Below, in pieces: positions 1 through 41,535 of a stretch of DNA of 41,535 nucleotides. The DNA comes from Candidatus Uhrbacteria bacterium RIFOXYB12_FULL_58_10 (GTDB lineage: Bacteria; Patescibacteriota; Patescibacteriia; UBA9934; GWF2-40-263): NCBI GenBank assembly GCA_001791645.1, contig MGFA01000015.1, positions 1 to 41,535 of the forward strand, written 5' to 3'. Numbering within the stretch: position 1 is the stretch's first letter; every line of letters starts with the position of its first letter. A model generated the notes under the pieces. That model was given only the letters and a program-made list of their open reading frames with translations, was not told the origin of the DNA and ran no database searches. The translations under genes were made by a program, and so were the position numbers.

Positions 1-159
1 CATGATGTCCAAGATAATCAAATCGTAGCCGTTGATTCTCGCCAACTTTTCTCCATCTTCACCGTCGAATCCAAAATCAACCGCGTAGCCGCGGTCACGC
101 AATTCTTCCACGATGTTTTCATTTAATTTTGTTTCGTCTTCGACGACGAGAATTTTCAT
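1..159 (-). CDS. Response regulator receiver domain, truncated by window edge (MKILVVEDETKLNENIVEELRDRGYAVDFGFDGEDGEKLARINGYDLIILDIM...)
   Basis: Manual translation of the - strand from ATG at 159; VVEDE acidic pocket and LIILDIM phospho-Asp motif. Confidence 0.9.
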   Translation of the reverse strand, partial: MKILVVEDETKLNENIVEELRDRGYAVDFGFDGEDGEKLARINGYDLIILDIM

Positions 160-284
160 AGCGTAAGTACGATATACCCCGACTGGTGAAGAAATAGTGA
201 AGCGCTCGCTGTTGTCATCATTCTATCAGAACCATACCGGAAGTCGTGAATCATCATGAGATTGTTTTTTTCGCGCAGATCTTT

Positions 285-470
285 TTATTTGCGTCCTGCG
301 ACCTTCCCATCCTTGATGAGAAGTTGTGACTTTATGTGACCGATTAGATCCCGTTTCTCCTCCTTCGCCCCTTCTTTCAGGATGTACTTCGCGCAAGCAT
401 ACACGTCGATGTCCGGCATAATCTCCGCGACTTTCGCAGTCGCCACATGTCCTCCGAGACTTGAGATCAT
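285..470 (-). CDS. Small hypothetical protein (start codon uncertain)
   Basis: 61-aa ORF in the supplied track; coding-like composition, no recognised family. Confidence 0.35.
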   Translation of the reverse strand: MISSLGGHVATAKVAEIMPDIDVYACAKYILKEGAKEEKRDLIGHIKSQLLIKDGKVAGRK

Positions 471-547
471 CTTCGTCAGTCGATCAACTTTCTGTTTAAT
501 CCTTTCGACCAGATGGTTTGCCGCAGATCAAATATGGAGGTTTTGGT

Positions 548-1075
548 TTAAAACCCCCGATCCGTATCGCTAACTGCCGACCGAATTTTTTCGACGACCT
601 TATCCGGAGACAGATATTCGACATCGATGACGATGGCATTCGGTCGTTCCGCCTTCAGATCATCAATTTCGTGCCAAAACCGTTCGCATTTTTCAGGAGT
701 CAATAAACTGTCTTTCCGATACCCCCTCTCCGCAGCTCGTGCTAACACGAACTCCTTACGAGCCCAAAGAATGATTTCTGTCGCGTGAGCTCCATTTGCC
801 TGAGCAATTTCGATCATTCGATCAAGATGCATGCCATTACGCATCATTTTTTCAACGATGACACTGTGCCCGGTCTTCAAGTACCCGTCGATCATCGCGA
901 ATGAAGTCACGTACGAATATTCACTCGTTTCTTTCGCGTGTTCATTGTAATGGCTGATCATCCATCGAATTGCATCGATCTCCACGAGCAACGATAATGG
1001 TATGCTCTGGTGAAGGCCCGAGGCTATCGTACTTTTTCCAACGCCACACGGACCATTGATTATTACCAGCTGCAT
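548..1075 (-). CDS. P-loop NTPase / small-molecule kinase-like protein
   Basis: N-terminal Walker A GPCGVGKST; 175 aa. Confidence 0.8.
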   Translation of the reverse strand: MQLVIINGPCGVGKSTIASGLHQSIPLSLLVEIDAIRWMISHYNEHAKETSEYSYVTSFAMIDGYLKTGHSVIVEKMMRNGMHLDRMIEIAQANGAHATEIILWARKEFVLARAAERGYRKDSLLTPEKCERFWHEIDDLKAERPNAIVIDVEYLSPDKVVEKIRSAVSDTDRGF

Positions 1076-1199
1076 AGAATCACACGTGTTTAGCTACAAA
1101 TGTTGGCAGTATACCAGAGAACTTCACCCAAAGTCGCTAAGCGAGATCGGCCCCAGGAGCCAAAAATCGCATCTTGTTCATCAAGCTGTGTAGCCTATA

Positions 1200-1417
1200 T
1201 GGATGACAAAACGATTTACGCATACAACCAGATGGCTCAGAAAAAAGTCACGTTGCCTCGCTTATTTAGCTACTATCAAAAAGACGAGGTTGAGGGGATA
1301 TTGAATGACTTGGATTTCGACGTGGTTTATTTCGAGCAGTTCAAACCAGGAAAGCATAACTATCTCAACTTTGTCGCTCAGAACAGAATTCGTCATCCCA
1401 CTTTCATCGCGCAGTGA
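1200..1417 (+). pseudogene. Possible C-terminal fragment of a class I SAM-dependent methyltransferase
   Basis: MDDKTIYAYNQMAQKKVTLPRLFSYYQKDEVEGILNDLDFDVVYFEQFKPGKHNYLNFVAQ resembles methyltransferase C-termini; no N-terminal SAM-binding domain upstream in frame. Confidence 0.35.
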
Positions 1418-1523
1418 CAGGAAACCATTGCTCCAGGAGAAACACAAGTGGGCTCTCACGGCCCAAACAAACTGAACCTTTGAATAGGGATTTTTGCTTT
1501 ATTCAGCTACACTGTAATAATCT

Positions 1524-3338
1524 ATGCGTACTTCCCGAAAAAAAATATCCCCATTTCGAAACAAAAAAGTTTTCCTATTTTTATCTGCGATGATAACGGC
1601 TCTGTTCGTAGTTGTGATTGTTGCTGTGATAAACATACAATCGAATAGAGAACGGAAAGTTGAGGCAGAAGCTTTATATCACGACAAAAGTCAACCCGTG
1701 GAGGAACGTGTTAACGACTTACTGAGCCGCATGACGGTAGATGAAAAAATTGGACAAATCGCATTGGTCGAAAAAAATAGTCTTCTTTTTTCATCGGATA
1801 TCGTGCGTTTCAACCTTGGTGCCCTTTTAAGTGGCGGCGGTGGAGGACCTGATTCCAATGAACCGGAGGCTTGGAAGAAAATGATTACAAATTTTCAGGA
1901 TTCCGCAAATTCAAGTCGCTTAGCCATACCTCTGTTGTATGGAGTCGATGCTGTTCATGGGAATGCGAATGTCCTTGGGGCAACCATTTTTCCTCACGCC
2001 ATTGGGCTTGGTGCGAGCGGAGATGAAGACCTCGTCCGTCGAGTCGGAGTAATTACTGCCGAGGAGATGTCTGCCACGGGCGCCAACTGGAACTTTTCGC
2101 CAACCGTAGACGTCGTTCAAGATAGTCGATGGGGTCGAACGTATGAAACGTTTGGTTCTGATACGGAGAGAGTTAGTGAACTCGCCACGGCGTATTTAGA
2201 AGGGCTTCAATCAAGTGCTATTGTCACGACAGCCAAACACTACTTAGGCACGGGGGCAATGGTATGGGGTACATCCACTAATCCCGATTTTAAGATAGAT
2301 CAAGGGGAAATCACGATAGATGAGGCAACTTTACGATCCGTTCATCTTCCTCCGTTCGTAAGTGCGATACGTGCGGGAGTAGGAAGTATCATGGTCGGTC
2401 ACGCGACTTGGAATGGTGTCGAATTAGTAGCCAACCATGAGCTTCTAACAGATCTCATAAAAGATGAACTTGGATTTGACGGATTTGTGGTTTCTGATTG
2501 GTACGGGATATATGAAATTCCGGGCAGTAAATATCATGCGCTGGTCACAGCGATAAATGCTGGCTTGGACATGGTGATGTTGCCTTATAACTACCGACTT
2601 TTTACAATGGAAATGCGACGAGCAATCAATAGCGGTGATATATCCATGGAACGTTTGGATGATGCGGTTCGTCGGATTCTTCGCGTGAAGTTCGCTGCCG
2701 GTCTTTTCGATCAAGAACCGCCTTCGGATCCTTCTTTGAATGAATTCGGTTCGAGCGAACATCGTCTGGTCGCACGTGAAGCTGTCCGTAAATCTCTCGT
2801 GATTCTACGAGACAAACAGCAGACGCTTCCTCTCTCAAAAACACTTTCGCAGATTGTGGTTGCCGGAGGAGCCGCAGACAACTTGGGACGACAATCCGGT
2901 GGTTGGACGATCGAGTGGCAAGGAATTGATGGAAATTGGATTCTTGGCACAACGATCCTACAAGGGATCAAGAACGCGGTATCATCACAGACCAAAGTTG
3001 ATTATCGTCAGGCAGGAGATTTTTCTCCGGAAGTGGAATCTGCTGATATGGGAATCGTTGTGGTTGGAGAAACTCCTTACGCCGAAGGATGGGGAGACAA
3101 TGAACACCCAACGCTTTCTGATGACGATCTGCAGGCAATCAATAATGTAAAAGCGATAAGTAAGAAGATCGTCGTTATTATTGTTTCCGGCCGACCGTTG
3201 GATATCAGCGCTTACGTGGATGACTGGGACGCTGTCATAGCCGCATGGTTGCCTGGAAGTGAGGGTGAAGGAGTGGCAGACGTCCTTTTTGGAAGCTACC
3301 CATTTACCGGCACACTCCCCGTGGTTTGGCCGCTATAA
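1524..3338 (+). CDS. Glycoside hydrolase family 3 (beta-glucosidase-like) with N-terminal membrane anchor
   Basis: GH3 motifs: LLSRMTVDEKIGQI, YGVDAVHGN, FSPTVDVVQDSRWGRTYETFG, TAKHYLG, GFVVSDWYGI; N-terminal hydrophobic segment. Confidence 0.92.
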   Translation: MRTSRKKISPFRNKKVFLFLSAMITALFVVVIVAVINIQSNRERKVEAEALYHDKSQPVEERVNDLLSRMTVDEKIGQIALVEKNSLLFSSDIVRFNLGALLSGGGGGPDSNEPEAWKKMITNFQDSANSSRLAIPLLYGVDAVHGNANVLGATIFPHAIGLGASGDEDLVRRVGVITAEEMSATGANWNFSPTVDVVQDSRWGRTYETFGSDTERVSELATAYLEGLQSSAIVTTAKHYLGTGAMVWGTSTNPDFKIDQGEITIDEATLRSVHLPPFVSAIRAGVGSIMVGHATWNGVELVANHELLTDLIKDELGFDGFVVSDWYGIYEIPGSKYHALVTAINAGLDMVMLPYNYRLFTMEMRRAINSGDISMERLDDAVRRILRVKFAAGLFDQEPPSDPSLNEFGSSEHRLVAREAVRKSLVILRDKQQTLPLSKTLSQIVVAGGAADNLGRQSGGWTIEWQGIDGNWILGTTILQGIKNAVSSQTKVDYRQAGDFSPEVESADMGIVVVGETPYAEGWGDNEHPTLSDDDLQAINNVKAISKKIVVIIVSGRPLDISAYVDDWDAVIAAWLPGSEGEGVADVLFGSYPFTGTLPVVWPL

Positions 3339-3339
3339 G

Positions 3340-3534
3340 ATGACGTTTAGAGAATGGAATTGTCATGTTCTGTCCACACCAGCGATCCATACCATCGGCG
3401 ATGCGGCTGTTTCAACCGTTGGATATCACACGTCGTTTCCGTCGACTATTGGCGGTTTCATCCATATCCTTTTAGTGATTGCGATCATCGTCGTTTTCAT
3501 TCGCATCATCCGTGGCGAGAAGATTATCAAATAG
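3340..3534 (+). CDS. Small membrane protein, Lmo0937/DUF5670-like C-terminus
   Basis: C-terminal GGFIHILLVIAIIVVFIRIIRGEK resembles Lmo0937-family proteins; start codon uncertain. Confidence 0.55.
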   Translation: MTFREWNCHVLSTPAIHTIGDAAVSTVGYHTSFPSTIGGFIHILLVIAIIVVFIRIIRGEKIIK

Positions 3535-3631
3535 ATGGGTGGCGGTTTTGAACTTCTTCAGTATTCGCAGCCAACAATATCTCCATTTAATTGAGGGGGA
3601 TTTTGTTATACCATGGGTGGGAATTGAAACT

Positions 3632-4282
3632 ATGTCTTCCGAAAATATGATCTATCTGATTGGCGGCCCACCGCGATGTGGAAAAACAACACTCGCAAAA
3701 AGCATGTCGAAGAAATTCGGCATTCCTTGGATTTCCACTGACATGCTGGAGGTTGTCAGTGGAGAGTATATGTCCCGTGCGGAATGGAAGAGGGCACATC
3801 CGTATTCGCTTTTACGGAGAACGCATAAAACCAATGACGCGTTCTATGGGAAACTCTCCCCGCAAGAAATTGTACGTATCCTGAGACGGCAGGCAATGGC
3901 AACGGCCCCAGCAATCGACATGGCGGCTATTTGCGAGATGAACGATGGGAACGACTACGTCATCGAGGGGTATCATATCGAGCCGGGCCTTGCGTCCAGG
4001 CTTGTGAACAAATATGGCAAGAAAAATGTCAGAGCCGTGTTTCTGACGAGGCACGATCCCAACGCGTTTGCCAGGGATGTAAAAAAGAGTACAACGCCGA
4101 ATGATTGGCTGATTGTCGGGACAAAAAGGGAGAAGACATTTTTGAAGGTTGGAAGGATGGTTTCGCACTTCAGTGATCATTTTGAAACGCAGGCCAAGAA
4201 ATACCGATTCAAGGTATATAAGATGGATGAGGACTTTCCGACCAAGCTCGTCGAGGCAGCGGATCATTTGCGAGGATTATGA
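3632..4282 (+). CDS. P-loop kinase-like protein (2-phosphoglycerate kinase/AAA-like)
   Basis: MIYLIGGPPRCGKTTLAKSMSKKFGIPWISTDML; internal start preferred over the longer ORF from 3479. Confidence 0.75.
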   Translation: MSSENMIYLIGGPPRCGKTTLAKSMSKKFGIPWISTDMLEVVSGEYMSRAEWKRAHPYSLLRRTHKTNDAFYGKLSPQEIVRILRRQAMATAPAIDMAAICEMNDGNDYVIEGYHIEPGLASRLVNKYGKKNVRAVFLTRHDPNAFARDVKKSTTPNDWLIVGTKREKTFLKVGRMVSHFSDHFETQAKKYRFKVYKMDEDFPTKLVEAADHLRGL

Positions 4283-4729
4283 AGTACGAGATCAACGCTA
4301 CTATCGAAGGATTCGGATACAGAAAGGATCCTCGTGTCGCTGAGCTCCGCGGTGCACGGAATCCGGAAGAAGATATGCTCGTCGTCTTCGAGTGTACTGA
4401 AAGCCAAATCGCGCATTCGGTTGATCAAATCAACGAGTCGACCAAGGCCTACGTCGGAAAACTTGAGCCCGGTATTTTTGACCGCCTACCGGAAGGCGTC
4501 GAGAACGTCTATGCCAAATTCCAAGAAGGTCGCGTCCCAGCCGATGAACGAATATGTTTGCGTCGGCATGAAACAAATTTCCGACTCGCCCGCCCGCCCG
4601 TACGTCTTCCGCGTGGGGCGCGGTGATGGCGGGTCGTGGCTCTCCTACGCTTGGGCGGAGCCGGCGGACTGGTGGAGTGCGGGCGATCAGTTCGTGTTCC
4701 GTCTTCGCAAGAAACCCTTGAAGCCTTAG
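4279..4729 (+). pseudogene. Hypothetical protein with apparent frame change (frame-1 head to about 4520, frame-2 tail from about 4511)
   Basis: MKYEINATIEGFGYRK...FDRLPEGVENVYAKF is coding-like in frame 1; MNEYVCVGMKQISDSPARPYVFRVGRGDGGSWLSYAWAEPADWWSAGDQFVFRLRKKPLKP is coding-like in frame 2; the frame-1 tail is Arg/Pro-rich and out-of-frame-like. Confidence 0.45.
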
Positions 4730-4894
4730 GTCCAAAGGCCTTTTCGGCACGTGCGGATTGAGAACGCGAACTCCTCGAAACTTAGTTCTGTATCCACACG
4801 TTGAGCCACATGGGACGATCAGTGTTAAAACTGGTCATTTTATGTCTTATCAGCTAACTTGTTACAAGTAACGACCGACCACCACACTTTCTTT

Positions 4895-6895
4895 ATGAAT
4901 CGTTTTTCAGAAGCAGCACCAAGACATGAGCAGTCAACACCAGATTTTGGAAAGGTCTATGAAGAATTAGACAAAATTTTGGATGGAAACAATGCTTATT
5001 CGAATAAGGATAATGCGGAACGTTTCCTAGAACTCCTAAGGAAGGTGAGTCGAGACGACAGTGATGAGGCATATGAGTTAATTAGCTACTACCTGGGCTC
5101 TTCAAAGAGAGAAAAAACGCATTCTCTACTTCTTCAATCAACAACATTTATAGAAGAGCATTCGCAGGAACTCATGCAACTGCTAGGTGTGGAAGATTTT
5201 ATGAATAGCCTTCGCAGTCGAAATAAGAACCTTTTCAAAATACATTTTGCCTCAATGCTTGAAAAAGATGGCCCTGCTATTGGTGGTTTAAATACAGAGA
5301 AATATCTTGACGAGTTAGATGGTCTGTCCGAGCAAACGAAAAAAAAGCTTCTTGGAAAACATGCGGAGACGATAGCTCGATACTACATGAGGGAGAATGA
5401 GTCTGAACTGGTCTTGTTTGCACGAAGAGAGATGGATGCGCGTATTGAAAGAGATTATGTAATGGACATCGATGCTCAACTGAATTCTGATCCCAATAGC
5501 TATATTGACAATCCTCCAAGCTACGGTGTTTTGTTTACAGATACACATCGCCAAGGTGAACACGCACTCCTCAAGGCATCCATGCTAAGACGTGGAAATA
5601 TGAAAATATCAGATGCTCGCTTGACCGATGATGACCGTGAGTTGCGTAAAAACCCGACAAAAGCAGGAGACCTCCTATTCAATAAGCAAACAGGCACCGA
5701 ACCGAAGGATCTCATATGGCTTTCCCACATTGGAGACTATTCAGCGCTTGTTTTTAAAGATCCTGATGATTTTGAAGTCTATGCGCGGAGCATAGAAAAA
5801 CGGCGCACTGTAGATGATAGTGAAGAAAGCCATGAATATACAGTCGGTTTACATTGTTCACGACATATACTTGTAAAGATGTGTGGCCCAAGAGGCGAGT
5901 TAGACAGCGAAGATGTTCTAAGTACATTGAGGCACGAGTGGCAGCACGCAGAATTTAATACAGTGCGAGGATCTGTTACATGGACACAAGGCTATAAATA
6001 TGATACATGGGACAAGAGAAAGGAATTTGAAAATTCATGGTCCTGTGACAAAAGGATCAAACTCATGAAAGATGAACTTCTGGCTTTTTACTGCGGGTCT
6101 TCTATTTATAAAGCCGTTTCCCGCCTAAAGAATGGGTATGATGAAACCTTTTCTGGCCAAGAACTCGCAAAACTTCGAAATGACCTTGAAAGCGTAAAGC
6201 AAGCCATTGTAGATAATTCGGGTGAAGAACTGGATTATTTCGAACGAAGACTACTAACAGCGCATTTAATGACAGTGCACTGGGAAAATATTCCAGAGGC
6301 TATAGATTCTTGGTTTGATTTTTACAAAAAAAGACGCGTCGATATTCGTGACATCCTTGATGTTCGTAAACGTGTCAAGGCGTTACAGGCAAAACATAAA
6401 AACAACCTCTTTCCTTCAGCTGTTATTGATGCGATTCAAGACCGTGCAGTTGGCATTATGGATGAGCTAGAGCAATTAGAAAAGCCATTTTTTGCTAAAT
6501 ATGCTCTCTATAAAACAACTTCAGAGGAGGTATTTGATACGCATAAAGATATTGACAATCTCTACAAGGAGCTTGAAAGCCTATATGGTGATTCGCGGTC
6601 TCTTATCTTTGGTGCTGATAAAATGGGTCCAGAGGAGCGTCAAGCGATTGGGGATCGTTATTTGGAGACCCTGTTATTGGCAATGGAGAATATGCGTATC
6701 GATATGTCTTTGATTCAAGAAGAGCTTGTAGACGGAGTATTTGAGGCATCCCCAGAAGTCGTTGACATGTTCAGTTTAGCCATGAATGCAAAGAATATTC
6801 GGTGCACATACGGAGTGCGTGGAAAAAAGATTAATTTCACACTCAAGGTAAGTTCAGACGACCGTTCATACAGAATTAGTACGGAGCTCAATTAA
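4895..6895 (+). CDS. Large hypothetical protein with predicted gluzincin-type Zn metallopeptidase site
   Basis: STLRHEWQHAEF (HExxH, nt 5933-5947) and downstream KDELLAFY (DExxA-like, nt 6071-6085); 666 aa from the internal ATG. Confidence 0.7.
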   Translation: MNRFSEAAPRHEQSTPDFGKVYEELDKILDGNNAYSNKDNAERFLELLRKVSRDDSDEAYELISYYLGSSKREKTHSLLLQSTTFIEEHSQELMQLLGVEDFMNSLRSRNKNLFKIHFASMLEKDGPAIGGLNTEKYLDELDGLSEQTKKKLLGKHAETIARYYMRENESELVLFARREMDARIERDYVMDIDAQLNSDPNSYIDNPPSYGVLFTDTHRQGEHALLKASMLRRGNMKISDARLTDDDRELRKNPTKAGDLLFNKQTGTEPKDLIWLSHIGDYSALVFKDPDDFEVYARSIEKRRTVDDSEESHEYTVGLHCSRHILVKMCGPRGELDSEDVLSTLRHEWQHAEFNTVRGSVTWTQGYKYDTWDKRKEFENSWSCDKRIKLMKDELLAFYCGSSIYKAVSRLKNGYDETFSGQELAKLRNDLESVKQAIVDNSGEELDYFERRLLTAHLMTVHWENIPEAIDSWFDFYKKRRVDIRDILDVRKRVKALQAKHKNNLFPSAVIDAIQDRAVGIMDELEQLEKPFFAKYALYKTTSEEVFDTHKDIDNLYKELESLYGDSRSLIFGADKMGPEERQAIGDRYLETLLLAMENMRIDMSLIQEELVDGVFEASPEVVDMFSLAMNAKNIRCTYGVRGKKINFTLKVSSDDRSYRISTELN

Positions 6896-6942
6896 ACATT
6901 GTCCGGATTCCGGGCTGAGGCCCTCCATCCGGGCTCCTCTCG

Positions 6943-7491
6943 TTATTTCATCGCGAGCACGATTGGGGCTGCCTGGTGGATGGCCATCGGTTCATCCCAC
7001 AGGCGGGCGCCGTTGCGCAGCGACTTGGCCGCGTAACCGTTTCCGGCGTTGCAGCTGTTGTGGCATTGCACGGCGTAGCTCACATATTTCGGGTAGCTGT
7101 TGCGTTCCAGGTACGAAATCGTCCAGTCGGCGGAACAGGCGAGGTCTTCCGCACATTCGACCGTGATCCCGTGAAGCTTGTAGTGAATCTGGAAGTACCC
7201 GCGCGCCTTGCCATTGTCGCCAATGGCGGTGGAGATGTTGTTGGACTCGGTCCAAAGCATTCCAAGCAGGGTTTGTGCGCAGTCCTGTCCATAGCTACGG
7301 GACTCACAGACGTCAAGAAGGACGTCCTGTACCGTGGGATCCGGGGTATCGACGGCAGCGATTTCGATTGTCTCAAGGGCAGAACCAGCCTGTTCGGCCT
7401 GTATGGCCAGGGGCTGGCCCGTGACCAGGGACACCAGCATGAGGGCCGTCGACAGTTGCTCCATCCAAGCGTTCATGGTCATAAGAATCAT
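6943..7491 (-). CDS. Exported lytic transglycosylase/SLT-like protein
   Basis: GMLWTESNNISTAIGDNGKARGYFQIHYKLHG resembles the SLT catalytic region (ES...GD.G.A.G..QI); N-terminal hydrophobic segment. Confidence 0.75.
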   Translation of the reverse strand: MILMTMNAWMEQLSTALMLVSLVTGQPLAIQAEQAGSALETIEIAAVDTPDPTVQDVLLDVCESRSYGQDCAQTLLGMLWTESNNISTAIGDNGKARGYFQIHYKLHGITVECAEDLACSADWTISYLERNSYPKYVSYAVQCHNSCNAGNGYAAKSLRNGARLWDEPMAIHQAAPIVLAMK

Positions 7492-7549
7492 GGGTTATGT
7501 GGACTCGCCGCCAAAACAAAACGACCGCGTTGTTCGCGATCGGAGGGAT

Positions 7550-7578
7550 AGGATACCACAAATTACCCCTTTTGTCAA
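7550..7578 (-). promoter_or_regulatory. Sigma70-type promoter for the SLT gene: -35 TTGACA (7573-7578), 17-nt spacer, -10 TATCCT (7550-7555)
   Basis: Direct reading of the - strand. Confidence 0.8.
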
Positions 7579-7590
7579 GAGGGGAAGGGG

Positions 7591-7610
7591 CTTAATTTAG
7601 CTAAATTAAG
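7591..7610. promoter_or_regulatory. Perfect 20-bp palindrome CTTAATTTAG|CTAAATTAAG, candidate operator
   Basis: Perfect inverted repeat 12 bp upstream of the -35 box of the SLT promoter. Confidence 0.6.
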
Positions 7611-7615
7611 TACAA

Positions 7616-7634
7616 AAAACGAACGGTTGCCCGT
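7616..7634 (-). terminator. Intrinsic terminator downstream of the CxxC ribbon gene
   Basis: - strand GAACGG-GCAA-CCGTTC-GTTTTTT. Confidence 0.8.
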
Positions 7635-7647
7635 TCGCCTTATGCAT

Positions 7648-8070
7648 TTACTCTCCCTTCGCCTCATCTTCATCCTCATCCGGTTCCATGAGCGCTTCGA
7701 GGATCAAGTCCATCTTTTCGTTGAGGGCTTTCAGCTGCTTTTCAATCCCTTCGGTGCCGGTGCGCGGAGTGCTTACGTAGGCCGGTTTGCCCGGTGCGCT
7801 CGATCGGTCGTAGCGCTGGTCCGTGCCTTCGCCCTTTTTGAAACAGTTTCGACAAAAAATCGGCTTTTTGCCGTTCGGCTTGAACGGGACCTCGCAGGCC
7901 GCTCCGCAGGAGCTGCAGGTTGCCGGATGCATGTCCGGTCGCTCGTCACTCCCACCAGCGTTGCCGCGCTTCCAGGCTCCGCCGCTTCCTCCGCCATACG
8001 ACTTGCCGCCCTTGTAGCCTCCCTTGCCGCCCTTTCGATCCGCGGCCGTCGTGTTATAGAATTTTTCCAT
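7648..8070 (-). CDS. Gly-rich CxxC...CxxC zinc-ribbon protein
   Basis: CSSCGAACEVPFKPNGKKPIFCRNCF; Gly/Lys-rich N-terminus; acidic C-terminus. Confidence 0.75.
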   Translation of the reverse strand: MEKFYNTTAADRKGGKGGYKGGKSYGGGSGGAWKRGNAGGSDERPDMHPATCSSCGAACEVPFKPNGKKPIFCRNCFKKGEGTDQRYDRSSAPGKPAYVSTPRTGTEGIEKQLKALNEKMDLILEALMEPDEDEDEAKGE

Positions 8071-8077
8071 ATGTGTG

Positions 8078-9535
8078 TTATTTGATAAGCGTGGCAAGGT
8101 CAAGCGTTTGGTCGAAGCGAATCTGTTTTACGAAATCTTCCGCGTGGCTTACCACGATCAGGCATCCCTCGTAATCGTCGAGCGCCTTCGCAATGACCGG
8201 GAGATGGCGGAAGTTGATATGGTTGGTCGGCTCGTCGAAGATGAGGAGCCCCGGTTCCTGTAGGACGAATCGCGCGAAGCACAGGAGCCCTTTTTGTCCT
8301 TCTGAGAGCGCGCCGACCGGGGTGGCAAGCGCATCGCCATCGAGTAAAAATCTTGCTCCGGTGCGGCGGATTGTCTCGTTGTCCGGCTGGTCCATGGCAG
8401 ATGCCAGCGATGCATAGGCCGTTTCCGAAAAGTCCAGGCCGGAGAAATCCTGCCGGTAGTAGCCGACCTTTACGTTCCCGGCAATGGTTGCGTCCGGATC
8501 ATTGCCGTCGGCGAGCGTGCGCAGAAGCGTGCTTTTCCCGATGCCGTTCGGTCCGGCAATGATCAAATGGGCTCCTCGGCGCAGCGTCAGGTCCATGTCA
8601 GCCCGGTGCGGCTCATGGTTTTGGATTATCTTGACCGCCTTCAGGGAGACGATCGGTTCCGAAAACGGCTGGGCCGGAATGGCGAACGCGCCAATGGTGC
8701 GGTCGTCGCGTCGCACGCCGACCATGTTTTCCTCGGCCACGGCGACCTCCTCCCTGAGCTTGCTTGCGAGCTTGCGCATTTTTCCTCCCTTGTGCGCGAA
8801 AAAGTTTACCTTGTCCTTGCGGTCCTGGATGGTCTTGAGGAGCTGCGCGTTTTTCGCACGGTCCCGTTCCACGCGCGCGGCGATCTCTTCTACCACGTCC
8901 GTGTAGTTCCCGACGTATTTTTCGATTTTTCCCGTGTATGCGTCGAGGTGCAGCACCCCCTCGGTAAAGCTGTTCAAGAAGTCCGCGTCATGGGAAATCA
9001 CGAGCGCGGTTTTCGGGTACATGATGAGAAACGCGGTCAGGTGGTCGATGCCGTCGCGGTCAAGATTGTTGGTTGGCTCGTCGAGCAGAAGGACGTCCGG
9101 CTGTTGGATGAGCGCGTAGGCGAGCAGCAGGCGGGCCTGCTGGCCTCCGGAGAAATCTCCGACCGGCTTATCGAGCGGAGCTGACAGGTTGACAATTTCG
9201 AGCGTGTCGGCAATGCGCTTTTCGAGGTTGTATGGCGTTTCCGCGAACGCGTGTGCAAAGTAGCCGCGGATCGTTTCCTGCATGGATTCGCGCGCCATGA
9301 CCTGTTTCGCGACCGCGATCGTCGTGCCGGGCAGCACGTGTACGCCGCCCTTGTCCGGCTTCAATTCGCCCGTGATGAGCTTAAAAAGCGTGCTCTTTCC
9401 GGCCCCGTTTTGGCCCATGAGCGTAAGTTTTGCATCTTCTCGAATTGAAAAGCTCGCCTCGTCAAGGGTGAGGTTTTCTTTCGAATATCCGAAGGTCACT
9501 TCTTCGAATCTAATGACGACGTTTCCCTGTGCCAT
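8078..9535 (-). CDS. ABC-F family ATPase
   Basis: Two Walker A (GQNGAGKST, GPNGIGKST), two signature regions (DFSGGQQARLLLAYAL, ALSEGQKGLLCFARF), LLLDEPTNNLD and LIFDEPTNHIN; no TMDs. Confidence 0.95.
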   Translation of the reverse strand: MAQGNVVIRFEEVTFGYSKENLTLDEASFSIREDAKLTLMGQNGAGKSTLFKLITGELKPDKGGVHVLPGTTIAVAKQVMARESMQETIRGYFAHAFAETPYNLEKRIADTLEIVNLSAPLDKPVGDFSGGQQARLLLAYALIQQPDVLLLDEPTNNLDRDGIDHLTAFLIMYPKTALVISHDADFLNSFTEGVLHLDAYTGKIEKYVGNYTDVVEEIAARVERDRAKNAQLLKTIQDRKDKVNFFAHKGGKMRKLASKLREEVAVAEENMVGVRRDDRTIGAFAIPAQPFSEPIVSLKAVKIIQNHEPHRADMDLTLRRGAHLIIAGPNGIGKSTLLRTLADGNDPDATIAGNVKVGYYRQDFSGLDFSETAYASLASAMDQPDNETIRRTGARFLLDGDALATPVGALSEGQKGLLCFARFVLQEPGLLIFDEPTNHINFRHLPVIAKALDDYEGCLIVVSHAEDFVKQIRFDQTLDLATLIK

Positions 9536-9610
9536 AGAAGGCGAAGGTTATACCATGCATCTGAAATAAATGCTAGTCCCGAGGTTTCAAATTTCGGTTA
9601 TGCGGATGCG

Positions 9611-9639
9611 TTGCGAATTGACGAAAGACTGGGTATAAT
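9611..9639 (+). promoter_or_regulatory. Putative promoter: -35-like TTGCGA (9611-9616), 17 nt, TATAAT (9634-9639)
   Basis: Perfect -10 and 17-nt spacing; 13 bp before the ATG at 9653. Confidence 0.6.
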
Positions 9640-9652
9640 GCAGTTGAAATCT

Positions 9653-10042
9653 ATGTTTGGAAAAAAGAGTATAAAAAAACGGGTGCTAGTCGTGGAAGAC
9701 GACGCTCTCCTGGCAAAAATTCTCGTAGAGAAACACGAACGGGAAGGATTTTTGGTATCCGTGGTCGAGAATGGTCTTGAGGTCGCCGATACGGTCAAGT
9801 CATTTTCCCCGAATTTGATTATCCTCGACCTGATCATCCCAGGGATCGACGGTTTTGCCGTGTTGAAACAATTGAAGGCGAACACAGCGACGGAGAAGAT
9901 TCCGGTCGTTATTCTTTCGAATCTCGGGGACGAGGGCGATATTCGTTCCGGAAAGGCGCTTGGTGCGGAGGAGTATTTCATTAAGTCGAACGTCGAGGTG
10001 AAAAAGATCGTCGATTTCGTCAAGAAACGATTGGGCGTCTAA
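9653..10042 (+). CDS. Stand-alone response regulator receiver (REC) protein
   Basis: KKRVLVVEDDALLAKIL, LIILDLIIPGIDG, PVVILSNLG, EYFIKSN. Confidence 0.92.
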   Translation: MFGKKSIKKRVLVVEDDALLAKILVEKHEREGFLVSVVENGLEVADTVKSFSPNLIILDLIIPGIDGFAVLKQLKANTATEKIPVVILSNLGDEGDIRSGKALGAEEYFIKSNVEVKKIVDFVKKRLGV

Positions 10043-10043
10043 T

Positions 10044-10430
10044 ATGAAAACAGGCGCGGAAAAAAAGATTTTGTTAATCATCGAGGACGACGAGATTTTG
10101 TTGCGCGCGCTGTACCTCACCTTTCAAAAAAAAAATTATACCATCGCGACCGCGACCGATGGCGAGTCCGCGCTCAAGATGACCGAGCGCATGAAGCCGG
10201 GTTTGATTCTCCTCGACCTAATCATCCCCAAGATGGATGGGTTCGAGTACCTGAAGAACATGAAGTCCAATGCGAAGCTTGCCAGGATTCCCGTGATCGT
10301 TTTGTCAAACTTGGGAACACAGGAAGACATTGATAGGGCGAAAGAGCTTGGTGCCATGGATTATTTTGTGAAATCGGACACGAATTTGTCCGACTTGGCC
10401 AAAAAAGTTGAAAAGGTATTGGCAGGATAA
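10044..10430 (+). CDS. Second stand-alone REC protein
   Basis: KKILLIIEDDEILL, LILLDLIIPKMDGFEYL, PVIVLSNLG, DYFVKSD. Confidence 0.93.
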   Translation: MKTGAEKKILLIIEDDEILLRALYLTFQKKNYTIATATDGESALKMTERMKPGLILLDLIIPKMDGFEYLKNMKSNAKLARIPVIVLSNLGTQEDIDRAKELGAMDYFVKSDTNLSDLAKKVEKVLAG

Positions 10431-10443
10431 GCGGCCTCAACTT

Positions 10444-11271
10444 ATGCGATACGCTTGGCTGAACCTGGTGCTGCGATTATCCAATCGCATTTACCAGCGC
10501 AAGCAAAGGGTGGTCAGCCAGGAAGGCCTGGCAGCCGTGGGGAACGTATTCGTTCTGATTTGTCTGGAGCTTATTCTGGCATTCTTTTCGCTTCCCCTTT
10601 ACCTAAACCTAAAACCGCAGAAGATTACAGCTTATTTTGAGGAGCGGGGAAGTTATTCGAAGATCATTTTTGACTATAACCTTCGTCGAATCCTGACGCT
10701 AACGGGAGTCGGTATTTTTTTGGCCATTTGGCTCGTCAAACTGTTGCTTATCTTGTTGGCGCCGACCGTGCTTGGAACGCCTCAGCTCTATCGCGTGTCT
10801 GAGCTGCGTCCGCCGGATCTGTTGACGGTGGACATGGAAACGGTCGCGGCAGAATCCGACATTCAGGCATCAAGGATTTCCTCCGATCTGATCGTTCCAG
10901 AATTGACGCAAGTACGGAAGAGCGGTGGCAAGGACTTCGTTTTTTATGGGACCGGGGCACCAAATTCGACCGTTGTTTTGCTCCTTTCCGACCTGCAGAC
11001 GGCCGTATACACGGGGGAGGCGGACCAGAATGGAAACTGGAAGATCGAACACCTCAATGAAAATTTCAAGCTCAACGAAGGAAATCATTCCATCCTGACT
11101 TTTACGCTTGACCAGGAAGAAAAGACGCGCAGTGATTTCTCGTCTGAACAATATTTCAAAGTGAGAACGACTTTCCTGGACATGGTTATAAGAAACGTCG
11201 ACGTGCTGGCCAATTGGTCGGTGATCATTTTGTTGTCGGTGGGCGTTTTTCTCACGTTCCTGACCCTTTGA
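10444..11271 (+). CDS. Two-ended membrane protein with single Ig-like ectodomain (small paralog of the giant protein's ends)
   Basis: N-terminal TM hairpin with SLPLYLNLKPQK, FYGTGAPNSTVVLLL...GNWKIEHLN Ig-like module, C-terminal TM; the same modules occur at both ends of the 11288-20824 ORF. Confidence 0.8.
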   Translation: MRYAWLNLVLRLSNRIYQRKQRVVSQEGLAAVGNVFVLICLELILAFFSLPLYLNLKPQKITAYFEERGSYSKIIFDYNLRRILTLTGVGIFLAIWLVKLLLILLAPTVLGTPQLYRVSELRPPDLLTVDMETVAAESDIQASRISSDLIVPELTQVRKSGGKDFVFYGTGAPNSTVVLLLSDLQTAVYTGEADQNGNWKIEHLNENFKLNEGNHSILTFTLDQEEKTRSDFSSEQYFKVRTTFLDMVIRNVDVLANWSVIILLSVGVFLTFLTL

Positions 11272-11287
11272 TCCTAATCGCGTTCCT

Positions 11288-14200
11288 ATGGAAAAACGAT
11301 TCCTTAACGTATTCCTGATGTTTTCGGGATACGTTTTCGCATTGAAGGAACGGTTGGTGCAGGCGAAGGACTGGTACCGCGTGCTGGCGATCGCCACGGC
11401 GCTCATCCTCGCTGAGCTTGTTTTCGCGCTTGTGTCTCTCCCGTTGTATTTCGTCGTGTCGCCGAAGAAGGTCCAGGAATCCGGAATGGTCTTTCCGGAA
11501 CGCAAGGGAGCCGGAAAATATCGGGATTATGTCGTGCGAAGGAAGATCACCATGGCATCCGCGTTGGGCGCGACGGCCGTTTTCGCGCTCAAGATTTTTT
11601 TCGTGGGCGTGGTTTCGTTCTATATGCTTGGCGCGCAGGAGCTGCTGGCTGACACGCAGGACTGGACATTCGACACGCCAGGAAATTACACATACGACAG
11701 CGCGAAGATTGAGGTGACGGGTGGAGTTGCGCGCCTAAAGAATCTTGGGAGTGCTTCGAGCGGAAGTACTTCGAATTCCAGTTTTGATGCGAGCGCGGCG
11801 GGTTGGACGGGCGTGCCAGGATGGATAGATGCGCCAAGTAAAACCAACAGTACCAATTGGCAGTCCGCGGGGGGAAATCCGACAGGTCATGTTGACATCA
11901 ACCTTCCGGGAAAAAAGAAAAACAGTTCGGCCGGTTACTGGTATCAGGCGTTCACCACGACGGCGAGCACGCCGGACACGGCCACGCTGAACCTTGACTG
12001 GAGGTCCGTCTCGGTTACCGATTTGCCAACGTCCTACCAGCTGTACGCGTTCATCGACACGGGAAGCGGGAATCCGGTTCTTGGCACGCAAGTATGGTCC
12101 AGTGGAAATTTGACCTCGGCGACGAGTTGGGCGTCAATTCCCACGGTGGATATCCGTTCGAAGGTTCCGACGGCCGGGACGTATTATTTGAAAATCGCGG
12201 CATATCACACATGTCAAACTGGAACGGACTGCGATACGGTTTCCGGCTTTGATAACGTTGCCGTGAATTGGTCAAAGACCGTTGTCAGCTACGATACGAG
12301 CAAGCCGACTATTTATCCGAACGCGTCGCTTAACCCATCAAAGGTCATTACCTGGGATTCATTCGCGGAAACCGCGACCAAGAACGGCGGGCAGATTTAC
12401 TATCAGCTTTCAGATGACGATGGATCCACGTGGAATTATTGGAGCGGTTCGACGTGGGCCGCGGCCGGGGCCGGCAATTATAACGCGGCGTCCGAGATAC
12501 ATGCGAACATCGCGACGTTTCCCACGACGTCAAACAAAATCAAATTCAAGGCATTTTTGGAAGGCGACGGCTCCCAGCAGGTTATGTTGGACAATGTTGC
12601 CATCGGATACACGCAGAACGCGCTGCCGGTGGTGACGTCCGTGACCCCGGCGCAGGATACCGGCGCGGGATACGTGTACGTGAATTACAGCCTACAGGAC
12701 AACAATAGTGATCCGCTCAGTTTGACGACGTACGAGTATTCGCTGACAGGAGCATTCGCCGGAGAACAAGCAACCATGACGCCGGTGCCGGTTGACCCGA
12801 ACCACAACGGGGTCACGGGGCTCTCATCCTCGCCAGGCGGCACGGCGCATACCTTCGTTTGGGATGCCAAGTCGCAGGTCGGTGCCATTTATGACTCGAC
12901 CGTTTACGTGCGTCTGCGCGCGAATGATGGCGTGGGGAACAGCGAGTATGCGATTTCGAGCGCATCCCCGGTCGATTATGTGATTCCGGTCGTTTCAAAC
13001 GTGACGGCCGTTCAGACCCCCGAATCGACGAACGTCGCATTCACGTATGACCTGACGGACGACACACCGGACAATTTGCTCGTCGAGGTTGACGTCTCTG
13101 AAGATGCCGGTTCCACCTGGACCGTGACGGACACGAGCGTGGGCGGGGCGGTTGGGAGTGGAATGTCGACCGGGACGGGAAAAACGATTACCTGGGCCGC
13201 GAAGACAGATTTTCCAAACCAGGTACAACATGACATTCGGGTTCGCGTCCGCGCAAAGGACAAGTGGATGAACCAAGGCACGGACGCCGCGAGCGCGGAC
13301 TTTGCCATTGATACGCTCTCTCCGGCCACGGCGATCGTCGCGAACTTGCAGGCGCAGCCGAATGCCGGAGATACGACCGTGCTTATTGGCGGTTCGTTTA
13401 CGGAAACGAACCCGGACACGAACGATTTTTACGTGGCCATAAACGGCGGGGCATATTCCGCCGGAACGGCCGGAACCACGAACACGGCAACGCCCGCAGA
13501 CCAGGCAACAGCGGTTGGAGCGACGCTCGATGGGAATGATGGCGTCTCCGGAGTAAAAATCATACACACGGATGATTTCGGACAGGCAACGGATAACGAG
13601 AACCCTTCGCCGGCAACGGCCTACACGTACGTGAGGCCGTACACGCCGCAGGCACCAACCTTGAGTTTGCCGGCGACCACCAACCTGAACCTGACCATCG
13701 TGCCGCACGCGAGCGAGGCGTCCGATTTGCCATATGCGATCCAGGAAACCACGACCGGCCTGTACGCGCAGGGTAACGGCACGCTTGGCGCCAGCCCGGT
13801 TTGGCAGATCATGGGGACGGGTTCCGGACAGTGGGGAAATAACACTGGCGTTTCAGGCCGAGTGAACGTTAGCGGGCTGTCCTCTCCGCTCTCGATGTAT
13901 GTCTTTAGGGTCAAATCGCGTAACCAGAACGACGGCGCGCACGCGGCTTCCTCGGAATCGGCGTATTCGGCGACCGCGCAAATCACGAACACGGCCCCGT
14001 CAATCTCCTATTCGAGCGTGTCGCAGACAACGGATGGCACCCAGTATGTCACGGTTAGCTACACGGGTACGGACGGGCAAGGGGACATTTGCAGCCTGCC
14101 GACGTATGAGTATTCCACGGACAACGTCAACTGGTATGCTATGACGGAAAAGACGGGCGTCGGCAGCGAAGGCGTAAGCAATCTTGTGTTCTTGTCCGGC

Positions 14201-17200
14201 GGGAGTGCGCACGCGTTCGTCTGGAATTCGGCCGCGGACGTCCCGAATTCCGAGCACGCGGCGGTTCGAGTCAGACTCAAGCCGAATGATTCGTTGACTG
14301 ATGGCTCGGTCGCCACTTCGAGTCCGTTTGCAGTTGACCAAAAAGTCCCGATTGTTTCCAACGTGTCCGTCATGCAAAACGCTGGTGCCAGGACCGTGAC
14401 CATTGGATATGACCTGTCCGATGCGCACAATTCCACGGTTGAGATCGACATTTCCGAGGACGGGGGTTCCACCTGGAGCGTGGCGGACACCGCGGTAAGT
14501 GGCGACGTTGGTTCCGGGATTGCGTCTGGCGCGGGAAAGAGCATCACCTGGAACGCGGGCACGGACTTTGACGACCAATACCAGAGCGACATCCGCGTTC
14601 GCGTCCGTGCCAACGATACGTTCGGCAACCAGGGCGCCAATGCCGAATCGTCGAACTTCACGCTCGACACACACGACCCCTCCGTCACCAACGTGACCGC
14701 GGCCCAGGACGGCGGGGCAAAGACCTTCACGTTTCACTACGATGTCTCCGAGGACGCCGGGAATGTCACGGTCGCGCTCGCCATCTCGAGCAACGGGGGG
14801 TCCACATGGGTCGTTCCGACGACCTCAGCGTCTGGCGACCTTGGCGCGGGCATCGGGTCCGGGAGCGGAAAGACGATCGCCTGGGACGCCGGGACTGATT
14901 ATGACGGCTTTGAAAAGACGGCCATGCGCGTGAGGATTACGGCAACGGATTCATATTCGAACGCCGGCATTGGCTCCACCGGCGATTTCTCCTTGGATAC
15001 GCTGGCCCCGCGAGTGACGGGCGTGAGCGCCGCCCATGGCGCCGGATCCACGAACGTTGTCGTCACATATACGCTGGCGGATCAAAACGTCTCGCAGGTC
15101 GAGATTGATATCTCGGAGGACAGAGGCGGAAGTTGGACGGTTGCGGACACGGCCGTGTCAGGCGATGTGGGTTCGGGCGTTGCCAGCGGCGCGAAGACCA
15201 TTACGTGGGAGGCAGGAACCGATTTTGACGAGCAATCACAGGCGGACATGCGCGTTCGGGTCCGGGCGAAGGATCCGTTTGAGAATCAAAGCGCGAATAC
15301 TGAGTCTGGCGATTTCTCGATTGACACGGTCAATCCGACTGTCAACGTTATTGCCGATTTGCAGGCGCAGCCGAATGGCGGTGACACCACGGTACTCATT
15401 GGCGGCTCGTTCATGGAAACGAATCCGAACACGAACGGCTTTTATGTCGCGTTGAACGGAGGCGATTATGGTTCGGTTACCGACGGGCAGACGAACACGG
15501 CGACGCCCGCGGACAAGGCGACTGCCACCGGGGTGACGCTCGACGGCAACGACTATGTCTCTAAGGCGAAGATCGTGCACGCGGACGATTTCGGACAAAC
15601 GGTCGACAACGAAAACGTCTCGCCGTCCGCGGCGTACAAATATGTGAAACCGTACACGCCGCCGGCGCCGACCGTGGATAATCCGACGGTCGGCATGGTA
15701 GACGTGACCGTGAACAAGCACGCGTCGGAAACGGACGGGTTGGAATATGCCGTGTACGAGACCACGCAGGACGCGTACGTGCAATCGGACGGTACGCTCG
15801 GCGCCAGCGTGGCTTGGCAGGCGCTTGGAACGGGCGGCGGGGAGTGGGGAAACGGGACGGGTACGTCTGGCAAGGTGACGGCGAGCGGGCTTGCGAATCA
15901 CTCGTATACGTACGAGTTCAAGACCGTTTCGCGTAACGTGAGCGACGCGGCGCACGCGGCGTCGAGCGAAAGCGCGCTTTCCGGCGGGGCCTCTTCTGCC
16001 AATCAGTCGCCGGTGATCGTCCTTGATTCGGTCGCGCAGACCACGGACGGCTCAAAATATGTCACGATCAACTACACGGGATCGGATCTTGAGAGCGAGG
16101 ATTCCAATGTCATCACGGCGGAATATTCCCTCAATGGCACCACGTGGTATGACATGACCGAAAAGACGGGCGTGGGAAGCGACGGCACGACCGGGCTTTC
16201 CTTCGGCTATGCCGGTAGCGCGCATGATTTCATGTGGGATGTGGGCACGGATTTGGCAAACACGGAGGATTCCACGACCTATGTCCGATTGCAGGCGAAT
16301 GACGGCACGTCGAGCAGCGCCATCACCACGTCGAGTCCGTTCGCCGTTGATACGAAGGTACCGGCGATTTCCTCGGTGGTCGGCGAACAGACGCTCGGTT
16401 CTGGTATTGTTTCCTTCGCGTACACGCTAACGGACCTGTCGACCGGTACGGTCGAGCTTGATATTTCAGATGACGGCGGCTCCACCTGGAACGTGGCCGA
16501 CACGAGCGTGAGCGGCGACGTGGGCGGAGACGTTTCTTCGGGGACAGGGAAGACGATCTCGTGGAATGCGCTTTCGGACTTTGCAAATCAGGAACAGACC
16601 GACCTTCGCGTCCGCGTCCGCGCGACGGACGCGTTCGGAAACGCGGGAACGAACGCGTCGTCCACGAACTTCGCGCTTGACACGAAGGTTCCGGGCGTCA
16701 GCAACGTGACGGCATCGCAGGACGCGGGTCTGAACACGGTGACGATCGAGTACGACCTTTCCGACGCGAACGATTCCACGGTCGTCATTGAGATCTCCGA
16801 GGATTTTGGTTCGACCTGGGGAGTGGCGACGTCCACCCTTTCCGGCGACGTCGGCGCGGGCGTGGCATCGGGCGTTTCAAAGACCGTCGCGTGGGACGCG
16901 GCAACGGACTTTCCAAATCGTGAGCAGGCAGGCATGGTTGTCCGCGTTCGCGCGACGGACACGTACGCCAACGCGGGCCCGAACGTGTCCTCCGCGTCGT
17001 TTGTGGTGGATACAAAGGCGCCGGTCGTCTCGAACGTGAGTGCCGTCCAGACGCTCGGCACCGACTCCGTGGTCTTCACGTATGACCTTGCGGATAGCGG
17101 GGCGTCGACCGTTTTGCTCGACATCTCGGATGACGGCGGCTCCACCTGGACCGTGACGGACACGTCCGTGGCCGGAAGCGTCGGGGCCGGTATCACGGCC

Positions 17201-20200
17201 GGCAACGGGAAAGCGATCACATGGGACGCGGCCACGGACGCGCCGGGCACGGATCTCTCGACGATGCGCGTGCGCATTCGCGCGACGGATCCGTACGAGA
17301 ACGCGAGCGCGAACGTCGAATCATCGAATTTCGTCCTTGACACCGTTGCGCCGTCCTCGAACGTCTTGGCAGATGTGGCGTCACAGCCGCAAGCTGGCGA
17401 TTCGGTCGTTTCCGTCGAAGGGTCGTTTTCCGAGACAAATCCGGATACCAACGAGTTTTATGTGGCGATAAACGGCGGGGCGTATTTTGCCGGTACGTCG
17501 GGGATCGGAAATACGGCATCTCCGTCAAACCAGGACACGGCGGTCGGTGCCACGCTCGACGGGGACGATTACGTCTCAAGGGTGAAGATCGTGCACACCG
17601 ATGATTACGGGCATTCCGTCACGAACGAAAACGTGTCGGTCACGACCTCCGTAAAATACGTGAAGCCGTACGTACCGCAGGCGCCGACCGTAGGAAATCC
17701 GGAAAATACGTCCGTGGACGTTCTGGTTCTGCCGAACGTTTCCGAAACAGCCGGTCTGGAATACGCCATCCATGAAACGACGACGGATCGCTTTGTCCAG
17801 GCAGACGGGAGCCTCGACGTTGCCGAGGATTGGCAGACGACGGCCGCATGGGGAACGGTGACCGTCACCGGGTTGACGTCGCCGGTCGCGACCTATGCGT
17901 TTCAGGTAAAATCCCGAAACGTCAGCGACGCGGCGTACGCGGCGTCGAGCGAGAGCGCTTTGTCGGCCTCCGCGTCCATTGCCAACACGGCTCCGAGCGT
18001 TTCCATTACCGCGGCCGCGCAGGTCACGGGTGGCAACTATGCGCTCATCGAGTACATTGGGACGGACGCGCAAAACGACACCAACGACCTTTCCGTGTTC
18101 GAATATTCGACGGATAACGCGACATGGCATGTCATGACCGAGAAATCGGGCGTCGGTTCGGACGGGGTGAGTGACCTCGTATTCTCGTCCGTTGGATTAA
18201 GCTACGTTTTCGCCTGGGACATTGCATCGGATTTGACGAACACCGGGGATTCGACCGTGTACGCGCGTTTGCAATCGACCGACACGTTGGCTGATAGCAA
18301 CGTGGCGACATCATCGGCGTTCGCGGTCGACACGGTCGGACCGGTAATCTCAAACATCCGGACGAGCCAGGCGCCGGGCACCACGAACGTGACGATTTTT
18401 TATGACCTCGCCGAAGATACGCCGGGAAACAACGAGATGATGCTCGTCATTTCGGATGACGGCGGCGCGACATGGACGGCTCCCGTAACAACGCTTTCCG
18501 GCGATGTGGGCGCGGGCGTCTCTGCCGGGGATGACCGGACCGTGACCTGGGACGCGGGAGTTGATTTTGCGGGTCAGGAAAGCGACGCGCTGCGCGTCGA
18601 GATCCAAGGAACCGACGCCTACGACAACGTCGGAAGCGCGGTGCAATCGTCCGATTTTACCGCGGACGCGAAGTCGGCCGTGGTGAGCGGCGTGTCTGCC
18701 TCGCAAACGGTCGGAACTGGTCAGGTCGTCGTCAACTATGCACTCTCCGATTTGTCGCCCGGAGGGTCGTTCGTTGAGTTCGGTATTTCGTCGGATGGCG
18801 GCGCTACCTGGAGCGTGCTGGCAACCACTTACTTCGGCGACATTGGTTCCGGCCAGACCACAGGCTCAAAGTTATTCACCTGGGAGGCCGGAACGGATTT
18901 CAACGGTCAGGCCGGGGCTGACATGAGAGTTCGAGTTCGGGCAAAGGATTACTTCGCGAACCAGGGGTTCTATGTCGAGTCCTCATCATTCGTCGTTGAT
19001 ACGAGCGCCGCGGTGATCTCCGGTCTCTTGGCCGTTCAGGATGCGGGAGCGGATACGGTTACGCTAACCTATGACCTGGCAGATGACTCCGATGGCACGT
19101 TGAATGTGAACGTCGACGTTTCCGATGATGGAGGATTCACCTGGACGGTCGCGCGCACTTCCATGATTGGCGATGTTGGGTCGGGAATTACGACCGGAGC
19201 TGGAAAAACGATTGCCTGGTACGCAGGAACGGATTTCAACGGCCAGGATGTCGCCAACATGCGTGTTCGAATGACTGCAACGGACAGATTCGGCAACGTG
19301 AGTCCGAACTTTGAATCCGGTGATTTCGCGCTTGATACGGCCGATCCTGTCGGGCTGGCTGACCTGAGTACATTTTCAAGCGGTGCGACGTCTGTGACAT
19401 TGCACTGGACTGCGGCGACGGACGGGCACTTCGACCATTATGAGCTTTGGTATGGCGCGAACCGTGCGGATGTCCAGGATCGAACAGGATCTGCTTCCAG
19501 ATGGGGCGTGACCGACGACGCGAATTTGGCCGACGCGTTGACGGACGCGACCGTGATCACGGGTCTCTCGCTTGACGCGGATTTTTACGGAAAGATTTGG
19601 GCGGTTGACGCGTTCGGACATGAAACCACTACGAACGACATCAATGTATACACGCTGGTCGAGGCAACGGGCGGCGGCGGTGGAGGCGGTCTTGCCGGGC
19701 TTTCGGACGCGGTCGCTCCGGTCCAGCCGATATTATCATCGCTTTCGACTCCAACGAATCAAGCCATGGTCTTGGTTTCAGGGTTGGCCGAACCATTGTC
19801 GAACGTCGATCTCTACGATCACGACAATCTCGTCGCGCGTTTGGATCAGGTCACGGGATACACGGGGCGATTCTCGCAGGAGTTCTCGTTTGCCGAGGGC
19901 GAACATCGGCTGACCGTTCGGGCGATTGATTCGTCTCGCAACGAAAGCGAGCGTTCGATCGCAGTCAACCTTTCCGTTGATATGACTCTGCCGAGCCGAC
20001 CGATCATCACAAGCCAACGAATCGCTGAAACCATTGAAACGACTCCCGTGATCGTCGGAACGGCAGAAGCGCTTAGCGCCGTCGAGATTGTCGTCGATGG
20101 TCAATACGCATTCGTGACATCAGCGGACCAGTACGGTAACTGGAGATATCTGCTTCCGAATCAGTTCGCGCTTGACCTTGGGGCGCATACGTTCGTTGCG

Positions 20201-20824
20201 CGCGCGACGGACACGGCAGGAAATACGAGCAATCCGGCGACAGTCACGTTGAACGTGATTGAGCCTCCCGTATCAGTCATGCCGAAACCAGGCGTCGGCG
20301 AAGGAACGGTCCTTGGATTGCTGCTGCCATCCGTTCCGGTTCTTACGCCCACAACGCCTCCGGTGTCCGTCGCAGAAATTATTCGTGAGGAGACAGAGGC
20401 TGTCGTTCTCCCGGGACTTTTGGCTCCAGAAGTTGTTCTGAGCGCGGCCTCGCTCGATGGAAATAGGTTCATTTTCAGCGGCACGGCCGTTCCGAATAGT
20501 CATGTGGTCGTTTACATCCATAGCGCCCAAGCGCTCATTTACCAGACAATAGCAGATAACAATGGCGTGTGGAGCATCTCCCATTCGCAGGATACGGCCG
20601 AATTGACCCCGGGCGAGCATACGATCTATTCCGTTTCAGTTGATCCGGAAGCCAAAGTAAAGAGCATACCAGGAGAGGTGAAATCCTTCTTCGTCACACG
20701 AAGCGCCTGGGCAGCGTTCTATCAGATGCTCAACTTACAAACAACGCTTGTGACTATTCTTGCCCTGCTTGCCTGCGTTTGGTGGCTTTTCATCCTGAGA
20801 AAGCGTACCATCGCTCAGGTATGA
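11288..20824 (+). CDS. Giant (3178 aa) surface repeat protein with N-terminal TM module, Ig/FN3-like repeat stalk and C-terminal TM
   Basis: Single uninterrupted ORF; about 110-aa repeats with DISxDGGSTW...GKTIxWxAxTDF...MRVRVRAxD...NFxLDT; C-terminal hydrophobic segment TTLVTILALLACVWWLFIL. Confidence 0.95.
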   Translation: MEKRFLNVFLMFSGYVFALKERLVQAKDWYRVLAIATALILAELVFALVSLPLYFVVSPKKVQESGMVFPERKGAGKYRDYVVRRKITMASALGATAVFALKIFFVGVVSFYMLGAQELLADTQDWTFDTPGNYTYDSAKIEVTGGVARLKNLGSASSGSTSNSSFDASAAGWTGVPGWIDAPSKTNSTNWQSAGGNPTGHVDINLPGKKKNSSAGYWYQAFTTTASTPDTATLNLDWRSVSVTDLPTSYQLYAFIDTGSGNPVLGTQVWSSGNLTSATSWASIPTVDIRSKVPTAGTYYLKIAAYHTCQTGTDCDTVSGFDNVAVNWSKTVVSYDTSKPTIYPNASLNPSKVITWDSFAETATKNGGQIYYQLSDDDGSTWNYWSGSTWAAAGAGNYNAASEIHANIATFPTTSNKIKFKAFLEGDGSQQVMLDNVAIGYTQNALPVVTSVTPAQDTGAGYVYVNYSLQDNNSDPLSLTTYEYSLTGAFAGEQATMTPVPVDPNHNGVTGLSSSPGGTAHTFVWDAKSQVGAIYDSTVYVRLRANDGVGNSEYAISSASPVDYVIPVVSNVTAVQTPESTNVAFTYDLTDDTPDNLLVEVDVSEDAGSTWTVTDTSVGGAVGSGMSTGTGKTITWAAKTDFPNQVQHDIRVRVRAKDKWMNQGTDAASADFAIDTLSPATAIVANLQAQPNAGDTTVLIGGSFTETNPDTNDFYVAINGGAYSAGTAGTTNTATPADQATAVGATLDGNDGVSGVKIIHTDDFGQATDNENPSPATAYTYVRPYTPQAPTLSLPATTNLNLTIVPHASEASDLPYAIQETTTGLYAQGNGTLGASPVWQIMGTGSGQWGNNTGVSGRVNVSGLSSPLSMYVFRVKSRNQNDGAHAASSESAYSATAQITNTAPSISYSSVSQTTDGTQYVTVSYTGTDGQGDICSLPTYEYSTDNVNWYAMTEKTGVGSEGVSNLVFLSGGSAHAFVWNSAADVPNSEHAAVRVRLKPNDSLTDGSVATSSPFAVDQKVPIVSNVSVMQNAGARTVTIGYDLSDAHNSTVEIDISEDGGSTWSVADTAVSGDVGSGIASGAGKSITWNAGTDFDDQYQSDIRVRVRANDTFGNQGANAESSNFTLDTHDPSVTNVTAAQDGGAKTFTFHYDVSEDAGNVTVALAISSNGGSTWVVPTTSASGDLGAGIGSGSGKTIAWDAGTDYDGFEKTAMRVRITATDSYSNAGIGSTGDFSLDTLAPRVTGVSAAHGAGSTNVVVTYTLADQNVSQVEIDISEDRGGSWTVADTAVSGDVGSGVASGAKTITWEAGTDFDEQSQADMRVRVRAKDPFENQSANTESGDFSIDTVNPTVNVIADLQAQPNGGDTTVLIGGSFMETNPNTNGFYVALNGGDYGSVTDGQTNTATPADKATATGVTLDGNDYVSKAKIVHADDFGQTVDNENVSPSAAYKYVKPYTPPAPTVDNPTVGMVDVTVNKHASETDGLEYAVYETTQDAYVQSDGTLGASVAWQALGTGGGEWGNGTGTSGKVTASGLANHSYTYEFKTVSRNVSDAAHAASSESALSGGASSANQSPVIVLDSVAQTTDGSKYVTINYTGSDLESEDSNVITAEYSLNGTTWYDMTEKTGVGSDGTTGLSFGYAGSAHDFMWDVGTDLANTEDSTTYVRLQANDGTSSSAITTSSPFAVDTKVPAISSVVGEQTLGSGIVSFAYTLTDLSTGTVELDISDDGGSTWNVADTSVSGDVGGDVSSGTGKTISWNALSDFANQEQTDLRVRVRATDAFGNAGTNASSTNFALDTKVPGVSNVTASQDAGLNTVTIEYDLSDANDSTVVIEISEDFGSTWGVATSTLSGDVGAGVASGVSKTVAWDAATDFPNREQAGMVVRVRATDTYANAGPNVSSASFVVDTKAPVVSNVSAVQTLGTDSVVFTYDLADSGASTVLLDISDDGGSTWTVTDTSVAGSVGAGITAGNGKAITWDAATDAPGTDLSTMRVRIRATDPYENASANVESSNFVLDTVAPSSNVLADVASQPQAGDSVVSVEGSFSETNPDTNEFYVAINGGAYFAGTSGIGNTASPSNQDTAVGATLDGDDYVSRVKIVHTDDYGHSVTNENVSVTTSVKYVKPYVPQAPTVGNPENTSVDVLVLPNVSETAGLEYAIHETTTDRFVQADGSLDVAEDWQTTAAWGTVTVTGLTSPVATYAFQVKSRNVSDAAYAASSESALSASASIANTAPSVSITAAAQVTGGNYALIEYIGTDAQNDTNDLSVFEYSTDNATWHVMTEKSGVGSDGVSDLVFSSVGLSYVFAWDIASDLTNTGDSTVYARLQSTDTLADSNVATSSAFAVDTVGPVISNIRTSQAPGTTNVTIFYDLAEDTPGNNEMMLVISDDGGATWTAPVTTLSGDVGAGVSAGDDRTVTWDAGVDFAGQESDALRVEIQGTDAYDNVGSAVQSSDFTADAKSAVVSGVSASQTVGTGQVVVNYALSDLSPGGSFVEFGISSDGGATWSVLATTYFGDIGSGQTTGSKLFTWEAGTDFNGQAGADMRVRVRAKDYFANQGFYVESSSFVVDTSAAVISGLLAVQDAGADTVTLTYDLADDSDGTLNVNVDVSDDGGFTWTVARTSMIGDVGSGITTGAGKTIAWYAGTDFNGQDVANMRVRMTATDRFGNVSPNFESGDFALDTADPVGLADLSTFSSGATSVTLHWTAATDGHFDHYELWYGANRADVQDRTGSASRWGVTDDANLADALTDATVITGLSLDADFYGKIWAVDAFGHETTTNDINVYTLVEATGGGGGGGLAGLSDAVAPVQPILSSLSTPTNQAMVLVSGLAEPLSNVDLYDHDNLVARLDQVTGYTGRFSQEFSFAEGEHRLTVRAIDSSRNESERSIAVNLSVDMTLPSRPIITSQRIAETIETTPVIVGTAEALSAVEIVVDGQYAFVTSADQYGNWRYLLPNQFALDLGAHTFVARATDTAGNTSNPATVTLNVIEPPVSVMPKPGVGEGTVLGLLLPSVPVLTPTTPPVSVAEIIREETEAVVLPGLLAPEVVLSAASLDGNRFIFSGTAVPNSHVVVYIHSAQALIYQTIADNNGVWSISHSQDTAELTPGEHTIYSVSVDPEAKVKSIPGEVKSFFVTRSAWAAFYQMLNLQTTLVTILALLACVWWLFILRKRTIAQV
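12623..13987 (+). repeat. Superunit 1 of giant protein: A + 1xD (12980-13315) + BC
   Basis: Alignment by eye of A (VTPAQDTG...VRLRANDG), D and BC units. Confidence 0.75.
13988..16000 (+). repeat. Superunit 2: A + 3xD (about 14342, 14672, 15002) + BC (about 15329)
   Basis: Begins NTAPSISYSSVSQTTDG; contains three about 330-nt D units, then LQAQPNGGDTTVLIGGSF. Confidence 0.8.
16001..17983 (+). repeat. Superunit 3: A + 3xD (about 16355, 16685, 17015) + BC (about 17345)
   Basis: Begins NQSPVIVLDSVAQTTDG; period about 2.0 kb. Confidence 0.8.
17984..19339 (+). repeat. Superunit 4: A + 3xD (about 18335, 18671, 19004), no BC; followed by FN3-like and Ig-like modules
   Basis: Begins NTAPSVSITAAAQVTGG; D units followed by the TSVTLHWTAATDGHFDHYELWYG FN3-like segment. 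Confidence 0.78.
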
Positions 20825-22032
20825 CCGTTCGCGTTTCCTCCACGCCATTTCCGAGGCCCGCGCGTGCCTCGGGCATTCGCGAGGGGTTGTCCGCGCTTGC
20901 CTGGCACCGCATTCTCATCCAGACCGGTGCGGCCATGCTCGGAATGTTCCTTCCGATGTTTCTGTACCAGTTATTCGACCGGAACATGTCGGCCGTGTTG
21001 TGGTACGCGTTCGCTTATTACCTGCTTGCCGGATTGTTGGAACCGCTTGGCGCGATGGTGATGACGCGCATCGGCATGAAAAACGCATTGCGACTTGGCA
21101 CAATGCTGTATGTTTTTTTCTTTCTTACCCTTGCGCTTGCCGAGTACATTCCGGTTCGGGCCGTGGTCATTTCAAGTCTTTTGGCGATTTCCACCTGGCA
21201 TGTTATCTATTGGGTTCCATATCACACGGAGTTCGCGGAAGAGGGAAGAGGACACCGGCTGGGAACTGTGATTGGCGCGATCGCGGCGGCAGGCTCGCTC
21301 GTCGGGGTGGTGCTCCCAACGTTTTCGGGATGGGTGATCGAAACGTATGGGTATCCGGTATTGTGTTTGTCCGCGCTGCTTGTCGTTTTTGCCTCGCTCG
21401 TACCGATTGGTCGAGTTCGTGCGACGGAAGAACAGTATGAGTTTGGATTCCTTCAGACGTTTCGGGAACTATTCGCGCCGGCAAGACGACGATTTCTCAT
21501 GACGTTCGCCGCGGAAGGTGCGGAGAGCGTGGTTGGTTTTTTCGTTTGGCCCGTATTTTTGTTCGAATTGCTTCGCGGAGAATACGTGCAAGCCGGCATG
21601 GTGACGACGGCGGTCGGATTACTGAGTATTGCCATTCAAATATTGGTCGGACATCTGGTAGACCGCGAAAAGCATCGCGGACGCCTTTTGTCATTCGGGA
21701 TGAATCTTTCCGCCATTGGCTGGATCCTAAAGTCGTTCGTGAGCTCGGTCGCGCACATTATTTTGTTCGGAACCCTGCATAGTTTTGCCCTCATTCTCAT
21801 GCGCACGCCGTTTGAGGCGCTTATGTACGCGAAGGCCGCGGACGCGGGGCATTACGTCGATGAGTACACGGTATTGCGCGAAATGGCGCTCTCGCTGGGG
21901 CGCGTCATTCTGCTCGCGGTGTTGCTCTCGCTTGGCGCCGCGTTCCAGTTTTGGATCGCGTTTTTGATAACGGCCGCGGTGACGTTTTTCTTCGGTATTC
22001 TTTCCCGCAAACCGCCGGCGTTTGGTACCTAA
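20821..22032 (+). CDS. MFS-like transporter (about 12 hydrophobic segments)
   Basis: Hydrophobic profile; internal ATG at 20821 overlaps the stop of the giant gene (ATGA). Confidence 0.8.
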   Translation: MTVRVSSTPFPRPARASGIREGLSALAWHRILIQTGAAMLGMFLPMFLYQLFDRNMSAVLWYAFAYYLLAGLLEPLGAMVMTRIGMKNALRLGTMLYVFFFLTLALAEYIPVRAVVISSLLAISTWHVIYWVPYHTEFAEEGRGHRLGTVIGAIAAAGSLVGVVLPTFSGWVIETYGYPVLCLSALLVVFASLVPIGRVRATEEQYEFGFLQTFRELFAPARRRFLMTFAAEGAESVVGFFVWPVFLFELLRGEYVQAGMVTTAVGLLSIAIQILVGHLVDREKHRGRLLSFGMNLSAIGWILKSFVSSVAHIILFGTLHSFALILMRTPFEALMYAKAADAGHYVDEYTVLREMALSLGRVILLAVLLSLGAAFQFWIAFLITAAVTFFFGILSRKPPAFGT

Positions 22033-22436
22033 GCGCGTTTTTTTCGTCCGAACGCACTGAATCCGACGAACGCGCCAATGAGCCCGTTCAAAAAGTCACC
22101 GATGGTGTCCGCAACGGACATTTGATTGATGGCAAAGTTAAAACGCGTGACAATGGTTCGATCCAAGACGTACTCATGGAACTCCCAGGCAATCGCAACC
22201 AGGGCAACGAATCCAAGAACAAACAGCAGGTCATACCAAGCTGGCGTTCGCCCGACCTGGTGCCGGCGTTTGAAGTCGTCATGGAGCGCGATCGCGAACA
22301 TTCCGGCCGCAAGACCGCCTCCAAGATGAAGTGGAATATCGATATTTGGGAACATTTTATACCATCCGAGCCCCAAACTTATGGCATTCACGGCATAAAC
22401 GGCAATTCCGGTAGCAATGGCTTTTCGATAAGTCAT
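22029..22436 (-). CDS. DUF2238/YjdF-like integral membrane protein
   Basis: IPLHLGGGLAAGM...YDLLFVLGFVALVAIAWEFHEYVLD...DTIGDFLNGLIGA. Confidence 0.65.
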   Translation of the reverse strand: MTYRKAIATGIAVYAVNAISLGLGWYKMFPNIDIPLHLGGGLAAGMFAIALHDDFKRRHQVGRTPAWYDLLFVLGFVALVAIAWEFHEYVLDRTIVTRFNFAINQMSVADTIGDFLNGLIGAFVGFSAFGRKKRA

Positions 22437-22468
22437 ACGGCCATAGTGTAGCACGGGGGATAACCCTA

Positions 22469-22497
22469 TTGACAACCTCAGGCTTTTCCGCTATATT
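22469..22497 (+). promoter_or_regulatory. Sigma70-type promoter: TTGACA (22469-22474), 17 nt, TATATT (22492-22497), for the cold-shock gene
   Basis: Direct reading; implies a 5' UTR of about 80 nt. Confidence 0.8.
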
Positions 22498-22584
22498 GCA
22501 GCCAAGCAATACAGCCAGGACGCGGATCAGTGGTCGAGTTTCCGCAAACGGCAGAGGTTGCGGACTACTCATCTAAGCATTCCT

Positions 22585-22782
22585 ATGACCGGAACGATCA
22601 AAACGCTCACGGAAAAGGGATTCGGCTTCATCACCCCGGAAGGCGGCGACAAAGACGTGTTTTTCCACATGTCGTCCCTCTCGGATCTTGACTTCAACGA
22701 CCTCAAGGTCGGAGATGCCGTTTCCTTCGACGTCGAGGATTCCGACAAGGGTCCCCGCGCTGTCAACGTGACACGCGCCTAA
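22585..22782 (+). CDS. cspA: Cold-shock domain protein (CspA family)
   Basis: TGTIKTLTEKGFGFITPEGGDKDVFFHMSSL. Confidence 0.95.
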   Translation: MTGTIKTLTEKGFGFITPEGGDKDVFFHMSSLSDLDFNDLKVGDAVSFDVEDSDKGPRAVNVTRA

Positions 22783-22790
22783 CCCTTTCC

Positions 22791-22820
22791 ACAAAACCCG
22801 CCTTTGGCGGGTTTTGTGTT
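22791..22820 (+). terminator. Intrinsic terminator after the cold-shock gene
   Basis: CAAAACCCGCCTTTGGCGGGTTTTGTGTT. Confidence 0.85.
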
Positions 22821-22913
22821 ATACTGGTCGCAATCTATGTGCTTTTCGGCTCCGATTAGCTTTGTGACTGCCGGCGTTTTGGCCGTAACCGGCGTGGCCG
22901 GCGTGCGCACGGC

Positions 22914-24212
22914 GTGAAAAACCATTTATTTCGACGTATGCAAAAACACGTGAAGACCAAATTGAACGCGCTACGACGCGATGCGCTTGCGGTATTGAAG
23001 GTTGGTCTTCGGGCAATTAAAACGCCGGAGGCTGTGAGACTCACCTGCCGTCTTCACGGTGATACGTTGATGGTTGGCGGCAAGCGGTTCGACCTGAAAA
23101 AATACAATCGTCTTTTTGTCATCGGCATCGGGAAGGCTTCTCTTGAGGCTGGAAATGCCCTGGAGAAATTGCTCGGTGATCGCATTACGGGCGGGATTCT
23201 TCTCGACGTAAAAAAGGCAAAGCTCAGGCGGATAAAGAGCGTTGCCGGAACGCATCCGTTTCCAAGCATCGCAAACATGAAGGCGACCGGAGAAATCATG
23301 GCGCTTTTGAAGCAATTCGACAGCCGTGACCTTGTGATTACGATTGTCTCTGGCGGCGGATCGACGCTTTTGTGTTGGCCGTTCGAGCTGAAGTGCGATG
23401 ATCTTACGGTCGTGACGAAGACGCTGATGTCAAAGGGGGCGACCATTCAGGAGGTGAACGTGGTGCGCAAGCATCTTTCTGAGATTCTTGGCGGCCAATT
23501 CGCGCGTCTGGCCTATCCGGCCACGATCATCGGCCTTATCTTTTCGGACGTCCCCGGCGATGACATTGGCGTGGTTGCGTCCGGTCCGACGGTTATGGAC
23601 ATTACAACCGTTGAGGACGCAAAACAGGTGATGGAGCGGTACGATCTGCTTAAGGCCTGTCGAATTCCGAATTGCAACTTGCGGGAGACGCCCAAGGATG
23701 AACTATTTTTTCGCTCCGTCACGAACGTGCTGGTCATCAACAACGGCGTTGCCATCGACGCGATGGTGCGCGAGGCGAAAAAGCGGGGATACCGAACGCG
23801 CGTGCTTTCAACGGCGCTGACTGGTGAGGCAAGGGAGGTCGGACAAATGCTCGCAAACATTCCGCGTCGCGGGGAAATGGTGTTCGCGGGCGGAGAAACC
23901 ACGGTTACGCTGCGCGGCAATGGAAAGGGAGGTCGTAACCAAGAGCTGGCGCTTGGCGCCCTGCCGTACGTCAACGGCGACGCGCTCGTACTTTCTTGCG
24001 CCTCGGACGGCGTCGACAATACCCCCGTGGCCGGAGCGATCGCGGACAAGACCACTCTCCGGCATGCAACGCGTTTGAAACTCGATCCGGAGACCTTTCT
24101 CAGCCGAAACGATTCGTTCGCGTTTTTCAAAGGTTCCGGAGACCATATCGTCACGGGCGTAACCGGCGCGAACGTTGCGGACCTCATGATTGCGGCGCGC
24201 ATAAAAATCTAA
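22914..24212 (+). CDS. Glycerate 2-kinase (MOFRL/GckA-type)
   Basis: VIGIGKASLEAG, VSGGGSTLL, GVVASGPTVMD, GGETTVTLRGNGKGGRNQELAL, SCASDGVDNTPVAGA. Confidence 0.92.
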   Translation: MKNHLFRRMQKHVKTKLNALRRDALAVLKVGLRAIKTPEAVRLTCRLHGDTLMVGGKRFDLKKYNRLFVIGIGKASLEAGNALEKLLGDRITGGILLDVKKAKLRRIKSVAGTHPFPSIANMKATGEIMALLKQFDSRDLVITIVSGGGSTLLCWPFELKCDDLTVVTKTLMSKGATIQEVNVVRKHLSEILGGQFARLAYPATIIGLIFSDVPGDDIGVVASGPTVMDITTVEDAKQVMERYDLLKACRIPNCNLRETPKDELFFRSVTNVLVINNGVAIDAMVREAKKRGYRTRVLSTALTGEAREVGQMLANIPRRGEMVFAGGETTVTLRGNGKGGRNQELALGALPYVNGDALVLSCASDGVDNTPVAGAIADKTTLRHATRLKLDPETFLSRNDSFAFFKGSGDHIVTGVTGANVADLMIAARIKI

Positions 24213-24227
24213 CAGCCTTTGGCGTGT

Positions 24228-25172
24228 ATGACATTCGTGGAATTATTGATGATCATCGCGGGGCTGTGCCTGTTCGAAACCATTTCGTCGATCGACAATG
24301 CCATTATCAATGCCGAGGTGCTCCACACCATGGGGCAAAAGGCGAGAAAATGGTTTTTATTTTGGGGAATGTTGTTCGCGGTATTCTGCGTGCGCGGTTT
24401 GTTGCCTTGGCTCATCGTGTACTTCGTTAATCCGCAGCTCGGGTTCGTCGGGTCGCTCACGGCTACGTTTTCGAACGATCCGCATGTCATCGAAGCCATC
24501 GAGGCATCCGCGCCAATTCTTCTTGCCGGCGGAGGCATATTTCTAGTGTTCCTCTTTTTTCACTGGCTTTTTTTGGAATCGAAACATTTTGGCTTGATCG
24601 GAGAAAAGTTTTTTTATCGTCAGGGCGTTTGGTTTTATGCGGTCGTGTCCGTGATCCTTGCGTTCGTCGTGTGGGAGTCGCTCCAATCGAACCCAATGAT
24701 GGCATTTGGTGCCGTGGTCGGCTCTACCGCGTTTTTTATCACCCATGGATTCAAGCAAAATGCGGAACTCGCCGAAAAGCAGATGATGTCCGGGTCAAAC
24801 CACCTGGGGGATATCGCGAAGATTCTGTATCTTGAGGCGATCGACATGACCTTTTCCATTGACGGCGTGCTCGGCGCATTCGCGTTTACACTTTCAGTAC
24901 CGCTCATCCTGATCGGCAATGGGCTTGGGGCCGTCATGGTGCGACAAATCACGGTTGGAAACGTCGAGCGCATCAAAAAATATGTGTTTTTGAAGAATGG
25001 GGCCATGTATTCCATTCTATTTTTGGGATGCATCATGCTGCTCGATGCGTTCGGCGCGCACATTCCGTCCTGGTTGTCACCGATCGTGACTTTCGCGGTG
25101 GTCGGTTATTTTTGGTGGAAGTCGATTGTGTTCGCAAAAAATGGGAATGCGTCGGAACCTCTGGTAGAATAA
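24228..25172 (+). CDS. TerC/DUF475-family integral membrane protein
   Basis: ETISSIDNAIINAEVL, EAIDMTFSIDGVLGAFA, multiple TMs. Confidence 0.88.
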   Translation: MTFVELLMIIAGLCLFETISSIDNAIINAEVLHTMGQKARKWFLFWGMLFAVFCVRGLLPWLIVYFVNPQLGFVGSLTATFSNDPHVIEAIEASAPILLAGGGIFLVFLFFHWLFLESKHFGLIGEKFFYRQGVWFYAVVSVILAFVVWESLQSNPMMAFGAVVGSTAFFITHGFKQNAELAEKQMMSGSNHLGDIAKILYLEAIDMTFSIDGVLGAFAFTLSVPLILIGNGLGAVMVRQITVGNVERIKKYVFLKNGAMYSILFLGCIMLLDAFGAHIPSWLSPIVTFAVVGYFWWKSIVFAKNGNASEPLVE

Positions 25173-25216
25173 GATTTATAAAACTCAGTCATCATTTATC
25201 ATTAACGTAGGAGGAT

Positions 25217-26029
25217 ATGACCGTGAAAAAACAAGAGTCGAATCCGACTCCGGCTTCCATTTCTATCTGGCCGGCATGGCACGAAAACAAGCCATTCGCG
25301 CTTACGTTGCTCCTCACTTTCGCATTTCTGATCGCCTTTCTGATGGCACGGACGTCGCTCGCTCTCGGCGAGGCGTCGCAGGTTGGCAAGCCGGATCCAT
25401 ACGAGCATCAGATTTCGATTGATGGCACGGCCACGGTGACCGGCGTGCCGGACATCGCCACGGTGACGCTTGGCGTGGAAAGCAAGGGGGCCGACGTCGC
25501 GACAGCGCAGTCGACGAACAGCGAGTCCACGAACGCGCTCATTGCATCGGTCGTGGCTCTCGGGGTGGACAAAAGCGATGTGCAGACGTCAAACTATAGC
25601 GCGTACGAAAATACGGAATGGAATCCGGATACGGAAACGTATGATTCGGCGGGCTGGATCGTGAGCCAGCAGGTGACGGTCAAGGTTCGTGACACGTCAA
25701 GGCTCTCGACGGTGCTCGATGTCGCCGGAAGGAACGGCGCTACGAGCATTTCCGGACCCAACTTCACGATTGACGACACAAGTCATTTGAGAGATCAGGC
25801 CAGGGAAGAGGCCATCGCGGACGCGACGGAAAAGGCGGCAGTGCTCGCCGCGTCGCTCGGCGTGCGGCTTGAACGCGTCGTTGGCTACAGCGAGTGGGTC
25901 GATTCGTCGTATCCCTCGCCGTACTACGCGCTCGCGGAAATGGGAATCGGAGGATCAAAGCCCGACGTATATGCGGGAACAAATGAGGTCACGCTCAACG
26001 TTTCGATCACTTACAAGTTGACAGAGTAA
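25217..26029 (+). CDS. SIMPL-domain (DUF541) exported/membrane-anchored protein
   Basis: ISIDGTATVTGVPDIATVTLGVESKGADVATAQSTNSESTNALI...; RBS GGAGG upstream. Confidence 0.9.
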   Translation: MTVKKQESNPTPASISIWPAWHENKPFALTLLLTFAFLIAFLMARTSLALGEASQVGKPDPYEHQISIDGTATVTGVPDIATVTLGVESKGADVATAQSTNSESTNALIASVVALGVDKSDVQTSNYSAYENTEWNPDTETYDSAGWIVSQQVTVKVRDTSRLSTVLDVAGRNGATSISGPNFTIDDTSHLRDQAREEAIADATEKAAVLAASLGVRLERVVGYSEWVDSSYPSPYYALAEMGIGGSKPDVYAGTNEVTLNVSITYKLTE

Positions 26030-26121
26030 CAGATTTGTTTCCTTCGTCTCTAGGGCATTGACGGCCGTTTACGCGAGGTATTCGACCGGTTCGCGATCCG
26101 TGTTTACATTGCGGCATACGT

Positions 26122-26150
26122 TTGACAGAACGAAAAAACGGGAATAGATT
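26122..26150 (+). promoter_or_regulatory. Promoter: TTGACA (26122-26127), 17 nt, TAGATT (26145-26150)
   Basis: Direct reading; AGGAGG RBS at 26181 precedes the ATG at 26192. Confidence 0.75.
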
Positions 26151-26191
26151 GTTTTCTCCGACCAAAGACGGCCGGATGACAGGAGGAACCA

Positions 26192-26872
26192 ATGCTTTCG
26201 TTGATTTCTGACGAACCTGCGCGAATGGGATTCAATCCGGAAGCGCCAAGGCTTTCGGTCCGCATTTGCTGGGCCGACGCGCAACCGGTGATCGTCTCTC
26301 CTCCGTGTAGCGCCAGGGCGATTGCCTGGGTTCTGCACGAGATCGAGGAAGTCTCATGGGCCGGGATTGGCCGCGAGGACGTGGTCGAAGTTTATCTCCA
26401 ATACCCGAGTGGCGTCCCGGACGTGCTGGTGAACGGAGAACCGGACAACGACGCGGCCGCGGAGATCATGTGCAGTTTTGGTCCCGTGTTCGGGAATCTC
26501 ATGCAAGCTATGGCCAAGTCGGTGCTGTTCCTGCCTTCCGCGGTCGAGTTCGAGAATGCGGTAGCCAATGCGCATGCCGAAAGCCTGCGCGCGGCGCTGC
26601 TTCGAGGCGATGCGCGACTCATACGTGCGAACGCGCACCGCGTGGTACCCGTGTGCCGCTCGTGCGGTTGCCTGTTCGACCATGAGGAACACGAGGGGAC
26701 GGAGGACGAGAAAGTGATCGGCATCGATGCACGTACGAACTGCGGAGATCCGTTCGCCCCGTTTGTCGCAAAGGTTTTTTGGCTGGCAGGGGCGACAGTG
26801 CTGTGCAGGGTGGCGGACGCGAACCTGCGCCGGCTGCTACAGGATCTCATGCCGACCCTTGTCGAACTCTAG
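26192..26872 (+). CDS. Hypothetical protein with C-terminal CxxC; coding-like in-frame continuation to 26980 beyond TAG
   Basis: Strong RBS and promoter; VVPVCRSCGCLFDHEEHEG; continuation reads ALTADVIDVSNGQPVVASEPILDPLNLDRIIVTIL*. Confidence 0.75.
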   Translation: MLSLISDEPARMGFNPEAPRLSVRICWADAQPVIVSPPCSARAIAWVLHEIEEVSWAGIGREDVVEVYLQYPSGVPDVLVNGEPDNDAAAEIMCSFGPVFGNLMQAMAKSVLFLPSAVEFENAVANAHAESLRAALLRGDARLIRANAHRVVPVCRSCGCLFDHEEHEGTEDEKVIGIDARTNCGDPFAPFVAKVFWLAGATVLCRVADANLRRLLQDLMPTLVEL

Positions 26873-26981
26873 GCGCTTACGGCTGACGTGATCGACGTCA
26901 GCAACGGGCAGCCCGTGGTGGCAAGCGAACCCATCCTTGACCCGCTCAACCTCGACCGCATCATTGTCACCATCTTATAGT

Positions 26982-27008
26982 CCGGCCAATCGGTCGGCAT
27001 TTTTTTAA
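26982..27008 (+). terminator. Intrinsic terminator of the 26192 gene
   Basis: CCGGCC-AATC-GGTCGG-CATTTTTTT. Confidence 0.75.
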
Positions 27009-27037
27009 AAAAATGGCTCCGCGTTCGAAAGCGGAGC
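27005..27037 (-). terminator. Intrinsic terminator of the PLP-fold enzyme gene, sharing the T/A tract with the convergent + terminator
   Basis: - strand GCTCCGC-TTTCGAAC-GCGGAGC-CATTTTTTT. Confidence 0.8.
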
Positions 27038-27041
27038 AGGA

Positions 27042-28037
27042 TCAGGTAAGCCGATCGGGATACAGTTCCCGGTACATGCCCGGGGTGAGGCAGAACCGGT
27101 AGGCCCCGTCGGTTCGGCGAAACTCAGGCGGTCCATCGGGGGCGATCGCGAACAGGAACACATTGCTCGGCCGTGCCGAGGCGGGGAGCGCGCCGGAAGC
27201 GATGCCGCGCGCGACCATCTCGTCCTGGAGCGCGGCGTACTTCCGCGGAAGCTCGCCCGTGAGCCCGTGGCGGCGAATCAGCATGGTGCCGAGCGCCAGC
27301 GAGAACGGGTTCGCGAACCACTTGTTTCCGACGAGCGAGCCGATGGGCTTGCGTGAGAACACGCCGCCCACGCGGTGGTAGTACGCGCCGAACGGCTTGG
27401 ACAGCGAGAACACCACCGCCGCTACGTTGGGAAACCCGCGGAGGTCGACATCGCGCGACTCGCGAACCGCTCCCACAAAGGTGACGTCGAGCAACACGCG
27501 AACCCGAGGATTCACCGTGAGCAGCGCTCCGAGGAACGTTCGGATGTCGACATCTTCCCCGTCGATGGACGACGGGCTGGTGATGAACCACACATCATTG
27601 TCCTGCTGCGGAATCGTGAGGACCACGGCATGCAGGCGCGAATGCACGCGCACGGGGATGCCGCGCGCTTCCGCGATGTGCCGGAACCCTTCGTAGTCGC
27701 CATCGAACATGTTGAGCCGCATCCCTGGCAGGATGAGGTCCTTGAGTGCCTCGCTCGCGCCGGAGGTGGCGTATGCGTGCGGGAACTCGTCGCCGAGCAT
27801 CACGGGAGACGCATTGCGCCAGGTCTCCAGGAACAGTCCCGGTAGACGCTCCTGTCCGCCATTGTAGGCCTGCTCGTAGAGCAGGTGCGGATAGGCGCGC
27901 CACAGCTCCTCGACCGCTGTACGCGTTTCGGGCAGGTACAGAGAGTACACCGTCCGGATGATGTTCGGCACAGTGATGGCGGGACACGCGGAAAGCGCGA
28001 CCGAGAAATCAGCGATCTCGACAGGAAGAATGGTCAT
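27042..28037 (-). CDS. PLP-dependent aminotransferase-like (fold type I) protein
   Basis: ATSGASEALKDLIL, VVFSLSKPFGAYYHRVGGVFSRKP (PLP-Lys region); AGAGG RBS before the ATG at 28037. Confidence 0.75.
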   Translation of the reverse strand: MTILPVEIADFSVALSACPAITVPNIIRTVYSLYLPETRTAVEELWRAYPHLLYEQAYNGGQERLPGLFLETWRNASPVMLGDEFPHAYATSGASEALKDLILPGMRLNMFDGDYEGFRHIAEARGIPVRVHSRLHAVVLTIPQQDNDVWFITSPSSIDGEDVDIRTFLGALLTVNPRVRVLLDVTFVGAVRESRDVDLRGFPNVAAVVFSLSKPFGAYYHRVGGVFSRKPIGSLVGNKWFANPFSLALGTMLIRRHGLTGELPRKYAALQDEMVARGIASGALPASARPSNVFLFAIAPDGPPEFRRTDGAYRFCLTPGMYRELYPDRLT

Positions 28038-28074
28038 GAACGCCTCTGTTCCGGAAGGCATTTCCGGAGCGCGA

Positions 28075-28103
28075 AGCATACGCATTTTTCGGTCTTTTGT
28101 CAA
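28075..28103 (-). promoter_or_regulatory. Promoter: TTGACA (28098-28103), 17 nt, TATGCT (28075-28080)
   Basis: Direct reading of the - strand. Confidence 0.8.
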
Positions 28104-28105
28104 TA

Positions 28106-28132
28106 GAAAAACCCGTCTGAGATTCAGACGGG
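28106..28132 (-). terminator. Intrinsic terminator of the ABC exporter; TGA stop lies in the stem
   Basis: - strand CCCGTCTGA-ATC-TCAGACGGG-TTTTTC. Confidence 0.85.
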
Positions 28133-30019
28133 GGAGATGGCTGTCAGGGTAGACGAATGCGTGGTTCTCATGATGATCCCCTGGTCGTCGGCGAGTTCCC
28201 GAAAGGTGGGGGATGCGGCATAGAGTTCCTCGAACGAATGGCCGACAGCCTCGATTTGCGTTTCGCCCGGTTGTACCTCCGCGGCCGAGCGCAGGACCAC
28301 GAACAGGTCGTGGGTGTCGCGTACCGTGGAGAGCCTGTGCGTTACGGTAAGCGCGCCGACCGCGCCGTCGAGCGCTTGCTCGAGGCCGCGCTGTACATCG
28401 CGTTCCGTGGACGAGTCAAGCGAGGACGTGGCCTCGTCGATCGCCATGAACCATGGCTTGCGTGCCACGGCCGCGCCAATCATGAGTCGTTGGGCCTGTC
28501 CACCGGAGAGCCGGAGCCCACCGCGGCCCACGCGCGTATCCAGCCCGCTGGAAAGCCGGTTGCCGAAGTCCACGCGCAGTCGGCGCATGAGTCCCCACAG
28601 CGCATCGTCCGGCCAGTCGCCCGGGTTGGTGCCATAGAGCAGGTTGTCGCGCACGGTCCCGTCGAAAACCTGCGGCTGCTGGGCAATGTAGCCCACATGT
28701 TTCAGCCAGGATGCCAGGCGCAGGCGGCGCAGATCGATTCCGTTCACGAGCACACGGCCCTTTGCCGGGTCGCGGGCACGCAGCAGAAGGCGCATGAGCG
28801 TGGTCTTTCCGGATCCCGAGCGTCCGAGCAACGCCACTTTGGCGTGCGGTGGAATGTCGAGCGTGATGCCAGAGAGCACTGGTGCCGCGTTGCCATCCTG
28901 GTCCGGGTAGGAACACTCCACGTTTTCGAACCGCACGTGCACGCCGTCAGGCGAGGCCGGGAGTTCGACATTGCCATCCTCTACGGTACTTTGCAGAGTA
29001 AGCGCGCGCTTCATGGAACGCACGGAAGGCGCGTTCCAGTTGAGCTGCTGCTCGATGAACGAAACGCGCCACAGGTTTTCCACCATGAATCCGGTCCAGG
29101 TGAAGAGAGGGAACAATATTCCCACTTCCCACAGGCCGTTCCAAACCTTCCATGACCCGTAAACGGTCACCACGGCGAGTGCCACGTAATTGCCCATTCC
29201 GCGCCAAAGCGCCCGATCGTTTACCCAAATCCAGAAGTCACGATCCGGGCCGATGAGTCCGCGGAACTTGGTCGCGACGGCGCGCGTCTCGTGTACTTCC
29301 ATGCCACATGCCTTCACGCGTTCGACGTGCTGCCAGCGGTCGGCACGGTAGCGGTTCATGGCGCGGAATCCTCGTTCGATCGGGACGCACACGCGATTGA
29401 TATTCGCGTTGAAGAAGAACATCCAGAGCACGTGTATCACGAGCAGCGCGCTCATCACGATGCTTGCTTCCACGGAGATGAACCACAGGCACATGTAGCA
29501 GAGCGTCAGTTCGAGAAGAACCTGGAGTCCGTCGAACAGCAGAAGGTTCTGCACAAGGATCACGCTCGAACGCCCGCGTTCCACGTTGGCCGCGGAAAGC
29601 GTGTCTCCCTCGTGCAGGTGCTGGCCGAGCGATTTGCCGAGGAACAGCTCGGTGGTGCGAACGTCGATACGCCCCATGTTTTCGCCAAGCACGATTTCGC
29701 GTTCCGCGCACCGGTACCTATTGGCGAGCAGCTTTCCCATGAGGCACATGCCGAGCGTGGCAAGCCCGAAGCGAAGCATGGAGGCGTTGTGCGTTACCAG
29801 ACCGTTCACGATGTATGATCCGGTCCAGGGCTGCAGTGCCGAAATGGCAGTCATGGCGCACAGGAAGCCGAACATGCGTCGAATGTGCGGCCAGGATTCG
29901 TGGGCGACCAGCTCGCTGATCGTCCAGCGATACACCTGGAAGCTGTCGCGCATTTCGCGCCAATAGTCGCCCCAGGATTCGGTAGCAGTGGGAATGTCGT
30001 CGTCGATGTCAATGGACAC
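28124..30019 (-). CDS. ABC exporter, fused TMD-NBD half-transporter
   Basis: GRSGSGKTTLM, LSGGQAQRLMIGAA, FMAIDEATSSLD, VTHRLSTV; N-terminal hydrophobic TMD; GTG start with AAGGAG RBS. Confidence 0.93.
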   Translation of the reverse strand: MSIDIDDDIPTATESWGDYWREMRDSFQVYRWTISELVAHESWPHIRRMFGFLCAMTAISALQPWTGSYIVNGLVTHNASMLRFGLATLGMCLMGKLLANRYRCAEREIVLGENMGRIDVRTTELFLGKSLGQHLHEGDTLSAANVERGRSSVILVQNLLLFDGLQVLLELTLCYMCLWFISVEASIVMSALLVIHVLWMFFFNANINRVCVPIERGFRAMNRYRADRWQHVERVKACGMEVHETRAVATKFRGLIGPDRDFWIWVNDRALWRGMGNYVALAVVTVYGSWKVWNGLWEVGILFPLFTWTGFMVENLWRVSFIEQQLNWNAPSVRSMKRALTLQSTVEDGNVELPASPDGVHVRFENVECSYPDQDGNAAPVLSGITLDIPPHAKVALLGRSGSGKTTLMRLLLRARDPAKGRVLVNGIDLRRLRLASWLKHVGYIAQQPQVFDGTVRDNLLYGTNPGDWPDDALWGLMRRLRVDFGNRLSSGLDTRVGRGGLRLSGGQAQRLMIGAAVARKPWFMAIDEATSSLDSSTERDVQRGLEQALDGAVGALTVTHRLSTVRDTHDLFVVLRSAAEVQPGETQIEAVGHSFEELYAASPTFRELADDQGIIMRTTHSSTLTAISPV

Positions 30020-30040
30020 GTCGTTCTCCTTGTGAAAGAA

Positions 30041-30071
30041 AGAGCCCGGTCGCGCGTTGCGGCCGGGCTCT
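30041..30071 (-). terminator. Terminator-like hairpin in the 5' leader just upstream of the ABC exporter RBS
   Basis: - strand AGAGCCCGG-(13 nt)-CCGGGCTCT-TTCTTTC. Confidence 0.7.
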
Positions 30072-30096
30072 TGGCTGTTTTTATGAAATCGGCAGG

Positions 30097-30210
30097 TTAT
30101 GCCGTCATCAAAGCCAGAAAAAAGCCCGTCCGCGCACAGCGCGAACCATACGCCCAGACCTGAAAGGCCTGGGTTTGGATGTCCGTCAGTTTTTGCGTGA
30201 AATTGGACAT
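30097..30210 (-). CDS. Candidate 37-aa leader ORF: MSNFTQKLTDIQTQAFQVWAYGSRCARTGFFLALMTA
   Basis: ATG to TAA on the - strand immediately after the predicted TSS; weak RBS. Confidence 0.4.
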   Translation of the reverse strand: MSNFTQKLTDIQTQAFQVWAYGSRCARTGFFLALMTA

Positions 30211-30228
30211 AGGGATCGTTAGGAACGC

Positions 30229-30257
30229 ACGATAAACGATCTGCTGGTTCATGTCAA
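30229..30257 (-). promoter_or_regulatory. Promoter: TTGACA (30252-30257), 17 nt, TATCGT (30229-30234)
   Basis: Direct reading; predicted TSS about 30222. Confidence 0.8.
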
Positions 30258-30276
30258 GTGGATGGGCCGTCAAAAG

Positions 30277-30299
30277 AAAAATCCGCCCTGAGAGGGCGG
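30277..30299 (-). terminator. Intrinsic terminator of the 30320-30676 gene
   Basis: - strand CCGCCCTCTCAGGGCGG-ATTTTTC. Confidence 0.85.
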
Positions 30300-30319
30300 T
30301 GTGGAGTCGGCTGTGTGGG

Positions 30320-30676
30320 TCAGACGGTGATGGAGGTCGTTCCGCAGGTGTAGCGCGAGAACCCCAGTGGCCCGTCGATCCGTACCTTGTTCTCGAACCA
30401 GTAGCACACCCGGTGGTCGGCGGTCAGCGATGCGCTGACCGTCACTACCCCGCTCGGGTAGATGCTCGTCGCGAGAACATCCACCGGCATGGGCACCGGG
30501 TCGCCCTCTTGGTCGAACAGCAGGGTGGCCCCGGCGCGGGTCACGAGCTCGTTCGCGAGCCAGCGGGTGAGGCCCGTGGGCATCTTCACGCCGGCGACGG
30601 CGGCTCCGGCGCGGGCGAGGATGTGGTCGCGGCGGCGCGACCGTTCTGGTGGCATGTTCAGGTGCTTCATGTACAT
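30320..30676 (-). CDS. Small hypothetical protein (about 118 aa)
   Basis: CAGGAGGACGTGAA RBS before the ATG at 30676; own promoter and terminator. Confidence 0.7.
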   Translation of the reverse strand: MYMKHLNMPPERSRRRDHILARAGAAVAGVKMPTGLTRWLANELVTRAGATLLFDQEGDPVPMPVDVLATSIYPSGVVTVSASLTADHRVCYWFENKVRIDGPLGFSRYTCGTTSITV

Positions 30677-30710
30677 TTCACGTCCTCCTGACGTGTCACG
30701 GTGCGTGAGC

Positions 30711-30739
30711 AAGGTATGTCATTTTGCGGGTTTTGTCAA
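30711..30739 (-). promoter_or_regulatory. Promoter: TTGACA (30734-30739), 17 nt, TACCTT (30711-30716)
   Basis: Direct reading of the - strand. Confidence 0.65.
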
Positions 30740-30751
30740 GCCCCGCGATAA

Positions 30752-30779
30752 GAAAAAGCCCGCCTCGGGGGGAGGCGGG
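30752..30779 (-). terminator. Intrinsic terminator at the end of the NAD island
   Basis: - strand CCCGCCTCCCCCCGAGGCGGG-CTTTTTC. Confidence 0.88.
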
Positions 30780-30786
30780 AGGGGTC

Positions 30787-32715
30787 TCAGATGGTCTCGG
30801 CCCAGGTGCGGTCCTGGACCACGGGAAGCTGAAGCGCGCGTTCGCGCTCCAAGTCGAGCGTGCCGAGGTGCAGCGAGAGCGGGCACTGGACCCACTTGAA
30901 GATGGAGCCGAAGAACAGTCGGACGAACAGCGCCGTCCATTCCGCGACCCGCTCTTCCTTGGGCCACATCTGCGTGACGATCGCCTGCACCTCGCAGACG
31001 GACATCTTCTCACCCACGAACAGGGCGAACATCGCGTCCAGCACCGGGAACGGCATCAGGTCGCGCTCGTCCTCCTGTCCCTCTTCCAGCTCGGCCGATG
31101 CCTTGCTGTCGAGAAGGCTGTGGATCACATCAAGTCCGGTCTGCTCGAAATACCAGCGAATGAACTCGATGACCACCGTCTTCGGCAGGTTTGCGATGAG
31201 CGCGAGCGCGCCCATCATGTCGCCGCCGACCGTGGTGTAGCCCACGGCCTTCTCGGTCATGTTGGATGTCTGCAGCCACAGGCCGCCCGTCTCGTTGGCG
31301 ATGTTCTGCATGCGCTCGCCGCGCACGCGAGCCTGGATATTCTGCTCGGTATTGCGCTTGAGACTCGAGACGCCGAGCAAGGCCATGAGCGCCCGGCGCT
31401 CCTTTTCCACCGCCTCCTGGATGGGCGAGACCTTGAGCGTGACGCCGAGGTCATCGCAGATCCGCTTCGTGATCCCGCGCGTCTCCGTGCTGTTGTGGTC
31501 GCTCGGCATGTCGACGCACCAGACCATGTCCCTGATGAACGCCGCGCGTTCGTCGTCCGCGAGCTTGCGCCGGTCGGCCTCCTTGCATACCGCCTTGTGG
31601 GCGAGCATGAGCGTCAGGCACGAGTCCTTCCCGCCGGAGAGTGCGATGAGGATCCGCTTGAACGCGCCGGTCTTGCGGAAGTATCCCATCATGCCGATGC
31701 CGATGACCATCTCCAGGTCCTGGAAGTACTCGTATCGCGCGCTGGCGCGGGGCGAGTCCGCCTCGGGAAGGAAGAAGCTCCGGTTCTTCGGGAACGGGTA
31801 TGGCAGCGCGCCGTTCGGCGGAGCGACCTTCCTCAGGATGTCGTCGGTTACCACGGGGACCGGCTTGTGGGCGCCGAGGTACTGGTCGCGCGCGTGGCGC
31901 CAGGTGGTGTTTTCCATTCGCATGCGGCGCACGCGGTCGAGGTCGACCACCTGTGTCTGGTATCCCTCGCGGCCGCGTTCGGAATCGAGCATCATTCGCC
32001 CGCACTGGTTGACGTATCCGCCCCCTTCGAATACCAGGCTGTCCTGGGCGCCGACGAGGTTGACGTACGCCACCGTGGTCAGGTTGTCCGCGGCCCGCGT
32101 GGAGATCATCTCGTGGCGCGTCTGGCGGGCGCCGAGTCGGAACGGCGAGGCATTGATGCTCACGTCGAGCTCGGCGCCGCTGAAGTTGCGCCGAACCATG
32201 GGGCCGTCGGGGCGCCAGATGTCCTCGCAGACCTGCGTTGCCATCCTTCCGAAGCCGAACTCGAAGATCATGTCGCCGATCGGAATGTTCCGGATCTTTG
32301 CGCTCATGCCGATCGAGCCAGGGGTGATGGTCCGGCCCTCGTAGAACACGTTGTAGTCCGGGAGGTTCTCTTTTGGAACCATTCCGACGATTCGACCACC
32401 CGCGATAATGGCCGCGACGTTGTACAGGCTGCCGTCTAGGTGGACCGTGAGGCCGACCACGAGCACCGTGTTTCGGAACGTGTCGTCGAGGCTCGCGACC
32501 AGGTTGTCGAGCGCCTTGCCCTGCTGGTCGACGAAGGCCGCCCATTGAACCAGGTCCTCGCACGGGTAGCCAGATACGGACAGCTCACCGAAGGCAGCCA
32601 CATGACAGCCCTCGGCTGCCATCGCACGCGCCTGGACGAGAATCCGATTGACGTTGTCCTCGAAGGCACCGACCGTGGGGTCGACGTTTCCGAGACCGAT
32701 TTTTACGAGTCGCAT
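30787..32715 (-). CDS. nadE: Glutamine-dependent NAD+ synthetase (nitrilase-like glutaminase + synthetase domains)
   Basis: GELSVSGYPCEDL, CEDIWRPDGP, LSGGKDSCLTLMLA, QTSNMTEKAVGYTTVGGDMMGAL; ATG at 32715 with GGAGA RBS. Confidence 0.95.
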   Translation of the reverse strand: MRLVKIGLGNVDPTVGAFEDNVNRILVQARAMAAEGCHVAAFGELSVSGYPCEDLVQWAAFVDQQGKALDNLVASLDDTFRNTVLVVGLTVHLDGSLYNVAAIIAGGRIVGMVPKENLPDYNVFYEGRTITPGSIGMSAKIRNIPIGDMIFEFGFGRMATQVCEDIWRPDGPMVRRNFSGAELDVSINASPFRLGARQTRHEMISTRAADNLTTVAYVNLVGAQDSLVFEGGGYVNQCGRMMLDSERGREGYQTQVVDLDRVRRMRMENTTWRHARDQYLGAHKPVPVVTDDILRKVAPPNGALPYPFPKNRSFFLPEADSPRASARYEYFQDLEMVIGIGMMGYFRKTGAFKRILIALSGGKDSCLTLMLAHKAVCKEADRRKLADDERAAFIRDMVWCVDMPSDHNSTETRGITKRICDDLGVTLKVSPIQEAVEKERRALMALLGVSSLKRNTEQNIQARVRGERMQNIANETGGLWLQTSNMTEKAVGYTTVGGDMMGALALIANLPKTVVIEFIRWYFEQTGLDVIHSLLDSKASAELEEGQEDERDLMPFPVLDAMFALFVGEKMSVCEVQAIVTQMWPKEERVAEWTALFVRLFFGSIFKWVQCPLSLHLGTLDLERERALQLPVVQDRTWAETI

Positions 32716-32790
32716 GTTGTCTCCGATGAATGAGCATTTCTTTGTCTTGAGGCCTCGAACACGGGATGTGCTCAAGGACTCGAGGAAAGA

Positions 32791-32812
32791 TCCGTATGCC
32801 TTGGCATACGGA
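32791..32812 (-). terminator. Hairpin A of the intergenic module (radical SAM to nadE)
   Basis: Perfect TCCGTATGCC-TT-GGCATACGGA followed on the - strand by TCTTTCC. Confidence 0.7.
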
Positions 32813-32833
32813 GAGGGGCGGGTTGTATCTCCC

Positions 32834-33796
32834 CTAGTAGAGGCTCTCGCCGTTGTGGTCCCAGTTGCGATACCCGTGGCCGTCTGGCTTGTGCACGATG
32901 GACTTCAGGACGCTGCCGCTCGTTCCTTCCTCAGTGCATGAGAAGGTCAGGTTCACGCCGTGGGCTGGGTCCTTGAAGTTCCCGCCGACCACGAACACCG
33001 GGGTTCCCCACGGGAGTGGGTCGCGCTGCTGGAGGCCGTACTGGTTCTCGAGTTCGGAGGCCATGCGGATGAACTCGTCCTGGATCGGCGCGACTTCGAC
33101 CGCGTGGGCGTGGCTCCATTCGTACACGCCCGCGTTCCACGCGCCGTATACCTTCGGTCGCCACACTTCGCGGACGACCACCTGGTGCGCGCCGAGGTTG
33201 CCGGCCCGCTGAACGTAGTCGAGCACGCCTGCCGCGTCCTTCACGCCGAGATCGCTCATCACGAGCGAGCAGCGCACGAGCAGGCCAAGGTCGCGCGCGA
33301 TCGGAATGAGCTCGGCCGCGCTCTTGCGAATGCCCATGAGCTCGCGGTTCTGCGCCTCGTCGAACGACGCGAGCGAGAAGCTCACCATGGTGAGCCCGGC
33401 GTCGACAAGCTGTTCGAGCAGTTGCTCGCGCAGTTTGCCTGTGTGCAGGAGCCAGCCGTTCGTGTGCATGTCCACGAGAGGGAGGTATTCCTGCGCGGTA
33501 CTGACCAGCCAGGTCAGGTACTCCGGCGTCTCCTGGGTCGGATCGGCCTTGCCGGTGAGAATCGCGTGCGTGGCGCCGAGCCGTTCGGCATATCGGAGGC
33601 CGACGCGAAGCCGGCGCTCGTTGCAGAAGGCGATGTCGCCCGCGTTGCACGGCGTGACTTCTGCCTCGGGGGTGGTCCGCGAGATGCAGAAGCGGCATCC
33701 GGCGTTACACCGGGTCCGCGAGCTGCACATGAGGCTGATCGACTGGGCGCGCATCTGGCCATTGCCATGCGCGATCTGGGGCTTTTGGGTGTCCAT
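32834..33796 (-). CDS. Radical SAM protein
   Basis: SSRTRCNAGCRFCISRTTPE (CxxxCxxC); LVDMHTNGWLL; MVSFSLASFDEAQN. Confidence 0.85.
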   Translation of the reverse strand: MDTQKPQIAHGNGQMRAQSISLMCSSRTRCNAGCRFCISRTTPEAEVTPCNAGDIAFCNERRLRVGLRYAERLGATHAILTGKADPTQETPEYLTWLVSTAQEYLPLVDMHTNGWLLHTGKLREQLLEQLVDAGLTMVSFSLASFDEAQNRELMGIRKSAAELIPIARDLGLLVRCSLVMSDLGVKDAAGVLDYVQRAGNLGAHQVVVREVWRPKVYGAWNAGVYEWSHAHAVEVAPIQDEFIRMASELENQYGLQQRDPLPWGTPVFVVGGNFKDPAHGVNLTFSCTEEGTSGSVLKSIVHKPDGHGYRNWDHNGESLY

Positions 33797-33853
33797 GCGA
33801 TCCTCATTCGAAGCGTCGACGGGGTGTCGGCGGCTCGAGGAAAGAGGCCTCCG

Positions 33854-34636
33854 CTACGAGATGGAGGCGAGCAGGTCTGCGTTGGAGAAGGTGCGACGGA
33901 CGATGGGCCGCCAGACGTTCGATGACCTCCCGAGGTCGCTCGGGCAGGTCGAATGGCGCCACATGGGAGCGTTGCGGACATCGTTCGGATTTTCTGGGTG
34001 CACCCGCGAGTATTCGACCACCTGGCCGTTGTAGATGTGGTCGCATGGATTCTCGGACGCGTCGAGCGCGTTCCAATCCTCGATGGTCAGTCGTTCCAGA
34101 CGCATGCGGAACGCCCACATGACCTCGCCGTGGCACACGATGATGGCGCGGCCGTCCGTGCACTCCCGGTGCAGGGTGTCGAGCATCCGATCCACGCGGC
34201 CGCACACTTCCACCATGGTTTCGCCGTTCGGCGGACACCACAGGAATCCGTTGATGGCTCGCCGTTCTATGTTTTCGGCGAAGCGTGCCAAGCGGTCGCG
34301 ATGGCACATCACGTCGAGGTCGCCCCAGTCACGCTCGCGCAGGTAGAAATCCACGCGCCACTGGGCGTTCTCGAGGCCGAGCAGGGCGGCGGTTTCTCGC
34401 GCGCGGAAGTAGTCCGACGTGAAATAGTGCGAATAGGGTGGGTTGTTGGAACGGATCCATTCGCCCGTGGCGCGCGCCTGTTCGCGCCCGCGTTCCGTGA
34501 GCCGCCAGGTACGGCTGTGGCGCTCGAGGAACTCGGCCGTGAAGCACGAGTCGTCGCCGCGCAGCGAAGCATGGTGCGCGACGTTGCCCTCGCTCTCGCC
34601 ATGGCGGACAAGAGTGAGACGCAGGGGCATGGTCAT
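33854..34636 (-). CDS. Histidine phosphatase (phosphoglycerate mutase-like) family protein
   Basis: LTLVRHGESEGN; SDYFRARETAALLG; RAIIVCHGEVMWAF. Confidence 0.9.
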   Translation of the reverse strand: MTMPLRLTLVRHGESEGNVAHHASLRGDDSCFTAEFLERHSRTWRLTERGREQARATGEWIRSNNPPYSHYFTSDYFRARETAALLGLENAQWRVDFYLRERDWGDLDVMCHRDRLARFAENIERRAINGFLWCPPNGETMVEVCGRVDRMLDTLHRECTDGRAIIVCHGEVMWAFRMRLERLTIEDWNALDASENPCDHIYNGQVVEYSRVHPENPNDVRNAPMWRHSTCPSDLGRSSNVWRPIVRRTFSNADLLASIS

Positions 34637-34696
34637 GGCTGTCTCCTTGGTCCGAGCGGTCCAGTTGCCTGGACGGCTCGGGAAAAGAGAGGACGC

Positions 34697-35269
34697 TTAG
34701 CGTCCCAGGTGTTGCGGCCTTCGAAGAAGTCGGCACTCGAGCTCGCGTGCAAGCGCGTACACGCGCAGGTCGTCGTGCGGGCCGATCAGAAATTCCTGAG
34801 TGGACATCCAGACGCGGTGCGTGCGTTCGTTCTCGGCCGCGACCCCGAACGTTTCACCCGGATCGAGTTGGTCCTCCCGAATCTCCGCGAACGCAAGGAT
34901 GCAGCGCTCCGTGAGCACACCCGGCGAAGGAGCCAGGGGACGGCCTTCATTGAGCAGGGTCACGTCGGCTTCCATGATGTTCGCACCGGCCTCTTCCTTG
35001 GCCTCTGCGACGAACAACGCCTTGGCGCCGACCACGCGGTCGAACCGTCCTGCGATGAGCTCGACGATCAGTCCCTCCGTGTTGTCGTCGCGCACCATGG
35101 GTGCGCGGTTCTGTCGAACCAGGCACACGCGATCATTGGCAGGGTCGTACAGCAGGCCCGAGACCGAGTCCGTGGTACGCACCACGAGCATCGTGTGTTT
35201 GGAACCGGGCTTCTGCCAGCGTTCGAGCCGAAGAAAGCCGGAAAAGTCGGTGTCAATCAGATTGAACAT
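34697..35269 (-). CDS. Nudix hydrolase (ADP-ribose pyrophosphatase-like)
   Basis: IVELIAGRFDRVVGAKALFVAEAKEEAGANI, a slightly degenerate Nudix box; ATG at 35269 overlaps the upstream gene. Confidence 0.8.
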   Translation of the reverse strand: MFNLIDTDFSGFLRLERWQKPGSKHTMLVVRTTDSVSGLLYDPANDRVCLVRQNRAPMVRDDNTEGLIVELIAGRFDRVVGAKALFVAEAKEEAGANIMEADVTLLNEGRPLAPSPGVLTERCILAFAEIREDQLDPGETFGVAAENERTHRVWMSTQEFLIGPHDDLRVYALARELECRLLRRPQHLGR

Positions 35270-36291
35270 TCCAGTGCCTCCCTGATGTAGTGCGCGAGCG
35301 CACCGCGCAGGTCGTTTGGGTCGTGGACGCAGTGGTTGCCACGGACGCGCCCGATGACGCGGTGCGTGACTCCGTTGATTTCGAATCGTTCTGGGTCGTA
35401 GAAGCGTCTCGCAAGCTCGGGCACGGCCGCGAGGACGTTCATCGGGTCGTAGAGCCGGAACGTCTGCACGAACGGCCATGCCGGCTGGTCGCCCGGAATC
35501 CCGGGGTCCTGTTCCCACATGGACGTGCGAACATACCAGTCGCGCGTGCGGGAGACCGGAAGCCTTCCGCGAACTGTCGATCCGGGCTCGGCGTGAACCG
35601 CCTGCCACAGTTCGTCCATGGCCAGAGGAAGCCTTCGCGCCAGCGCGAGGCCGACCGGATGGCCGAGCTCCGCGAGCATCACCGGCATCCACGCCACCAT
35701 TTGGCAGACGTAGGCTGCCTCACGCATGAGCACCGTGGTCGGCACGCGGTTGTCCCGCAGCCAGCGGTAGATAAACTCCGCGGCCGGCAGATCGAACTCG
35801 TTGTTCGCCGCGTCGTCCGGGATCAGGTGCCCGTCATCGGTCACGCGCACGCCGCCCATGATGGCGACGTGCCCGACCCGTCTCAGGAACAGGTCAGCAT
35901 CCGTCTTGATGAAGGCGACCACGTCCGTGAGCGCGCTGTTGAGCACGAGCGTGACGGGTTCCGCGGAATCCGTGAGAACCCGGCGCAACAGTTCCTGTCC
36001 GTCGCCGAACAGTCGGCTGGCATCGGCCAGATAGGAAACGTCGGTCTCGTGGCTCGGCGTCCGGCCGTCCATGGTGACGGACATCCCGACGGACACGGGG
36101 ACGTGTCCGAAGCCAACCGCCTCGAGCGTTCCCTTGGCAAGGCGCGCGCGTTCGAGCGCTGGATTCAGGTTCGCGATCACGCCGAGCAGGCGGACGTATC
36201 CGCGCCTGGCGAGCGCAACGGCAAGGAGCATGGCGAACTCGTCGTCCAGGTCCTTGCCGAAGTCGCCGACCATCAGCATGGGAATGGGCAT
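35257..36291 (-). CDS. Nucleoside hydrolase-like (IU-NH fold) protein
   Basis: MVGDFGKDLDDEFAMLLA (DxxxDxDD-like Ca-binding motif), VTLVLNSALTDV, VGHVAIMGG, NEFDLPAAEFIY. Confidence 0.82.
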   Translation of the reverse strand: MPIPMLMVGDFGKDLDDEFAMLLAVALARRGYVRLLGVIANLNPALERARLAKGTLEAVGFGHVPVSVGMSVTMDGRTPSHETDVSYLADASRLFGDGQELLRRVLTDSAEPVTLVLNSALTDVVAFIKTDADLFLRRVGHVAIMGGVRVTDDGHLIPDDAANNEFDLPAAEFIYRWLRDNRVPTTVLMREAAYVCQMVAWMPVMLAELGHPVGLALARRLPLAMDELWQAVHAEPGSTVRGRLPVSRTRDWYVRTSMWEQDPGIPGDQPAWPFVQTFRLYDPMNVLAAVPELARRFYDPERFEINGVTHRVIGRVRGNHCVHDPNDLRGALAHYIREALECSI

Positions 36292-36344
36292 ATCTTCACC
36301 TCGAGGCGTTGAGCACGCAATGTGTTCAACGCCTGGAGAAAAGA

Positions 36345-36362
36345 GACGAGACGTGTCTCGTC
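36345..36362 (-). terminator. Hairpin A of the intergenic module (pncB to nucleoside hydrolase)
   Basis: GACGAGAC-GT-GTCTCGTC, followed on the - strand by TCTTTTCTCC. Confidence 0.6.
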
Positions 36363-37623
36363 AGACGCGGCATTCCTCGGAGAAATGCCCATGGTAATCG
36401 GCGAGCCCTACCAGGCGCGTGACAACGGCTTCTCCGCCGATGGCCTTCTGGATGTTGTCGGTGAGCTTGCCGAGGTCGTGCCCGGCGCACCACATCAGCT
36501 TGACCACGATCGAAATTGGATCGATCCCCATGTCGAACATGAGGTCCGTGCCCCAGCCGAACTGGAACGTCATCCAGCCGACGAAGCGCTCGGCGAGCGC
36601 GATCATCTTGCGGACGTCGAGGCCGTCGGAGAACACGCCGACCTTGGCGATCGGGTCGATCCCGAGCTCGCGATAGTACGCGATAAAGCGCTCGCCCCAG
36701 TCGAACGGGTCGCCGGAGTCCTGGCGTTGGCCCTTCCAGGCGCGCGCGCGGGCCTCGCCGAACGTGCGCAGGAAGTACTCGCTCCCGTAGGTGTCGGAGA
36801 GCGCAATCGACAGCATGTCGCCATAGAGCGCGAACCAGTCGTCGAGCATACGCTCGTGCGACACGAGTCGGCCTGCCGCGTTGTCCTCGGCGTGATAGAT
36901 GCCCTGGTAGGCCATGTCGCACTCGTGCGCCATGGTGCCGACCACGTTGAGGCCGGTGCGCATGGCGAGCAGGACGTTGGAGGTTCCCATCAGCAGCCCG
37001 GGCCGCAGCTCGGCCATCAGGCGGCGGAGCACGTGCTCCTGCCATGCGAGCGACCGGCGCCGGCGCGTGCCGAAGTCGATGAACGGCACGGGCAGGCCGC
37101 GGTCGTGCGCCTCGTTGAGCGCGACGATCTTGGCGGTGAGCCTGCGGTCGCCCTCGGCCCAGAGGTCATCATCCGTGAGTCCTAGCTCGTGCTTCTCGCC
37201 CTCGATGTACAGCTCGTTCACGATGTTCATGACGAGCGTTTCCCAGAGCATTGAGTCGACGAGCCGTGCTTCTTCCGGGGTCTCGATGATCAGCTGTGTG
37301 CCGTCCTCCGAGAGGGAGACGTGGATCGGTGAGAGCTGGAGCCCGCGGAGGAACTCCAGGAACTCTGGTTCGAACAGACCTCCGCGTTTCTCGCTCACCT
37401 CGGCGAGGTAGGCGATCTCCTCGTCCGTGAAGCGCAGGGTGCGCCCGTGCCTGAACTGGCGTCGCAGCTCTTTCACGCCGATCTTGCGCGCAAGCTGCAC
37501 GCGCACGGTACGATTCTTGAATCCGTATCGGCCGGTCACCGCGAGGTGGAACTTCCAGTACAGCTGAAGCATCGTCAGCTTGTAAAAGTCTACGTCCGCG
37601 AGCGACGTGAGAATCCAACGCAT
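36361..37623 (-). CDS. pncB: Nicotinate phosphoribosyltransferase
   Basis: LADVDFYKLTMLQ, FIDFGTRRRRS, MGTSNVLLAM, GTMAHE, QRQDSGDPFDWGERF, VGVFSDGLD; ATG at 37623 with GGAGG RBS. Confidence 0.95.
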   Translation of the reverse strand: MRWILTSLADVDFYKLTMLQLYWKFHLAVTGRYGFKNRTVRVQLARKIGVKELRRQFRHGRTLRFTDEEIAYLAEVSEKRGGLFEPEFLEFLRGLQLSPIHVSLSEDGTQLIIETPEEARLVDSMLWETLVMNIVNELYIEGEKHELGLTDDDLWAEGDRRLTAKIVALNEAHDRGLPVPFIDFGTRRRRSLAWQEHVLRRLMAELRPGLLMGTSNVLLAMRTGLNVVGTMAHECDMAYQGIYHAEDNAAGRLVSHERMLDDWFALYGDMLSIALSDTYGSEYFLRTFGEARARAWKGQRQDSGDPFDWGERFIAYYRELGIDPIAKVGVFSDGLDVRKMIALAERFVGWMTFQFGWGTDLMFDMGIDPISIVVKLMWCAGHDLGKLTDNIQKAIGGEAVVTRLVGLADYHGHFSEECRV

Positions 37624-37718
37624 TATTATGCCTCCATGAAAAGGGCGTTTCTTTTTTCGGCGCTCCCACGCGGGTCGTGAGGGGGCCGAGTAAAGAGGGA
37701 AGCGGGGCTTCCCGATGT

Positions 37719-39134
37719 TCAGGATGGGAACTGCAGCGCGGCGATCTTGGCGCCGAGCGAACGGCCGGGGAGGAAGGCTAGTTCCACGCTTTCCACGCGA
37801 CTTCGGCGGACGCGCATCTCGATGCACGGGCCGTAGGGGATGCCGTCGATCACCGCTCGCACGGGGCGCTTTGCGGGATCGAGTACCCTGAAGGTGACCG
37901 TCGAATCGTCCGGTACCATGGCGTGGTGCCAGCCGACGGGATCGGCTACGGCTGACGCGGCGATGAGCAGCACAGGCGTGTCGATGAGTTGCGGCGGAGC
38001 GCCCATGGCACGGGCATAGGCCGTGGAGCCCGCCGGCGTGGACACGAGCACGGTATCGCACGCGAGGCACGGGATTTCGTGTCGGTTCTGTCCCTCGGCG
38101 ACGACGCGGATCCAGGCGGTCTGCGTGCTGTCGCGTTCGAGCCACGCGTCGTTGAACGCATATCGTTTCTTTGGATCCCACGTTCCGTCGGGAAGTCGGA
38201 ACTCCACCTCGACCTTGGAGAGCAGGTGCGTATCGAACGGCTGGCCACTTGCGACGTGGGCGTTGAATTCCTCACCGGTGAGCTCGTTGAGCAGAAATCC
38301 GCGGTGACCCGCGTTGATCCCGATGATCGGAATGCCGGGTTGCACGGAACCGATGACGTCGAGCATGTGCCCGTCGCCGCCGATCGCCACGACGGCGTCA
38401 GGGTCATTCGCGCCGTGAGGGTTCACTTCGTCCATGATCGCCCTCGCCCGTTCATTTTCCCCAGCCGGGATGACGAAGAGGTTCGGGTTTCTTGGCAACG
38501 TCAGGCGACCGAAGCGCTTTGCGCCGGGTGCGGCGCTGTAGAGGCCGAACCGCACGACATACGCGGCTACGCGCGGCGGTACGCCCGGGGGCGCGGTATC
38601 GCCACGCGCGAATGCCAGACGCGCGTCGCTGCTCGCGTCCGAACGGCCCGTGCCGTCGATGACTTCACGATGCGGCGGGAGATCGGCTTCGGTGAACGGA
38701 TATCCCTCGCGCGGAACGATCACGAAGTTCAGTTCGTTCCACACGCGGGCTCCGTCTTTCCAGGACATTTGGATCTCGGACCTGCCGGACGCGCCGCCGA
38801 CGATCAGGTCGCTCCCGATCATGTGCCACACTTCCCATCCGCCACCGAGCCGTTTCTTCCAGAGCCGATCGAGATCGGTCGTCCGGAGGAACTCGTCTCG
38901 TTCGAGGTCGTCCAGGTCGAGTTCGACCCCTGGAATGTCGTCGAACGCGATTCGTGCCATGTTCGCGCGGTGCGCGGGGTCCACGGCGTTGTTCGATCCC
39001 TTGGTCGGCCGAATGCCGCAGATGACGACGCGCGTTCGGTCGAAGCGACGCGCTGCTCGTGTTGCCGCCTCGACGTGCGTTTCGTGCGGGGGATTGAGGG
39101 ATCCGCCGAAAACGCAAAGCCTGTTTATTGCCAT
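37719..39134 (-). CDS. Fused nicotinate-mononucleotide adenylyltransferase (NadD-like) and NAD kinase (NadK-like)
   Basis: N-terminal CVFGGSLNPPHETHVEAA and HMIGSDLI; C-terminal VVAIGGDGHMLDVI, GINAGHRGFLLNEL, VLVSTPAGSTAYARAMGAP; one continuous ORF. Confidence 0.9.
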   Translation of the reverse strand: MAINRLCVFGGSLNPPHETHVEAATRAARRFDRTRVVICGIRPTKGSNNAVDPAHRANMARIAFDDIPGVELDLDDLERDEFLRTTDLDRLWKKRLGGGWEVWHMIGSDLIVGGASGRSEIQMSWKDGARVWNELNFVIVPREGYPFTEADLPPHREVIDGTGRSDASSDARLAFARGDTAPPGVPPRVAAYVVRFGLYSAAPGAKRFGRLTLPRNPNLFVIPAGENERARAIMDEVNPHGANDPDAVVAIGGDGHMLDVIGSVQPGIPIIGINAGHRGFLLNELTGEEFNAHVASGQPFDTHLLSKVEVEFRLPDGTWDPKKRYAFNDAWLERDSTQTAWIRVVAEGQNRHEIPCLACDTVLVSTPAGSTAYARAMGAPPQLIDTPVLLIAASAVADPVGWHHAMVPDDSTVTFRVLDPAKRPVRAVIDGIPYGPCIEMRVRRSRVESVELAFLPGRSLGAKIAALQFPS

Positions 39135-39196
39135 GGAATGAGTTCCTCTGTTCTTCCGTTCGGATTCCCACCGCGTGTGAGCATCCGGAGAAAAGA

Positions 39197-39214
39197 CCCG
39201 AGAACGTTCTCGGG
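39197..39214 (-). terminator. Hairpin A of the intergenic module (pncA to nadD-nadK)
   Basis: Perfect palindrome CCCGAGAACGTTCTCGGG followed on the - strand by TCTTTTCTCC. Confidence 0.6.
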
Positions 39215-39222
39215 AAGGCCGA

Positions 39223-39978
39223 TCAGGCCGCGGCGCGGATCTGGTCGGAGGTGATGAGGTGGCCGCCGGCGGCCTTGATCTTGTCGGCCATCTCGTCCGC
39301 GCCCTCCTGCGTAATCGCCGGAGACAGGTCGGTAACCATGTAGGTCTCGAACCCGTACTCGAGGCTGTGGAGCCCACTTAGTCCATCGCAGACGTCGAAG
39401 ACGAATCCGGTCACCACGTTCGTGGTGATCCCGCGGCAGCGCTCATACTCGTCGAGGCGCGTGGAGTCACCGCCATTGTCGCGAAATGCCGAGTACGAGT
39501 CCCGGTGCGGACGGTTGCCCTTGTTCCAGGTGATCGTGGACTCGCGCTCGATGTCCGCGTAGATGCGCGCGTCGTCCTCGCCCTCGATGGCATGATCGGG
39601 CCAGAGGGTCTGGAAACCGACGATCGTCAGGTACTCGATCAGCTCCGCGAGCGTGAACAGCGCGTGCGCAGCGATGCGGTTTTCCGTCCAGGCGAGTACC
39701 TCCGAGAGCGTTAGGTCGTGGAACTTCGCGTACCCGATGAATGAGCTCGCGAGCGAGACGTGACCCCACGGATGGATGTCCCGCGTGACGATGCGGCGGT
39801 TCACGGGGAACTTGCGCATCAGACGGAGGATGTGCCCGAACTGCTCGTTGCAGCCGTCGACCCCGAGCGGGTACGGCTTGCAGAACGTCGACTGAAGGTC
39901 GATGCCGAGAAAGGCCCACGTTCCGATCCTCGGGACGATCAGGCCTTCTAAAGTACGACGAGTGCAGAACACTGCCAT
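39223..39978 (-). CDS. pncA: Nicotinamidase (isochorismatase fold)
   Basis: FLGIDLQSTF, TRDIHPWGHVSLAS, LWPDHAIEG, NKGNRPHRDSYSAFRDN, VTGFVFDVCDGLSGLHSLEYGFETYMVTDLS (catalytic Cys kept). Confidence 0.9.
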   Translation of the reverse strand: MAVFCTRRTLEGLIVPRIGTWAFLGIDLQSTFCKPYPLGVDGCNEQFGHILRLMRKFPVNRRIVTRDIHPWGHVSLASSFIGYAKFHDLTLSEVLAWTENRIAAHALFTLAELIEYLTIVGFQTLWPDHAIEGEDDARIYADIERESTITWNKGNRPHRDSYSAFRDNGGDSTRLDEYERCRGITTNVVTGFVFDVCDGLSGLHSLEYGFETYMVTDLSPAITQEGADEMADKIKAAGGHLITSDQIRAAA

Positions 39979-40087
39979 TAGACACCTCGCTGACGTTTAT
40001 TCTTCTTCCGAGCCGTCCATGACCTCATGGGCGGCTTGGATAAAGACCCCACTTCGCACTGTGCAGGGCTACGTTGGGGGTGGGCAG

Positions 40088-41446
40088 TCAAAGCCCGAAG
40101 TGCGCGGTGAGGCGCTTGTCGTTGGCGGTCGGGCCGTGGGAGGTGATCCACACGTGGAGGCCGAGCTCGCGCTCGATGGCGGCCACGTGCTCGGCGACGC
40201 GTTCCTCCTGCGTCGACGCGCGGGTCGAGACCCCGTACCTGGGCACGGCCTCGAACAGTCGGCGGGTGAGTGCCTCCTGGTATTCGAGGTCCTTGAACGG
40301 CCCGAGCTGGATGTCGCGGCCCGTGTCGTAGGCCGTGCAGATCTTCCACTCGGCCTCGTCTTTCAGGCGGTCGAGGCAGGTGACGATCAGACCGTCGAGC
40401 TTGCCGATACACGCGATGGCGTATCGCACGGCCACGGCGTCGAACCAGCCGACGCGGAACACGCCCTGCCAGCCGTCCTGGCCGTTGTGCGCGTCGGGCA
40501 CGCGTACGGAGAGGCCCGCATCCTCGGTGACGAATGGGCCGGCGCCGTGCCGGGTGCCGTACGCGCGGACGATGCCGAGCCGATGCACTTCGCCGGCGTA
40601 CCCGTGCTCCTCGAGCAGCGCGTCGGCGTTGTCGAGGGTGCAGGTGGACCAGGTGGTGTACGGGTGGAATCCGCGCCACTCGTCGATGAGCACGCCTTGC
40701 GCGGGCTCGAAGATGACCGTGCCAGGGCGGGCGAGGATCTCGCCGAGGTACGCGTCCGGAACGATCCGGGCGCGTTCGAGGAACGGTGCGAGCAGGCACA
40801 GGTACTCGTCGACCACGCTCGGGTAGAACAGGTCGTCGATGTCGTGGACCGCGTCGCGCAGATGCGTGCACTTGGCGAGCACGCCTTCCGCGCGCAGCTG
40901 CTCGAGCTTGTACGCCTGGACCCGCAGGAACTTCTCTCGCAGCGCGATCGCATCCCCGACGAGGTCGCGGACGCGCACGATGAGCGACGGGTCGAGCTCG
41001 AGCGAGTCCTTCACGGTCTCGCCGACCCCGGCGCCGCAGCTCCCGTGCCGTCCCACGCCCCGCGCGCGCTCGCGCATGCGGTTCGCGATCTCGTGCCACG
41101 GGGTGATGACGAGCGCGTTCTCGCTGATCGTGGTGCGCTTGAACGCGTCCGTGACGCCGAGTCGCGCAAGGCGCTCCTCTTCCTCGAGCATGTTCCACGG
41201 GGACAGGACCATGAAGCGCGTGAGGTGCGTCGCGACGCCCGGGACCAGCGTGGCCGATCCGAACTGCTGGAAGCGGTGCAGCTGGCCGTCCTGCCCGACC
41301 ACGTGGTGCGCGGCCTGCGCGCCGCCGTTGAAGCGGACCACCGTGTGCGCGCCTCGCAGGCGTGCCAGGTAGTCCACCGTCGTCCCTTTGCCCTGGTCGC
41401 CCATGAACAGGTCGGCCAGGAGCCAGGCTTCTCTTGGGTGTGTCAA
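40088..41446 (-). CDS. Adenylosuccinate synthetase-fold protein (divergent PurA-like); likely TTG start at 41446
   Basis: LFMGDQGKGTTVDYLA, VRFNGGAQAAHHVV, EPAQGVLIDEWRGFHPYTTWST, YGTRHGAGPFVTE, RVGWFDAVAVRYA, SHGPTANDKR; GAGGAGG about 9 nt upstream of TTG. Confidence 0.85.
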   Translation of the reverse strand: MTHPREAWLLADLFMGDQGKGTTVDYLARLRGAHTVVRFNGGAQAAHHVVGQDGQLHRFQQFGSATLVPGVATHLTRFMVLSPWNMLEEEERLARLGVTDAFKRTTISENALVITPWHEIANRMRERARGVGRHGSCGAGVGETVKDSLELDPSLIVRVRDLVGDAIALREKFLRVQAYKLEQLRAEGVLAKCTHLRDAVHDIDDLFYPSVVDEYLCLLAPFLERARIVPDAYLGEILARPGTVIFEPAQGVLIDEWRGFHPYTTWSTCTLDNADALLEEHGYAGEVHRLGIVRAYGTRHGAGPFVTEDAGLSVRVPDAHNGQDGWQGVFRVGWFDAVAVRYAIACIGKLDGLIVTCLDRLKDEAEWKICTAYDTGRDIQLGPFKDLEYQEALTRRLFEAVPRYGVSTRASTQEERVAEHVAAIERELGLHVWITSHGPTANDKRLTAHFGL

Positions 41447-41535
41447 AGGATCTTTCCTCCTCGTGTCACTGGTCGACCGCGGGTCAACCGTTGGCATCAG
41501 GATGAAAAAACGGGGCCTGGCACCTGCGCTCAGGC

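Follow-up and report, generated by a model that had tools for sequence, protein, structure and literature searches.

The window, the whole stretch of DNA analysed here, is 41,535 bp long and represents one entire contig of a 1.12-Mb genome with a completeness rating of 100%. Judged by its size, the genome may belong to a Patescibacteria-like lineage with reduced genomes. A minus-strand run of nine genes at 30.8–41.4 kb, hereafter the NAD island, encodes in order a PurA-like protein, an isochorismatase, a NadD-NAD kinase (NADK) fusion, an NAPRTase, a nucleoside hydrolase, a Nudix-like protein, a His-phosphatase, a radical SAM protein, and NadE. The Nudix-like gene (34697–35269) has no Pfam match. 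A simple scan found no sigma-70-like promoter in the island, which is closed by an ordinary terminator-like hairpin with five consecutive U at 30759–30779 on the minus strand, 3′ of NadE. Along the window (1–41535), the GC content is ~0.45 at the left contig end and climbs to ~0.64 in the island, and hence the island may have a history unlike that of the rest of the contig. A contig search with the NAPRTase returned only distant homologues, for the most part beta- and gammaproteobacterial, and a virus-borne origin was rejected since the NadD-NADK fusion has no relative in IMG/VR. The genes outside the island are simple calls made in this analysis. At 11288–20824 on the plus strand, a single ORF of 3178 aa probably encodes a giant surface protein.

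Architecture of the intergenic element

Seven junctions of the island, namely those upstream of the isochorismatase, NadD-NADK, NAPRTase, nucleoside hydrolase, His-phosphatase, radical SAM, and NadE genes, are predicted to fold in the same manner: a hairpin A is followed by a hairpin B, and then by the Shine-Dalgarno (SD) sequence and the start codon. The initial annotation had assigned a layout of hairpin A, free UCUUU spacer, and hairpin B to eight junctions. Folds and shuffled controls place seven of them essentially where it had put them. The eighth, before the PurA-like gene at the contig end, was dropped because it gives no match to the covariance model described below and because the U6 tract of its upstream hairpin is unbroken. 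The overlapping nucleoside hydrolase/Nudix pair is indeed devoid of the element.

The spacer, in contrast to its first description, is predicted to be paired. In every fold the U-rich tract UCUUU (or UCUCUUU, UUUUCU) is paired with a purine run 3′ of B (AAAGA, GGAAGA, AAGGAGA, or GGUGAAGA), and the compensatory pair changes reported below likewise contradict a free spacer. As this pairing extends beyond B, B is the top of a longer irregular hairpin, which is referred to as B* and measures 45–52 nt in the window. UCUUU forms the 5′ foot of B*, and the opposite foot is AAAGA, GGAAGA, or the SD itself. B* begins 0–1 nt past hairpin A. In the window its mismatches are mostly 1×1 and 2×2, and its loop is 4–5 nt.

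All copies in the island lie on the minus strand; the E-values given here are those of the covariance model R1, which was made from 27 B* hairpins. Hairpin A is present at each junction, as first annotated, but the one 3′ of the PurA-like gene and before the isochorismatase (40047–40079) is weak and imperfect, the weakest of the seven in the folds. The adjoining B* of the isochorismatase gene (39223–39978) spans 40001–40046 (E = 5e-8), with the SD beyond it. Hairpin A after the isochorismatase (39197–39214; 7 bp, loop 4) is followed by the folded B* of the NadD-NADK fusion gene (37719–39134) at 39152–39196 (E = 2.7e-9), and hairpin A after NadD-NADK (37697–37713; 7 bp, loop 3) by that of the NAPRTase gene (36361–37623) at 37650–37696 (E = 2.9e-8; fold z −5.4 together with A). 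Next, hairpin A after the NAPRTase (36345–36362; 7 bp, loop 4) precedes the B* of the nucleoside hydrolase gene (35257–36291) at 36293–36344 (E = 3.3e-8), which contains the SD. The fold after the Nudix-like gene has hairpin A at 34690–34706 and the B* of the His-phosphatase gene (33854–34636) at 34643–34689 (E = 2.6e-7; fold z −5.9 with A); here the SD, AAGGAGA, pairs perfectly with UCUCUUU of B*. Another hairpin A (33847–33868; 6 bp, loop 10) overlaps the His-phosphatase stop codon and is followed by the B* of the radical SAM gene (32834–33796) at 33801–33845 (E = 8.1e-7), again with the SD inside. Finally, hairpin A after the radical SAM gene (32791–32812; 9 bp, loop 4) adjoins the B* of the NadE gene (30787–32715) at 32739–32790 (E = 3.5e-7; fold z −7.7 with A).

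A catalogue of 54 copies was built from model and fold matches, and its length and pairing statistics hence describe copies that pass those filters: B* is 47.0 ± 3.5 nt long. The folds of B* from the window and relatives have 14–21 pairs interrupted by mismatches; an RNase III processing site would call for a double-stranded intercistronic stem of about two helical turns. The SD starts inside B* in 25 of these copies and beyond it in 27, so masking of the ribosome site is common but not constant, and SD pairing does not define B*. What stays constant is instead the foot, YCUUU/AAAGR, where A and B* meet. Four U in a row are present in 41 of the 54 copies. Most copies of hairpin A carry 3–4 U, a tract that in the folds pairs within B* after B* is transcribed. 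The loops and upper stems of B* vary freely and the YCUUUUCUCC strand is conserved.

Evidence for selection on the structure, and its distribution

The junctions were scored in a motif-blind way for a hairpin A adjoining a 41–56-nt hairpin, with 150 dinucleotide shuffles of each junction as controls. This score replaced an earlier whole-junction MFE test for tandem hairpins, which caught three of the seven. The A+B score was beaten by none of the 150 shuffles at six junctions, the radical SAM one included, and by two at the NadD-NADK junction; taken alone, the radical SAM and NadD-NADK junctions have modest whole-region z-scores. The score was also applied to 182 further same-strand junctions of the sampled genome, and several of the highest-scoring ones turned out to be new copies with CUUUUCY (one in L011, two in L135, and one in L150).

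Covariation points in the same direction. The rows of the first alignment were selected because they fold, and its strong covariation is thus partly circular. An R1-fitted alignment of 30 rows leans the same way, with 83.7% of its cells in pairs versus 65.7% after shuffling and 102 double-sided changes versus 36. As a less circular test, the leaders of orthologous genes in the window and in the related genome G002 were set side by side in ungapped comparison. In the nucleoside hydrolase leader, three compensatory changes keep the stem and two pairs are lost; in the NadE leader, there is one compensatory change, and two further pairs are gained and two lost. R1 also recovers junctions outside its training set, for example L113:18982, L116:7823, L115:12379, and L192:157. 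The proposal that a constant layout with different stems reflects selected RNA structure is therefore supported by covariation and by orthologous copies in relatives.

Islands that contain the NadD-NADK fusion, or the parts of that fusion, are present in other members of the family, where gene order is reshuffled, and their junctions keep the same design, often as CCUUUUCUCC...GAAGG. R1 matches with E ≤ 1e-4 were found in 14 of 43 genomes of the family and in none of 30 genomes of three sister families of the same order; within the family, some operons and some genomes miss the element. A search of 750 kb of the own genome recovered the seven island copies with E below 1e-6. Outside the island, this genome has one copy in L150, three within the VWA/SBP-OmpA/permease/ABC/AAA operon that lies at one end of contig C16, and two near-identical ones in L014, where an unknown operon precedes a large ORF taken for rpoB. 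Some of these outside copies are weak by R1 (E 1.5e-4 to 0.12, the E-values being rough), and each has a hairpin A, the foot, and an in-register start codon. The prefilter of the whole-genome search drops weak matches, and the L014 copies that it missed were found by direct scan. In relatives, the non-NAD genes downstream of the element include those for a PurA-like protein, a member of the nucleoside-phosphorylase family, GHKL-type ATPases, AAA ATPases, and a protein without a Pfam match that was judged from sequence to be VWA-like. The view of the element as a feature of the NAD island was hence too narrow, and regulation specific to that island was rejected given the copies at VWA/SBP/ABC/AAA, PurA-like, nucleoside-phosphorylase-like, and unknown operons. 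Rfam gave no gathering-level match in the window (best E = 1.5, inside a gene), so an NAD riboswitch or other Rfam leader was set aside. No prior description of the element was found in the open-licence literature, which is weak evidence of novelty.

Several loci deserve separate mention. At L014:12768–13254 on contig C12, A and B* occur twice in nearly identical form ~390 nt apart, each before an unrelated small gene, which looks like a recent cassette duplication. The operon with junction elements at L135:9246–18567 on C16 encodes VWA, SBP-OmpA, permease-like, ABC ATPase, and AAA ATPase proteins, and its ABC-AAA pair recurs with the element in G008 (L188:8139–11533). PurA-like proteins stand in element-bearing operons of two genomes of the genus (window 40088–41446; L185:8312–9643 in G001), one of them next to kinase-like and VWA-like proteins, and may be specialised relatives of adenylosuccinate synthetase. 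In G031 and G019 (L118/L119), the NadD-NADK and NAPRTase leaders carry a differently worded repeat, CCUGAGCUCGAG..CUCGAGACCAGAUUU or CCUGCGCUCGA..UCGAGUCCAGAUUU, perhaps another version of the junction element.

Assignment of A and B* to genes

We then inspected which gene each hairpin belongs to. Within the genus, B* similarity is 0.54 between copies with the same downstream gene versus 0.25 between copies with different genes; across genera the values are 0.19 and 0.12 (permutation p = 0.0006, with pairs that are not independent). B* covaries, and it resembles those B* copies of relatives that precede the same gene; its behaviour is thus that of a 5′ leader linked to a gene. In G002, the isochorismatase gene heads the island. 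The sole promoter-like site in those 9 kb has its end at 10295, and B* follows from about 10308, without a clear hairpin A; the window counterpart, which follows the PurA-like gene, has a weak A. This first-gene leader of one operon is suggestive of B* travelling with its gene and A with the preceding cistron. We read B* as a 5′ leader probably carried by its own gene, and A as a likely 3′ element of the preceding cistron.

Candidate functions of the element

Genes for RNase Y were found in 11 of 12 genomes, for RNase J in 12 of 12, and for RNase III in 12 of 13, while none of 12 genomes has an RNase E/G gene. RNases Y, J, and III without RNase E/G correspond to RNA decay as in Gram-positive bacteria, where RNase J is stopped by structure at the 5′ end and exonucleases by structure at the 3′ end. 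A free spacer of RNase E type was rejected, the spacer being paired and RNase E/G not being found. The absence of RNase III from G025 was discarded as a natural test because it is an assembly hole that also removes the neighbouring prolyl-tRNA-synthetase-like gene. In G007, the genes for gyrase A and RNase III flank an ORF with a reverse-transcriptase domain (RVT_1; L200:6526–7533).

The leading readings take hairpin A as a putative 3′-end stabiliser or weak terminator and B as a putative 5′ stabiliser or processing stem. We favour a composite intercistronic element at each junction, in which A would close the upstream cistron and the gene-linked B* would open the next for selective processing and stabilisation; this model may well hold and may equally well fail. 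An RNase Y-type ribonuclease, or RNase III acting in B*, would cut the operon transcript at or in the foot. Hairpin A would then shield the upstream mRNA from 3′ exonucleases and B* the downstream mRNA from 5′-to-3′ RNase J, such that mRNA half-life and dose might be set for each gene separately. In copies with the SD within the foot, opening or cutting of the foot would also free the ribosome site. That the island has no internal promoter-like site counts in favour of processing.

Bacteriophage T7 has RNase III sites between the early genes of a long transcript. As there, an irregular hairpin precedes gene after gene; unlike the sites of that virus, B* is shorter, abuts a hairpin A, and is a putative cleavage site. 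In Ruminiclostridium cellulolyticum, the IR4 region of the cip-cel operon has a small stem-loop that acts together with the A-U bottom of the next, large stem-loop to place a cut upstream of the large one, and the sequence of the small loop and the upper part of the large one are unimportant for the cut (PMC10311766). The folds of the seven window junctions and of relatives likewise place a small intercistronic stem-loop before a larger one whose bottom is A-U, at several junctions of one operon and with decay of the RNase Y/J type, RNase E/G not being found here. The sequences of A and upper B* drift while the layout and foot persist, as in IR4, and this favours processing and stabilisation. 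In contrast to IR4, where cleavage was shown (PMC10311766), the present hairpins abut, the 5′ foot strand shows sequence conservation, B* varies little in length and contains mismatches, and copies of the element are found in different operons and throughout a family. An intergenic RNase Y cut that leaves the new 5′ end protected by a stabilising hairpin, as proposed here, is known from cggR-gapA and glnRA of Bacillus subtilis, which are single junctions with no repeated two-hairpin cassette (PMC11780869). Several points count against the processing model. Since A and B* leave 0–1 unpaired nt, an enzyme specific for single strands would have to act while the foot breathes. Sequence conservation of the CUUUUCUCC side goes beyond the demands of pairing, which IR4 does not explain. 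An SD inside B* in half of the copies fits translational control equally well, and the first-gene leader comes from a single operon.

Termination offers another, unlikely account, in which A and a YCUUUUCU tract form a deliberately inefficient internal terminator, some of the polymerases stop at each junction, gene dose falls along the operon, and B* merely re-pairs the tract on read-through RNA. Five of the seven A hairpins of the window score as terminator-like, and the frequent run of four U (41/54) fits. Clostridial ABC importer operons contain internal terminators of partial efficiency (PMC9045158). Like the present stem-loops, these lie inside operons, have low-U tracts that are paired, and leave parts of the stem unpaired, ABC/SBP operons being involved in both cases. 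There, however, one stem-loop pairs the tract with its own 5′ side, whereas the present tract finds its partner downstream, within another hairpin that is tied to the following gene. Termination needs neither that tie nor a B* conserved as much as A. Moreover, the tract has just 3–4 U with a C interruption, compared with five consecutive U after NadE, and seven terminators in series would starve NadE unless each were very weak. A comparison with the U-tracts of convergent-gap hairpins was uninformative, as the best hairpins there are often not terminators.

It is rather unlikely that B* is in essence a translational control hairpin whose foot masks the SD until ribosomes, temperature, a protein, or a metabolite open it. 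GGAG is the complement of the conserved CUUUUCUCC, the SD is perfectly paired in the His-phosphatase leader, and it starts inside B* in 25 of 54 copies; yet in the 27 copies with an outside SD the foot pairs with another purine run, and hairpin A is left unexplained. The narrow length range of B*, its repeated mismatches, the conserved YCUUUUCUCC strand, and its presence in several unrelated operons would suit a binding site for a dedicated RNA-binding protein of the family that co-regulates NAD and other operons. We consider this very unlikely, as there is no candidate protein and the loops and upper stems are free to vary. Chance structure of GC-rich intergenic DNA is hardly credible: at a GC content of ~0.64 single hairpins are common, and two junctions have modest z-scores, but shuffles, covariation, and the family-limited distribution refute it. 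Processing, partial termination, and translational masking could all act together. A bolder and distinctly unlikely extension would make A/B* an undescribed class of cis-acting RNA of one family, all copies of which would be cut or read by one dedicated factor, uniting NAD synthesis and the unrelated VWA/ABC/AAA operons in one post-transcriptional regulon.

The outcome is a searchable RNA model with clear predictions for RNA-end mapping, and the cassette could be tried as an operon-balancing part. The element suggests that some small-genome bacteria with long operons tune each gene post-transcriptionally by a portable two-hairpin cassette. The hairpin pair looks like punctuation, by which one long message would be handled gene by gene.
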